Translations under genes and position numbers: made by a program
Virus record (IMG/VR): IMGVR_UViG_3300031705_000011
Location: 1 to 45,750 of that record
Strand: one strand, 5' to 3'
Origin: a virus
DNA length: 45,750 nucleotides
The notes under the pieces: model-generated
Databases searched by the model: none
What the model saw: the letters and a program-made list of their open reading frames with translations, nothing else
Told to the model about the DNA's origin: nothing
Shown: positions 1 to 45,750 of the stretch, piece after piece
Layout: every line of letters starts with the position of its first letter
How positions within the stretch are numbered: position 1 is the stretch's first letter

Positions 1-1953
1 GGTTCGACTGGGTCTGTTGGTGGAGTTGGTCCAAAGGGTTCGACTGGAGATAAAGGTTCGACTGGAGCAAGGGGATTGACAGGATTAGCAAGTACAGTAG
101 CCGGACCAAAGGGTTCGACTGGGTCTTCGGGTTCGACTGGTCCTCAAGGACCTAAAGGTGATAAAGGTGATAAAGGAGATACTGGACCTGCTGGTGGAAG
201 AGGTGCTACTGGAGCCGCAAGTACAGTTGCAGGTGCAAGGGGAGTTTCGGGTTCTGCAAGTACAGTAGCCGGGCCAAAAGGTTCGACTGGGGCTACTGGG
301 CCAAAAGGCTCGACTGGGTCTGTTGGTGCTACTGGGGCAAGAGGGGCAACCGGCTCTGCAAGTACAGTAGCCGGACCAAAAGGTTCGACTGGTTCAACTT
401 CATACAATGCCGGAACACTTGATGGGTTAGATTTACATACAGGTAGAAATAATGTTGCTAATAGAATAGTAAGAACAAATAGTAGTGGTTACGCTGATTT
501 CGGTTGGATTAATACTACATCAGGAACAGCATCGGGAACGCCGGTGAGAATATACTGTTCACAAGATACATATCTTAGGTATTATACGCCAGCAAATTTA
601 GCACCATATATCTTAAATCAGGGTTCAACTAAGAACGCACATACACATTCATATTTACCATTAACAGGTAAAGCATCTGATTCTAATAAATTAGATGGTA
701 TTGATAGTAGTCAATTTTTAAGAAGTGATACTGAGGATAGTAAAAACGGTGATATGATATTTGGTAGTAACTATGGGCATGGTATTGTTGGTAAGTATAG
801 TGCGTCTAGATATCAAGGTGTATTCTCAATGGGTACATCATACAGATTACCAGCGGATGGGCAAACTCCTTCAAATTTATATGGTATAGCATGGACACAT
901 ACAAATGTAGGTGGGGAATCTAAATCAGGATTAAGCCATCAGGCTTTATTTATGGAAAATGGTAAGACACAAACTGCAATTGGGACTGGTATATGGACTA
1001 ATGGTGTAATTACAGGAAACGGTTCAGGTATATCTAATGTTAATGCAACGAAGGTAGATGGGCGAGATGCATCATACTTTGCTACAACAACTTTATCTAA
1101 TGTAGGTACATTGCCAACCGCAGTTAAGAATCAATTAATTGGACCTAAAGGTTCAACCGGTTCGACTGGGTCTGTTGGTGGAGTTGGCCCAAAAGGTTCG
1201 ACTGGTTCTGTTGGGGCAAAGGGAAACGCCGGAACAAATGGTTCGACTGGAGCAAGAGGAGCAACCGGCTCTGCAAGTACAGTAGCCGGACCAAAAGGTT
1301 CGACTGGGTCTGTTGGTGGAGTTGGTCCAAAAGGTTCAACCGGGTCAACCGGTTCGACTGGAGCAAGAGGAGCAACCGGCTCTGCAAGTACAGTAGCCGG
1401 ACCAAAAGGTTCGACTGGGTCTGTTGGTGGAGTTGGTCCAAAAGGTTCAACCGGGTCAACCGGTTCGACTGGAGCAAGGGGATTGACAGGATTAGCAAGT
1501 TCAGTAGCCGGACCAAAAGGTTCGACTGGGTCTGTTGGTGGGGTTGGTCCAAAGGGTTCGACTGGAGATACAGGTTCGACTGGAGCAAGGGGAGCAACCG
1601 GCTCTGCAAGTACAGTAGCCGGACCAAAAGGTTCGACTGGGTCAGCCGGTGCAACTGGTCCTAGAGGAGGAACGGGCCCTAGAGGAGCACAGGGTAATGC
1701 AAGTACAGTAGCCGGACCAAAAGGTTCGACTGGTTCTGTTGGAGCAAAAGGAAATGCTGGTTCAAATGGGTCAGCCGGTGCAAGGGGAGCAACGGGTTCA
1801 ACCGGTGCAACTGGTCCTAGGGGAGCAACGGGTCCTGCTGGAAGTGGTCCTAAAGGTTACGATGGAGATGTTACGGTCACTTCCGGTCGAAATATGCTCG
1901 TACTCTCATTTGAAAAAGGTATATTAATGACAGTAATGCCGTTAAAGTTGTAA
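1..1953 (+). CDS. Collagen-like tail fibre protein (5'-truncated by window edge)
   Basis: The reading frame is open from base 1, so the true start lies upstream; the TTG at 76 is only an internal codon. The product is mostly Gly-X-Y triplets (GPKGSTGS, GARGATGS, STVAGPKG), split by a non-collagen insert at about 410-1140. The insert looks like tail-fibre shaft: it has NAGTLDGLD, KLDGIDSSQFLR and KVDGRDASYF segments and an HTHS (HxH) motif of the kind seen in T4-type fibre tips. A second collagen block follows and the protein ends in a short non-repeat cap (VTVTSGRNML). Collagen-like Gly-X-Y runs in phage fibres form trimeric rods. A role as tail or whisker fibre is inferred from this composition and from the position just upstream of the neck genes. 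At DNA level the second block has four 111-bp tandem units. Confidence 0.8.
   Translation, partial: GSTGSVGGVGPKGSTGDKGSTGARGLTGLASTVAGPKGSTGSSGSTGPQGPKGDKGDKGDTGPAGGRGATGAASTVAGARGVSGSASTVAGPKGSTGATGPKGSTGSVGATGARGATGSASTVAGPKGSTGSTSYNAGTLDGLDLHTGRNNVANRIVRTNSSGYADFGWINTTSGTASGTPVRIYCSQDTYLRYYTPANLAPYILNQGSTKNAHTHSYLPLTGKASDSNKLDGIDSSQFLRSDTEDSKNGDMIFGSNYGHGIVGKYSASRYQGVFSMGTSYRLPADGQTPSNLYGIAWTHTNVGGESKSGLSHQALFMENGKTQTAIGTGIWTNGVITGNGSGISNVNATKVDGRDASYFATTTLSNVGTLPTAVKNQLIGPKGSTGSTGSVGGVGPKGSTGSVGAKGNAGTNGSTGARGATGSASTVAGPKGSTGSVGGVGPKGSTGSTGSTGARGATGSASTVAGPKGSTGSVGGVGPKGSTGSTGSTGARGLTGLASSVAGPKGSTGSVGGVGPKGSTGDTGSTGARGATGSASTVAGPKGSTGSAGATGPRGGTGPRGAQGNASTVAGPKGSTGSVGAKGNAGSNGSAGARGATGSTGATGPRGATGPAGSGPKGYDGDVTVTSGRNMLVLSFEKGILMTVMPLKL
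1252..1695 (+). repeat. Four 111-bp in-frame tandem repeats in the fibre gene
   Basis: Units begin at about 1252, 1363, 1474 and 1585, each starting GCAAGRGGA and running through the STVAGPKG and GVGPKGSTG segments. They stay in frame (37 codons) and are near identical, including at synonymous positions. This points to recent duplication or recombination. A partial copy of the same unit lies at 1-111, so the array was probably longer upstream. Confidence 0.85.
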
Positions 1954-2001
1954 CTACACTATCAATTTAAAAGAATAAAAACCGATAATATATAAACTCT
2001 A

Positions 2002-2009
2002 TATTTATA
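2002..2009 (+). promoter_or_regulatory. Putative late promoter motif TATTTATA before the gp13-like gene
   Basis: TATTTATA lies 21 bp before the gp13-like start. No TTG/TAG element is present at the -33 spacing used by the early promoters. The same octamer precedes five other tail genes in this window. The downstream gene also has a clear AGGAG ribosome site. Confidence 0.55.
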
Positions 2010-2030
2010 GATAACGATAAGGAGAAAGAA

Positions 2031-3179
2031 ATGGCAGTACAAATACCGATATGGCCCGGGTCATCATCATTTACAGCTGGAGAAACACCATTTGGACATT
2101 ATGATACCGATGTTGATTTTATAAACGATGTAGATAAGGTGGCATCTTGGTGTGCCAAGAGGGTAGGGTATCCAATAGTTGATATCGAATTACAAGATAT
2201 TAATTTCTATGCATGTTTTGAGGAAGCAGTTACTGAATATTCAACACAAGTAAATCAATTTAACATCAGAGAGAATCTTTTAAACTTAAAGGGTGCTTCG
2301 ACTAGCTCAAATCTATCACAAACACAACTTGATGGAAATATGGGTGGGTTGGTTTCCCTTGCAAAGGATTATGGCTCTGAAGTAGGTAGTGGTGGTAGGT
2401 TAACATACTATACCGGCTCATTTGAATTAGTAGCCAATCAACAAGTATATGATTTAACCGATTCAAATGTAACTTCATTAGAAAGTGGAAACGCTGGAAA
2501 AGATTCGTTTGAAATTAAGAAGATGTTGCACAATTCACCACCATCAATGGTAAATTCATTTAACCCATCGCAAGCCGGTAATGTTGGAAATACATTAGAT
2601 TCGTTTGGTTGGGGGAGTAGTGCTGCTGGTATGGAATTTATGATGCAGCCTGTATTTGAGGATTTACTTAGAACACAGGCAATTGAATTCAACGCAATGA
2701 TGCGTAAATCACAATATGGATTTGATATACAAAATAATAGAATTAGAATATTTCCAAGACCAACATCAGCATATACAGTACATTTTCATTATATATTGGA
2801 TTCTGATAGAAGTAACGCTGTAATATCAACATCATCCGTTTCTGATTATTCAAATGTACCATATGATAGAATCACATACAGATTAGTAAACCATGTTGGG
2901 AAGAGGTGGATTCAGAAATACGCATTAGCATTATCAAAAGAGATGTTAGGGGCGGTTAGAGCTAAATTCTCATCAGTACCAATTCCAAATTCAGAGATTA
3001 CTTTAGATGGAGCTGATTTAAGAAATGAAGCATCGACTGAGAAAGAAATACTAATATCGGAATTAAGAGAAAACTTAGAAGCAACTTCTCGTAAATCGTT
3101 ATTAGAAGCACAGAAGGACGAATCGGAATTTATGGAATCAACTCTTAGTAGAATTCCTAGGGCAATATATATAGGTTAA
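2031..3179 (+). CDS. 13: Neck protein, gp13-like
   Basis: The product is 382 aa. The N-terminal part (about residues 28-80) has the gp13 signature seen in T4-type and marine myoviruses: DFINDVDKVASWCAKRVGYP, then IELQDINFYACFEEAV and EYSTQVNQF. gp13 and gp14 form the neck collar that closes the filled head and accepts the tail. The gene is followed after 4 bp by the gp14-like gene and then gp15, the T4 order. Start: ATG with AGGAG nine bases upstream, one of the few strong Shine-Dalgarno sites here. The C-terminal 130 residues are charged and helical (ELRENLEATSRKSLLEAQKDE). Family identification comes from remembered motifs, not a search. Confidence 0.8.
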   Translation: MAVQIPIWPGSSSFTAGETPFGHYDTDVDFINDVDKVASWCAKRVGYPIVDIELQDINFYACFEEAVTEYSTQVNQFNIRENLLNLKGASTSSNLSQTQLDGNMGGLVSLAKDYGSEVGSGGRLTYYTGSFELVANQQVYDLTDSNVTSLESGNAGKDSFEIKKMLHNSPPSMVNSFNPSQAGNVGNTLDSFGWGSSAAGMEFMMQPVFEDLLRTQAIEFNAMMRKSQYGFDIQNNRIRIFPRPTSAYTVHFHYILDSDRSNAVISTSSVSDYSNVPYDRITYRLVNHVGKRWIQKYALALSKEMLGAVRAKFSSVPIPNSEITLDGADLRNEASTEKEILISELRENLEATSRKSLLEAQKDESEFMESTLSRIPRAIYIG

Positions 3180-3183
3180 CAAT

Positions 3184-3711
3184 ATGGCATTATTTGGTGG
3201 AAATAGAGATGCTAGTTTATTTAGAACTGTTAATAAGGAACTAATAAATGATATCATCGATACAGAAGTATATTACTATAAGGTCATCTTAGATGATACT
3301 AAGAACAACCTATATGGTGAAGGTAAGAATAAATCATATTTTAACCCTGTAAAAGTGTCTGGAATCATAGAACGTGATGATGCATCGCAAGTATTTGATG
3401 ATTTCGGTTCTGATTACAACAGACAGGTGAAATTCTACTTTTTAAGAGACACATTGGTAGATAAAAACCTATTCCCACAAGTAGGTGATGTAATTGAGTG
3501 GAATGATGAGCAGCATATGGTGGATATCGTCCTTTCAAATCAATTTATAGCAGGAAAGAATCCTGATAATTGGGATGGTGGTGATACGCAAGGGTATAAC
3601 CTATCAATTAAGTTAGAAGCTCATGTTGTTAAAAAATCACAACTAAATCTAAGAGATGATTATAGAGTGGGTAATGATAATAGTAATAATGATTTACCTA
3701 TAGGGATATAA
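3184..3711 (+). CDS. 14: Neck protein, gp14-like
   Basis: The product is 175 aa, shorter than T4 gp14 (about 256 aa). It begins MALFGGNRDASLFRTVNKEL and continues with INDIIDTEVYYYKVILDDT, then NLYGEGKNKSYFNPVKV. That opening is typical of gp14 homologues in marine T4-type phages. The middle (GDVIEWNDEQHMVD) resembles the head-tail connector beta-barrel part of the family. It should partner gp13 in the neck. It starts 4 bp after the gp13-like stop and ends 1 bp before the gp15-like start, so the three are probably translationally coupled. Confidence 0.75.
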   Translation: MALFGGNRDASLFRTVNKELINDIIDTEVYYYKVILDDTKNNLYGEGKNKSYFNPVKVSGIIERDDASQVFDDFGSDYNRQVKFYFLRDTLVDKNLFPQVGDVIEWNDEQHMVDIVLSNQFIAGKNPDNWDGGDTQGYNLSIKLEAHVVKKSQLNLRDDYRVGNDNSNNDLPIGI

Positions 3712-3712
3712 T

Positions 3713-4516
3713 ATGGCACATAAGTATAGAATCAATAGAGATGATAAGGTGGATTTGAAACGAACGGAAAGTTCATTTTCAGATGACATTATGCTAAACA
3801 AAGCGAAACAAATATCCCGTAAAGGTGATGATGTTAATGCTCCAATGGTTGGTATCTATGATATCGACTTAGCATTTAAATCATTCTTAGAAAATGATGT
3901 AAAACCAACCATTACAGAGAATGGGAAGTTCCTTATTGTACCAGTAATGTACTCAACACCCGAAAATTGGTCATCAGCACAACGTGATGGTTATATGAGA
4001 GATGGTAATGGTAAGATACTTGCTCCATTAATTACATTCAAACGAAATTCGGTGGATATTAACACAGAATACTCTAAATTAAAAGTACTAACTGATGAAT
4101 CTACATCAAGAACGTTTACTAAGACTTATACTAAAGGTAATAGATACGATGCATTCTCTCAGTTAGTAGGAGAACGTGACTTTAATGAATATCATATAGT
4201 AGATACACCTGATTATGTTAACATATCATACGATGTTATTGTATGGTGTGATTATATGGAAGATTTGAACAAAGTAGTTGAGCAAATAATCTATTTCAAT
4301 GGTGGTTCTTTTGGAGAACGCTACAAATTCCAAATCAAAGGTGAATCTTACTCATTCGAAACAACCAATGGTATTGGTGAAGAGAGAATTGTAAGAAGTA
4401 ATATGACTCTTACTACTAAAGCATACTTAGTTCCTGAACATAAAGGGCATGTAGTAAATGCACAAAAGGCATTTGGTACATCTAAAGTTGTATGGAATAT
4501 AAATGATTCATTGTAA
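3713..4516 (+). CDS. 15: Tail sheath stabiliser / tail completion protein, gp15-like
   Basis: The product is 267 aa, close to T4 gp15 (272 aa). The position directly after gp13 and gp14 is the T4 order. The segment around residues 170-230 (DVIVWCDYMEDLNKVVEQI and FNGGSFGERYKFQIKGES) fits the gp15 family, which caps the tail tube and sheath before neck attachment. No catalytic motif is present, as expected for a structural protein. A weaker point: gp15 homologues diverge strongly, so order and length carry much of the call. The next gene is not gp16/gp17 as in T4; terminase genes must be elsewhere. Confidence 0.65.
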   Translation: MAHKYRINRDDKVDLKRTESSFSDDIMLNKAKQISRKGDDVNAPMVGIYDIDLAFKSFLENDVKPTITENGKFLIVPVMYSTPENWSSAQRDGYMRDGNGKILAPLITFKRNSVDINTEYSKLKVLTDESTSRTFTKTYTKGNRYDAFSQLVGERDFNEYHIVDTPDYVNISYDVIVWCDYMEDLNKVVEQIIYFNGGSFGERYKFQIKGESYSFETTNGIGEERIVRSNMTLTTKAYLVPEHKGHVVNAQKAFGTSKVVWNINDSL

Positions 4517-4542
4517 AACTAACTTTTTCGAAATATTTTCTA

Positions 4543-4550
4543 TATTTATA
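4543..4550 (+). promoter_or_regulatory. Putative late promoter motif TATTTATA
   Basis: TATTTATA occurs 37 bp before the start of the 99-aa coiled-coil gene, in a non-coding gap and with no -33 element at the early-promoter spacing. Confidence 0.5.
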
Positions 4551-4587
4551 TATAAGAATATAACAACAAAATAAAACAAATTAAGTT

Positions 4588-4887
4588 ATGGCAAATGCAA
4601 ATGTAACAAAAGAATCAAGTGGTATTAAATTTACCGATGATGAAATCAAAAAAGTTGAAGAGTTTAAATCTGAATTTGGAGATTTAACTGCTAGATTGGG
4701 AGAAATCGAAATCGAAGTAATCATCTTAGAAAATCAGAGTACTCAGCTGCAAGAATATAAAGACACATTAAAAGCAAAATACATAGAATTAAGAGAAAGC
4801 GAAGTAACGTTGGCTAACGAGTTAAAATTGAAGTACGGTGAGGGTGAATTTGATACCCAAAGTGGAATTTTTACTCCCAAACAATAA
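4588..4887 (+). CDS. Small coiled-coil protein between gp15 and gp18, unknown function
   Basis: The product is 99 aa. Residues about 17-80 form a strongly heptad-patterned helix rich in Glu, Lys and Leu (DEIKKVEEFKSEFGDLTARL, ILENQSTQLQEYKDTLKAKY). The C-terminus is short and Gly-rich (GEGEFDTQSGIF). There is no signal peptide or membrane segment. It is expressed with the tail genes: a late motif lies upstream and a terminator overlaps its stop codon, so it may be its own transcription unit. A virion or assembly role is inferred from position only. The start follows the AAGTTATG context common in this phage. Confidence 0.7.
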   Translation: MANANVTKESSGIKFTDDEIKKVEEFKSEFGDLTARLGEIEIEVIILENQSTQLQEYKDTLKAKYIELRESEVTLANELKLKYGEGEFDTQSGIFTPKQ

Positions 4888-4909
4888 ATACAATCGTTTT
4901 GTATTTTTT
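4886..4909 (+). terminator. Rho-independent terminator, AT-rich
   Basis: An 8-bp stem AAATACAA / TTGTATTT with loop TCGTT is followed by a T run. It overlaps the stop codon of the coiled-coil gene and sits just before the next late motif (4914). Confidence 0.6.
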
Positions 4910-4913
4910 AATG

Positions 4914-4921
4914 TATTTATA
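4914..4921 (+). promoter_or_regulatory. Putative late promoter motif TATTTATA before the sheath gene
   Basis: TATTTATA lies 36 bp before the gp18-like start and immediately after a terminator, which fits a new transcription start for the sheath gene. Confidence 0.55.
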
Positions 4922-4957
4922 GATATACACAATCAAGAAAATTAATAGGAGAATAAA

Positions 4958-7360
4958 ATGGCAGAAAGAATAGTAAGTCCCGGTGTTTTTACGAGAGAAA
5001 AGGACTTGTCGTTTCTACCTCAAGGGATTGGTGAAATTGGTGCAGCTCTAATAGGAGCAACAGTTAAAGGCCCAGCCTTTGTACCAACAACAGTACAATC
5101 ATACCAAGAGTTTCAGCAAGTGTTCGGAGGTTTGACAGAAGATTCATACCTACCTTATACTGCACAAGCTTATTTGGAAGATGCAGGTACGGCAACAATC
5201 GTTAGAGTGTTAGGACAAGATGGGTACACACTTGACAACCCAATCGCATTAAAAATATCATCATCATTAGGTGAGTATGTAGCAGCGGTATTACACCCAA
5301 CTACAAACATCTTATCAGACGTAGATGTATTTAATGGTTCAACTGTAATTGATTTTGATGGAGCATCTGATGTTCCCGCTGAATCATTTAAGTTAACAAC
5401 TGTAGGTTCAGAGGCAACAGAAGCAGTATTTACTGCATCTCTTAATCCAACAGATTTAAATTACTTTACTAGAACATTTGGATTCTCACCTAAAGGGTCA
5501 GAAGATGCATTTGTTCAAACAAATTTCAAAACATTCCAATCAGCATCATTCGCAACCGGTGAAGTACCAGTTGTAACTGCCGTAACAGCAGCAGTAATTG
5601 ATTATGGAAAAGCTTATACAGAAGCATCTACACCGTGGATTACATCTCAAAAAGTTGGTGGTAAAACTACTAACTTATTTAAGATACATACATTATCACA
5701 TGGTAACGCTACGAACTATGAGTTCAAAGTGGGTGTACAAGATATTAAAGCAGCTGGAACGGTTCCAGGTTCTGAATACGGTTCATTTACATTACTTTTA
5801 AGAAGAGTTGACCAGGATAAAATAAATGGTTCACCATTCGTAGGTATAGTTGATTCTGATATCAGACCAAACTTAGTTGAACAATTTCAGGGTGTTAATT
5901 TAGACCCAAATTCTCCAAACTATATAGTTAGAGTAATTGGTGATAAATATATTACTGTAGATGCTAACGGAAAGTTATCAACAAACGGTGATTATAACAA
6001 CGCATCAGCAAACATTAGAGTTACAGTATCAAACGCTGTTAACAACGGAGCAATTGACCCATCTATCGTACCTTTCGGATTCGCAGCATTACAGAATCCT
6101 TATGGAAGTGCATTGAGTTCAATACCAGCACCTACTTATGTAGCAAACCAACAAATTAATAGTTCATATAACGCTAGAAAATTCTACGGATTTAACTACG
6201 ATATGACAACTACTGATAATAAATCATTCTTATCACCATTTCCAAAAACAGCAACATCTGTTGTTGGTACGGCATTTTACTTAGGTGATTACAATCAGGA
6301 CGCTGGGGCAAATTACCCAACATCAACAGCAGCAAACACATCAGCAATATCTTTAGATAGTTCAAAGACTTCGATTAATTCTCGTAAGTTCATTGTACCA
6401 TTTCAGGGTGGTTTTGATGGGTATAAACCAAACAGAATCGTTTCTTTAGGAAAAGATATCGTTAGTGGAAACACACAAGGGTATGATTGTTCATCAAATA
6501 CAGCAACTGGTACGGTAGCATTTAGAAAAGCTATTAAAGCAGTATCTAATCCTGATGAATTTGATATCAATATGGTAGTAGTTCCAGGTTTAATTCATAG
6601 ATTACATTCATCTGTTACTACATTCGCTAAAGATATGTGTGAAGATAGACAAGATTGTTTCTTTATAATGGATGCAGGTGCTTTTGGAGATTCAATATCT
6701 ACAGTAGTAAACGCTATTCAACCATTTGATTCAAACTATGTAGCATCTTATCACCCTTGGGTTAAGATATTAAATTCAGATAAAAACAAACCAGTATGGG
6801 TTCCGCCATCTGTAGTACTGCCGGGTGTTATCGCATTCAATGATTCAGTAGCAGCAGAATGGTTCGCACCAGCCGGTTTAAATCGTGGTGGGTTAACAAA
6901 TGTTATCGAAGCTAAGACTAGATTGACTAGATTAGAGAGAGATGCACTTTACGAAGGTAGAGTAAATCCAATCGCTACATTCCCTGGACAAGGTGTTACA
7001 GTTTTCGGACAAAAAACATTACAGGCTAAACCATCAGCATTAGATAGAATTAATGTAAGAAGATTATTAATCGCAGTTAAGAAGTTTATCGCATCTTCGA
7101 CTCGTTACTTAGTGTTTGAAAATAACACAGCAGCGACTAGAAACCGTTTCTTATCAATCGTAAATCCTTATTTGGAATCAATCCAACAAAGACAAGGGTT
7201 ATACGCATTTAGAGTTGTAATGGATGAAACCAACAACACTCCTGATGTAATCGATAGAAACATTATGGTAGGTGAGATATTCTTACAACCTGCAAAAACA
7301 GCAGAGTTTATAGTTCTTGACTTTAATGTATTACCTACTGGGGCAGCATTCCCAGAATAA
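4958..7360 (+). CDS. 18: Tail sheath protein, gp18-like
   Basis: The product is 800 aa, longer than T4 gp18 (659 aa). The N-terminus (SPGVFTREKDLSFLPQGIGE, then IGAALIGATVKGPAFVPT and FQQVFGG) is the standard opening of contractile sheath proteins. The C-terminal third has LTRLERDALYEGRVNPIATF, TVFGQKTLQ, INVRRLLIAVKKFI and FLQPAKTAEFIVLDF, matching the conserved sheath core that interlocks subunits. The middle (about residues 110-450) is the variable surface insertion and explains the extra length. The sheath contracts on infection to drive the tube through the envelope. Start: ATG with AGGAG upstream. A strong terminator follows, so high-level single-gene expression is likely. Confidence 0.93.
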   Translation: MAERIVSPGVFTREKDLSFLPQGIGEIGAALIGATVKGPAFVPTTVQSYQEFQQVFGGLTEDSYLPYTAQAYLEDAGTATIVRVLGQDGYTLDNPIALKISSSLGEYVAAVLHPTTNILSDVDVFNGSTVIDFDGASDVPAESFKLTTVGSEATEAVFTASLNPTDLNYFTRTFGFSPKGSEDAFVQTNFKTFQSASFATGEVPVVTAVTAAVIDYGKAYTEASTPWITSQKVGGKTTNLFKIHTLSHGNATNYEFKVGVQDIKAAGTVPGSEYGSFTLLLRRVDQDKINGSPFVGIVDSDIRPNLVEQFQGVNLDPNSPNYIVRVIGDKYITVDANGKLSTNGDYNNASANIRVTVSNAVNNGAIDPSIVPFGFAALQNPYGSALSSIPAPTYVANQQINSSYNARKFYGFNYDMTTTDNKSFLSPFPKTATSVVGTAFYLGDYNQDAGANYPTSTAANTSAISLDSSKTSINSRKFIVPFQGGFDGYKPNRIVSLGKDIVSGNTQGYDCSSNTATGTVAFRKAIKAVSNPDEFDINMVVVPGLIHRLHSSVTTFAKDMCEDRQDCFFIMDAGAFGDSISTVVNAIQPFDSNYVASYHPWVKILNSDKNKPVWVPPSVVLPGVIAFNDSVAAEWFAPAGLNRGGLTNVIEAKTRLTRLERDALYEGRVNPIATFPGQGVTVFGQKTLQAKPSALDRINVRRLLIAVKKFIASSTRYLVFENNTAATRNRFLSIVNPYLESIQQRQGLYAFRVVMDETNNTPDVIDRNIMVGEIFLQPAKTAEFIVLDFNVLPTGAAFPE

Positions 7361-7375
7361 ATAAATTAAGAAAAT

Positions 7376-7409
7376 GTTCCCCATTTCGGTGGGGAGCAAC
7401 TTCTTTTTC
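7376..7409 (+). terminator. Rho-independent terminator after the sheath gene
   Basis: An 8-bp GC-rich stem GTTCCCCA / TGGGGAGC with loop TTTCGG is followed after AAC by TTCTTTTT. Confidence 0.8.
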
Positions 7410-7419
7410 AGAAAGAACA

Positions 7420-7427
7420 TATTTATA
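7420..7427 (+). promoter_or_regulatory. Putative late promoter motif TATTTATA before the tube gene
   Basis: TATTTATA lies directly after the sheath terminator and 37 bp before the gp19-like start. The terminator-then-motif arrangement supports a separate transcript for the tube protein. Confidence 0.55.
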
Positions 7428-7464
7428 ATAAAGAAATAAGTTGAAAACCAACGGAGAAAATTAA

Positions 7465-7953
7465 ATGGCACAATTATTAGACCCAACAGAAGTAATGTTC
7501 ACATCATTCGAGCCGAAGATGTCGAACAGGTTTATTATGTATATTGAGGGGATTCCTTCATACTTAGTAAAAGCATCAGGTAGACCTGAGATAACAAACG
7601 GTAAAGTAACTATCGACCATATTAACGTAAAAAGATACGTTAAAGGTAGAAGTGAGTGGAGTGAATTAACAATTTCATTATACGACCCGGTAGTTCCTTC
7701 GGCAGCACAAGCAGCAATGGAGTGGGTAAGACTACACCATGAATCTGTAACTGGAAGAGATGGATATTCGGATTTCTATAAAAAAGATATCACATTCAAT
7801 AGTTTGGGTCCTGTTGGTGATAAAGTAGAAGAATGGACACTTAAAGGTGCATTTATCGTTTCAGCTAAATTCTCAGATATGGATTATACTGGCGAAGAAA
7901 TCGCAACAGTTGATTTAACATTATCTTACGATTACGCAATATTACAATACTAA
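7465..7953 (+). CDS. 19: Tail tube protein, gp19-like
   Basis: The product is 162 aa, the same size as T4 gp19 (163 aa). It follows the sheath gene as in T4. Typical tube features are FEPKMSNRFIMYIEGIPSYL, then VKASGRPEI, VKRYVKGRSEW, LTISLYDPVVPSAAQAAMEW and a C-terminal ATVDLTLSYDYAIL strand. These match the gp19 tube fold, a beta-sandwich that stacks as hexameric rings. Start: ATG with a GGAG site 11 bases upstream. Late motif upstream and terminator downstream suggest monocistronic expression, suited to an abundant virion protein. Confidence 0.92.
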   Translation: MAQLLDPTEVMFTSFEPKMSNRFIMYIEGIPSYLVKASGRPEITNGKVTIDHINVKRYVKGRSEWSELTISLYDPVVPSAAQAAMEWVRLHHESVTGRDGYSDFYKKDITFNSLGPVGDKVEEWTLKGAFIVSAKFSDMDYTGEEIATVDLTLSYDYAILQY

Positions 7954-7988
7954 TTCAAAATATTGAATTTTTAAATTGAATTCATAAA

Positions 7989-8020
7989 CCTCAACAGAAA
8001 TGTTGGGGTTTTTTGTTTTT
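7989..8020 (+). terminator. Rho-independent terminator after the tube gene
   Basis: An 8-bp stem CCTCAACA / TGTTGGGG (one T-G pair) closes a GAAA tetraloop and is followed by TTTTTTGTTTTT. Confidence 0.85.
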
Positions 8021-8036
8021 AATAATATTATTTTCA

Positions 8037-8044
8037 TATTTATA
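8037..8044 (+). promoter_or_regulatory. Putative late promoter motif TATTTATA before the gp26-family gene
   Basis: TATTTATA lies 17 bp past the tube terminator and 48 bp before the gp26-family start, with no -33 element. Confidence 0.5.
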
Positions 8045-8092
8045 TATAGGTAAACCTAATAAGAGTTTTAATTAAAACAAAAATGAGAAGTT

Positions 8093-8977
8093 ATGAGTAA
8101 AGAGAAATTACAAGACGACTACACTCCAAACGTATCCAATGCGGATATGGTTGAGCTCGCTAAACAGCAATATGAGCAGAAACAGGTCTCCGATTACAAA
8201 TTCCCAACGGAAGTAATTGATTTACCATCAAAAGGTTTGATTTATCCAAAAGATAATTCACTTTCTACTGGTAAAATTGAGATGAAGTATATGACAGCTA
8301 AGGAGGAGGACATTCTTACCACCCAATCATTCTTAAAAGATGGTAGTGTATTGGATAGATTGTTTCAAGCACTAATCATTAGTAATGGTGAGGGTGTTGC
8401 AGTTAAATATACTGATTTAGTAACAGGTGATAAGAACGCAATTATGATTGCTGCACGTGTTTTAGGGTATGGAAAGGATTACGCAGTGGAGATTGATGAC
8501 CCATCATCACCGGGTATTAAGCAGAGTGAAACAATTGACTTAACTCAATTTGAAAACAAAGAGTATGATGGTTCAGCTCAAGTAGAACTACATAAGAATG
8601 AATACACATTCACTCTACCAACTTCAAAGAGAACCGTTACTTATCAGGCGATGACTGAATCAAAAGAACGTAAAGTTAAGCACCAAATTGAGGCTGCTAA
8701 TAAGAAAGGTAGAAAGAATAGAGATTTAACCTCTAAAGATTTAACTATCAGACTTAAGAATATGATATTATCAATAGATGGTGAGTATGAGCAAGAAGCT
8801 ATTACTCATTTTGTAGACAACGAATTATTTGCTGTAGATTCAAAGGCTCTCAGAGGGCAAATGAATTCAGTTGTTCCAGACATCGACTTAAATTATGAAT
8901 TTACATCTGAAGAAACCGGGGAAAGGAGAGATATGCTACTGCCCATGGACGTGGGGTTTTTTTGGCCTAAGTCCTAA
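8093..8977 (+). CDS. 26: Baseplate protein of the gp26 family (zero-frame product)
   Basis: The product is 294 aa. Residues about 45-105 carry the gp26/T4 baseplate family signature: VIDLPSKGLIYP, IEMKYMTAKEEDILTTQSF, then VLDRLFQALI. The zero-frame C-terminus ends LPMDVGFFWPKS; an FFWP ending is what I associate with this family. T4 gp26 is 208 aa, so this protein is longer, with a Lys-rich stretch around 200-225. gp26 contributes to the central baseplate hub. The last codons (GGG TTT TTT TGG CCT AAG TCC TAA) overlap a downstream ORF in the +1 frame, and the context suggests some ribosomes shift into it (see next entry). Confidence 0.8.
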   Translation: MSKEKLQDDYTPNVSNADMVELAKQQYEQKQVSDYKFPTEVIDLPSKGLIYPKDNSLSTGKIEMKYMTAKEEDILTTQSFLKDGSVLDRLFQALIISNGEGVAVKYTDLVTGDKNAIMIAARVLGYGKDYAVEIDDPSSPGIKQSETIDLTQFENKEYDGSAQVELHKNEYTFTLPTSKRTVTYQAMTESKERKVKHQIEAANKKGRKNRDLTSKDLTIRLKNMILSIDGEYEQEAITHFVDNELFAVDSKALRGQMNSVVPDIDLNYEFTSEETGERRDMLLPMDVGFFWPKS

Positions 8978-9167
8978 CTACCGAAAAATATTACATTCCC
9001 AGATATTTGATTTAATCTATCATGGGAATGGTGGATTTACATTTACAGATGTATATAACCTTCCAATTTGGTCTAGAAAATTCTACATTAGTAAAATTAT
9101 AGAGTTCAAAAACGAAGAGCAGAAGCAACATGATAAGGCTAATAAAAAGGCTAATTCAAAAAGATAG
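8895..9167 (+). CDS. Out-of-frame extension of the gp26-family gene (probable +1 frameshift product)
   Basis: This ORF is in the +1 frame relative to the gp26-family gene and continues about 67 codons past a run of seven T (8957-8963) near that gene's end. The ATG at 8895 lies inside the upstream gene with no ribosome site, so independent initiation is doubtful. The unique part has YRKILHSQIFDLIYHGNGGF, FTDVYNLPIWSRKFYISKI and a charged Lys/Gln-rich tail. It looks like a genuine conserved domain, reminiscent of short ORFs next to gp26 in other T4-type phages. A +1 slip anywhere from the T run to the TAA at 8975 would give a fusion of about 360 aa. The alternative is one extra or missing base from sequencing. 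Confidence 0.6.
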   Translation: MNLHLKKPGKGEICYCPWTWGFFGLSPNYRKILHSQIFDLIYHGNGGFTFTDVYNLPIWSRKFYISKIIEFKNEEQKQHDKANKKANSKR

Positions 9168-9171
9168 CGAG

Positions 9172-9194
9172 ATACCCAACGAAATGTTGGGTAT
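9172..9194 (+). terminator. Terminator-like hairpin after the gp26 region
   Basis: A perfect 9-bp stem ATACCCAAC / GTTGGGTAT encloses loop GAAAT. The T tract after it is weak (TTCCATATTTA), so termination may be partial. Confidence 0.55.
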
Positions 9195-9199
9195 TTCCA

Positions 9200-9207
9200 T
9201 ATTTATA
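9200..9207 (+). promoter_or_regulatory. Putative late promoter motif TATTTATA before the 78-aa gene and tape measure
   Basis: TATTTATA lies just past the hairpin at 9172-9194 and 57 bp before the next start. It may drive the long run from 9265 to 18459, in which no further copy was found in intergenic DNA. Confidence 0.5.
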
Positions 9208-9264
9208 CATATGTAACTTACTAATAGTGTTATTATTAGTAACGCTATCACTAAATGGAATATT

Positions 9265-9501
9265 ATGGCAAAAATTAAACAATCACAACTTAAAGAATTA
9301 TTTACAAAAGTAGGCCTTAGTGAGGGTATTTTTGATTTATTCAATAAAAAGCGTAAGGCTTTGGATAAAAAGGTAACTGATATCAAACAAGATATTGAAG
9401 ATACAATAAAATCAGCCCCGAATGATAAAGAGAAACAACGATTAAGAGATTTACATAATGCTATTCAAAGAGCTAGAAAGCTTGGTGTTAAAATTTACTA
9501 A
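9265..9501 (+). CDS. Small basic helical protein upstream of the tape measure, unknown function
   Basis: The product is 78 aa and Lys/Arg-rich. It begins MAKIKQSQLKELFTKVGLSE with a likely helix-turn segment, then a charged helical stretch (KKRKALDKKVTDIKQDIEDT, KEKQRLRDLHNAIQRARKLG). There is no membrane segment or signal. It lies 10 bp before the tape-measure gene and is probably co-transcribed. Small proteins of this make-up occur next to tail genes in marine T4-type phages, but I cannot assign a function. Small size, basic charge and position would fit a tail assembly factor; that is inference. Confidence 0.7.
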   Translation: MAKIKQSQLKELFTKVGLSEGIFDLFNKKRKALDKKVTDIKQDIEDTIKSAPNDKEKQRLRDLHNAIQRARKLGVKIY

Positions 9502-9511
9502 AGGTTAATTT

Positions 9512-12334
9512 ATGGCTGATGATTTAAAAAACCGAAAAGAGGCACTCCAATCTGAGTATGATATAAGCCAAGAACTCCTAAAGGGGTTAAAAACTTATAA
9601 AATACTAACTAAAGATGCGTTAACTTTAAGAAACAGTCTAACTACATCTCTGATGGAGCAGAAATCTGTATCTGAAAAATTAGAAGATGTTGATACTGCT
9701 ATTGGTACATTACTAATGGAGCAAGTTGTTTCAGGTAAAGAGGTAAATAAGGAATTACTTCTTAAATTAAACCTAACTAAAGGGTATCTCGAACAATCGG
9801 TTGAGTTAGCAAAAGCTGAAGATATTCAACAATCATATTTAGATGAGCGTAATGCGGGATTGAAGAATATACTCGGAATTACCAGTGATATTGAAGATGC
9901 TGTATTAAATGGTACATTCAAAGCATTAGCTATGAATAAGGCATTTGAAAATATCGGTGAAAACGCATCCCGTATGGGAGATAGTATTCAGAGTAGCGTA
10001 AAAGATTTAGGATTATCAGGGTTCGCAGCAATGCAACTTCAAGGTAATATAGAATCCGCTCGATTTAGTATGACTGGGTTACTTTATGGCTCAGAAGCAG
10101 TAGAAGCATCAGGTAAAGCAATCGCTGAGAAGTACGGAAGTGCTTCAATGGCAACTTCTGATTTAATTGAAGGTGTAACTCAACTTTCATCATTAGGCTT
10201 AGATGCAGCGGAAGCAACCGATTTAGCATCGGTATTTAAATCAGCTGGAGTTGAGGCTACTGAAGTCAAAGGTATAATTTCAGATATAGCATCCAAAGAG
10301 GGGATATCAGCCAAAAAGGCTATGGAGGGTATGGATGGCCAGATGAGCCAATTAGTTGGTAAATCGAAGCAACAATTAGAAACCATCATCAAATCCAATG
10401 CACAATTAATTAAACAAGGTACAAATCTAAAGCAGATTGAATCTATATCTAATAATATGTTAGATATCGAAGGTAGTATGAAGGCTCAAGCTAAAGCCAG
10501 AGTGATGCTGGGTAGGGATATGAATGTAAACGCAGTTAGAAGTGCATCACTTGCATTACAGAGTGCACGAACTGATGAAGATAGAGCAGATGCTCGTAAA
10601 AGGATAAGTGCTGAAATCCTCAAGGGTGTTGGTGGTATGGCTGAATACGCTCAAATGACTATGAAGGAAAAGGATGCATCCGCAGCTGCATATGGTATGA
10701 GTACTGATGAGTTAACTACTATGATGGAGAAGAAGAAGATTGCTGATGAAATGACCGCATCATACGGAGAGCAAGCTGGATTTATGACAGCTATGATTGG
10801 GATAGGTAAGCAGGGGTTATCATTAGCAGCCGATACCGCAATTGAGATGGCTAAAATGGCCGCTAAAATGGTAGTAATGAATCTGATGCAAGGTAAAGGT
10901 ACTGGAATCGGTAATTTAAATCCATTTAAGAAGAAATCTGGTGATGGTGGTTCAATTGAAACTGAAGTGCCAGGAGCAGATGAGGTAGGTAGTACCGAAA
11001 GTGGAGGCGGATTAAAGTCTTTAGCAGAAGGATTAAAGGCAATGGGTGATGGTAAGGTATTTGCTGGAATTGGGGCAGTTGCATTAGCAGGACCTGCATT
11101 CATAATAGCATTACCTTCAATACCATTTCTATTATTTATGGGTAAGGTAAAACTAAAAGAAATTCAATCCAACTTTGAAGGATTAGCAGCGGGATTAAAC
11201 TCAATGAGTTCAACATTTATGGGGTCACTCGCAATGGCAGTTGCTGGACCAGCACTCGCAGTTGCTACGTTGGCAATTCCATTCTTACTGTTTATGGGTA
11301 AGGTAAAATTAAAAACATTAGGGTCTAACTTTTTAGAGTTAGGTATCGGACTTCAAATGATGAGTTCAACCTTTGTGGGTTCTCTTGCACTTGCTGCATT
11401 TGGAGTAGCAGCACTAATAGCAATACCATCGTTAATATTCTTAGCTGGGGTTGCTTTATTAGGAGCAGCTGGAGGAGCTGGTCTTTCTGCGTTAGGAGTT
11501 GGATTAGCCGCATTTGGAGCAACAGCACCACTTGCGATAATCGGAATCGGATTAATCGCAGCATTGGGGTTAGCAATGATTCCGTTCGCAGTTGCATTAT
11601 TGATTGTAACACCCGCAATTGAGGCATTTGGAAATATAATCATCGGTGTATTGGGGGCAATTCCACCAATCATCGCAGCAGTAGCTGATGGGTTTGTTAC
11701 AATGTTTTCAGCACTTACACCTGAGGCAATATTAGGTATGTTGGCATTAGGACCGGCATTAATGTTAGCTGGAGTTGGTATGGTGGCATTCGCAGTTGGA
11801 ATGGCAGCTGCATCGGCAATAGGGTTCTTCGGTGGTGGTATTATGGATGATATTGGAGCATTATCATTAATGGCTCCGGGATTATCTATAACTGCACAGG
11901 CGTTAGGTGATATAACAACGAATATGGGTGGATTAGGTTCAGCTCTACAAAATATAGATAGTATGATAGACCCATTACTACGATTATCATCCGTAACTGG
12001 TGATTTGGCAAGTGGGTTATACGCAGTAGCCGGTGGATTAGCAGCGTTCTCATTCGCAGGTCTATTAGCATCACCTGTTATTGCAGGATTAAGTATGTTA
12101 GGGGCAGTTGCTCCGGCATTAGAGAGTTTAGGTGAATTCTTTGGAATGGGTGGTAACTCAGATGAATCGACATCCACAGATAAATCAGCTGGTGGGAGTT
12201 CATCATCAGCATTATTAGAAGAATTAAAAGGATTACGTTCAGATATTCAATCCCAACCGATACTTATTAATGTAGATGGGAAAGTGGTATCTCGTATAAC
12301 GAGAGTACAACGTCAGCAGGCGAGTAGTAAATAA
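9512..12334 (+). CDS. Tail tape-measure protein
   Basis: The product is 940 aa. The N-terminal third is charged and helical (about residues 1-110). The centre (about 180-460) is Ala/Ser-rich helix. Residues about 510-790 hold a series of long hydrophobic segments rich in Gly, Ala, Ile and Leu (for example ALLGAAGGAGLSALGVGLAA and IIIGVLGAIPPIIAAVADGF). The C-terminal 60 residues are Ser-rich and then charged. Long helical ends with hydrophobic membrane-type segments are typical of tape-measure proteins, which set tail length and pass into the host envelope. T4's equivalent, gp29, is 590 aa, so the tail may be longer; sequence similarity to gp29 was not evident. The 274-codon minus-strand ORF inside it (11353-12177) is a composition shadow. 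Confidence 0.8.
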   Translation: MADDLKNRKEALQSEYDISQELLKGLKTYKILTKDALTLRNSLTTSLMEQKSVSEKLEDVDTAIGTLLMEQVVSGKEVNKELLLKLNLTKGYLEQSVELAKAEDIQQSYLDERNAGLKNILGITSDIEDAVLNGTFKALAMNKAFENIGENASRMGDSIQSSVKDLGLSGFAAMQLQGNIESARFSMTGLLYGSEAVEASGKAIAEKYGSASMATSDLIEGVTQLSSLGLDAAEATDLASVFKSAGVEATEVKGIISDIASKEGISAKKAMEGMDGQMSQLVGKSKQQLETIIKSNAQLIKQGTNLKQIESISNNMLDIEGSMKAQAKARVMLGRDMNVNAVRSASLALQSARTDEDRADARKRISAEILKGVGGMAEYAQMTMKEKDASAAAYGMSTDELTTMMEKKKIADEMTASYGEQAGFMTAMIGIGKQGLSLAADTAIEMAKMAAKMVVMNLMQGKGTGIGNLNPFKKKSGDGGSIETEVPGADEVGSTESGGGLKSLAEGLKAMGDGKVFAGIGAVALAGPAFIIALPSIPFLLFMGKVKLKEIQSNFEGLAAGLNSMSSTFMGSLAMAVAGPALAVATLAIPFLLFMGKVKLKTLGSNFLELGIGLQMMSSTFVGSLALAAFGVAALIAIPSLIFLAGVALLGAAGGAGLSALGVGLAAFGATAPLAIIGIGLIAALGLAMIPFAVALLIVTPAIEAFGNIIIGVLGAIPPIIAAVADGFVTMFSALTPEAILGMLALGPALMLAGVGMVAFAVGMAAASAIGFFGGGIMDDIGALSLMAPGLSITAQALGDITTNMGGLGSALQNIDSMIDPLLRLSSVTGDLASGLYAVAGGLAAFSFAGLLASPVIAGLSMLGAVAPALESLGEFFGMGGNSDESTSTDKSAGGSSSSALLEELKGLRSDIQSQPILINVDGKVVSRITRVQRQQASSK

Positions 12335-12369
12335 TAATAGTAAAATAATTAAATTGGGTTAATATAGAG

Positions 12370-15300
12370 ATGGCATTAAAAGACTTAAAATCGATATTAT
12401 CCGACTTTAGGATACCGAAGAAAACACCTTTGGTTGATAAACCTAACGTTGAGGTTAATAAAGGTGGTAATCAACGACCGCTTGGTGGGATGTTAGAATC
12501 TACTCCTAAAGTTGCTATTGCAAAAAACACACCGAATAAATCGGGTGTAGATACTACTCCAATTAAACAAGGTGATAAATTCAAAGGTGAAACTACAGTT
12601 ATACCATTCGTTACAACTGATAAATTTAAAGGTGAAACAACACCAACTAAATCAGATAGCAAATCACAATTCTTAGGTGAAACAACACCAACTCCTATGA
12701 CTAATTTAGAGAAGTTCTTAGGTGAAACTAATCCTACTAAAATGGATACCTCTGAGAAGTTCTTAGGTGAAACGACTCCAACTGAATCTAATAAAGAATC
12801 TAAGTTTTTAGGAGAAACATCTACTAAGCCAATGAGTTTAGAAGAGCGTTACTTAGGTGAAACTAATCCTACTAAATCCGATATTAGTTCAAAGTTTTTA
12901 GGAGAAACAACTCCAATTGAATCTAATAAAGAATCTAAGTTTTTAGGAGAAACATCCACTAAACCAATGGGGTTAGAGGAACGTTACTTAGGGGAAACAA
13001 CTCCAATTGAATCTAACCGAGATTCAAAGTTCTTAGGTGAAACTAATACTAAGCCAATGAACTTAGATGGTCGTTACTTAGGTGAAACGACTCCCAATTC
13101 CAAAAACAATAAATCTAACGGAATCTTAAAAGAAACGTTTTTAGGAGAAACAACTCCAATTGAATCTAATAAAGAATCTAAGTTTTTAGGAGAAACAACT
13201 CCGATTGAATCTAACAGAGAATCTAAATTCTTAGGTGAAACTAATCCAATTGAATCTAATAGAAGCTCAAAGTTCTTAGGTGAAACTAATCCAATTGAAT
13301 CTAATAGAAGCTCAAAGTTCTTAGGTGAAACGACACCAACGGTTGCTGCAATTACATCTAAATTCTTAGGTGAAACAAACACACCATCATTTACATTCAA
13401 TCCCCGTCATACCGATAATGCTAGAACACCATCGGCTGTTAACTTCATTGTAGATAAACATGCGTCTGGGTTCACTCTAAATCAAATACATAAATCACCA
13501 ACTCGCTTTAAGGGTGTAGCTGGTACTAAATTTGATGGTACATCATCACTATATGGTGAATTGGGTAGTACTAACTTCTTTCCCGATACGAACGCTGTTG
13601 GATTTACATATGAGCAGAATAGTAAGGTAACTAATTTATTTCATAGAGCACCATCTAAATTCTTAGGAGTGGATTCTGCAGGAGAAAATTGGGATAGTAC
13701 ATCATCTACATTAAGTAATCATACATTACCAAACAATTCACTATCATTCAGTACTGGGTATAAACAGTTCAAATCCAAAACAAAAAGTGGAGCAGTTCAG
13801 ACATATACACCTGATAGTGTAAATTATGAATCATCATACAATAGTATCGGTAATACGATGCAACAACGACATTCACCATCTTTCTTAGATGAAATGTACG
13901 ATAAGTATAATTTAAGAGAAGATGCACATAACACAGGGTTAACATTATTTAAACACCCATTAATCCTTAGAGGTATTCAGAGAAAGGGTACGAAGGGTAA
14001 CGAACCTCAGAATTGGGGAATCGCTGGTATTAATTTTGATGATGGTCTTATAAGAGGTGGTGTAATAACCTCAACTGTAAGAGCAGCAATTGATGCTGTG
14101 AGAATTGGTAAATGGATGGCATCTATTAATGGTGTATTATTCGGAATTAAACAATTCGGATTACAGCAATCCAATCCAAATGTAGAATCATTAGGTCCTA
14201 TTAGAAAAACAAAGATATGGACTCCTATAAATACATTAGCATCTGTATTAGGTCAACACATAGGGTTTCACCCAAATCGACATGGTATAACCCCGTTTGA
14301 TTTAAACGATGGTTCATATGAATCAGTACAAAAGGCGAAGGCTATATTCCATAAAGGTTCTTTATCGGATACGGCATTAATAAGTCCGGGGACTGGTAAC
14401 CGATTAGTTCAGTTACACAATGAATCATTTGGTGATAATCCTACAAAAAAAGGAATGCCGTTCACAACCTTATTGGGTAAAGGTGGACCAAATTCATTAT
14501 ATGGACTAATACCAAATGGTATGGTGCCGACGCGAGTGGTAACAACATCACCTGATATGACCAATGGGATGGGTGTAGCAACACCAAAAATTGGAACTGA
14601 TTCTAAAAATACATATGGTGATGCTTGGCTTGATTTAACCGATGATGATAAAAAGGAGTTTGGGGTAGCCGAACCACAGCGATTAGTTTCATCGCCAGTA
14701 GGTGGTGCATCCGATTATACTGATGTTCGTGGTAGACATAAGCAAGATGTTATAGGTGATGGTACGATTCCAGCTGCTGAAGTAATTAAAGATTATGAAA
14801 CAATTTCATATGGTGATATTCCAACTCGAATAGCTGGTGATGCTACAATTAACGATTTCAGAGGTAATCTTACCAATGATAATTCACAAGCACTCTTCAA
14901 TTCTGAGAATTATACTGATAAAAATCTAAGGGACCGTGTTAATTTCGGAACTCCGGGTCTTTTAGGTCCATTGGAAAACCGAACTGAGCATTGGAAAACG
15001 CAGGCACATTCCGGTAACTATGGTAGGTTTGATTTAATACAAGCAAAAACGCCCAACTCACAAATAGAAAATGATTTAGTTCATTGTTATTTCAAAACCG
15101 GTGAAGAGATATTACAATTTAGAGGAGCTGTTAATGGTATTACTGATACATTCTCACCTTCTTGGGATTCGTATAAATATAATGGTAGAGCTGATAATGC
15201 ATACGCATATAAATCATTCGAACGTAGTGTATCGTTCAATATACAAGTATATGCTACTTCCCGAATTGAGATGAAACCTATATATACGAAATTAAGTAAG

Positions 15301-15576
15301 TTAGCATCATTAACGATGCCAGTTTATGGTGGAAGTGCTGGGTATAATGGTATGATAACAAAATTCACATTGGGTACTTTATTCAAAGATGAGCTAGTAT
15401 TCATAGAATCGCTATCATACTCAATGTCAGATGAAACTCCTTGGGATATATCCAAACAAGGTGATGCTGAATATATCGGTGAATTACCAATGGGTATTGA
15501 GGTTTCAGTTGGATTAAAGGTGTTAGGTAAAAGTAAGCCGGCATATGGTGGAACTGAAATTTACTCTAACGTATAA
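12370..15576 (+). CDS. Large baseplate/tail-tube-associated structural protein with FLGET repeats
   Basis: The product is 1068 aa in three parts. Residues about 70-345 are eighteen degenerate 15-residue repeats with core (K/R)(F/Y)LGET. Residues about 345-930 are an unassigned region with looser echoes of the repeat (TRFKGVAGTKF, SKFLGVDS). The C-terminus (about 930-1068) has QFRGAVNGITDTFSPSWDSY, FNIQVYATSRIEMKPIYTKL, ASLTMPVYGGSAGYNGMITK and MSDETPWDISKQG. This resembles the tube-like domain of baseplate proteins that nucleate the tail tube (gp48/gp54 type) in marine T4-type phages. It lies between the tape measure and a LysM/gp53-like gene, which supports a baseplate location. The specific T4 equivalent is uncertain. 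Confidence 0.72.
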   Translation: MALKDLKSILSDFRIPKKTPLVDKPNVEVNKGGNQRPLGGMLESTPKVAIAKNTPNKSGVDTTPIKQGDKFKGETTVIPFVTTDKFKGETTPTKSDSKSQFLGETTPTPMTNLEKFLGETNPTKMDTSEKFLGETTPTESNKESKFLGETSTKPMSLEERYLGETNPTKSDISSKFLGETTPIESNKESKFLGETSTKPMGLEERYLGETTPIESNRDSKFLGETNTKPMNLDGRYLGETTPNSKNNKSNGILKETFLGETTPIESNKESKFLGETTPIESNRESKFLGETNPIESNRSSKFLGETNPIESNRSSKFLGETTPTVAAITSKFLGETNTPSFTFNPRHTDNARTPSAVNFIVDKHASGFTLNQIHKSPTRFKGVAGTKFDGTSSLYGELGSTNFFPDTNAVGFTYEQNSKVTNLFHRAPSKFLGVDSAGENWDSTSSTLSNHTLPNNSLSFSTGYKQFKSKTKSGAVQTYTPDSVNYESSYNSIGNTMQQRHSPSFLDEMYDKYNLREDAHNTGLTLFKHPLILRGIQRKGTKGNEPQNWGIAGINFDDGLIRGGVITSTVRAAIDAVRIGKWMASINGVLFGIKQFGLQQSNPNVESLGPIRKTKIWTPINTLASVLGQHIGFHPNRHGITPFDLNDGSYESVQKAKAIFHKGSLSDTALISPGTGNRLVQLHNESFGDNPTKKGMPFTTLLGKGGPNSLYGLIPNGMVPTRVVTTSPDMTNGMGVATPKIGTDSKNTYGDAWLDLTDDDKKEFGVAEPQRLVSSPVGGASDYTDVRGRHKQDVIGDGTIPAAEVIKDYETISYGDIPTRIAGDATINDFRGNLTNDNSQALFNSENYTDKNLRDRVNFGTPGLLGPLENRTEHWKTQAHSGNYGRFDLIQAKTPNSQIENDLVHCYFKTGEEILQFRGAVNGITDTFSPSWDSYKYNGRADNAYAYKSFERSVSFNIQVYATSRIEMKPIYTKLSKLASLTMPVYGGSAGYNGMITKFTLGTLFKDELVFIESLSYSMSDETPWDISKQGDAEYIGELPMGIEVSVGLKVLGKSKPAYGGTEIYSNV
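12577..13404 (+). repeat. Eighteen 45-bp (15-residue) coding repeats, core FLGET
   Basis: Successive units have the form (K/R)(F/Y)(L/K)GET followed by nine variable positions such as TPIESNKES, NPTKSDISS and STKPMSLEE. Only one unit is longer (21 residues, near 13090-13140). Nucleotide identity is high between some neighbours (13234-13278 and 13279-13323 are almost identical) and lower elsewhere. That suggests both old and recent duplications. Confidence 0.9.
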
Positions 15577-15588
15577 TATATACATAAT

Positions 15589-15885
15589 ATGAATAGATAC
15601 GAACACATAGAAATATTAAAGACTGAATCGGGTAGACGTTTTAAAAAAACTACTAAATATCCTAAAATAGATAGACATATTAATGATATCTATATAATAG
15701 GCACACAAGATGACCGATTAGATAATCTTGCGCATAAATATTATAAAGATGCACGATTATGGTGGATTATAGCACGAACTAATAATATCGGTAATGGTCA
15801 TTTAAATGTACCAGTTGGGATGCAGTTACGAATACCAACAGACCACGAAGCAATACTATTTGAATTTCAAACATTAAATAAATAA
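15589..15885 (+). CDS. 53: LysM-domain baseplate wedge protein, gp53-like
   Basis: The product is 98 aa. Residues about 33-85 form a LysM-like module: IYIIGTQDDRLDNLAHKYY, then KDARLWWIIARTNNIGN and VPVGMQLRIPT. LysM modules occur in baseplate wedge protein gp53 of T4-type phages and in tail proteins of contractile machines, where they bridge subunits instead of degrading cell wall. T4 gp53 is about 196 aa, so this is a short version. It lies between two large baseplate proteins, 12 bp after the FLGET-repeat gene and 3 bp before the hub-like gene, in one operon. Confidence 0.7.
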   Translation: MNRYEHIEILKTESGRRFKKTTKYPKIDRHINDIYIIGTQDDRLDNLAHKYYKDARLWWIIARTNNIGNGHLNVPVGMQLRIPTDHEAILFEFQTLNK

Positions 15886-15888
15886 GTT

Positions 15889-17823
15889 ATGGCATTAGAT
15901 TTACAACCAGAAATGCCCGGTGGTGTGGCTACGGAACTAACTACTAGGGCAACCGATACATCAAACCGAGCATTGGATTGGATGTATAAGAAATCAGCAT
16001 ATATCAATATACGAACTACAGGTAAAACGCAAACTGCGATATGTCCAGACAAGTGGTCAATTGGGGATAGTAGCGCCCCCGATGGTGGTCATTTAAGTAT
16101 GTATGGTACTGAAAGTGGAATTAGAAAAATGCTACCAACCATCACATCAGTTAAAATGGTAAATGAAGGTGGGCAGGATTATACAGATTCGTATTTATGG
16201 GAAATTGAATTCTCATTTAAATTATTTTCAATGTCTGACTTAAACTTAGCAGAAGCATCATTCTTTAGAGTAGGTGGTGAAGTTGAATTCGATTTCGGTT
16301 GGCGTAACAACGCTAATGCTGGTATTAATCAAGGAACTATGTTGGCAAATGTTTACAACTTTTCATTTTCTATGGAAAGTGATGGTGGGTTCAACTGTTC
16401 CGTAAAATGTATGTCCCCAAATGGGTTATGGAAAAAGCCTAAAATGGGGGGTGTTTCAAACGCCGATGAAAATGCCGCACCTGAATCGGCAAAGTCTGCG
16501 CCATCGGCGTGGTTAGGTCATTTATTACAAGGAAGAAACACAGCATTTGGATTAAGTGGTAATCAAGAAGCAATTGATGCGGGTATTAATGATGCTAGTG
16601 ATAATAATACATTAGTTTCTAAGGCTGGAACTATAACAACATCAGGTGTTATATTAGCCAATAGGCCATTTTGGGTAGCAGAGTTATTATCAGCACAGGG
16701 ATTTTGGAATGATACTGAAGTATTTTGTTCATATACCAACTTAGAAACTCTTATACAATACACTAATGCTAAATTAAAAGGTAATAGTATAGTTACATAT
16801 GAATTTGGAGAGGGTGGTGATTCATCTATACATTCACTTTACACAGTAGGCTCAGCTGACCCATCACAGATAGTAATACCAGGCTCACATGCTAAGTATC
16901 AAGAAAGTGGTAACTTCGATTGGTCGCAAGCTTCATTAGAAAACAATAACCCACCAAATAGTATCAAAGGGATTATGCTGGAGATTGGTTATTTGAATAG
17001 GTTATATATGGAATTGGCTAAAGATGCTGGTAGGGAAGTTACGGATGGTTCAGAGCCGAATGTATCTATTCAAACATTCTTAAAAACCATATTTAATGAT
17101 ATAGAGAGATTAACGGGGGGGTTGGTTAAAATCCAATTGATACCTGAAACAAAAAAGCAAGGTGATGCATCTGCTAGTAATACTAAAGATTCACCATCTA
17201 CTATACTTATAGTTAATAGGCGTAAGGTAGAAAGTCCACAGAAAGTTTCTCCATACGAATTTAAGTTAATGTCGGAAAATAGTATTGTTCGAAGTGTTAC
17301 CTTAGATACTGACTTTGATGCTGATACTATAATGATGGCATCATACGAATCCATTTCCGGTGGTAAAACCGCAAGTGGGAAAGCACTAGCGGCTCAATAC
17401 CCAGAATGTTCTGAATTAAGTTCAGCAGTCGCAGATTCAACCACATCAGCAGATGGTGATAGTATCACCGATACTGAGGCGAAGCTTAAAAAACGAAAAT
17501 ACGGAATAGGTGATGATGGTTATACTGATTCCACAATCAATACATTATCAGATGCAAATAAATCATACCTAATGCAGTTGGCTGCGACTGGTCATTCACA
17601 GATGACATCTTTTAGAGAATCATTATGGATGTTGAAGTTATCAGTTGTAATTGATGGTATTCATGGTATTCCATTTATGGCGCCAATTACCGTTGATAGA
17701 TTACCATCTAAGTATAGAAACAAAAACGCAGGATATTTTTCGATTACATCAATCGAACATTCATTCGATGGTCAAGGTGGCTGGGAAACTTCATTAGATA
17801 CTATAATGAGAATTCAAGGATAA
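15889..17823 (+). CDS. Baseplate hub-like structural protein
   Basis: The product is 644 aa. The N-terminal half (about 100-190) has strand-rich EIEFSFKLFSMSDLNLAEAS, VGGEVEFDFGWR and NVYNFSFSMESDGGFNCSVK, recalling hub proteins that form a symmetry adaptor between tube and spike. The C-terminus (about 570-644) has LSVVIDGIHGIPFMAPITVD, LPSKYRNKNAGYFSITSIEH and DGQGGWETSLDTIMRI. That pattern (small-loop barrel, then a 'conversion' strand pair) is typical of gp27/late-control-D-type hubs. T4 gp27 is 391 aa, so this is expanded. It is co-transcribed with the LysM gene 3 bp upstream and the next gene 3 bp downstream. No lysozyme domain is present. Confidence 0.65.
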   Translation: MALDLQPEMPGGVATELTTRATDTSNRALDWMYKKSAYINIRTTGKTQTAICPDKWSIGDSSAPDGGHLSMYGTESGIRKMLPTITSVKMVNEGGQDYTDSYLWEIEFSFKLFSMSDLNLAEASFFRVGGEVEFDFGWRNNANAGINQGTMLANVYNFSFSMESDGGFNCSVKCMSPNGLWKKPKMGGVSNADENAAPESAKSAPSAWLGHLLQGRNTAFGLSGNQEAIDAGINDASDNNTLVSKAGTITTSGVILANRPFWVAELLSAQGFWNDTEVFCSYTNLETLIQYTNAKLKGNSIVTYEFGEGGDSSIHSLYTVGSADPSQIVIPGSHAKYQESGNFDWSQASLENNNPPNSIKGIMLEIGYLNRLYMELAKDAGREVTDGSEPNVSIQTFLKTIFNDIERLTGGLVKIQLIPETKKQGDASASNTKDSPSTILIVNRRKVESPQKVSPYEFKLMSENSIVRSVTLDTDFDADTIMMASYESISGGKTASGKALAAQYPECSELSSAVADSTTSADGDSITDTEAKLKKRKYGIGDDGYTDSTINTLSDANKSYLMQLAATGHSQMTSFRESLWMLKLSVVIDGIHGIPFMAPITVDRLPSKYRNKNAGYFSITSIEHSFDGQGGWETSLDTIMRIQG

Positions 17824-17826
17824 GTT

Positions 17827-18459
17827 ATGGCTGATAAAAGACGTAGAATATATTATAATAAAGGACAAACTACCAATGGGTTGAATACTAAAGGTGGTGA
17901 GTGGATGTTTACTGATAATACTGAGTATATTGGTCAATACCATACATACACTACTAATGAGGTATTTTCCGAACCATCATTCGTTGATGGTAAATCACGT
18001 ATTTTAATCCCATACGTTGATATTAACGATAAGCTGTTGGAATTTACAAACATCGGTATGAGTATTGTATCGAATTTCGATTATGATGCTATAAAAAGTG
18101 TAGATGTAACTCCAAGTAAATTTACAAATCCATCGATATCAATTCCAACAAGCGATGATGTATCGGTTGGGTATATGTTACGTTATTTCGCATATAAAGT
18201 AAATGATGCTAATATTACTGAATTAGATAAGGATGGGTTTGGTGCCGTTGGGACTAAAGATGGGTTAGATAAGTATCTATGGAAACGATTCTCACTTAGA
18301 TGGAAGATTGCAGGTCCCGATTTTGATATAATCGATTCTAATGGTAATATTAAAGAAGCAGGTATCATTGATACCAATCAACGTACAATAACACTCCACT
18401 CAGAGGATTATCCAACACTAAAACGATATGTAACTGATTTTACTGCTATTACGGCTTAA
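17827..18459 (+). CDS. Conserved baseplate-region structural protein, unknown role
   Basis: The product is 210 aa and soluble, with no signal peptide or membrane segment. The start (RRRIYYNKGQTTNGLNTKGG, EWMFTDNTEYIGQYHTY) resembles a family found beside baseplate genes in marine and Bacteroidota myoviruses, in which a GGE(F/W)ML.DGTEYIGYYH-like stretch recurs. I know of no defined function for it. It is the last gene of the structural run: it begins 3 bp after the hub-like gene and is followed by a 139-bp gap that holds an early-type promoter. A baseplate or tail-fibre-attachment role is inferred from that position. Confidence 0.65.
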   Translation: MADKRRRIYYNKGQTTNGLNTKGGEWMFTDNTEYIGQYHTYTTNEVFSEPSFVDGKSRILIPYVDINDKLLEFTNIGMSIVSNFDYDAIKSVDVTPSKFTNPSISIPTSDDVSVGYMLRYFAYKVNDANITELDKDGFGAVGTKDGLDKYLWKRFSLRWKIAGPDFDIIDSNGNIKEAGIIDTNQRTITLHSEDYPTLKRYVTDFTAITA

Positions 18460-18478
18460 AATCAGTTACCAACATACG

Positions 18479-18579
18479 ATTGTTAATAACTTTTCAAAAT
18501 AAAGTAGAAAAAGCTTGTTAAATCCAAATAATTGTCGTATCTTTATTATGTAATAAGAAAGGGGGTTAACTAAGACCCC
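18479..18579 (+). promoter_or_regulatory. Early-type promoter with upstream A/T element and leader hairpin
   Basis: TTG at 18515-18517 and TATCTTTA at 18538-18545 are separated by exactly 20 bp. An AT-rich element begins at 18479 (ATTGTTAATAAC). The leader then has a 5-bp hairpin GGGGT / ACCCC at 18562-18579. The same upstream element, promoter and TAATAAGAAAGGG leader recur at 34191-34290 with identical spacing. Confidence 0.75.
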
Positions 18580-18598
18580 ACTCAAAAACATAATAATT

Positions 18599-18934
18599 AT
18601 GATAAAATCAACAAACAAGTACGGAATCCAAATCACAAAACCTTGGAGTAACGAAATGTATGAGCACAACGATAAAGTAGCTCAACAGATGAAAGCTGAA
18701 CTTCTAATTCAGTTGAAAAACTCAAAAACAAATGATGATGAACCCAAACTAAGAGAAATCTCAAAACTGATTTGTGCTTATGGATTTGGTGATGGATTTG
18801 ATTTCAATGATATCTACGAACGTACAATTACAGAATTAGATAACATTCAGAACTATTGGTTAAACGATGAATTTTCAGATGGAGTTTCAGCCGGTATAGT
18901 TAATGATGTTGAGTTGGAATTTATAGGGTATTAA
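18599..18934 (+). CDS. Hypothetical protein, 111 aa
   Basis: The product is unrecognised. It is acidic and soluble, with no signal or membrane segment. N-terminal half: NKYGIQITKPWSNEMYEHND, then a helix with QQMKAELLIQLKNSK. C-terminal half: ICAYGFGDGFDFNDIYERTI, then LDNIQNYWLNDEFSDGV. It is the first gene of a cluster of small accessory genes and has its own early-type promoter and leader hairpin. The gene is followed by another promoter, so it may be monocistronic. An early host-takeover role would fit the position, but nothing in the sequence shows it. Confidence 0.65.
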   Translation: MIKSTNKYGIQITKPWSNEMYEHNDKVAQQMKAELLIQLKNSKTNDDEPKLREISKLICAYGFGDGFDFNDIYERTITELDNIQNYWLNDEFSDGVSAGIVNDVELEFIGY

Positions 18935-18963
18935 AACCTTAACAATTTCTTAACATTAGAAAT

Positions 18964-19027
18964 TTGGTAGACTCGGCTAATAGTCGTATATTAGTAGTGT
19001 AGTTGAGATGGGGGAGATACCACCATC
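18964..19027 (+). promoter_or_regulatory. Early-type promoter plus leader hairpin
   Basis: TTG (18964-18966), 20-bp spacer and TATATTAG (18987-18994). The leader has a GATGG / CCATC hairpin at 19007-19027. A 29-bp upstream block (18933-18961, AAAACCTTAACAATTT then TTAACATTA) recurs before the promoter at 44668. Confidence 0.65.
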
Positions 19028-19052
19028 CATTAAGAATTAAAAATTAGAAAGT

Positions 19053-19310
19053 ATGAATTATTCAGAATTAAGTAAATTATCAGTAGAGGAGTTAAGAACT
19101 CTAAATTCCAAAGTTGTTGAGATTATCAAAATCAAAAACAATATGAGTGCACAAACCACTAAGGGTTCTCTTTATGTAGGTGTATCAGTTACCGTTAATC
19201 ATCCTAGATTACGAAATGAGATATGTAAGGTAACAAAAATCAATAGAACTAAAGTAGTTATCAATAATCAATACAATGTTCCAATGAGCATGGTAACAAT
19301 AAAATCGTAA
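19053..19310 (+). CDS. Small SH3/KOW-like protein
   Basis: The product is 85 aa. An N-terminal helix (SELSKLSVEELRTLNSKVVE) precedes a compact beta-rich part: YVGVSVTVNHPRL, CKVTKINRTKVVINNQYN and VPMSMVTI. The pattern 'V.VNHPRL ... V.KINRTK ... YNVP.S.V' looks like a small SH3-like or KOW-type barrel found in short phage and bacterial proteins. The function is unknown; nucleic-acid or ribosome association would be typical for such a barrel, but this is inference. It starts a run of tightly packed small genes (3 bp to the next). Confidence 0.6.
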   Translation: MNYSELSKLSVEELRTLNSKVVEIIKIKNNMSAQTTKGSLYVGVSVTVNHPRLRNEICKVTKINRTKVVINNQYNVPMSMVTIKS

Positions 19311-19313
19311 GTT

Positions 19314-19529
19314 ATGATAAAGAGCAAAAAACAAATAAATGGACTTGAGTTAGATTTAACAGGCCCTCAAGGAAACGCTTATTTCTTAATCGGAACGGCT
19401 AAGAGGATATGTTCACAATTAGGATATCATTACGAACCAGTTAGAGATGATATGATGGCTGGGGATTATGAAAACTTAATTAAAGTATTTGATAAACACT
19501 TCGGTGATTTCGTAACATTATACAGATAA
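19314..19529 (+). CDS. Conserved phage hypothetical protein, 71 aa
   Basis: The product is small and soluble, with the recognisable stretch DLTGPQGNAYFLIGTAKRIC, then MMAGDYENLIKVFDKHFGDF. A 'GP.GNA..L...A......SGDYENL...FD..FG' pattern is found in short proteins of many phages of diverse hosts, without a known function that I can name. The gene sits in a tight accessory operon (3 bp after the SH3-like gene, 1 bp before the next). Its start shows the AAGTTATG context. Confidence 0.6.
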   Translation: MIKSKKQINGLELDLTGPQGNAYFLIGTAKRICSQLGYHYEPVRDDMMAGDYENLIKVFDKHFGDFVTLYR

Positions 19530-19530
19530 T

Positions 19531-19665
19531 ATGAAAAAGGAATTAAGAATAATAGGATTATATGAATATAACGATGTTTATCAGGTCATAGATACTATAG
19601 ATGATTCAGTTGTATTCCAAGGAAGTAAAGAAGATTGTAAAAAATATAAACGTAAAACTAAATAA
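19531..19665 (+). CDS. Small hypothetical protein, 44 aa
   Basis: ATG at 19531 to TAA at 19663-19665, too short for usual ORF cut-offs. The product starts MKKELRIIGLYEYNDVYQVI, continues with DTIDDSVVFQGSKEDC and ends in a basic KKYKRKTK tail. It fits exactly between two other genes, 1 bp after one stop and 3 bp before the next start. Codon use matches its neighbours. The layout suggests a single small beta-hairpin domain. Function is unknown. Confidence 0.6.
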   Translation: MKKELRIIGLYEYNDVYQVIDTIDDSVVFQGSKEDCKKYKRKTK

Positions 19666-19668
19666 AAA

Positions 19669-19965
19669 ATGAAAAGTAAATTAAAAATCCATTCTCAATA
19701 CTTTGAGAATTACGCAGCCCATGATTGGGATGGTAAAGGGAAATGTCCGCAGAGCTGGAAACCCAAAGGTGGTCATATCTTCGAAATTGAAGTAGACTCG
19801 GATACTGTAATGTATTCAACAAAGTTGGAATCTCATCTTAAACAGATAGTTTCAGCACAATCATCAAACTACGAAAAGTTTGAGTATTTGGAGCATGAGA
19901 TGGAATTCGTTCAACCAACGATATTACACTCGGAAGTTTTATATTCACTATTAAGAACAGAGTAA
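19669..19965 (+). CDS. Conserved phage hypothetical protein, 98 aa
   Basis: The product has the distinctive opening KIHSQYFENYAAHDWDGKGK, then CPQSWKPKGGHIFEIEVDSD, a pattern repeatedly seen in small phage proteins ('QYFENY..HDWDG.G..PQ.WK.KGG'). The aromatic, His- and Asp-rich N-terminus could bind a ligand or metal, but no known catalytic motif is present. The C-terminal half is helical. Its stop overlaps the next start by one base (TAATG), so the two are translationally coupled. Confidence 0.65.
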   Translation: MKSKLKIHSQYFENYAAHDWDGKGKCPQSWKPKGGHIFEIEVDSDTVMYSTKLESHLKQIVSAQSSNYEKFEYLEHEMEFVQPTILHSEVLYSLLRTE

Positions 19966-20147
19966 TGGATAAAGACTTAAAAGAAATATTAAACAGAATT
20001 AAATTCTTAAAAGAGGATTTCGAAATGTTACAGGATGGAAGATGGAGTTTAGATTATTCAGATGGAACTGGAATTGAAGCATCATTGGTAAATTGTGATA
20101 AGATAATTGAGGCAGTTGAACGTATAAATTCAGCGGATGGTAAATAA
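19965..20147 (+). CDS. Small hypothetical protein, 60 aa
   Basis: The product is acidic and helical: LKEILNRIKFLKEDFEMLQD, then RWSLDYSDGTGIEASLVNCD and IIEAVERINS. There is no recognisable family. It overlaps the upstream stop by 1 bp and the next gene by 11 bp, so it is part of a coupled cluster. It could be a small partner of the SWIM protein encoded next, judged only from the overlap. Confidence 0.55.
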   Translation: MDKDLKEILNRIKFLKEDFEMLQDGRWSLDYSDGTGIEASLVNCDKIIEAVERINSADGK

Positions 20148-20328
20148 GTGGCAATATAGGGAAATGGGTAGCCGGAATAAAAAGACCGGTAAACTATCCT
20201 ACTATAACGTAACAGTAACCAACTATAAAATATCAGATTGTGAGTGTCCAGCTAGGGAATTCCGTAGTTACACTCCATGTAAACATATGAAGAGGTTAAA
20301 AGAAAAGCTATCTCATTTGGATATTTAA
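20137..20328 (+). CDS. SWIM-type zinc finger protein, 63 aa
   Basis: The product has a near-perfect SWIM zinc-binding pattern, CxC-x10-CxH: C35, C37, C48 and H50 (DCECPAREF ... YTPCKH). A beta-hairpin (SYYNVTVTNYKISD) precedes it, as in SWIM domains. SWIM fingers bind DNA or proteins and occur in transposases, Rad51-paralogue partners and small stand-alone phage proteins. Here the domain is almost the whole protein. The ATG at 20137 overlaps the preceding gene; a GTG at 20149 is an alternative start that keeps the whole finger. Confidence 0.7.
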   Translation: MVNKWQYREMGSRNKKTGKLSYYNVTVTNYKISDCECPAREFRSYTPCKHMKRLKEKLSHLDI

Positions 20329-20347
20329 AATAAATTCCGTATATTTG
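20317..20347 (+). promoter_or_regulatory. Early-type promoter for the PolA-like gene
   Basis: TTG (20317-20319), 20-bp spacer, TATATTTG (20340-20347). Only 4 bases separate the -7 box from the ATG at 20352, so the transcript is either leaderless or translated from the in-frame ATG at 20385. Confidence 0.75.
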
Positions 20348-20351
20348 TAAT

Positions 20352-21611
20352 ATGATTGATTTCAAAAGTAAAGGTTCTATAGTAATGAATAAAGTGTATA
20401 TGCACCCAATATGGGCGGATGTACATCTTCACCCTGCGCAAAATAAACTATCACTACTATACATCTATGATATAGAGGAAAAGCGGGAAGTTATTATTAA
20501 CATTGGTAATAGTGATTACCATACGTCATCCCTAAGTGATATAACGTTCGATATAAAGGAGGCAAATGTGTTTGGGAAGAAATCCTTCCTAAATATGATT
20601 GAACTCCCACAAACGGTTGAGGCGGGGTGGTACAAATACTTACAAGATAACGAAAACCTAAAAGAGTACCCAACATCAGCACATACGTTTTATCAGAGAA
20701 AGTTTCATAATATGAAATGGACAAATAACATTGTACCAATTACTAAACATATAGAATCAATCAGACAAACGAGAAATGAGTTCCTACGATATTACGATGT
20801 AGGTGGGGAAATCGAAAAAAGTGTGAAGAAATTTGACAATTTCTATATTGAGTCATTATCCAAAGTGGAAAAGAGTGGGATTTGGACAGAGAGTGGGATG
20901 GAGTGGACTCAATATCATCCGTTTACGCTAACATCAAGACCTTCAAACAACTTTGGGGGTATCAACTATGCTGCACTTAATAAAGAGAATGGTAGTAGAG
21001 ATAGATTTGTGAGTAGATTTGATGGGGGTACATTAATACAATTTGATTATGATGCCTATCATCCTCGTATCATTGGTAAAATGGTGGATGAGCCAATTCC
21101 ATTAGATATTTCCGGTCACCAAGCATTAGCCGATATGTATGGAGTTTCCTATAGTGAATCAAAACCGATAACGTTCCGACAATTATATGGTGGTGTACAA
21201 GATGAGTACTTACATATTCCGTTATTTAAGAAGGTTTCACATAAGATAGATAAGATGTGGGTTGAGTTCACACGTAATGGGTATATTAGAACTCCAATGG
21301 GGAGAAAGCTCGTTAGAAGTAACCTAAATGAGATGAACGCTAATAAACTGTTTAATTATGTATTACAGTCAACCGAAACAGAGTTAAATATGGTTATACT
21401 TTCTAAATTAATGGATAAGATGAAAGATATGAAGTCAAAAATGGTGTTATACACTTATGATTCATATTTATTGGATATGCATCCTTCGGAAATTGAGTTA
21501 ATTAAAGATTTAAAGATACTTATAGAAGTAAATGGATTCCCTACCAAATTAGAGAAGGGTAATCGTTACTCAGAAATGAAGTCGATTAATATAAAAGAAA
21601 CAGGTAAATAA
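20352..21611 (+). CDS. Reduced family A DNA polymerase-like protein (palm/fingers only)
   Basis: The product is 419 aa (408 if ATG 20385 is used). It carries the family A polymerase core in order: a TSRPSNNFGGINY segment (about 194-206, like the TGRLSS...NLQNIP stretch), motif A FDYDAYHPRI with Asp232, motif B K271-PIT-F275-RQL-Y279-G280 (the Pol I O-helix K-x3-F-x3-YG), a GYIRTPMGRK segment, and motif C YTYDS with Asp370. Both catalytic Asp positions and the O-helix Lys are kept. The Pol I His-Asp-Glu is Tyr-Asp-Ser, and the O-helix Arg four residues before the Lys is Tyr. There is no 3'-5' or 5'-3' exonuclease domain; full-length family A enzymes are over 580 aa. The phage also encodes a complete family B polymerase (36790-39306), so this is probably an accessory polymerase or a repurposed palm. 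Confidence 0.7.
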   Translation: MIDFKSKGSIVMNKVYMHPIWADVHLHPAQNKLSLLYIYDIEEKREVIINIGNSDYHTSSLSDITFDIKEANVFGKKSFLNMIELPQTVEAGWYKYLQDNENLKEYPTSAHTFYQRKFHNMKWTNNIVPITKHIESIRQTRNEFLRYYDVGGEIEKSVKKFDNFYIESLSKVEKSGIWTESGMEWTQYHPFTLTSRPSNNFGGINYAALNKENGSRDRFVSRFDGGTLIQFDYDAYHPRIIGKMVDEPIPLDISGHQALADMYGVSYSESKPITFRQLYGGVQDEYLHIPLFKKVSHKIDKMWVEFTRNGYIRTPMGRKLVRSNLNEMNANKLFNYVLQSTETELNMVILSKLMDKMKDMKSKMVLYTYDSYLLDMHPSEIELIKDLKILIEVNGFPTKLEKGNRYSEMKSINIKETGK

Positions 21612-21612
21612 T

Positions 21613-23823
21613 ATGAAGAATTTTCTTAAAGAGATTATGACGTTATGGTGGGTTGAAGCAGGAGTTGCTTTAAAAGACCCAAAAAGTGAAGCATCCATTA
21701 AAGCACTTAAAACAATTTTAAGGGAAGATTTAGAATTGGATGATGACTTTATAGATTATATAGTAGAGAGTGTTACAAACTCACCTACAAATTTTATACC
21801 TAAAGGTAATATTGATTCTGGTACTAAGGTAAATAAAACACAAACATCAGTTTCAGCACAAATAGCTAGTTGGTCTGATGATGAAGAAATTACAGAAGAT
21901 GAAGAAGTTGAAGAAATCGAAGGTGAAGAGCCTGATGAAGAAATTGATGATAAGGATGATGCAGTTAAAGATATTAAACTTAATGGACTTACTGATTATG
22001 AAAAAGATAAGTTAAAAGAAAATATATTAATTGAATTAGGGGCTATATTAAGTGAGGCTAGTGTTTATTCCGATGATTATGGATTAGGACACAAAGTGAT
22101 GTGGAGTTCAAGTGGTCAAAAATCATTTGCCGCAAGAATTGAAGATGGTGCACCGATGATGACAATGCCGGCTACGAAAGTTAAACCAACTGCTGATGCA
22201 ATCCAAGTCGGTGATGATACTGGAATTGAGGTTTATCTAAAAGGGGCTAACGGAAAAGTTTACCATATAAAAGGTAAAGGTACATCAGTTGGTAATATGT
22301 TCAAACATTATAAGGATAATACCTCATTTAAATTAGATACAGGTGATAAGGAAACTGCCGCTCTGTTAGGTGTTTATATTAATGCAGAGAAATTCCTTAG
22401 TGATTTCAATAACGCAACCGATGAAACACTTCCAAAATTAGTTACTACCTTTAAAAATACAGTAACATCAACGTTGACGGGACAGGATTGGGCCAGTAAT
22501 GATATAGTATCTATGTTGAGTAAAGCCTCTATTGTAAATATTATTCAAGTATGTGCAATTGCGGCCGGAATGGATAGATTCTGTAAGATTAAAGGAACAA
22601 AGGGTTGGAGTATTATTCACGGAAGAATCGAAGATTATTATACAGCCGAAAGTAAAAACCCACATACGAAAGCCGAAGGTAGTAAAAAGAATACTGCTGA
22701 TTGTGTCATTGTAAAGGGTAGTGTTGCTAGTTTCATAGAGAATTTAAAAACCGAAAAAATCTCATACGATAGTAATGGGTTATGTACATTAACATCAGGT
22801 GAGAAGTTTTTCCAAATATCATTAAAACAGGCAGAAGGTGAGGCTCAATTAGGAAAAATCACAAGTGATTTCGCTAAAAAGTTCGGAATGATGTCAAATG
22901 ATGATTTAGCTAATATGTTTATACATGAAGGTGTTCAGTTAGATGAAGGATTAAAAGATTTATTTGATAAGGGATTGAAGTTTGTAAAAAGTGTAGGAAA
23001 GGCTATCATTGATAAGATTTCTCAAATGAGTACTATGTTTGGTTCATTCTTTAAAGCTAATTTAAAAGCACTACAATCAGCTAAAAAGAAATCTGAAAAG
23101 AAAACCGATGATTTCATAATGAATCTATCAGTAGATAAGAAGTATTTAGATGAATCCTTGATATTAGAAAAAAAGGGAAAAATCTCAATAGAAGATAAAG
23201 TTGAAGCAATTGCACAAGACGCAGATGCATTTGGTAAACTATACACATACACCTCAAATAAATTTCTATTAGTATTAAAGAAAACGAAAAAGCCTGGGTT
23301 AAAATCAGTAGGTAACACCGTAATCCCAAAGGCATCCAAACCATCAGCTGATATAGTTAGAAAGTTAATGGCAAACGCCAAAGCATACGATTCTATTGAG
23401 AGGATATTATCGGGTGCTAGTGGTCAACAAAAGGAAGTGGACCAATTATTTAAAGATATGCTGACATTAGAAAAGGAAATGTACTTCGGACGAACATCAT
23501 TACCATTAGTAAAAGTATATGGGTTAAAGCCAAATGGTGGTGGTACTGCGTGGACATTCTTAAAAACAGGAAAGGAATTCGTAGAAGAACGTATATCAGC
23601 ATTTAGTGATATGCCTGAAAATGTACTTATAGTTAACTCAGCAGCACAAGCTGATGGGTATATGGCGGTTTCAACTCTTATGTTAAGTCATTTGAATAAA
23701 AAAACACAATCACCTATGTACAATATGGTAACATTTAGAACTAATAGTAAAACTTCAACTACATTTGTAATTGAAGGTTCAAAAGTTGTAAATATGAACT
23801 ATATTAGGAAAAATATATTATAA
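21613..23823 (+). CDS. 736-aa protein with PD-(D/E)XK nuclease-like signature
   Basis: The N-terminal part has a helical opening, then an acidic linker (about 94-120, DDEEITEDEEVEEIEGEEPD). Residues about 335-425 suggest a restriction-endonuclease-like fold: GRIEDYYTAE, then KKNTADCVIV (Asp near 363), then FFQISLKQAEGEAQLGK (Gln401, Lys405). The spacing 'D ... (Q/S)xxxK ... QLG' resembles nuclease-like proteins of marine T4-type phages. The C-terminal third is Lys-rich and helical. The start reads MKNFLKEIMTLWWVE|AG, which also resembles a T4 prohead-protease site (hydrophobic-x-Glu before a small residue). A packaged head protein is therefore an alternative. It starts 1 bp after the PolA-like gene. 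Confidence 0.5.
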   Translation: MKNFLKEIMTLWWVEAGVALKDPKSEASIKALKTILREDLELDDDFIDYIVESVTNSPTNFIPKGNIDSGTKVNKTQTSVSAQIASWSDDEEITEDEEVEEIEGEEPDEEIDDKDDAVKDIKLNGLTDYEKDKLKENILIELGAILSEASVYSDDYGLGHKVMWSSSGQKSFAARIEDGAPMMTMPATKVKPTADAIQVGDDTGIEVYLKGANGKVYHIKGKGTSVGNMFKHYKDNTSFKLDTGDKETAALLGVYINAEKFLSDFNNATDETLPKLVTTFKNTVTSTLTGQDWASNDIVSMLSKASIVNIIQVCAIAAGMDRFCKIKGTKGWSIIHGRIEDYYTAESKNPHTKAEGSKKNTADCVIVKGSVASFIENLKTEKISYDSNGLCTLTSGEKFFQISLKQAEGEAQLGKITSDFAKKFGMMSNDDLANMFIHEGVQLDEGLKDLFDKGLKFVKSVGKAIIDKISQMSTMFGSFFKANLKALQSAKKKSEKKTDDFIMNLSVDKKYLDESLILEKKGKISIEDKVEAIAQDADAFGKLYTYTSNKFLLVLKKTKKPGLKSVGNTVIPKASKPSADIVRKLMANAKAYDSIERILSGASGQQKEVDQLFKDMLTLEKEMYFGRTSLPLVKVYGLKPNGGGTAWTFLKTGKEFVEERISAFSDMPENVLIVNSAAQADGYMAVSTLMLSHLNKKTQSPMYNMVTFRTNSKTSTTFVIEGSKVVNMNYIRKNIL

Positions 23824-23837
23824 TATCGGAGAGATGA

Positions 23838-24227
23838 GTGAGAACACAATTATTATGTACATTTACAACTGAACCCACATTCGAAGAGATGTTAGCAAAC
23901 ATTTTGAAACGACATGAGGTATTCAGTAGAAAGATATTTATATTAAAACTTAACCCAACTAAAGAATTGGTAATAAGTTATAACATCGTACCAGACCGAA
24001 ACGCAAGCTTTGTACCAAATACAATAATGGTACATCGTAAGAAGGAAAGTAATACTATCTACACTATTAACGCATTGAATCGATTGATATTAGATTTAAA
24101 TGGGGGTGTTGTGGATAATCAATATCAAGTTGATTGGAGTGAGTATAAAAACTCAATGGTACTTACAGATGGCGATGGATATAAGGTAGTAACTACTAAA
24201 TTATTCAGTATAGTTGATGTTAATTAA
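23838..24227 (+). CDS. Conserved T4-type phage protein of unknown function
   Basis: The product is 129 aa. Starts with GTG; a GGAG lies close upstream, and an out-of-frame ATG at 23834 should not be mistaken for the start. Motifs TQLLCTFTT, FSRKIFILKLNPTKELVISY, PNTIMVHRKKESNTIYTINA and LNRLILDLNGG match a family I recall from cyanophages and other marine T4-type phages. It is usually annotated only as hypothetical. The 'HRKK..NT.YTINALN' block is the most conserved part. It lies 14 bp after the nuclease-like gene and is probably co-transcribed. Confidence 0.7.
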   Translation: MRTQLLCTFTTEPTFEEMLANILKRHEVFSRKIFILKLNPTKELVISYNIVPDRNASFVPNTIMVHRKKESNTIYTINALNRLILDLNGGVVDNQYQVDWSEYKNSMVLTDGDGYKVVTTKLFSIVDVN

Positions 24228-24267
24228 AACAACTTAATATTTATTAAAAGAAAAATAAGAATATAAT

Positions 24268-24298
24268 TAGGAATATACAATTAAATGTTGTATATTTA
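24268..24298 (+). promoter_or_regulatory. Early-type promoter
   Basis: TAG (24268-24270), 20-bp spacer, TATATTTA (24291-24298); the next start is at 24325. Confidence 0.7.
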
Positions 24299-24324
24299 CA
24301 CAGTAATAACAACAGAGGCATACT

Positions 24325-24957
24325 ATGGCAAATTTAGAAGAAAATAGAAAGTTAATGATGGAGCAAATTAAATCCTTCAAAAGCTTAAATGAATCAGGTA
24401 ATCACGATAGAGATATCAAACGACTTGAGACACCAAAAGAGTTTGAAAAATTCATTAAGAAGATGAAATCAAAAATATCTAAAAAAGATTATAAAGATAT
24501 TATGGAAGAGTATAAATCACTTGAACTTTTAGATTTCGATTTAGAACAAGGTGATGCAGACCAAGATGATTATGATGTAGCAGTAGAAGATTTACAATTG
24601 GAGTTAACTAACGCATTAACTGAAAACCTTAGTGAAGGGATGGGAATGACTCCCGGTAAAAACAATTTCCTAATGAAAGGTTTAGAAAATATCCTAGATA
24701 AGGAAATTGAGCATACTACTAGAAAGAACGGTAGTGTATCAGTTATCACATCATTTAGTGTTCCTGGTGGAAAAAACAAATTAGATGTTGAAGAAGATAT
24801 GGATGGTTACTGGGTTGTAACATTAAAGGCTAAGAAAGGTATGAAAATCTGGGCTAACGAATTCGACTTTGGATTTAGTGATATCAAAGATGAAGCAACT
24901 GCAATTAAAGCCGCTTTAAAAATGGCTAAAAAGCACAAAGGTGCATTCGCTTACTAA
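24325..24957 (+). CDS. Hypothetical protein, 210 aa
   Basis: The product is unrecognised. It is highly charged and helical at the N-terminus (ENRKLMMEQIKSFKSLNESG), followed by an acidic stretch (LDFDLEQGDADQDDYDVAVE). The C-terminal half is compact and beta-rich (GYWVVTLKAKKGMKIWANEF), ending in an Ala/Lys helix. The SLNE|SG near residue 28 resembles a T4 prohead-protease cleavage site (L-x-E before a small residue). That would fit an internal head protein, but the evidence is thin. It is read from its own promoter and separated from gp32 by a 276-bp regulatory region. Confidence 0.6.
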   Translation: MANLEENRKLMMEQIKSFKSLNESGNHDRDIKRLETPKEFEKFIKKMKSKISKKDYKDIMEEYKSLELLDFDLEQGDADQDDYDVAVEDLQLELTNALTENLSEGMGMTPGKNNFLMKGLENILDKEIEHTTRKNGSVSVITSFSVPGGKNKLDVEEDMDGYWVVTLKAKKGMKIWANEFDFGFSDIKDEATAIKAALKMAKKHKGAFAY

Positions 24958-24989
24958 ATAAAGAAATTACAAAATATATACGAAAAGGC

Positions 24990-25193
24990 TTGGTTAATTC
25001 AAATTCTTTTCGTATATTTGTAACCATATCAACGCATGGGGTTAAATAGGCGTTGAAATAAAAACTAAATATAATTAGGAATATTAAATAATATTTCGTA
25101 TATTTGTAACCATATCAACACATGGGGTTAAATAGGTGTTGAAATAAAAACTGAAATATAATTAGGAATGTTGAGAAATATTTCGTATATTTA
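24990..25193 (+). promoter_or_regulatory. Triple tandem early-type promoter array for gp32
   Basis: Three promoters with exact 20-bp spacers: TTG 24990-24992 / TATATTTG 25013-25020; TAG 25076-25078 / TATATTTG 25099-25106; TAG 25163-25165 / TATATTTA 25186-25193. The first two belong to an 86-bp duplication that includes a leader hairpin. Three starts before a stoichiometrically needed ssDNA-binding protein fit a high expression demand. This array accounts for most of the 24958-25233 gap. Confidence 0.8.
25011..25160 (+). repeat. 86-bp tandem duplication of promoter plus leader hairpin
   Basis: Copy 1 from 25011 and copy 2 from 25097 share the -7 box, the leader TAACCATATCAAC and the loop ATGGGGTTAAATAG. 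The stem is TCAACGC / GCGTTGA in copy 1 (25029-25056) and TCAACAC / GTGTTGA in copy 2 (25115-25142). One G-C pair is replaced by A-T with both sides changed, so pairing has been kept by selection. Confidence 0.75.
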
Positions 25194-25233
25194 CATAAAT
25201 AATAATTAATTAATAACAAAAACAGAGTAAATT

Positions 25234-26031
25234 ATGGCAATTGATTTAAATGCAATTAGAAACAGACTAGACAGTCTACAAACGAAGGTAACAAAAACAG
25301 ATAACCTTTGGAAACCGAAACCAGGTAAACAACAAGTAAGAATAGTACCTTACATCCACAACGAATCCAACCCGTTTATTGAATTGTTCTTCCACTACGG
25401 ATTTGGTGGTAAGAATATCCTTTCACCTCAAACACATGGTGAGGCTGACCCATTAGTAGAGTTCGCTCAACAATTGAAGGCAACCGGTGATAGAAACGAT
25501 TGGAATTTATCAAAACAATTAACACCTAAGATGAGAACATACGTTCCAGTATTGGTTCGTGGTGAAGAATCTGAAGGAGTTAAATTTTGGGGATTCGGTA
25601 AAACAGTTTATCAGGAACTACTTGCGTTCTTCGCAGATCCTGATTATGGAGATTTAACTGACCCAATGAGTGGGAGAGATATCACCGTAGAATTCAAAAC
25701 AGCAAAAGAGTTAGGGAAAAACTACCCAGAAACTTACATCAGAGTAAAACCAAATCAAACATCTATCTCAGAAGATAAGAATATTTTAACAATGTTGAAA
25801 GACCAAATTGAGTTACCTTCAATGTTCAAAAAATATGATTATGATGAGATGAAAGGTTTATTGGAAACTTGGATGGAAACTGGGCAAGTAGGTGATACAG
25901 CAGAAGCTGAATCTACTCCGGCTCAACAACCACAATCAACTTCAAACAACACAAACGCACCTAAAGCATCTGTACCTTCTGGTAAGACTGCTGATGTAAA
26001 GGACGCATTTGATGATTTATTTAACAACTAA
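25234..26031 (+). CDS. 32: Single-stranded DNA-binding protein, gp32-like
   Basis: The product is 265 aa (T4 gp32 is 301 aa). The core has LWKPKPGKQQVRIVPYIHNE, then PFIELFFHYGFGG, PVLVRGEESEGVKFWGFGKT and PETYIRVKPNQTSI, the OB-fold block of gp32 in T4-type marine phages. The C-terminus is a Gln/Ser/Thr/Ala linker followed by the acidic tip DVKDAFDDLFNN, which in gp32 docks helicase loader, polymerase and recombination partners. The T4 zinc-binding Cys cluster is not visible: there is no Cys in the core. gp32 coats ssDNA in replication and recombination. It lies directly upstream of uvsX. Confidence 0.9.
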   Translation: MAIDLNAIRNRLDSLQTKVTKTDNLWKPKPGKQQVRIVPYIHNESNPFIELFFHYGFGGKNILSPQTHGEADPLVEFAQQLKATGDRNDWNLSKQLTPKMRTYVPVLVRGEESEGVKFWGFGKTVYQELLAFFADPDYGDLTDPMSGRDITVEFKTAKELGKNYPETYIRVKPNQTSISEDKNILTMLKDQIELPSMFKKYDYDEMKGLLETWMETGQVGDTAEAESTPAQQPQSTSNNTNAPKASVPSGKTADVKDAFDDLFNN

Positions 26032-26043
26032 AAATTAAGATAT

Positions 26044-27165
26044 ATGGCAACGAATCGTGATGAATTATCCTCACTTCTCGCCGATAATCTTAATAAAAAG
26101 TTCAAAGGACAAGCACAGGCTGCTTATTTCTTAGATGGCTCAGAACAGACACCCACCGACTTAACGGAGTGGGTGTCTACTGGGGATGATATGCTAGACT
26201 TAGCAATATCGAATCGACCTAACGGTGGATTTCCTGTCGGACGAATAGTTGAAGTTACGGGTTTAGAAGCAAGTGGAAAATCTCTACTATCAGCACATAC
26301 ATTAGCAAACTGCCAGAAGAAGGGTGGGTTAGCAGTGTACATTGATACAGAGAACGCAATCAATCAAGAGTTTTTAGAAGCATTAGGTATTGATACCGCC
26401 AAGTTACTTTATGTACCTATGGAAACGGTGGAAGATATATTTGCAGCTATGGATTCTATTATTGAATCAGTAAGAAAATCAGATAAGAAAAGATTAGTAA
26501 CAATTGTAGTTGATTCAGTCGCTGCAGCAACCACTAAAGTGGAACTTGCAGCTGATTATGACCAAGCGGGTTACGCAACCCAAAAGGCTATAATCATTTC
26601 AAAAGCAATGAGAAAGATTACTAACCTTATTGGAAGAGAGAGAATCTTAGTGGTATTTACAAATCAACTGAGAGTTAGGTTGGGTGTATCCTTTGGAGAC
26701 CCATACACAACCTCAGGTGGTAAAGCATTAGGGTTTCACGCATCTTGTAGATTGAGAATGAAACAGATGGGTAAACTTAACGCTAAAATTGGTGGAGTTG
26801 AACAGGCAGTTGGAATTAAGACAAGAGTTCAGGTTATTAAAAACCGAATGGGCCCACCATTACGTTCAATAGATTTTGAAATATACTTTGATAGGGGAAT
26901 TGATAGATATGCTTCATGGCTTAACACTATGAAAACATATAAGTTACTAGAACAAGGTGGTGCATGGTACACATGGACTTCTAAAGATACTGGTGAGATT
27001 ATTAAATTTCAAGCAAAGGATTTCGAAAAGAAATTGGATGAGAATCCAGCAATTAAAGAGGAAATATATAAACAAATCTGTGATGCATACATTTTGGGGT
27101 ACAAAGAAGCATCCCGAAACGCAAACACAGATACAACTCAATTAGATGATGGACACGAAATATAA
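26044..27165 (+). CDS. uvsX: RecA-like recombinase UvsX
   Basis: The product is 373 aa (T4 UvsX is 391 aa). Walker A is GLEASGKS (73-80), Walker B is VTIVVDS (Asp156), and there is a FTNQLR switch motif and the TSGGKALGFHAS stretch of RecA/UvsX proteins. UvsX forms filaments on gp32-cleared ssDNA and catalyses strand exchange, driving recombination-dependent replication and repair. It starts 12 bp after gp32 and overlaps the exonuclease gene by 20 bp, consistent with one recombination-replication operon. The C-terminus is acidic (TTQLDDGHEI). Confidence 0.93.
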   Translation: MATNRDELSSLLADNLNKKFKGQAQAAYFLDGSEQTPTDLTEWVSTGDDMLDLAISNRPNGGFPVGRIVEVTGLEASGKSLLSAHTLANCQKKGGLAVYIDTENAINQEFLEALGIDTAKLLYVPMETVEDIFAAMDSIIESVRKSDKKRLVTIVVDSVAAATTKVELAADYDQAGYATQKAIIISKAMRKITNLIGRERILVVFTNQLRVRLGVSFGDPYTTSGGKALGFHASCRLRMKQMGKLNAKIGGVEQAVGIKTRVQVIKNRMGPPLRSIDFEIYFDRGIDRYASWLNTMKTYKLLEQGGAWYTWTSKDTGEIIKFQAKDFEKKLDENPAIKEEIYKQICDAYILGYKEASRNANTDTTQLDDGHEI

Positions 27166-28183
27166 AGAAATATTCAGCAATCTATCAGAGACAAAGCATG
27201 GCGATGTTAATGATAAAGTAATGATTGTTGATGGTCTTAATATGTTTATCAGATGTTTTGGAGCAGTTCCGACATTAAATGACGATGGGAATCACGTCGG
27301 CGGGGTAACAGGTTTTCTGTTATCCCTCGGCGCTCTTATCCGAAATAATAAACCTACTAGAGTTTTTATGGTATTTGATGGAAAGGGTGGTTCAACTCGT
27401 AGAAAGAAAATGTATAAAGGTTATAAGGAAGGTAGAACTGGGATGACTAAAGTAAACAGATTAGCTGGATACGAAGATTTAGAGGACCAGAAAGAATCTA
27501 TGAAGAACCAATTCAATACGTTGATGAGGTACTTAGATTTACTTCCACTTGATGTGTGTTTTGTAGATTATGTTGAAGCTGATGATATTATGGCATATGC
27601 TGCGAGGCATGTATTCAAAAAGGAAGTTATGATAATCTCATCTGATAAGGATTTCTTACAATTAGTTGATGATAGAATCTCTGTGTATCAACCAACCAAA
27701 AAGAAATGGATGCATCCTGATGATGTTTTAGATTTATATGGAGTTCCATCAAAGAACTTAGTGTATTTCAGAATATTCGATGGAGATAAATCAGATAATA
27801 TCCCCGGTGTTAAAGGGGTAGGACCTAAAACCATTATTAACAAATTACCATTCTTACAAGAAGATAATATGAGTATGGATAAATTGTTTGAAAATGTGTT
27901 AAAGTTAGATGATGAAAAGCTAAAGGCAAAGATAATGGATAGTAAAGATGTATTAACATTGAACTATGACTTAATGCAGTTAGAAGAACCTGATATGTTG
28001 AGTTCAGCAATAACATCAACTGTTCGTAGTATGATAGATTCGCCAATAGAAGGGTTAAACTCATTTCAGTTCAAAAAAGACTTTATGGTTGACAAACTAT
28101 ATACAGCCTTTAAGAATATTGAGGTGTGGTTAGCTAATACTTGGACTGAATTAGACACCTATTCAAAACAAACTAAGAAATAG
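27146..28183 (+). CDS. rnh: 5'-3' exonuclease / RNase H (FEN-1 family, T4 Rnh-like)
   Basis: The product is 345 aa (T4 RNase H is 305 aa). The metal-binding acidic set of the FEN/5'-exonuclease family is present in order: IVDG (Asp29), MVFDG (Asp78), VEADD (Glu144, Asp146, Asp147), SSDKD (Asp167, Asp169) and FDGDKSDNIPGVKGVGPKT (Asp214, Asp217 plus the H3TH motif). The enzyme removes RNA primers and 5' flaps from lagging strands, stimulated by gp32. Tandem ATGs at 27146 and 27149 make the exact start ambiguous by one codon. It overlaps uvsX by 20 bp. Confidence 0.92.
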   Translation: MMDTKYKEIFSNLSETKHGDVNDKVMIVDGLNMFIRCFGAVPTLNDDGNHVGGVTGFLLSLGALIRNNKPTRVFMVFDGKGGSTRRKKMYKGYKEGRTGMTKVNRLAGYEDLEDQKESMKNQFNTLMRYLDLLPLDVCFVDYVEADDIMAYAARHVFKKEVMIISSDKDFLQLVDDRISVYQPTKKKWMHPDDVLDLYGVPSKNLVYFRIFDGDKSDNIPGVKGVGPKTIINKLPFLQEDNMSMDKLFENVLKLDDEKLKAKIMDSKDVLTLNYDLMQLEEPDMLSSAITSTVRSMIDSPIEGLNSFQFKKDFMVDKLYTAFKNIEVWLANTWTELDTYSKQTKK

Positions 28184-28184
28184 C

Positions 28185-28215
28185 TTGTTAGTTTAAAATA
28201 AAATTTGTATATTTA
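28185..28215 (+). promoter_or_regulatory. Early-type promoter for gp41, probably giving a leaderless mRNA
   Basis: TTG (28185-28187), 20-bp spacer, TATATTTA (28208-28215). The gp41 ATG begins 7 bases after the -7 box, at about the expected transcription start. Confidence 0.75.
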
Positions 28216-28221
28216 CATCCT

Positions 28222-29580
28222 ATGGATAAATTCGGAAATAAATTTGGAACGAGCTTTCAAATCAAAATAATCTCAGCGCTACTATCTGACAGGGTATTCC
28301 TTCAAACGGTATATGATATATTATCACCAGATGCATTCGACTCGGATGCAAATGAGTGGTTGGTAAAGACTATACTAAAACATTTTGATGAATATAATGA
28401 ACTACCAACCTTAGATGTGTTTAAAGTTGAGATAGATAAGGTACAGAGGGATGTATTAAAACAATCGGTTTTAGACAACTTAAAGCAAGTTTGGAAGCAA
28501 ATTGAATCCGATGATTTGGATTACGTTAAAGAGCAAACGTTAGAGTTTTGTAAAAATCAAAACTTTAAGGGTGTTATTTTAGAATCTGTTCAATTACTTG
28601 AAGAAGGTAAATTTGATGTTATCAAAGAGAAGATTGATAACGCTATGAAGCAGGGGCAGGATACTGATATCGGTCATGAGTATAAGGCTGATGTAAAAGC
28701 CCGTTATGAGGAGAATATCAGAAATGTAATTCCGACTGGATGGGATGTTGTTGATGAATTAGTTGATGGTGGGTTTGGAAAAGGTGAACTTATACTATTT
28801 GCTGCACCTCCGGGTATTGGTAAATCGTGGGCATTAATTAATGTTGGAATGGCCGCTGTAAAAGCTGGTAAAACTGTAGTTCATTATACATTGGAGTTAA
28901 ATGAAGGGTATGTAGGTCAGAGGTATGATGCAATACTAACAGGTACTGCAGTACAAAACCTTAAATTTAACATTGAAGATGTTGAACGACAGGTTGCTAA
29001 TTTAGAAGGTGAGTTGATAGTAAAATATTGGCCAACTAAATCGGCAGGATTGAACGCAATGAGGGCTAGTTTGGATAAACTAATACTACAAGGTAAGAAA
29101 CCTGATGTAATAATTTGTGATTACGCTGATTTACTGAAAGGGAATAGTAGAAAGGAACGACATGAAGAGTTAGAGGAATTGGTGGAAGGTTTAAGAGGAA
29201 TTGCTGGTGAATATGAATGTCCGTTATATACAGCATCACAGATTAATAGAAGTGGAGCAGACCAAGATGTTATTACAGGTACATCAATCGCAGGTTCATT
29301 CTCTAAGTTAATGACCGCTGATTTCGTAGTTTCATTGAGTAGAAAAATCGAAGATAAATTAGCAGGAACGGGTCGATGGCACGTTATTAAAAATAGATTC
29401 GGACCGGATGGAATGACTCTACCTTCTAAAGCAAATATGAGTAACGGTAGGATGAGTATTTATTCAGATGATTCCATTGATGGTCAAAATACCAAAACGG
29501 AGATGAACAAAGGGGAGAGTATGGTACGAAAGAATTTGTTACAAAAATACAATGAATTGAATAATGATATTGATTTTTAA
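28222..29580 (+). CDS. 41: Replicative DNA helicase, gp41-like (DnaB family)
   Basis: The product is 452 aa (T4 gp41 is 475 aa). The N-terminal domain (about 1-130) is followed by the RecA-like motor: PTGWDVVDELVDGGFGKGEL, Walker A APPGIGKS (195-202), YTLELNE, Walker B PDVIICDY (Asp300), TASQINRSG and KNRFGPDG (arginine-finger region). It forms hexamers that unwind DNA 5'-3' ahead of gp43 and bind the primase. It starts almost at the predicted transcription start, and no later in-frame Met precedes the core, so leaderless translation is likely. The primase gp61 and loader gp59 were not found in this window. Confidence 0.92.
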   Translation: MDKFGNKFGTSFQIKIISALLSDRVFLQTVYDILSPDAFDSDANEWLVKTILKHFDEYNELPTLDVFKVEIDKVQRDVLKQSVLDNLKQVWKQIESDDLDYVKEQTLEFCKNQNFKGVILESVQLLEEGKFDVIKEKIDNAMKQGQDTDIGHEYKADVKARYEENIRNVIPTGWDVVDELVDGGFGKGELILFAAPPGIGKSWALINVGMAAVKAGKTVVHYTLELNEGYVGQRYDAILTGTAVQNLKFNIEDVERQVANLEGELIVKYWPTKSAGLNAMRASLDKLILQGKKPDVIICDYADLLKGNSRKERHEELEELVEGLRGIAGEYECPLYTASQINRSGADQDVITGTSIAGSFSKLMTADFVVSLSRKIEDKLAGTGRWHVIKNRFGPDGMTLPSKANMSNGRMSIYSDDSIDGQNTKTEMNKGESMVRKNLLQKYNELNNDIDF

Positions 29581-29634
29581 TCCATACTTATAATCACCCA
29601 ATAAATAAATTACACTAAAAATAAAAAGAAATCT

Positions 29635-30627
29635 ATGTCAATATTTAAAGAAAGAGTAGCATATAAACCATTCGAATACCCTGAGTATTATACTGAAGGT
29701 TGGTTAAAGCAAGCACAAGCGTTTTGGTTACATACTGAAATCGCAATGCAGGGTGATATAAAGGATTGGAACGAGAATCTTAGTGAATCTGAGAAGAATT
29801 TAGTAGGGAATATCCTATTGGGATTTGCACAAACGGAATGTGCTGTTTCTGATTATTGGACTACAATGGTAACTGATTGGTTTCCAAAGTGGGAAATTAA
29901 GCAGATGGCTATAATGTTTGGTTCGCAGGAAACGATACATGCAACTGCATACTCTTACCTTAATGAATCATTGGGATTAGATGATTTTGATGGATTCCTA
30001 CATGAACCGACTATGGCTAACAAATTCGAATACCTAATGGGTACTGGTGGTAAATACACTTATAAGGATTTAGCAAAGAGTAGTGAGGCTAGAGAGGATG
30101 TAGCCCGTTCATTAGCAATATTCTCAGCATTCGCAGAAGGTGTGAGTTTATATAGTTCATTTGCAGTTTTATATAGTTTCCAAATGAGAAATTTATTAAA
30201 AGGTATTGGACAGCAAATGAAATGGTCTGTAAGGGATGAATCATTACATAGTAAAATGGGATGTCAGTTATTCAATCAACTGTGTTCAGAATACCCTGAA
30301 TTAAAAGAGGCTTCCAAATCATCAATAGAAGAGGCTGCCCGATTAATGATAGGAATGGAACATGAGTTTATTGATAAGATATTTGAAATGGGTGATTTAG
30401 AAAACCTAAAGAAGGATGATTTAAAGCATTTCATCTCAAAAAGAGGTAATGAGAAATTAAAAGAACTTGGATATGGTGGTATATTCGAATACGATGAAAA
30501 GAAAGCCGATGAATTGGATTGGTTTTACCATCTTACAGGTGGGGCAACACATACCGATTTCTTCGCAGTTAGACCTACTGATTATAGTAAACCTAACGAA
30601 GGCGATGATTTTAGTGATATGTGGTAA
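29635..30627 (+). CDS. nrdB: Class I ribonucleotide reductase small subunit NrdB
   Basis: The product is 330 aa. The diiron ligands and radical Tyr line up with class Ia enzymes: Glu68 (in TECA), Glu99 and His102 (QETIHATAY), radical Tyr106, Glu168 (FAEGVSLY), Glu202 and His205 (RDESLH). So this is a Tyr-radical enzyme, not a Mn/Fe Tyr-less form. It makes the radical used by NrdA for NDP-to-dNDP reduction, supplying precursors for phage DNA. The C-terminus (DDFSDMW) is the acidic/aromatic tail that docks onto NrdA. No intron interrupts it. It is followed by a MazG-like gene and nrdA. Confidence 0.93.
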   Translation: MSIFKERVAYKPFEYPEYYTEGWLKQAQAFWLHTEIAMQGDIKDWNENLSESEKNLVGNILLGFAQTECAVSDYWTTMVTDWFPKWEIKQMAIMFGSQETIHATAYSYLNESLGLDDFDGFLHEPTMANKFEYLMGTGGKYTYKDLAKSSEAREDVARSLAIFSAFAEGVSLYSSFAVLYSFQMRNLLKGIGQQMKWSVRDESLHSKMGCQLFNQLCSEYPELKEASKSSIEEAARLMIGMEHEFIDKIFEMGDLENLKKDDLKHFISKRGNEKLKELGYGGIFEYDEKKADELDWFYHLTGGATHTDFFAVRPTDYSKPNEGDDFSDMW

Positions 30628-30668
30628 GTAATAGTAATAATAATAATAATATAAAAAAACAAACAGTT

Positions 30669-30968
30669 ATGAAATTTAATGTATTAATTGATAATGTACT
30701 CGAATGGGCTGATGATAAATCAATTCTTAAACCAGAGAACGCAACTAAGCAGATGTTAAAAGTGATGGAAGAGGTTGGTGAGACCGCCGGAGCTCTTGCG
30801 AAGAACGACCAGCATGAATTAAAAGATGGTATTGGGGATTCATTTGTAACTCTAATCATTTTAGCAAAACAATGTGGGTTTACACCGGAAGAATGTTTGA
30901 CTGCTGCATGGGATGAGATAAAGGACCGTAAGGGAGTAACAACAAATGGGGTATTTATAAAAGCATGA
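30669..30968 (+). CDS. MazG-like nucleotide pyrophosphohydrolase
   Basis: The product is 99 aa from ATG 30669; a longer ORF from 30621 would add a low-complexity Asn run and overlaps nrdB, so I prefer 30669 (CAGTTATG context). Metal-binding motifs are VMEEVGET (Glu34, Glu35, Glu38) and DGIGDSF (Asp53, Asp57), the EExxE...DxxxD pattern of all-alpha NTP pyrophosphatases. These enzymes hydrolyse (d)NTPs or (p)ppGpp-type nucleotides. Its place between nrdB and nrdA suggests control of the nucleotide pool or removal of non-canonical dNTPs. The stop overlaps the nrdA start (ATGA), indicating coupled translation. Confidence 0.8.
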   Translation: MKFNVLIDNVLEWADDKSILKPENATKQMLKVMEEVGETAGALAKNDQHELKDGIGDSFVTLIILAKQCGFTPEECLTAAWDEIKDRKGVTTNGVFIKA

Positions 30969-32737
30969 AGAATTTAGCAGAAGATTTAGGATGGGAGCTC
31001 GGTGTAGATTTCCCAGAATGGGCAAACACAGAAATATACGTCAAAACCATCAGTAATGGGTATCTCTTAGCGGGAGAAACACCAAAGGATGCGTATTGGC
31101 GAGTTTGTACCACAGTAGCACGTAGATTAAATAAACCACAGATGGCATCTAAGTTTTTTGATTACGTTTGGAAGGGTTGGTTGAACTTAGCATCACCTGT
31201 ATTATCAAATACTGGTACTGATAGGGGATTACCTATTAGTTGCTTCGGTGTAGATGTAGCAGATTCAATACAAGATATTGGAACTAAGAATTTAGAAATG
31301 ATGTTGTTAGCTAAACATGGAGGTGGTGTTGGTATTGGTATTAATCAAATCAGACCAGCCGGAGCTAAAATTACACAGAATGGTACATCCGATGGTGTAG
31401 TTCCATTTTGTAAGATATACGACTCTACTGTTATAGCAACCAATCAAGGTTCTGTAAGACGTGGTGCAGCATCTGTAAACTTAAACATAGAGCATTCTGA
31501 TTTTGATGAATGGATTGATATCCGTGAACCAAAGGGTGATGTGAACCGACAGTGTTTAAATCTACACCAATGTGTAGTTGTTGGTGATAAGTTTATGAGA
31601 AAGTTAGAAGATGGCGATGAAGAGGCTCGTAGAAAGTGGGGTAAGGTAATCGCAAAGCGTAAAGCAACAGGTGAACCTTATATTATGTATAAAGGTAATG
31701 TTAATAAACAAAACCCAGAAGCATATAAGAAAAATGGATTAAAAGTACATATGACGAACATTTGTTCTGAAATTACTTTACATACAGATGAAAATCACTC
31801 ATTTGTTTGCTGTTTATCATCACTAAACTTATCTAAATATGATGAGTGGAAAGATACTGATTTAGTATATACCGCTACATGGTTTTTAGATGGTGTACTT
31901 GAGGAATTTATACAAAAGGCTAAGAATATGAGAGGATTTGAAAACTCTGTACGTTCAGCACAAAAAGGTAGAGCATTAGGATTAGGTGTATTAGGGTGGC
32001 ATACTTACTTACAACAAAGAGGTATTCCGTTTGATTCATTAACTTCTCAATTTGAAACTCGTAAGATATTTTCTCAAATGAAAATCGAATCTGAAAGAGC
32101 GAGTAGAGATATGGCAGAGGAAATGGGTGAACCATTATGGTGTGTTGGTCAATCAATGAGAAATACTCATTTAAGAGCAATCGCTCCAACTGTATCTAAT
32201 TCTAAACTGAGTGGTAATGTTTCTCCGGGTATTGAACCTTGGGCTGCAAATGTATTCACCGAACAAACATCAAAAGGAACGTTCATCAGAAAAAACAAAG
32301 AATTAGAAAAAGTTCTTCGTAAGATTGGTATGAATAATAAAGATACTTGGGATACGATTCTTGCAGATGAAGGTAGTGTTCAAGGATTAACTGAATTGGA
32401 TAATTGGGTTTTCTGTGATGGTAAGATTATTAGTAGAGATGATGTTAAAGAATTATCTGTAACTGATGAAATTAAGGATGTATTTAAAACATTCAAAGAA
32501 ATCAATCAGCTGGAATTAGTTAGACAGGCTGGAATTAGACAGCAGTATATAGACCAATCGGTATCGCTTAATTTGGCATTCCCATCAGTAGCAACACCAA
32601 AATGGATGAATACTGTACATATGGAGGCGTGGAAGCAAGGTGTAAAAACACTTTACTATACACGAACTGAATCAGTATTAAGAGGTGATATTGCTGAAAG
32701 AGCAATGGACCCGGATTGTTTATCCTGTGATGGGTAA
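30965..32737 (+). CDS. nrdA: Class I ribonucleotide reductase large subunit NrdA
   Basis: The product is 590 aa, shorter than E. coli NrdA (761 aa), with no N-terminal ATP-cone, so the usual dATP overall-activity switch is probably missing. Catalytic residues are visible: Cys93 (PISCFG) and Cys282/283 (VCCLSS) as the redox pair, NICSE (Asn265, Cys267, Glu269) as the active-site loop, the radical-relay Tyr pair (TLYYTRTES, Tyr564-565) and the C-terminal shuttle Cys pair DCLSC (Cys585, Cys588). It reduces ribonucleotides, with electrons probably from the thioredoxin encoded next. It overlaps the MazG-like stop by 4 bp. Confidence 0.93.
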   Translation: MKNLAEDLGWELGVDFPEWANTEIYVKTISNGYLLAGETPKDAYWRVCTTVARRLNKPQMASKFFDYVWKGWLNLASPVLSNTGTDRGLPISCFGVDVADSIQDIGTKNLEMMLLAKHGGGVGIGINQIRPAGAKITQNGTSDGVVPFCKIYDSTVIATNQGSVRRGAASVNLNIEHSDFDEWIDIREPKGDVNRQCLNLHQCVVVGDKFMRKLEDGDEEARRKWGKVIAKRKATGEPYIMYKGNVNKQNPEAYKKNGLKVHMTNICSEITLHTDENHSFVCCLSSLNLSKYDEWKDTDLVYTATWFLDGVLEEFIQKAKNMRGFENSVRSAQKGRALGLGVLGWHTYLQQRGIPFDSLTSQFETRKIFSQMKIESERASRDMAEEMGEPLWCVGQSMRNTHLRAIAPTVSNSKLSGNVSPGIEPWAANVFTEQTSKGTFIRKNKELEKVLRKIGMNNKDTWDTILADEGSVQGLTELDNWVFCDGKIISRDDVKELSVTDEIKDVFKTFKEINQLELVRQAGIRQQYIDQSVSLNLAFPSVATPKWMNTVHMEAWKQGVKTLYYTRTESVLRGDIAERAMDPDCLSCDG

Positions 32738-32744
32738 CGATAAT

Positions 32745-32820
32745 GTGGTCTAACGACCACCTTTAGGACCGTTATTCGTAACGGAGAGATGGGGGGTTCG
32801 CTACCCCCATTTCATTTTTA
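32745..32820 (+). terminator. Three-hairpin structured RNA between nrdA and thioredoxin, the last terminator-like
   Basis: Hairpin 1: GTGGTC-TAAC-GACCAC (32745-32760). Hairpin 2: CCGTTA-TTCG-TAACGG (32769-32784), a stable UUCG tetraloop. Hairpin 3: ATGGGGG / CCCCCAT (32789-32810), followed by a T-rich tail TTTCATTTTTAAT. Only the third looks like a rho-independent terminator. Together they could also protect the nrdA 3' end or reduce read-through to trx. Confidence 0.7.
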
Positions 32821-32843
32821 ATAACATTTAAAACAACAATAAT

Positions 32844-33083
32844 ATGAAATATTTATACTTTTCGGCCGAATGGTGTGGCCCATGTAAAACACTAAGCCCG
32901 ATTATGGCTCAAGTAGGACAATCGGTTACTGTTCAAAAAATCGATGTAGATTCCCAACCGGATGTAGCTACACAATATAATGTTAAAAATATACCAACTG
33001 TGATATTAATAAATGATGGTGTGGTAGTACAACGGTTCATAGGAGTGCAGCAAGCATCTACTTATATAAATGCAGCAAAATAA
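32844..33083 (+). CDS. Thioredoxin / glutaredoxin-like protein
   Basis: The product is 79 aa, a minimal thioredoxin fold (host thioredoxins are about 105 aa). The active site is WCGPC (Trp10-Cys14) and the cis-proline is in KNIPTV (Pro51), with VQRFIGVQ near the end. The WCGPC motif marks it as thioredoxin type. It probably re-reduces the NrdA C-terminal cysteines, matching its place right after nrdA. A small domain lacking the first strand and helix is common in phage thioredoxins. Confidence 0.88.
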   Translation: MKYLYFSAEWCGPCKTLSPIMAQVGQSVTVQKIDVDSQPDVATQYNVKNIPTVILINDGVVVQRFIGVQQASTYINAAK

Positions 33084-33085
33084 AT

Positions 33086-33116
33086 TAGGAAAATCCAAAA
33101 AAGTTTTGTATATTTA
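33086..33116 (+). promoter_or_regulatory. Early-type promoter for the HTH gene
   Basis: TAG (33086-33088), 20-bp spacer, TATATTTA (33109-33116). The predicted start (about 33123) lies after the ATG at 33070, which supports 33142 as the real start of the next gene. Confidence 0.7.
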
Positions 33117-33141
33117 CAATAATAAAAAGTTACGAAGAACA

Positions 33142-33345
33142 ATGGCATTAAGAGGAGAATCACACCCAGCACATAAACTTACCGAAGAGCAAGTGAAATC
33201 TATTAGAACCCTATATAAAATAGGACATCGAAACATAAAGGTTTTGGCGAGGAATAATGGAGTATCGTCAGCTAATATCCGTAGGATAGTGAAAGGTGAG
33301 ACTTGGAAACACTTGTTGTTTGGGGAATTTAACAATTATCAATAA
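33142..33345 (+). CDS. Small helix-turn-helix DNA-binding protein
   Basis: The product is 67 aa from ATG 33142. An upstream in-frame ATG (33070) lies before the promoter and overlaps trx, so it is rejected. Sequence: MALRGESHPAHKLTEEQVKS, then LYKIGHRNIKVLARNNGVSS and IRRIVKGETWKHL. The 'GE.HP..KLTEEQV..IR.LY ... LA...GVS...I..I..G..WKH' pattern is the HTH module often found as the DNA-binding tail of phage HNH homing endonucleases or alone. No nuclease motif is present, so this is either a regulator or a homing-endonuclease remnant. It is followed 6 bp later by the Mom-like gene. Confidence 0.75.
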   Translation: MALRGESHPAHKLTEEQVKSIRTLYKIGHRNIKVLARNNGVSSANIRRIVKGETWKHLLFGEFNNYQ

Positions 33346-33351
33346 TCAGTT

Positions 33352-34155
33352 ATGAAAGAAGAGGGAAAGGATTACTGTGATGTATCTAAGGTACATATAG
33401 CGCCAATAGCAAAATCTATTGCCAAAGATATGATTATCAAAAAGCATTATACGCATGCTTGGACTGCTTGTAGATACGCATTAGGTGTTTACTACAAAGC
33501 AGATGATAGTTCATTTCAATTTGGTGAAGATAAGTTAATCGGTGTTGCAGTATATGGTTTCCCAGTTGGGGCTAGAGCAGCAACTTCAATATCTGAAGAA
33601 TTAACAAAAGACAATGTATTAGAACTTACTCGTTTATATATAGATGACGGGTATGGTTCTAATATAGAATCTTTTGCAATGTCACAAACATTTAAGTGGT
33701 TAAAAGAAAACGATAAAAACATCAAATGTTTACTTAGTTATGCAAATAACGGTGAAGGGCATGTTGGTGGAATTTACAAAGCAACCAATTGGGTGTATCA
33801 GGGATTAAATACTGATATAGCACTTATGCCGAATTGGGGTATATCTTTAACCAAAGACCCATACAATTGGATTCATAGTAGAACTGTATATTCATTATGG
33901 GGTAGTGGTAACTTAGAGCATCTTCGTAAAGAAATCGGTAAAGAAGGACATACTGAATTTTGGAGACGTGAAGAACCACCAAAGCATAGGTACATTCAGT
34001 TGTTACCTCAAAGTAAAAAAGAAAAGAAACATTTAATGGGTAGTTTAAAACACCCAATCAGACCGTATCCGAAGGATGCATCTGAATACAACACCGAAGT
34101 TGTAACACATACCACTTATGCGCCTGAGGAATCGAACGCAATAAACTTTTGGTAG
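33352..34155 (+). CDS. Mom-like DNA-modification acyltransferase
   Basis: The product is 267 aa. It shows the Mom/GNAT-like family pattern: KDMIIKKHYTHAW with the His-Tyr pair (32-33), LIGVAVYGFPVG (62-73), NVLELTRLYID (88-98), FAMSQTFKWLK (108-118), and SYANNGEGHVGGIYKATNWV (129-148). Phage Mu Mom converts adenines in DNA to N6-methylcarbamoyl-adenine and so blocks restriction. The usual family motif is SYAD; here it is SYAN (Asn132), a possible change at an Asp reported as functionally important in Mom. Residues 160-267 are a family-variable extension. Neighbours (ParB-like protein, glycosyltransferase) strengthen a DNA-modification role. The exact chemistry cannot be read from sequence. 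Confidence 0.75.
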   Translation: MKEEGKDYCDVSKVHIAPIAKSIAKDMIIKKHYTHAWTACRYALGVYYKADDSSFQFGEDKLIGVAVYGFPVGARAATSISEELTKDNVLELTRLYIDDGYGSNIESFAMSQTFKWLKENDKNIKCLLSYANNGEGHVGGIYKATNWVYQGLNTDIALMPNWGISLTKDPYNWIHSRTVYSLWGSGNLEHLRKEIGKEGHTEFWRREEPPKHRYIQLLPQSKKEKKHLMGSLKHPIRPYPKDASEYNTEVVTHTTYAPEESNAINFW

Positions 34156-34158
34156 TGA

Positions 34159-34185
34159 GTTTACAGTAAACAATCTACTGTAAAC
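34159..34185 (+). repeat. Inverted repeat (10-bp arms) after the Mom-like gene
   Basis: Perfect arms GTTTACAGTA / TACTGTAAAC around a 7-base loop. There is no T tract after it, so it is either a weak terminator or a protein-binding dyad upstream of the next promoter. Confidence 0.6.
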
Positions 34186-34190
34186 ATTAA

Positions 34191-34320
34191 ATTGTTAATA
34201 ACTTTTTAAAATAAATCATAAAAGGCTAGGAATTTCAATATATTATTCGTATCTTTATTATGTAATAAGAAAGGGACAGAGTTGAGTCCTATAATAAATA
34301 AATAAATAAATAAATAATAA
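34191..34320 (+). promoter_or_regulatory. Early-type promoter with upstream element, leader hairpin and ATAA repeats
   Basis: ATTGTTAATAAC element from 34191, TAG (34227-34229), 20-bp spacer, TATCTTTA (34250-34257). The leader is TAATAAGAAAGGG with a GGAC / GTCC hairpin (34273-34290), then an unstructured (ATAA)n tract at 34294-34320 before the ATG at 34326. It duplicates the cassette at 18479-18579. Confidence 0.75.
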
Positions 34321-34325
34321 AAATT

Positions 34326-35639
34326 ATGGCAGAATTAGTAGTAAGTAGTGGTAATGGTATTAAAAATCAGTTTAGGTTATCTGAATCTGATTTTTATAAG
34401 ATACCATCAATGAAAGAAGTTGATTTAGGAAATCAGCCAATGGCATATGAGGCATATCTTTATTATATTAAAGATTTGATATCTGGTAGTATGTACTTAG
34501 GGGTACACAAACTTAATGATAAATTATATTGGACTTCTATGAAGCATTTGGAAGGAAAAGCAATTCTTCAAGGTGATGAAAAGCGTATTCAATATAAAAT
34601 ATTAGAATATGGTGAGTATTCTACTATGAAAAACAAAGAATCTGATGAAATAGATAAGCATGACGCTGTTCGGTCTCCCGAATTTTGGAATCAGATGTAT
34701 GGTTCATATCACAAAGAAAAAATGAGACCTTCATTAGTTAAAGAGATTGTATCTAATATAGAGAATGGTGTATATCCCATTACAACTGAAAGTGTATCTA
34801 ATTTGGTGAAAATATCAACTTGGCAAGTTAGATTGGGGGAGTATGTTCCTAGTTTACTTAAATATATAAAATCTAAAATCAACGAAGTTAGTGGTAGTAC
34901 TAAAAATTGTAATCCAATTGTTATATTAGAAGATAGATTAAATAAAAAACTATATAGAGAAACTGATTTAAGAATTGATGGAGCACATACATTAAAAGCC
35001 GCTCATAGTTGTGGCTCACTTACAATAAAAGTAATCAGAATACCTAAAGAGATACATGCTGATTTATCGACTAGTGAGATTGAGTTGATTGCGACTGGGC
35101 TTAATAAAGATAAAGAAATTAGAAAAGAACCAAATAGTAAAGAAACTTTAGCAAAAACGATATTCGGATTTTGGTTAAGAAATCGACTGGAAATAGATTC
35201 AGATATGAATATTGGTATTCTAAAAGATTCTGGTAAAGATTCAGCTGAAAGAAGAGATATCTTTAAAAAAGCTGAAGAACTTAAAAAATCATATTTGTAT
35301 GAAACTCTTCAGAATGTAGTATTGATTGATTATCAAGAAGCAGATAAGGGAGTTCTTACTAAAGCTGTAACCGAAAGTACAACCGATAAAACTTTAGCTA
35401 TATCCCAATCATCATCTTCACTTCGTTGGGATAGAGCATGTGAGAAAATGCAAGATGATAAGCAGGGTAGAAAACACCTTGCTTATTACGTTTATCATTC
35501 ATCATTTATTGCAGCTGAAGAGTTATGGGTAGATGAAGAGATGAAATTAAGAGAGAGATTGGATTATTGGTTAACATCAAAGGGATACACTTACGAAATA
35601 ATAGAAATGACTTACAAACGTGAAAAAGTAATATTATGA
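34326..35639 (+). CDS. GIY-YIG-like / ParB-like fusion protein
   Basis: The product is 437 aa with two recognisable parts. Residues about 41-110 look like a divergent GIY-YIG fold: YEAYLYYIKDLISGSMYLGV (GIY and YIG strands), YWTSMKH, then YKILEYGEY and a Glu at 105. Residues about 195-300 look like a ParB/Srx-type domain: NPIVILEDR, then LRIDGAHTLKAA (Asp218, Gly219, His221) and IKVIRIPKEI, where ParB has (D/E)G.HR..A. An all-helical C-terminal domain follows. ParB-like domains of this kind occur in phage DNA-modification loci and in nucleases. The last bases overlap the glycosyltransferase start (ATGA), so the two are translationally coupled. Confidence 0.6.
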   Translation: MAELVVSSGNGIKNQFRLSESDFYKIPSMKEVDLGNQPMAYEAYLYYIKDLISGSMYLGVHKLNDKLYWTSMKHLEGKAILQGDEKRIQYKILEYGEYSTMKNKESDEIDKHDAVRSPEFWNQMYGSYHKEKMRPSLVKEIVSNIENGVYPITTESVSNLVKISTWQVRLGEYVPSLLKYIKSKINEVSGSTKNCNPIVILEDRLNKKLYRETDLRIDGAHTLKAAHSCGSLTIKVIRIPKEIHADLSTSEIELIATGLNKDKEIRKEPNSKETLAKTIFGFWLRNRLEIDSDMNIGILKDSGKDSAERRDIFKKAEELKKSYLYETLQNVVLIDYQEADKGVLTKAVTESTTDKTLAISQSSSSLRWDRACEKMQDDKQGRKHLAYYVYHSSFIAAEELWVDEEMKLRERLDYWLTSKGYTYEIIEMTYKREKVIL

Positions 35640-36775
35640 TGGAATTTTGGGAAAGTATAGATTATAGTAAAGCGAGGAAAGTGTTAGTGATACCAAATAT
35701 CACTAACTCCTCAAACATAGAGAAAGACTCTTTTGTAGATGTAATACATAACCACATCAAAGGGTTAGATAAATATGGTGAATACTTTTGGCACATCGTA
35801 ATGCCGACTGGTAAAGTAAGTAAGAAACTTAACTTACCAAATGTAAAACAACATCAGGCTGACATTCCCGGTGATATGATGAATCAGAGGGCATATCCAC
35901 CTGATAAGTTAATCGCTATATTAAGGGATGTTGATTATGATGTAATATATTCACATTTACCAGATTGGCCGCAAGTTGGTAGGTATAAGAATTCAATCGA
36001 TACTAAGATAATAGGATATTGTCATTGGTGGGAAATGAAATCATCTAATGGAATTGACCGTAGACCCGGTAAAGCAAAGTGGTTATGGTTACCAATTGAA
36101 TTATTAGGTGTATCTCAGATGGATACTTGTTATTTAAATACACAAGACCAAAAGAATAGGGTATTAGCAGAAGCAAAGGAAACCTTCAATGATGAGTTCG
36201 TTGATAAATTAGATAATATTCTTAATGTATGGAATTTAGGTGTACAATCTGAAAAGATTGTGGATACTATTAAAGATACTAAAGAAAATGTTATTGTATT
36301 TAATCACAGAGCAGCAGCATATAAAGGATATCCTAAGTTTATAGAACTAATGGAAGAGTATAGAACTAAACGACAGGATTTCAAAGTATGGATTCCTCAG
36401 TTGAATGGTACACCACCACATAGTTGGATTGATAATTCAAAAGTACCAAAGCACGAATACTATGCTAGATTACAAAATTGTAAGGTAGGTGTTCAGATGA
36501 AGCAAACTAACTACGGTTGGTCTGTAAGTGGTACTGACTGTATGATGAATGGTACACCAATGATATGGCACGATTCAGAGTGTTATCACGAAATAGACCC
36601 GAATGGGATGTTCTTTAAATTCAAAAAGGATTTCTTTTCGATGTTAGATACATTGTTGGATAATGATGAAGTAAGAAAGGAAAAAGACACACTTGCTATA
36701 GAGAGAGCAAAAGAACTTTCAAAAAATGAAGGGGAAATGCTTGGTAATCTCCATAAAAAGTTGTATATTTGTTAA
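35636..36775 (+). CDS. GT-B type glycosyltransferase
   Basis: The product is 379 aa. The N-terminal half is a Rossmann-like domain (KVLVIPNITNSSNIEK, then YDVIYSHLPDW and IIGYCHWWEM). The C-terminal half has the nucleotide-sugar-binding layout of GT4-like enzymes: VIVFNHRAAAYKGYPKFIEL, KVPKHEYYARLQNCKVGVQM, YGWSVSGTDCMMNGTPMIWH and a closing acidic helix. T4-type phages use GT-B enzymes to glucosylate modified cytosine in DNA. Lying between the ParB-like gene and DNA polymerase, this is a candidate DNA-base glycosyltransferase. Surface-sugar transfer cannot be excluded. Its 3' end contains the gp43 promoter. Confidence 0.7.
   Translation: MMEFWESIDYSKARKVLVIPNITNSSNIEKDSFVDVIHNHIKGLDKYGEYFWHIVMPTGKVSKKLNLPNVKQHQADIPGDMMNQRAYPPDKLIAILRDVDYDVIYSHLPDWPQVGRYKNSIDTKIIGYCHWWEMKSSNGIDRRPGKAKWLWLPIELLGVSQMDTCYLNTQDQKNRVLAEAKETFNDEFVDKLDNILNVWNLGVQSEKIVDTIKDTKENVIVFNHRAAAYKGYPKFIELMEEYRTKRQDFKVWIPQLNGTPPHSWIDNSKVPKHEYYARLQNCKVGVQMKQTNYGWSVSGTDCMMNGTPMIWHDSECYHEIDPNGMFFKFKKDFFSMLDTLLDNDEVRKEKDTLAIERAKELSKNEGEMLGNLHKKLYIC
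36741..36771 (+). promoter_or_regulatory. Early-type promoter for gp43, inside the glycosyltransferase 3' end
   Basis: TTG (36741-36743), 20-bp spacer, TATATTTG (36764-36771); the gp43 ATG is at 36790. The promoter overlaps the last codons of the upstream gene. Confidence 0.75.
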
Positions 36776-36789
36776 AATAAAATTAAGTT

Positions 36790-39306
36790 ATGTATCAAAA
36801 TGTATATTGGGAAAAAGAAGGAGGCATCCTACATTGCTGGGATGACAAGAAGGGGTACTTCACAAAGAAGCACCGAAATTATGCGTATATTGAGGATGGG
36901 AATGGCTCACATCAATCAATTTATGGTGAGCGTTTAAAGAAAATCAATTATTGGAATAGAGAAGATAATCTGAAATTATATGAATCTGATGTAAATGAGG
37001 TAACTCGTTTCCTAATTGATGAGTATGGTGATTCGGATGAAGTATCAGAAGGTAACATCGTATTAACATTTGATATTGAGGTAGAAATGAATTCAGGTCT
37101 ACCGGATATATCAGAAGCTAAAAACGCAATGACTTCAGTAGCATTCCATGATTCAGCAACAAATGATTATTATGTATATGTTATCACCCCAGGTGAAGAG
37201 ATAAACAAAACTATCAAAGGTGCTATGGTTCGTTCGTTTGAAAATGAAGAAGATATGTTAATGGCATTCTTAAACAAATGGGAAGAGATTGCACCTACTA
37301 TTATTACAGGATGGAATATTGATTTCTTTGATGTAACTTATATGTACAACCGAATGAAGCGAATGGTTGGTAAGAAGAACGCAGATAGACTCTCACCAAT
37401 TCAAAAAGTTCATTGGAATAAATACAGACAGCGTTATATCATAGCTGGTGTATCTGCATTAGATTACATCGCTCTATTCAAAAACTTTACATATACTGAA
37501 TATCCAAATTATCGATTAGATACTATCGCTAGAATGGAATTGGGTAGAGGTAAGATTGAGTATGAGGGGAACTTAGACCAACTATTCAGAGATGATATTG
37601 AAAAGTTCATTGAGTATAACTTAGTGGATGTTGAATTGGTAGTTGATATGGATAAGAAATTACAATTCATTGAATTAGCCAGAGCAATCTGTCATGCAGG
37701 TCACGTATTCTATGAGGATTTCATATTCTCATCAAAGTGGTTAGAGGGGGCAATATTAACATTCCTACGAAGAAGTGGGCGTGTAGCTCCAGATAGACCT
37801 TTAAGAAGAAATAAAAACTCCGATGGCTCAGATGCAGAAGGTAAGTTTACCGGAGCATATGTAAAAGAACCTAAACCAGGTCTTTATAAGTGGGTATATG
37901 ATTTAGATTTAACATCACTATATCCATCTATTATTATGACAATTAACATTTCACCCGAAACGAAGATTGGTAAGGTTAAAGGTTATACAGCAGAGGACCA
38001 TATGAAATCTAAAATTGATGAATATATCATTGTAGATGATGATGGTAATGAATATCCTACTATGGATAAAGGTAAGTTTGAGGATTTCACTAAGAAGATG
38101 AATGTATCGATAGCATCTAATGGTGTTTTATACTCTTTAGAAAAAGTAGGTGTAATACCTGAGATTCTTAATGTATGGTTTGATAAGAGGGTTCAGTATA
38201 AAGATGAAATGAAAAAGCATGGAAAGGCTGGAAATGATGATTTATATAAATTCTATCATCAAAGACAGTTAGTTCAGAAAATTATGTTAAATTCACTTTA
38301 TGGTGTATTAGGGCTACCAGCCTTTAGATTCTATGATGTGGATAACGCAGAAGCAGTTACACTTACAGGTCAGACTGTAATTAAAACTACTGAGATGATA
38401 GCTAACAGTTATTATGTTAAGCATATTGGTAAAGAGGCTGATTACAATGTATATACAGATACGGATTCTGTATTTTATCAGGCAGCTCCATTAGTGAAAG
38501 CTAGAAACCCTGAAATTGATGAGAATGATGATGCACAAATGATACCTGCTATATTGCAAGTAGCACAAGAGGTTGAGGCTCACATCAATGGAACGTATGA
38601 CATGATGTCAAAGAAGTTATTCAATGTAACTAATCATCGATTCGATATAAAGCAAGAGACTATCGCAAAAGGTGGTTTTTGGGTATCAAAGAAACGATAC
38701 GCACAATGGATTATCAATGATAACTCCGTAGATTGTGATAAGTTGGATGTAAAGGGGCTAGATGTAAAACGTAGTTCATTTCCAACATACTTTAAAGAGG
38801 TGATGTCAACTGTATTATGGGATATTCTAAAGGATGAAGATAAGATGTTATTGGACCAGAAGATTTTAGATTATAAGGATGATATGCCGAATCGAAATTA
38901 CATCGATATTGCTAAGAATTCAGCAGTAAAGGGTATGAGTAAGTATTCTACTAAAACGCAAGTATTAGGTGAGTTTATGAAAGGTACACCAGCGCATGTT
39001 AAAGCAGCACTTACTTACAATCAGTTATTGAAGTATTATAAGGCAGCATTTAAATATGAACCAATGAAAGATGGTGATAAGATAAAGTATGTGTATTTGA
39101 AGAATAATCCATTAGGATTGGAAACTGTAGGTATGACTGGATATAATGACCCGAAAGAGATATTAGATTTGGTAGAACAATACATCGACTATGATAAGTT
39201 ATGGGAACGTGAATTAAAGAATAAGTTAGATGATTTCTACGCCGCCATGGATTGGGAGAACCCAAATCCAAACTTAGAGAAAATCGGACAATTCTTTTCA
39301 TTTTAA
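36790..39306 (+). CDS. 43: DNA polymerase, family B, gp43-like
   Basis: The product is 838 aa (T4 gp43 is 898 aa). All exonuclease and polymerase motifs are present. Exo I FDIEVE (Asp95, Glu97), Exo II GWNIDFFD (Asp178), Exo III YNLVD (Tyr276, Asp280), motif A DLDLTSLYPSI (Asp373), motif B KIMLNSLYG (Lys497, Asn501, Tyr504), motif C YTDTDS (Asp557, Asp559) and a SKKRY stretch. It is the main replicative, proofreading polymerase. No intein or intron is seen. The start shows the AAGTTATG context. The clamp gene follows behind its own promoter. Confidence 0.95.
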   Translation: MYQNVYWEKEGGILHCWDDKKGYFTKKHRNYAYIEDGNGSHQSIYGERLKKINYWNREDNLKLYESDVNEVTRFLIDEYGDSDEVSEGNIVLTFDIEVEMNSGLPDISEAKNAMTSVAFHDSATNDYYVYVITPGEEINKTIKGAMVRSFENEEDMLMAFLNKWEEIAPTIITGWNIDFFDVTYMYNRMKRMVGKKNADRLSPIQKVHWNKYRQRYIIAGVSALDYIALFKNFTYTEYPNYRLDTIARMELGRGKIEYEGNLDQLFRDDIEKFIEYNLVDVELVVDMDKKLQFIELARAICHAGHVFYEDFIFSSKWLEGAILTFLRRSGRVAPDRPLRRNKNSDGSDAEGKFTGAYVKEPKPGLYKWVYDLDLTSLYPSIIMTINISPETKIGKVKGYTAEDHMKSKIDEYIIVDDDGNEYPTMDKGKFEDFTKKMNVSIASNGVLYSLEKVGVIPEILNVWFDKRVQYKDEMKKHGKAGNDDLYKFYHQRQLVQKIMLNSLYGVLGLPAFRFYDVDNAEAVTLTGQTVIKTTEMIANSYYVKHIGKEADYNVYTDTDSVFYQAAPLVKARNPEIDENDDAQMIPAILQVAQEVEAHINGTYDMMSKKLFNVTNHRFDIKQETIAKGGFWVSKKRYAQWIINDNSVDCDKLDVKGLDVKRSSFPTYFKEVMSTVLWDILKDEDKMLLDQKILDYKDDMPNRNYIDIAKNSAVKGMSKYSTKTQVLGEFMKGTPAHVKAALTYNQLLKYYKAAFKYEPMKDGDKIKYVYLKNNPLGLETVGMTGYNDPKEILDLVEQYIDYDKLWERELKNKLDDFYAAMDWENPNPNLEKIGQFFSF

Positions 39307-39336
39307 TAAGAGACCTGAAAAAAACAGTAAATAAAT

Positions 39337-39367
39337 TAGGATATACGGAAAAGAATTCGTATATTTG
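39337..39367 (+). promoter_or_regulatory. Early-type promoter for gp45
   Basis: TAG (39337-39339), 20-bp spacer, TATATTTG (39360-39367). The block from TAAATTAGGATATACGGAAAA onward is almost identical to the promoter at 42408. Confidence 0.75.
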
Positions 39368-39397
39368 TTAAACAATAATAAATAATAATTTTAAAGC

Positions 39398-40093
39398 ATG
39401 AAAAAAGCAAGTATTGAACAGTTCATCAATCGTTACAATTTAGGTGGCGAAGTAGAATCAGTAAAAATTGAATCAACTGATGATTCATTGAAGGTAAGTT
39501 TTATATCAGATGATAAAACGCTATTGGGTACAGTAGAATCGGCAGAGAAGGATTTTCCAAATGGTGAATTCGGTATCTATACAACATCTCAGATGAAGGC
39601 GTTATTAGGTGTAGTTGAATCCAACTTAGAAGTTGCAGCTCATCAATCACATCTTACATTCTCAGATAAAGGGACATCGGTAAACTATATGTTGGCTGAT
39701 TTATCAGTAATACCAGTAGTACCGGATTTAAAGCAAGTACCACCATTTGATTCTGAAATTACATTAGATGATGAGTTTACGAGTAGATTTATTAAATCTA
39801 AAGGAGCACTTAACGAATCGGATACATTTACATTTACTTGTAAAGGTGGAAAGGGTGAAGTTGTATTAGGTTACTCAACTATTAACACAAATAGAATTTC
39901 TATGAATGTGGAATGTAAATGTGAGAAGGATATCAAACCAATTTCATTTTCGGCAAAGTATCTAAAGGAGATATTAAACGCTAACAAAGGTTCTAAATCA
40001 GCAACGTTGAAAATAGCATCAGCTGGATTAGCACATGTTAAATTCGAAAGAGATGGTTTAGTTTCGAACTATTATTTAGTGGAAATTAAGTAG
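39398..40093 (+). CDS. 45: Sliding clamp, gp45-like
   Basis: The product is 231 aa (T4 gp45 is 228 aa). It follows gp43, and gp44 and gp62 lie downstream. The family pattern is visible: KTLLGTVESAEKDFPNGEFG, IYTTSQMKALLGVV, YMLADLSVIPVVPDLKQVP and HVKFERDGLVSNYYLVEIK. gp45 is a trimeric ring that tethers polymerase to DNA. In T4 it also activates late transcription by contacting the late sigma factor, which may matter for the TATTTATA promoters. The sequence is acidic overall, as expected for a clamp. Confidence 0.9.
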   Translation: MKKASIEQFINRYNLGGEVESVKIESTDDSLKVSFISDDKTLLGTVESAEKDFPNGEFGIYTTSQMKALLGVVESNLEVAAHQSHLTFSDKGTSVNYMLADLSVIPVVPDLKQVPPFDSEITLDDEFTSRFIKSKGALNESDTFTFTCKGGKGEVVLGYSTINTNRISMNVECKCEKDIKPISFSAKYLKEILNANKGSKSATLKIASAGLAHVKFERDGLVSNYYLVEIK

Positions 40094-40221
40094 AAGGTGT
40101 TATAAATATAAAAGGAACACTCGGACTACTATATATACGCAGTGTTACAATAGGGATAATCGAGTAGGCAATACCTCTCCTAATATATTTTAAATAATAA
40201 TCAATAAATAAATAAATAAGT
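40094..40221 (+). other. Structured intergenic region between clamp and DruA-like gene
   Basis: This 128-bp gap has no early-type promoter. It contains TATAAATA at 40101-40108 (the T4 late consensus read on the + strand, or the TATTTATA motif read on the - strand). It also contains an AACACT ... AGTGTT pairing, a competing ACTCG ... CGAGT pairing and a short AGG / CCT hairpin near 40165. An (AATA)n tract lies just before the next ATG. It may be an attenuator or a small RNA; nothing decisive is visible. Confidence 0.4.
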
Positions 40222-41439
40222 ATGAGTTTTTGGGATACAGAGCCAGCAAAGCCGAAGTTTGACTTCGAAACACAGAAGCGTGAGTTGATAGAGAATATGG
40301 ATTATCTCGCAACAATGACTGTGCAAGAGCAAGTTTTATATAAGAAGTGGGTAGAATTACAAGATGTAAAAATGATTCGGGATAAATCTCAAATCGCAGC
40401 AATGTATGATACTCAATGGGCTCCTGCTGATATTAACAATTTGGAACAAACTATTAAAGAAATTGAAGAGTTAGAACCATATGTTGAAATCCTTGATGAC
40501 CCTAAAGATGCCACTAAATGGACATATGCTAGGCGTATGATTCATTCGATGGATTTTACTGCTAATCCTGGTCGTAATGTTAAAATCAATGTTAAAGATA
40601 AAAAGAGTGGTAAACTCTTAGGACAAATATCATTAGCATCTGATGTAACATCAATGGCAGTTAGAGATAACTACATTGGTTGGACTAAGGACGATAAGTT
40701 TAAGAAGGGGAAATTAAACCATACTACAATTGCATCAACAATTGTCTGTACACAACCATTGGGTTACAACTTTTTAGGTGGGAAACTCGTTGCTATGATG
40801 ACTACAGTTCCTGAAGTAAGGGAATTTTGGAAAAAGAAATACGGTCAAACTTTGATAGGTGTAGGTACAACTTCATTATATGGGATTCATTCTCAATACA
40901 ATGGAATACCTCACTTTAAAACATTAGGTGAATCAGCAGGAAAGATTTCTCTGAAACCTGATGATAAGTTTTATGACCCGTGGCATCAATGGTTGAAGGA
41001 AAATGAAGCAGAATGGTACAAAACTGCAATCACTAACGAACGAATTCGTAATGGTGCTAATATGGGGGCTGGTGAAGGAGCTAGTGGTCCTGTGAGTGGT
41101 ATCAAACAAAAGATTCTTGGGAAGATTTTCAAAGAATGTGGTATCAAACAATCAGCATACCATCATGGATTCAAACGTGGTGTATATCTTGCAATGATGT
41201 ACGATAATGGGCAGGCATTTTTACGTGATGAGATTGAAGAATCTGAATTGGTAATGAAGAAGAAGTTTGTTGATGGAATTCCTTATATTAACAATTGGTG
41301 GAAGAAGAAAGCTATCAAACGTTATACTAAATTACACTCAGAGGGTAGGTTAAAGCCAGAGCATTTATTTTATTTAGAGGCAATTGGAATGAGTTGGGAA
41401 GAAATGAAAAAGACCTACTTAAAAGAAATCGGAAGATAA
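40222..41439 (+). CDS. DruA-like protein (DUF4338 family)
   Basis: The product is 405 aa. The centre matches the DUF4338/DruA pattern: KLLGQISLASDVTSMAVRDN with the Arg-Asp pair (148-149), YIGW (151-154), LNHTTIASTIVCTQPLGYNF, LGGKLVAMM (185-193), FWKKKYG (202-208) and GTTSLYG (215-221). In Druantia anti-phage systems DruA carries this domain; its biochemical activity is not established to my knowledge. The N-terminal 100 residues are helical. Here it sits between clamp (gp45) and clamp loader (gp44), with no other Druantia gene nearby. A replication or anti-defence role is therefore more likely than a complete defence system, but that is inference. Confidence 0.72.
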   Translation: MSFWDTEPAKPKFDFETQKRELIENMDYLATMTVQEQVLYKKWVELQDVKMIRDKSQIAAMYDTQWAPADINNLEQTIKEIEELEPYVEILDDPKDATKWTYARRMIHSMDFTANPGRNVKINVKDKKSGKLLGQISLASDVTSMAVRDNYIGWTKDDKFKKGKLNHTTIASTIVCTQPLGYNFLGGKLVAMMTTVPEVREFWKKKYGQTLIGVGTTSLYGIHSQYNGIPHFKTLGESAGKISLKPDDKFYDPWHQWLKENEAEWYKTAITNERIRNGANMGAGEGASGPVSGIKQKILGKIFKECGIKQSAYHHGFKRGVYLAMMYDNGQAFLRDEIEESELVMKKKFVDGIPYINNWWKKKAIKRYTKLHSEGRLKPEHLFYLEAIGMSWEEMKKTYLKEIGR

Positions 41440-41466
41440 TATATTTAAAAAGAAAATAATACATAA

Positions 41467-42402
41467 ATGGTAAATAAAGAAGAAAAACACTCATTATGGG
41501 TGGAGGCATACAGACCCGATTCAATGGAAGGTTACGTTGGTAATGAACACATCATTGAAAAGGTAAAGATTTATATAGAGAATAACGATGTACCACATTT
41601 GTTACTATATGGACAAGCTGGGACAGGTAAAACGACATTAGCTAAAATCATTACTAATCAAATTGATTGTGATTTAATGTATATCAACGCATCTGATGAG
41701 AATTCAGTTGATGCAGTTCGTGATAAGATTCGTGGATTCGCATCATCAATGGGATTTAAAGATTGGAAAATCGTAATATTAGATGAGGCTGATTACTTAA
41801 CACCAAATGCTCAAGCAGCACTTAGGAATTTGATGGAAACATTCTCCCGAACTACAAGATTCATTTTGACTTGTAATTATGTAGAGAAGATAATCGACCC
41901 GATTCAAAGTAGATGTCAGACATTTGGAATTACACCACCATCTAAAAAGGATGTAGCTATGAGATTGAAGCAAATCTTAGATACTGAAGAGGTGAAGTAT
42001 GAAATGACCGACTTAGCAGTATTAGTGAATAGTGGGTATCCTGATATTCGTAGAGTGTTAAACGCAGCACAACGACAGGTTGTGGGTAATGAATTGAAAA
42101 TTGATAAAACATCAACAATTCAGGCTAACTATATGGAAGAGGTGCTCGCTATATTAAAATCGGATGGTGGTGTTAAGGATTCATTTACTAAAGTGAGGCA
42201 GATTATTGCTGATTCTAAGGTAAGAGATTTCACCCCATTCTACAGATTTATGTATGATGAAGTGGATAACTACGCAAATGGTAAATTAGGTAATACAATC
42301 CTAAAGATTGCAGATGCACAGTACAAAGATTCAGCAGTAGTTGATAAGGAAATCAATATAATGGCAATGTTATTAGAAATTCTAATCGATATTAAAGGTT
42401 AA
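41467..42402 (+). CDS. 44: Clamp loader large subunit, gp44-like (AAA+ ATPase)
   Basis: The product is 311 aa (T4 gp44 is 319 aa). Walker A GQAGTGKT (49-56), Walker B VILDEAD (103-109), sensor-1 LTCNY (134-138), and the SRC arginine-finger motif (148-150) are all present. With gp62 it forms the 4:1 loader that opens gp45 and closes it on primer junctions. The C-terminal third is the all-helical collar. In T4 the order is 45-44-62; here the DruA-like gene is inserted before 44, and two small genes lie between 44 and 62. Confidence 0.94.
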   Translation: MVNKEEKHSLWVEAYRPDSMEGYVGNEHIIEKVKIYIENNDVPHLLLYGQAGTGKTTLAKIITNQIDCDLMYINASDENSVDAVRDKIRGFASSMGFKDWKIVILDEADYLTPNAQAALRNLMETFSRTTRFILTCNYVEKIIDPIQSRCQTFGITPPSKKDVAMRLKQILDTEEVKYEMTDLAVLVNSGYPDIRRVLNAAQRQVVGNELKIDKTSTIQANYMEEVLAILKSDGGVKDSFTKVRQIIADSKVRDFTPFYRFMYDEVDNYANGKLGNTILKIADAQYKDSAVVDKEINIMAMLLEILIDIKG

Positions 42403-42407
42403 TAAAT

Positions 42408-42438
42408 TAGGATATACGGAAAACAATTCGTATATTTG
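42408..42438 (+). promoter_or_regulatory. Early-type promoter for the histone-like gene
   Basis: TAG (42408-42410), 20-bp spacer, TATATTTG (42431-42438); nearly a copy of the gp45 promoter at 39337. Confidence 0.75.
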
Positions 42439-42478
42439 TATAAACAATAAGTAAATTAAATAAAAACAAAGTAAAGTT

Positions 42479-42649
42479 ATGGCAAATTCAAATGAAATTT
42501 TCGAATCAATTAAAGAATTATATACAGAATTCGAAGCAGAACACAATGGTACAACTAAGGCATCTAAAAGTAGAGCTAGAAAGGCGATTGGAGAAATCAA
42601 AAAATTAGTAACTGAATACAGAAAGGTATCTGTAGAAGAAAACAAATAA
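42479..42649 (+). CDS. Histone H1-like (Hc1-type) DNA-binding protein, 56 aa
   Basis: ATG at 42479 with AAGTTATG context, TAA at 42647-42649; too short for most ORF cut-offs. The product starts MANSNEIFESIKELYTEFEA and continues with GTTKASKSRARKAIGEIKKL and VTEYRKVSVEENK. The pattern 'KA...RARKA..E..KL..E.RKVSVE..K' matches small histone H1-like proteins common in Bacteroidota (Hc1 family). Those bind and compact DNA. It has its own promoter, a near copy of the clamp promoter, and sits in the clamp-loader region. Possible roles are phage or host nucleoid remodelling. It is probably acquired from a Bacteroidota host. Confidence 0.65.
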   Translation: MANSNEIFESIKELYTEFEAEHNGTTKASKSRARKAIGEIKKLVTEYRKVSVEENK

Positions 42650-42651
42650 TT

Positions 42652-42915
42652 ATGAGCAAAGGAAAAGTAATTGGCATGAACAATAAAAACCCCGCTCCAG
42701 CGGCACCGAACATGCAATTAGACCCAACTAAGTTGGATACTATTAGGTGTGAGGAATGTGAAGGTATCTTTTTTGAAGAGGTAACGATGTACAAAGTAGT
42801 ACCATCGGTACAATCACCGAATGGTAAGAAATCAATGTTACCAATCCCAGTACAAAGATGTGCAGATTGTGGTAATGTATCAGAACAATTTTTACCAAAA
42901 GAACTATTACCATAA
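42652..42915 (+). CDS. Zinc-ribbon protein, 87 aa
   Basis: The product has a Pro/Asn-rich N-terminus, then a zinc ribbon with CEEC (Cys33, Cys36) and CADC (Cys70, Cys73). The pattern LDPTKLDTIRCEECEGIFF, then VPSVQSPNGKKSMLPIPVQR and ADCGN is shared by a family in T4-type marine phages, in similar locations near replication genes. No function is known to me. Zinc ribbons of this size often bind RNA polymerase or nucleic acid. It starts 2 bp after the histone-like gene and ends 2 bp before gp62. Confidence 0.72.
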   Translation: MSKGKVIGMNNKNPAPAAPNMQLDPTKLDTIRCEECEGIFFEEVTMYKVVPSVQSPNGKKSMLPIPVQRCADCGNVSEQFLPKELLP

Positions 42916-42917
42916 AT

Positions 42918-43382
42918 ATGGCGAAGAAAGTAAGCACAGGCGTAAAAGCAAAATCAATATTCGAACACTTATCGGGTATAAAGGAAAAGAAAACATCTTG
43001 GAAATCTCTATCGGATATGGATAAGAAATCATTCAGCCCCTTTATTATCAATCGATGGTTAAGTATGAATATGGACTTATTACCCATTGTTAATATTCTT
43101 CAAAAATATACAATCGGACTTCTCTCTGCTAGAGATACATACAAAGTATATACGGATTATTTACCAAAGCAAAGAACATTTGACAAATATGTCAAAGGTA
43201 AGGCTGATGGTAAGTATAACAAAGATATGTTAAAGTATCTATCTACTTGGTACGGTGTTTCTCAGAGAGAGGTAATCGATTATATGGAACTTTTACCAAA
43301 GGAAGATGTATTGGGGATATTAATGAAATATGGGTTAACTGATAAACAAGCGAAAGCATTATTAAAAAATAAAAAGAAATGA
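42918..43382 (+). CDS. 62: Clamp loader small subunit, gp62-like
   Basis: The product is 154 aa (T4 gp62 is 187 aa). The FSPFIINRWLSMNMDLLPIV stretch (the 'PF.INR.LS' element), then TDYLPKQRTFDKYVKG and a C-terminal WYGVSQREVIDYMELLPKED are typical of gp62 in T4-type phages. Identification is helped by context: clamp and large loader subunit are just upstream. It has no ATPase motif, as expected, since gp62 is the non-ATPase A-position subunit. Its stop overlaps the next start (ATGA). Confidence 0.78.
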   Translation: MAKKVSTGVKAKSIFEHLSGIKEKKTSWKSLSDMDKKSFSPFIINRWLSMNMDLLPIVNILQKYTIGLLSARDTYKVYTDYLPKQRTFDKYVKGKADGKYNKDMLKYLSTWYGVSQREVIDYMELLPKEDVLGILMKYGLTDKQAKALLKNKKK

Positions 43383-43648
43383 GTAAATTAGTAGATATGC
43401 TGAGAACATCAGCAATGGCTGATAAAGCAAAAGCACTCCTATCATTGGAGTTATTAGAAACCCGTTCAGTTGGGATAGGTGACCATTCAACTGGTGATTT
43501 CTATAAAAACGCTGAAGAAGCACTGTTAATGTTAGTGGATGCCGATGATAGGCTAGCAGCATTACAAAAGTACTTCATCCCAGTTCCAACCAACCCAGTC
43601 CCAACGACTCCGGCTGTTAAACCACCAAAAAAACAAATGAATGGATAA
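43379..43648 (+). CDS. Hypothetical protein, 89 aa
   Basis: The product is helical in its first 65 residues (LVDMLRTSAMADKAKALLSL, then VGIGDHSTGDFYKNAEEALL and DADDRLAALQKYF). It ends in a Pro/Thr/Val-rich tail (VPTNPVPTTPAVKPPKK). I recognise no family with confidence. It overlaps gp62 by 4 bp and the next gene by 8 bp, indicating a coupled operon. A DHS..DF..NA pattern occurs in other short phage proteins of unknown role. Confidence 0.6.
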   Translation: MSKLVDMLRTSAMADKAKALLSLELLETRSVGIGDHSTGDFYKNAEEALLMLVDADDRLAALQKYFIPVPTNPVPTTPAVKPPKKQMNG

Positions 43649-44054
43649 TATAAAAGAAGCAACATCAAAAGTAGTACATAAAGGCGAACGACGTGTTGAA
43701 ACTGTACTTGAAACCGAAGAAAACGCAATTGATTATTGTGAGAGATTGTATCCGGAAACAACCGAAGAGTTTAAAAACATATTGGATGAGATGTATGGAA
43801 CTTTCTGTAAAAAGCAAAGAAACTACGGACCTGATAATATATCAGTAGGTACACAATTAGCAACTGAATCTGATGTTAAATTATCATTAGTTGGACTGTG
43901 GTTCAGAATGAATGATAAAATTCAAAGATTAAAGCAATTAGTAGTATTGGGTCAGCCTGATGAAGTAGGTGAGCCTGTACAAGATACATACGAAGATTTA
44001 AGTGTATATGGGGTAATAGCACAAATAGTACAACGACAAAAGTGGGCTAAGTAA
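43641..44054 (+). CDS. Nmad1 / DUF1599-like protein
   Basis: The product is 137 aa. Residues about 40-137 follow the DUF1599 pattern, a family I recall being renamed 'nucleotide modification associated domain 1': FKNILDEMYGTFCKKQRNYG, then LSLVGLWFRMNDKIQRLKQL, GEPVQDTYEDLSVYGVIAQI and VQRQKW. The 'KQ.NYG ... L...FR..DK..RL ... EP..DT..DL..Y' arrangement is all-helical. The family occurs in phages with modified bases or altered nucleotide metabolism, hence the name. The activity is not established. Its stop overlaps the next start by one base (TAATG). Confidence 0.6.
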   Translation: MDNIKEATSKVVHKGERRVETVLETEENAIDYCERLYPETTEEFKNILDEMYGTFCKKQRNYGPDNISVGTQLATESDVKLSLVGLWFRMNDKIQRLKQLVVLGQPDEVGEPVQDTYEDLSVYGVIAQIVQRQKWAK

Positions 44055-44638
44055 TGAGTAGGTTGATGGTGGTGTTGGTATATGTAATGTTTACATTTAC
44101 CACATATGGGCAAGAAGTTAAGTCCGTACATAATAGTATATTCAAAATAGTATATTCAGAGGAATATCAGCAACCGTTATTCGTAGAGTATAGCGTTCAA
44201 TGTCCAAATGGAGATGCAAGCCGTAAGGGTATGGATTTTTATGGAGTTGATTCGGTATCGACTTCTGATAACAATGATTATAAAAGTAATGTATGGGATA
44301 AAGGTCATATGGCACCAGCCGCATCATTTAATTGTGATAAGGAAACATTAAAAAAAACATTCAGTTACTTAAACTGCGCTCTACAACATCAGGGGCTAAA
44401 TAGAGGTCCTTGGAAGGAGCTAGAAAAGTTTGAACGTGAGTTAGCAAAAACAAATCCGATTGTTATTGTATATATCTTAATCCATTTTGATAAAGAGTGG
44501 GGGTTATTACCAACCGGAGCAAGAATTCCAACTGGGTTTACAAAGATGATATTCATTAATGATACAACTGTATATCATTTCTATTTTCCAAATAAGGATG
44601 TATCAGGTAAAGAATGGGAATCGTTTAGAACAAACTAA
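44054..44638 (+). CDS. Secreted DNA/RNA non-specific endonuclease (His-Me finger)
   Basis: The product is 194 aa with a clear Sec signal peptide (LMVVLVYVMFTFTTYG, cleavage probably before Gln20). The nuclease core has WDKGHMAPAASF (Asp82-His85; family DRGH, here DKGH) and LNCALQHQGLNRGPWKELE, with metal-binding Asn116 and acidic Glu124. This is the NucA/EndoG family. Export to the periplasm or outside suggests destruction of extracellular DNA, incoming competitor DNA, or scavenging. It could also be a host-acquired gene. It overlaps the Nmad1-like stop by 1 bp. Confidence 0.85.
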   Translation: MSRLMVVLVYVMFTFTTYGQEVKSVHNSIFKIVYSEEYQQPLFVEYSVQCPNGDASRKGMDFYGVDSVSTSDNNDYKSNVWDKGHMAPAASFNCDKETLKKTFSYLNCALQHQGLNRGPWKELEKFERELAKTNPIVIVYILIHFDKEWGLLPTGARIPTGFTKMIFINDTTVYHFYFPNKDVSGKEWESFRTN

Positions 44639-44661
44639 AACCTTAACAATTTATTAACATT

Positions 44662-44727
44662 AAAAGCTTGGTTATGCCAGGCTTTTTTCGTATATTTACA
44701 TTTGTAAGTGGGTTAGAGAGTACCCAT
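44662..44727 (+). promoter_or_regulatory. Terminator nested in an early-type promoter, plus leader hairpin
   Basis: A 10-bp stem AAAAGCTTGG / CCAGGCTTTT (44662-44686, loop TTATG, one T-G pair) runs into six T's: a terminator for the upstream operon. The -33 TTG (44668-44670) lies in its left arm, and TATATTTA (44691-44698) follows after exactly 20 bp. The new transcript starts with a TGGGT / ACCCA hairpin (44708-44727). An upstream block (44637-44665) repeats the one at 18933. Confidence 0.75.
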
Positions 44728-44744
44728 ACATTAAAATCAATATT

Positions 44745-45146
44745 ATGAAAGAATTATATTTACTAAGAGGTTTGCCGGGAGCGGGTAAAAGTACATTAGC
44801 CAAATCGGTTGGTGGTATTAACGTAGAGGCTGACCAATATTTTATGGAAGATGGTGTATATAATTTTGATGCAACCAAATTAAAGTTAGCACATAATTAC
44901 TGCCAAAATCAAACTATGGCATGGATGAAAACAGATGGTGAGCAAGTTAATGTTGATAAGATTGTTGTTTCAAATACATTTACACAAGAATGGGAAATGA
45001 AAGCATATTATGATATGGCAAAAGAATATGGGTATAAAGTTTATTCATTAATTGTTGAGAACAGACACGATGGTGAGAGTATCCACAATGTACCAATTGA
45101 ATCCTTAGATAAAATGGGAGCTAGATTTGAAGTTAAATTAAGATAA
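44745..45146 (+). CDS. Polynucleotide kinase (P-loop kinase, PseT N-domain-like)
   Basis: The product is 133 aa. Walker A GLPGAGKST (9-17) is followed by a VEADQYF stretch (Asp30), VVSNTFTQEWEMKAYYDMAK and a C-terminal IHNVPIESLDKMGARFEVK. These features match the 5'-kinase domain of T4 polynucleotide kinase and the related AAA_33 kinases. The C-terminal 3'-phosphatase domain of T4 Pnkp (301 aa) is missing. With the RNA ligase next door it should rejoin tRNAs cut by host anticodon nucleases: the kinase supplies the 5'-phosphate. Removal of the 3' end group would need another enzyme. Confidence 0.8.
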   Translation: MKELYLLRGLPGAGKSTLAKSVGGINVEADQYFMEDGVYNFDATKLKLAHNYCQNQTMAWMKTDGEQVNVDKIVVSNTFTQEWEMKAYYDMAKEYGYKVYSLIVENRHDGESIHNVPIESLDKMGARFEVKLR

Positions 45147-45157
45147 TAAAAACACAT

Positions 45158-45750
45158 ATGATACTATTAGAAGAATATTATGAAGCGGGTTGGTTAATCA
45201 AACAAACACACCCAACACTTCCATTAACTATTTGGAATTATTCTCAGAAAACACAATTTGAGAAAAAGTGGGATAGTATCACATTACAATGTAGGGGATT
45301 AGTTACTGATAATGATGGTAACATAGTTGCTAGACCATTTAGGAAATTCTTTAACATTGAAGAAGCACAACATACATCAACTAAAGAATTCGATATCTAT
45401 GAAAAGATGGATGGTTCATTAGGTATCGCATTTTACTATAATGGTAAGTGGGTATTTGCTAGTAGAGGCTCATTCACTTCAGAGCAATCGATTAAAGGCG
45501 GTGAGATGTTTAGAGATAAGTTTCAACAATCTGATTTTGACACTAACTCAACTTATATGTATGAAATCATTTATCCTACAAATAGAATTGTAGTAGATTA
45601 TGCGGGAGAAAATAGACTGGTTTTATTAGGTAGAATCGGAACTATTTCTGGTGAAGAGTATTCATTAGATACTTTCAGAGAAAATGGATATGATGTCGTT
45701 AAAAAATATCATACTATTAAAAACTATGAACATTTAAAAACATTGAACTG
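45158..45750 (+). CDS. rnlA: RNA ligase 1 family (RnlA-like), 3' end outside window
   Basis: The frame is open from ATG 45158 to the window end (197 codons seen). The nucleotidyltransferase motif I is EKMDGSLG, with the AMP-accepting Lys83 and KxDG. It is preceded by LQCRGLV and IVARPFRKFFN, the standard upstream strands of T4 Rnl1-type ligases, and followed by FASRGSF (motif III-like) and YEIIYPTNRIV (motif IIIa/IV region). It seals RNA 5'-phosphate/3'-hydroxyl ends, typically tRNA anticodon breaks. It lies 11 bp after the kinase gene, forming a repair pair. Confidence 0.88.
   Translation, partial: MILLEEYYEAGWLIKQTHPTLPLTIWNYSQKTQFEKKWDSITLQCRGLVTDNDGNIVARPFRKFFNIEEAQHTSTKEFDIYEKMDGSLGIAFYYNGKWVFASRGSFTSEQSIKGGEMFRDKFQQSDFDTNSTYMYEIIYPTNRIVVDYAGENRLVLLGRIGTISGEEYSLDTFRENGYDVVKKYHTIKNYEHLKTLN

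Follow-up and report, generated by a model that had tools for sequence, protein, structure and literature searches.

ORF1, the overlapping +1 frame and their neighbours

The data analysed here are a single virus record of 45,750 bases, which we call the window. Its plus strand carries ORF1 (8093-8977), which runs from ATG 8093 to a TAA and encodes 294 amino acids, the proposed short tail assembly chaperone (TAC-N). The 3' end of ORF1 reads GAC GTG GGG TTT TTT TGG CCT AAG TCC TAA, with GGG at 8954 and the stop codon at 8975-8977. The +1 frame of this region reads GGT TTT TTT GGC CTA AGT CCT AAC TAC CGA and onwards, and remains open until a TAG at 9165-9167. A first-pass annotation, made from the sequence of the window, had described this end of ORF1 and a +1 frame open to 9167, and we found both the sequence and the coordinates to be correct. 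The +1 frame, referred to here as ORF2, extends 67 codons past the putative slip and 63 past the zero-frame stop; an open stretch of 63 codons has a chance probability of about 0.7% under an order-1 Markov model of the window.

The candidate shift site, TTT TTT TGG (8957-8965, plus strand), includes a run of seven T's (8957-8963) and is followed by a CCT codon (8966-8968). The domain encoded in the +1 frame, 67 amino acids and a stop, occupies 8964-9167 on the same strand and would be the C-terminal part of a 357-residue long form that begins with ORF1. Upstream of the site, within ORF1, the +1 frame contains a TAA at 8889 and its sole start codon, ATG 8895, 60 nt before the site (8889-8897 for the two together).

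ORF1 and ORF2 lie between two tail genes on the plus strand. Upstream is the tail tube gene (7465-7953), which matches phrog_4542 (3.7e-24) and PF06841 (2.9e-6) and whose product is 50% identical to the tube protein of Flavobacterium phage immuto. Downstream is the tape measure gene (9512-12334), the product of which matches the annotated immuto tape measure protein (BLASTP, 1e-64). The order of tube, ORF1/2 and tape measure is the same in the window, immuto, Bacillus phage SP-15 and Listeria phage LIS04, and ORF1/2 stands where lambda has its tail assembly chaperones G/GT and P2 has E/E+E'. The unit is flanked on both sides by terminator-like hairpins on the plus strand, one before ORF1 (7986-8011) and one after the +1 frame (9169-9197), the latter with 13 pairs and a stem that starts 2 bases past the +1-frame stop.

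We also noted several other features of the window. A 78-amino-acid ORF without a family match lies between ORF2 and the tape measure gene (9265-9501, plus strand), and a small ORF is annotated at the matching place in Microcystis phage Mel-JY01. Repeats of ATATTTATAYATA stand upstream of genes at 4542-4554, 8036-8048 and 9199-9211 and resemble a phage late promoter motif; their number, with one mismatch allowed, was reached by 8 of 100 shuffles. Elsewhere on the plus strand, 76-1953 encodes a long protein of collagen-like Gly-X-Y repeats that is probably a tail fibre, and 12370-15576 encodes a 1068-amino-acid protein with many KFLGETTP-type repeats in its first third.

Identity of ORF1 and of the downstream domain

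ORF1 is a gp26/gp51-type protein (PHROG150/PF12322). It matched phrog_150, annotated as 'baseplate hub', with an E value of 9.8e-8 (3.3e-8 for the joined protein), and among 86 relatives of ORF1 we found matches to phrog_150 in 82 and to PF12322 (T4_baseplate) in 52, the best of the latter at 2.4e-21. The window's own ORF1 was below the PF12322 cut-off in the Pfam profile search, and its Pfam hits to ShlB, DUF7862 and MBG were rejected as sub-threshold noise. ORF1 and ORF2 were folded apart with AlphaFold2. Foldseek searches with the ORF1 model (pLDDT 85.8) retrieved the SP-15 baseplate hub (2.4e-17) and several entries named 'baseplate hub assembly protein, bacteriophage T4-like' (2.6e-15 to 4.8e-10). 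The ORF2 model consisted of three helices (pLDDT 91.4).

PF12322 spans T4 gp26 as well as residues 1-201 of gp51, so that gp51 can be regarded as a gp26-like part with an extension. Members of the ORF2 family gave weak matches to phrog_634, the T4 gp51 family (25 of 95, best E value 0.0024), and to DUF6760 (28 of 95), both far commoner than any other match among the 95. The match of the window's ORF2 to phrog_634 fell at profile positions 71-119, which correspond to the gp51 C terminus, and T4 gp51 itself matched this family with residues 147-246. Direct profile comparison of ORF2 with the gp51 C terminus was weak (hhalign E value 0.02, probability about 2%), and hhalign gave no significant similarity between the joined family and small alignments of gp26 and of gp51. 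At the level of sequence, ORF2 appears to resemble, weakly, the extension by which T4 gp51 exceeds gp26. Sequence searches yielded no convincing relatives in the PDB, the PDB fold comparison of ORF2 reached only Z 3.1, the viral fold search with ORF2 returned no E value below 0.03 and the plasmid search returned no match. The best of the 28 weak matches to DUF6760 (PF20546) was 1.8e-5. DUF6760 occurs in contractile injection gene clusters, and those that contain it may encode a related pair of short and long chaperones.

Conservation of the frame relation and the position of the frame change

A first scan of viral contigs yielded 80 loci with 51-86% identity to ORF1, and all 79 of those that reached a stop carried a homologous domain of 62-72 codons in the +1 frame. 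The set was enlarged by further scans using an alignment and distant members, and a profile search in all frames placed the domain in the +1 frame at 276 loci and in the -1 frame at 7, with no hit at 2 and 5 cut off. Removal of identical contexts left 203 distinct loci, which were collected via homologous seeds and are not independent of each other. The domain is in the +1 frame at 196 of them and in the -1 frame at 5, and the profile gave no hit at 2. Of this pair, L113 has the same T7 site and is +1 on visual inspection, and L277 is apparently -1. The frame change is thus conserved in the comparison across related phages that the first-pass annotation had proposed. The +1 relation persisted at joined-protein identities as low as about 35% and was present in isolate phages of Flavobacterium (immuto, site TTT CTT TGG), Microcystis (Mel-JY01, TTT TTT TGG), Bacillus (SP-15, TTT TTT CAC), Streptococcus (GXN1, TTC TTT CGT), Listeria (LIS04, TTT TTT AGT) and Rhodothermus (RM378, TTT TTT TGG).

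The downstream +1 frame is under strong purifying selection. Its dN/dS was 0.01 against the nearest relative of the window (L001), about 0.04 against L011 and 0.08 as the median of many pairs; the other two frames of the region gave values of 1.5 and 2.2 and contained many stops.

At every one of the 196 loci with the +1 relation, the same Phe-[Phe/Leu] pair contains an in-frame TTT whose next base is T or C. The site is TTT TTT TGG at 148 of them, TTT CTT TGG at 31, TTC TTT TGG at 9 and TTT CTA TGG at 3, with five further variants found at one locus each. Synonymous changes counted on an ORF1 tree came to 2, 0 and 2 at the Phe, Phe and Pro codons of the site, compared with a median of 26 over 41 two-fold columns elsewhere. 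These three are the least variable of 100 conserved degenerate columns, the next lowest having at least 16 changes. The second Phe codon was TTT in 160 of 160 cases, whereas TTC accounted for 14-34% at other conserved Phe columns; the Pro codon was CCT in 188 of 195, its 2 synonymous changes comparing with 42-61 at other Pro columns. The +1-frame codon that overlaps CCT (CTN) encoded Leu in 183 of 191, and the +1-frame residues directly past the slip are typically G-L-T-P-E-Y-R. Because CCT is conserved in a way that keeps the +1-frame Leu, the +1 frame appears to be in use already before the zero-frame stop.

The frame upstream of the site is also informative. L001 carries a +1-frame TAG that finishes 2 bases short of the T-run, and from this TAG through the conserved domain the frame contains neither ATG nor GTG nor TTG; the domain of this relative is therefore reachable only by a frame change. 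A +1-frame stop lies at most 4 codons from the site at 55 loci. Together, the upstream +1 stops and the constrained +1-frame Leu past the slip indicate that the frame must change on the two Phe codons.

Several other accounts of the two frames were weighed against these observations. If the window truly had six T's, ORF1 and ORF2 would be one frame, and the apparent frame change would reflect a sequencing error or a broken gene; the homopolymer invites this reading and nothing more does. Sequencing or assembly error is excluded because the frame relation holds in relatives from independent metagenomes and in isolate genomes, several of which have no T7 run. It is very unlikely that ORF2 is a separate gene, coupled to ORF1 and with a start of its own. 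The window does have a +1-frame ATG at 8895, and two divergent relatives (L254 and L259) have an ATG just past the ORF1 stop. However, at 133 of the 196 loci the stretch from the upstream +1 stop to the site contains no ATG, and at 51 (L001 and 50 others) ATG, GTG and TTG are all absent between that stop and a point 18 codons beyond the site; moreover, the conservation of the T-run and of CCT far exceeds what an internal start would need. ATG 8895 is not conserved and is not the source of ORF2, which accords with the first-pass view that ORF2 lacks a credible start, and an independent start was rejected for the family. The first-pass annotation had placed the slip either on the T-run or at the stop context TCC TAA C. 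A change at the stop codon, as in prfB or Listeria phage PSA, could draw on the TCC before the stop in the window and on the known +1 shifts at a Pro codon before the stop in Listeria phages (PMC5009743). Against this, neither the identity nor the position of the zero-frame stop is conserved: the codon before it is of 29 kinds, each of the three stops occurs and the spacing from the site ranges from 3 to 10 codons, and the constrained +1-frame Leu stands upstream of it. We therefore rejected the stop context, a highly improbable position for the change, and on comparison of these loci the predicted slip site is UUU_Y (UUU_UGG in the window), not the stop codon.

The remaining two accounts keep the T-run and differ in what happens on it. 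RNA polymerase slippage on the seven T's would yield a portion of mRNA with six U's and a single frame, and the window and most relatives do have the T7 run. Seven T's are, however, a short run for transcript slippage in bacteria, and at least about 35 loci with the +1 relation have a broken run (TTT CTT TGG, TTT CTA TGG, TTT CTA TTC or TTC TTT CGT) with the frame relation kept; we consider such slippage very unlikely. Just as unlikely is a -2 frameshift, which would give FFFGL instead of FFGL at the junction. T7 permits re-pairing two bases back, but no good -2 pairing is available on TTT CTA, TTC TTT TGG or TTC TTT CGT, unless the mechanism differs between clades. TTT CTA TGG, TTT CTA TTC and TTC TTT CGT lack a long homopolymer, and the only clean re-pairing open to them is in the +1 direction (UUU to UUC); a +1 shift is for this reason preferred over both alternatives. 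That the change is ribosomal and +1 in direction, and how efficient it would be, we infer from these comparisons.

A few members of the family depart from the +1 arrangement. L254 (TTC TTG) and L259 (TTC CTT) have no UUU_Y, and the domain lies in another frame, where an ATG a few bases past the ORF1 stop opens it as a separate gene (L254, 4714-4730; L259, 3932-3945). These two loci seem to form a natural control, in which UUU_Y has been lost and the domain has an ATG of its own. In L086, L264 and L266 the domain is in the -1 frame, with T TTT TTC over the same Phe-Phe codons (-1 by inspection), and Agrobacterium phage Atu_ph07 (L298, 3270-3290) has CAT TTT TTC and an open -1 frame. The -1 frame of these exceptions carries ATG codons, in L264 with GGAG upstream, and a separate start instead of a -1 shift is possible in these cases. 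The sequences of these distant relatives suggest that the direction of frameshifting has switched within the family.

Proposed frameshifting and comparison with known chaperones

Comparative genomics strongly supports the +1 programmed frameshift that the first-pass annotation had called probable, and the conserved +1 site is real, with a long tail assembly chaperone as its very probable product. In the mechanism we propose, most ribosomes would terminate at the stop codon of ORF1, yielding the short gp26-like form. A minority would slip by +1 at the Phe-Phe codons TTT TTT (8957-8962): with the next codon, UGG, waiting, the P-site tRNA-Phe would move from UUU to the overlapping UUU, in place of which some relatives have UUC, and pair anew. 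Translation would then continue as GGC CTA AGT CCT and onwards for 67 codons, giving a gp51-like long form with the three-helix domain at its C terminus. We put the probability that one gene gives rise in this way to a short gp26-like and a long gp51-like tail assembly chaperone at about 0.88. If the two forms act as lambda gpG and gpGT do, the short one would coat the tape measure protein, the rare long one would recruit tail tube subunits through its additional domain and both would leave before the virion is completed; it is from this analogy that the chaperone roles of the two forms are inferred.

No conserved downstream RNA structure was found in six tests (z -1.26 to 1.5). A conserved Shine-Dalgarno-like stimulator was likewise not found, Shine-Dalgarno-like sequence being present at 55 of the 196 loci, and an upstream Shine-Dalgarno element as in RF2 was rejected, since GGG precedes the site at only 28 of 196. 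The window sequence GTG GGG TTT TTT TGG C resembles the RF2 site, AGG GGG UAU CUU UGA C. The RF2 shift depends on an A-site stop codon and on an internal Shine-Dalgarno sequence, whereas we found no conserved stimulator at the UUU_Y site. The P-site tRNA in prfB (RF2) and influenza PA-X re-pairs by +1 on CUU_U or UUU_C, and the PA-X sequence UCC UUU CGU C is close to UUC UUU CGU C of Streptococcus phage GXN1.

Like lambda gpG/gpGT, ORF1/2 lies between the tail tube and tape measure genes, with a short and an extended form and recoding near the 3' end; the lambda shift is -1 on a different sequence, whereas here it would be +1 on UUU_Y. We know of no sequence relation between gpG/gpGT and the ORF1/2 proteins. 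The first-pass annotation had drawn the lambda comparison with the reservation that slip-made forms were familiar from tail assembly chaperones and not from gp26-type genes; with the gene in the chaperone position, the comparison is apter than that reservation allowed. P2, a phage with a contractile tail, makes gpE and gpE+E' by a -1 chaperone frameshift on T TTT TTG just upstream of the tape measure gene. The window shares with P2 the contractile tail type, the place just upstream of the tape measure gene and a T-rich site; it differs in direction, as its downstream frame is +1. The P2 work is cited in PMC12859696. The lambda G/GT frameshift is described in a review that also covers the tail chaperone of the haloarchaeal myovirus HSTV-2, where the shift is very likely +1 (PMC5009743). 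HSTV-2 is thus similar in having a proposed +1 shift in a myovirus tail assembly chaperone, and dissimilar in having an archaeal host. The tail chaperone of Vandenendeviridae (phage Adele) involves a -1 shift on GTTTTT (PMC12846349); it resembles the present case in its contractile tail and in a conserved T-rich site found by comparison, and differs in direction.

The T4 gp26 and gp51 proteins, encoded by two genes, have been identified as the tail assembly chaperones of T4 (Vladimirov et al. 2022, PMID 34826709, as cited in PMC10885494 and PMC12846349), and some T4-like phages have a short gene and a longer fusion gene without frameshifting (PMC10885494, citing Vladimirov et al. 2022). ORF1 belongs to the same family (PF12322, with phrog_150 in relatives), and in both systems there is a short form and a longer one, whose C-terminal extension in T4 weakly resembles ORF2. 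By contrast, the two T4 genes are on opposite strands and away from the tube gene, whereas here one gene with a frame change adjoins the tube and tape measure genes. Because ORF1/2 is in the chaperone position and T4 gp26 and gp51 are chaperones, a frameshift in a gp26-type gene is to be expected in kind. We found no description of a +1 frameshift in gp26-type genes in the literature searched, in which Vladimirov et al. 2022 was represented by the papers that cite it.

Chaperones made by frameshifting are characteristic of long-tailed phages, among which the model contractile phage T4 looked exceptional in having two separate genes. In about 200 distinct sequences, isolates included, proteins of the gp26/gp51 family are very probably made by +1 frameshifting, and the UUU_Y site offers a route for the origin of the gp26/gp51 pair. 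A wider reading, to which we give about even odds, is that the same Phe-Phe pair of this T4-type contractile-tail chaperone family is recoded in both directions, +1 on UUU_Y in most clades and -1 on U UUU UUC in L086, L264, L266 and Atu_ph07, with a separate start in L254 and L259 and a gene pair in T4. What is selected would then be the presence of both forms, short and long, the decoding mechanism would be interchangeable and one-gene frameshifting might be ancestral to the T4 pair. The UUU_Y site would also add a well-conserved natural bacterial +1 site that makes no use of a stop codon, and the isolates SP-15, LIS04 and immuto make the frameshift reading directly testable. The same reading corrects annotations that miss the long form or call ORF2 a separate hypothetical gene. 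In the public annotations of five loci (L082, L083, L087, L296 and L297), the domain is omitted, shortened or given as a separate hypothetical protein.

Follow-up and report, generated by a model that had tools for sequence, protein, structure and literature searches.

The closest described relatives of the protein analysed here belong to divPolA1, reported in 14 phages, including Flavobacterium phage immuto, in a 2024 study entitled 'DNA polymerase swapping in Caudoviricetes bacteriophages' (Virol J, PMC11348598). According to that study, divPolA1 comes on top of a regular polymerase, which may be of family A, B or C, and has replication genes downstream, and the regular polymerases sit in less telling neighbourhoods. 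The palm residues of divPolA1 are described as retained, its thumb as truncated and its exonuclease as inactivated, with all three catalytic exonuclease Asp residues replaced in the representatives, and DNA polymerase activity was judged most likely retained. The main text of the paper uses neither 'steric' nor 'translesion', and a literature search for 'divPolA1' returned only this paper and its preprint. A second group in the same study, divPolA2 of barbaviruses, resembles the protein described below in being a divergent second PolA without a normal thumb that occurs beside PolB. It differs by description in lacking an exonuclease domain, in having an unrelated N-terminal globular domain and in its variable neighbourhoods.

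The window, by which we mean the whole 45,750-nucleotide stretch of IMG/VR virus record IMGVR_UViG_3300031705_000011 that was analysed, contains a real and complete ORF of 419 aa that almost certainly belongs to divPolA1. The protein is homologous to the product of immuto gene 1 (MW353176; tblastn E 1e-27, 25.4% identity, 87% coverage). Like divPolA1 of immuto, it has a family A palm with its catalytic residues and a truncated thumb, is an extra polymerase and has replication genes downstream. The two nevertheless share only 25% identity, and the window has gp43 alongside whereas immuto has a full PolA. An initial annotation of this DNA had regarded a reduced PolA in a genome with gp43 as unexpected; a second polymerase does occur beside gp43, but the family was already in print as divPolA1 (PMC11348598), which limits the novelty of the finding in the window. 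What we add is the invariance of active-site residues together with fixed substitutions, purifying selection, the presence of a primase in large records, and a 129-aa companion protein. The text of the published divPolA1 section does not mention the substitutions at the places of Glu710, R754 and H881 or the 129-aa companion; the figures of that paper show alignments of key residues and coloured neighbourhoods.

A reduced family A polymerase-like protein

The ORF and the motifs within it are as follows.

20352-21611, + strand: divPolA1-type family A DNA polymerase-like protein, 419 aa (ATG start; motifs, profiles and fold)
20352-20741, + strand: putative degenerate 3'-5' exonuclease-type domain, residues 1-130 (from the fold alone)
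20868-20879, + strand: E173-x-x-G176, counterpart of the IERNG that opens the Pol I polymerase domain; no thumb follows
20931-20948, + strand: T194-x-R196-P-S-N199, counterpart of E. coli Pol I TGR(668)LSS, register by hhalign
21045-21062, + strand: motif A, D232-Y-D-A-Y-H237, Asp retained and His at the place of the steric-gate Glu710
21162-21191, + strand: O-helix, K271-x3-F275-x3-Y279-G280, with Tyr267 (R754 place) immediately before
21354-21383, + strand: N335-x3-Q339-x2-E342-x-E344, counterparts of N845 and Q849
21456-21464, + strand: motif C, Y369-D370-S371, HDE in Pol I

Taken as a single sequence, the 419-aa protein matches Pfam DNA_pol_A below the cut-off (E 1.9e-6, 27.5 bits against 34.3 bits), and PHROG_17 DNA polymerase matches it at E 5.5e-12. 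A profile of its family finds Klenow in the PDB at E 2.2e-9. Alignment by hhalign with three family A polymerases (E 8.8e-9) gives the expected register, placing R196, D232, H237, K271, Y279, Q339 and D370 on R668, D705, E710, K758, Y766, Q849 and D882 of E. coli Pol I. The initial annotation had located Asp232, K271-x3-F275-x3-Y279-G280 and Y369-D370-S371 correctly in an ORF of about 419 aa. Its central claim, a reduced PolA-like protein that keeps its active site in a genome with gp43, is borne out by profile, fold and conservation alike.

Predicted fold and absence of the thumb

We built an AlphaFold2 model of the protein using a 27-sequence family alignment, from which two relatives with stop codons at 415 and 432 (L030 and L073) were left out. 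The model (pLDDT 91.0, pTM 0.88) carries the palm/fingers fold of family A polymerases. Foldseek and VIA-align returned, among the matches listed, the family A DNA polymerases Klenow, KlenTaq, Bst, mycobacterial Pol1, apicoplast polymerase, pol nu and pol theta. By VIA-align, model residues 1 to 411 align with KlenTaq 4n56_A residues 295 to 832 (Z 28.5, rmsd 3.2, 347 aligned) and residues 1 to 410 with Bst 1xwl residues 300 to 876 (Z 27.1, rmsd 3.5, 396 aligned). No RNA polymerase is among the 50 matches listed for each of two fold searches, a scope that is compatible with similarity to such enzymes.

The initial annotation had supposed that the exonuclease domain is missing. However, model residues 1-411 align with the whole Klenow fragment, including the exonuclease region. 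Residues 176-411 number 236, so at least 111 (4n56) or at least 160 (1xwl) of the aligned residues precede residue 176. Because these N-terminal residues also align with both structures, a degenerate exonuclease-type domain appears to be present. It is not detectable by profile alignment: hhalign of residues 1-182 with E. coli residues 324-560 gives a probability of 2-3%. Three acidic columns are conserved within residues 1-150 (D55, E90 and E135), which by eye lie off the catalytic places of Pol I in a part of the alignment that is of low confidence. The protein probably acts without proofreading, a reading that leans on the published models because the exonuclease-type part cannot be aligned with confidence.

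The layout departs from that of a canonical family A enzyme in that palm and fingers are there and the thumb is absent. The stretch from the Gly of IExNG (G176) to the Arg of TxRPSN (R196) measures 20-40 residues across 152 family proteins, and 20 in the window protein, but 124 in E. coli Pol I, where it runs from G544 to R668. Motif A and motif C are also closer together, at 128-147 residues (n=153) versus 177 in E. coli Pol I. Loss of the thumb alters the behaviour of Klenow. Since in family A enzymes a helix of the thumb accounts for much of the contact to the duplex backbone (PMC9224347), low processivity is expected, and a polymerase with no thumb to grip the duplex would be distributive, as we infer.

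Conservation of the active site

We assessed conservation in 161 distinct relatives; the set includes fragments (the shortest open frame is 109 aa), and denominators therefore differ from column to column. Although identity to the window protein goes down to 24%, the catalytic Asp residues are invariant (D232 in 155/155, D370 in 158/158), as are R196 (155/155), K271 and Y279 (156/156 each), G280, and Q339 and E342 (158/158 each). F275 is kept in 155/156 and N335 in 157/158; position 344 is Glu in 103 of 158. The protein resembles Klenow of E. coli Pol I, KlenTaq and Bst in its fold over residues 1-411, the motif A Asp, the K-F-YG of the O-helix, Q849 and the motif C Asp.

Other positions differ from the Pol I Klenow type, in addition to the absent thumb and the shorter spacing between motifs A and C. 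The steric-gate Glu710 is replaced by His (H237) in all 156 sequences that cover it, the R754 place (267) is Tyr in 139 of 155, and the HDE of motif C has become YD[S/A], with Y369 at the H881 place in 158/158 and either Ser (110) or Ala (48) at the E883 place (371). At the E710, R754 and H881 places, Glu, Arg and His are retained in E. coli Pol I, in T7 gp5 and in the full immuto PolA. The Ser after the motif C Asp is found also in T7 RNA polymerase, which has HDS.

In eight of nine pairs of relatives, dN/dS is 0.11-0.37, which indicates purifying selection. The ninth pair, L007/L012, is near-identical (dS 0.004), and its value of 0.74 is uninformative. On the grounds of residue invariance and dN/dS, the active site is under selection and changed in a fixed manner rather than decayed. 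The same two lines of evidence rule out a pseudogene or remnant.

R754 contacts the triphosphate in Pol I. Nucleotide binding must differ here because R754 is mostly Tyr and Glu710 is always His, and catalysis could be altered or lost as a result of these replacements. The 419-aa protein is nevertheless likely to be an active polymerase.

Distribution of relatives

A single-sequence search of IMG/VR found 136 relatives, and a profile search found at least 593 matching stretches. At an E threshold of 0.01, tblastn matched 84 of 50,697 phage records, of which 60 are listed. The six best, at E 1e-27 or better, comprise four immuto entries, Microcystis phage Mel-JY01 and an uncultured 484-kb phage; the other 54 listed reach E 2e-5 at best, and almost all of them carry an ordinary DNA polymerase annotation. 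A prophage or cellular origin was also considered and rejected: a pattern search of genome contigs gave 72 matches, of which two are relatives, both on MAG contigs.

Replication genes around divPolA1

The window contains a T4-type set of replication genes downstream of divPolA1.

25234-26031, + strand: gp32-type single-strand DNA-binding protein (PF08804 E 6.7e-15)
26044-27165, + strand: UvsX/RecA-type recombinase (PF00154 E 2.4e-58)
27146-28183, + strand: Pol I-type 5'-3' nuclease (PF02739 E 2.2e-33, phrog_107 E 3.1e-33)
28222-29580, + strand: DnaB/gp41-type replicative helicase (PF03796 E 9.3e-19)
36790-39306, + strand: gp43-type family B polymerase with exonuclease domain (PF00136 E 2e-43, PF03104 E 2.3e-24)
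39398-40093, + strand: gp45-type sliding clamp (phrog_223 E 7.6e-11)
41467-42402, + strand: gp44-type clamp loader (phrog_168 E 4.8e-81)
42918-43382, + strand: gp62-type clamp loader small subunit (phrog_225 E 7.4e-18)

In relatives too, the conserved gp32-UvsX-5' nuclease-helicase operon lies downstream of divPolA1. PolB is present in 13 of 15 relatives' records. In Flavobacterium phage immuto, PolB was not found, and a separate full PolA of 777 aa (gene 71) adjoins the GroES/GroEL genes; in an 81-kb record (G009), neither PolB nor a full PolA was found. Because immuto has a full PolA and no PolB was found in it, we conclude that the main polymerase has been exchanged there while divPolA1 remains. 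The divPolA1 gene itself is most likely not the main polymerase.

Overall, 8 of the 15 records encode a gp61/DnaG-type primase (phrog_47). All seven records of at least 160 kb have it, and so does one of the eight shorter records (59-113 kb). The idea in the initial annotation of a primase-like enzyme, taken as a substitute for the phage primase, conflicts with the presence of phrog_47 in 7/7 of the large records, and replacement of the primase is ruled out on the same count.

A 129-aa companion protein

A second conserved gene lies between divPolA1 and the gp32-type gene.

23838-24227, + strand: 129-aa accompanying protein, g129 (GTG start; conserved)

We collected loci through IMG/VR searches with divPolA1 (as a single sequence and as a profile), the 129-aa protein and UvsX, keeping the best 80 matches of each search. 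The 129-aa protein is encoded in 91 of the 96 loci fetched through divPolA1. Of the five loci without it, two (L101 and L143) end at the divPolA1 gene and the others continue downstream for 4.3 kb (L162) or 6 kb (L070 and L072). A pooled count gives 87/89 loci with at least 5 kb downstream and 71/77 with less, but it is mixed, since it includes loci fetched through the 129-aa protein, and 91/96 is the fair figure. In the reverse direction, the best 80 of at least 589 matches to the 129-aa protein gave 77 loci after three duplicates were dropped; divPolA1 or its end lies upstream in 70 of these, and the remaining seven have less than 2 kb of contig upstream. The 129-aa protein is found in 6 of the 50,697 phage records, the same six that match divPolA1 best.

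Fetching through UvsX gave 79 distinct loci from the best 80. With at least 7 kb upstream, 23 of 24 loci have both genes; the exception, L309, has the 129-aa gene and less than 3 kb of contig before it. Of the loci with shorter upstream stretches, 20 have 3-7 kb, and of these 14 carry both genes, five only the 129-aa gene and one neither (L308, 4.6 kb); the other 35 have less than 3 kb, and there three carry both, nine only the 129-aa gene and 23 neither. Together these counts suggest that divPolA1 and the 129-aa protein are functionally coupled. Coupling is only suggested, because no locus, L308, L309, L070, L072 and L162 included, has clearly lost one or both genes, and the two could just belong to the core gene set of a single large clade.

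The 129-aa gene starts 7-67 bases past the divPolA1 match in 16 of 33 representatives and 1.3-2.9 kb further on in the other 17. In the clade of the window, the two genes are separated by a 736-aa ORF (21613-23823, + strand) that begins one base past divPolA1. The initial annotation had called this neighbour nuclease-like, but searches of Pfam, PHROGs and PADLOC gave it no significant match, and the 5'-3' nuclease is the gene at 27146-28183. Among relatives of the 736-aa ORF, conserved columns fall within the first 127 residues.

The 129-aa protein is modelled with a pLDDT of 92.4. No Foldseek match was found at E 0.001, and the best VIA-align match, which covers 60 residues in the N-terminal half at Z 6.3, is at noise level. 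The window protein has no Pfam match at E 1, no PADLOC match and a best PHROG match of E 0.31, and its profile matches the PDB at E 0.12 or worse. Its immuto relative gives FecR_C at E 0.0035, under the cut-off, and a best PHROG match of E 0.0075. The 129-aa protein may hold the polymerase on DNA or recruit it.

Possible roles of divPolA1

The best explanation overall, and one we consider somewhat probable, is that divPolA1 is an accessory, distributive and non-proofreading polymerase for short patches that acts beside the gp43 replisome. In this view, a Klenow-type family A polymerase lost its thumb and retained its palm/fingers site, along with no more than a degenerate domain of the exonuclease type. 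The thumb-less enzyme would work distributively, and without proofreading, on gp32/UvsX-coated intermediates, where it would fill gaps left by the 5' nuclease of the same operon, replace RNA primers or pass lesions, leaving the copying of the genome to gp43 and its clamp. Such a job would be close to that of Pol I with its 5' nuclease, here as separate proteins. We give the short-patch accessory role in itself an even chance, and within it we infer that translesion synthesis or gap filling is the best reading.

Nothing singles out gaps or lesions as the task of this gene, and the operon fits recombination-primed synthesis equally well. The nearest rival is a polymerase dedicated to recombination, which would extend the D-loop primers made by UvsX and then hand over to gp43. 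The gene lies ahead of gp32 and UvsX in a conserved operon and occurs with UvsX in 23/24 loci that have at least 7 kb upstream. However, that co-occurrence marks a core gene of the clade and is uninformative on its role, the gene order also includes the 5' nuclease and the helicase, and T4 extends D-loop primers with gp43 alone; we regard this alternative as rather unlikely. It is very improbable that divPolA1 is the main replicative polymerase and gp43 secondary. The position of divPolA1 in the conserved replication operon would suit such an arrangement, as would the less telling places of the regular polymerases (PMC11348598), but divPolA1 has no thumb and apparently no proofreading, whereas gp43 has an exonuclease domain and is followed by clamp and clamp loader genes.

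The altered active site raises two further alternatives. In Pol I, Glu710 is the steric gate and F762 a 'steric gate assistant' (PMC13228545). The His that takes the place of Glu710 in 156/156 relatives, in contrast to the Glu of E. coli Pol I, T7 gp5 and the full immuto PolA, might admit NTPs and so make the enzyme a primer extender, an auxiliary primase or a small RNA polymerase, and the T7 RNA polymerase-like Ser of motif C and the absent thumb point the same way. Against this, His is not small, F275 (the F762 counterpart) is kept in 155/156, no primase is missing from the seven relatives' records of at least 160 kb, and the fold matches listed are DNA polymerases that align across the exonuclease-type part too; an RNA-tolerant enzyme is unlikely. 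We equally disfavour a catalytically dead relative that uses the polymerase fold as a scaffold or DNA-end binder. The counterparts of R754, H881 and E883 are replaced and the thumb is gone, but the metal-binding Asp residues and the active-site K, Y, R and Q are invariant among members down to 24% identical. The repurposed fold raised in the initial annotation, in the sense of a dead enzyme, is made less likely by the invariance of D232, D370, K271, Y279, R196 and Q339 and by dN/dS of 0.11-0.37 in 8/9 pairs.

A more speculative version, which we consider quite improbable, is a two-subunit thumb-less polymerase in which the 129-aa protein would grip DNA in trans and the His sugar gate would allow mixed ribo/deoxy patches. 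If true, this enzyme would be a third priming/patching activity in these phages, besides gp61 and gp43.

A thumb-less polymerase that keeps both catalytic Asp residues and the other central residues of the active site across a large phage family offers a natural test of the roles of the thumb and of the Glu710 sugar gate. Should it prove active, it would be a family A polymerase of unusually small size, and the small protein that constantly accompanies it is a concrete candidate for an accessory subunit. Another question that the case touches is why T4-type phages retain a second polymerase beside a complete gp43 replisome, even after exchange of the main polymerase.

Other genes in the window

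Just upstream of divPolA1, a 63-aa protein (20137-20328, + strand) has a weak SWIM zinc-finger match (E 0.013, under the cut-off). A 405-aa protein encoded between the clamp and clamp-loader genes (40222-41439, + strand) matches DruA/DUF4338 profiles of the Druantia defence system (PADLOC E 1.1e-16); its relatives occur in 31 phage records, most of them from Synechococcus phages and three from pelagiphages.

The region just before gp43 (33352-36775, + strand) is possibly a DNA hypermodification cluster. The Mom-like DNA-modification protein encoded here (phrog_1384 E 4.7e-45) precedes a 437-aa protein, which has a weak nucleotidyltransferase match (Pfam Polbeta E 0.0032, under the cut-off) and no PDB relative at E 1, and a protein with weak glycosyltransferase matches. 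Two of the Flavobacterium phage immuto loci (L082 and L085) carry QueC/D/E/F, FolE and DpdA annotations, which suggest that DNA modification of the 7-deazaguanine kind occurs in a phage with divPolA1.
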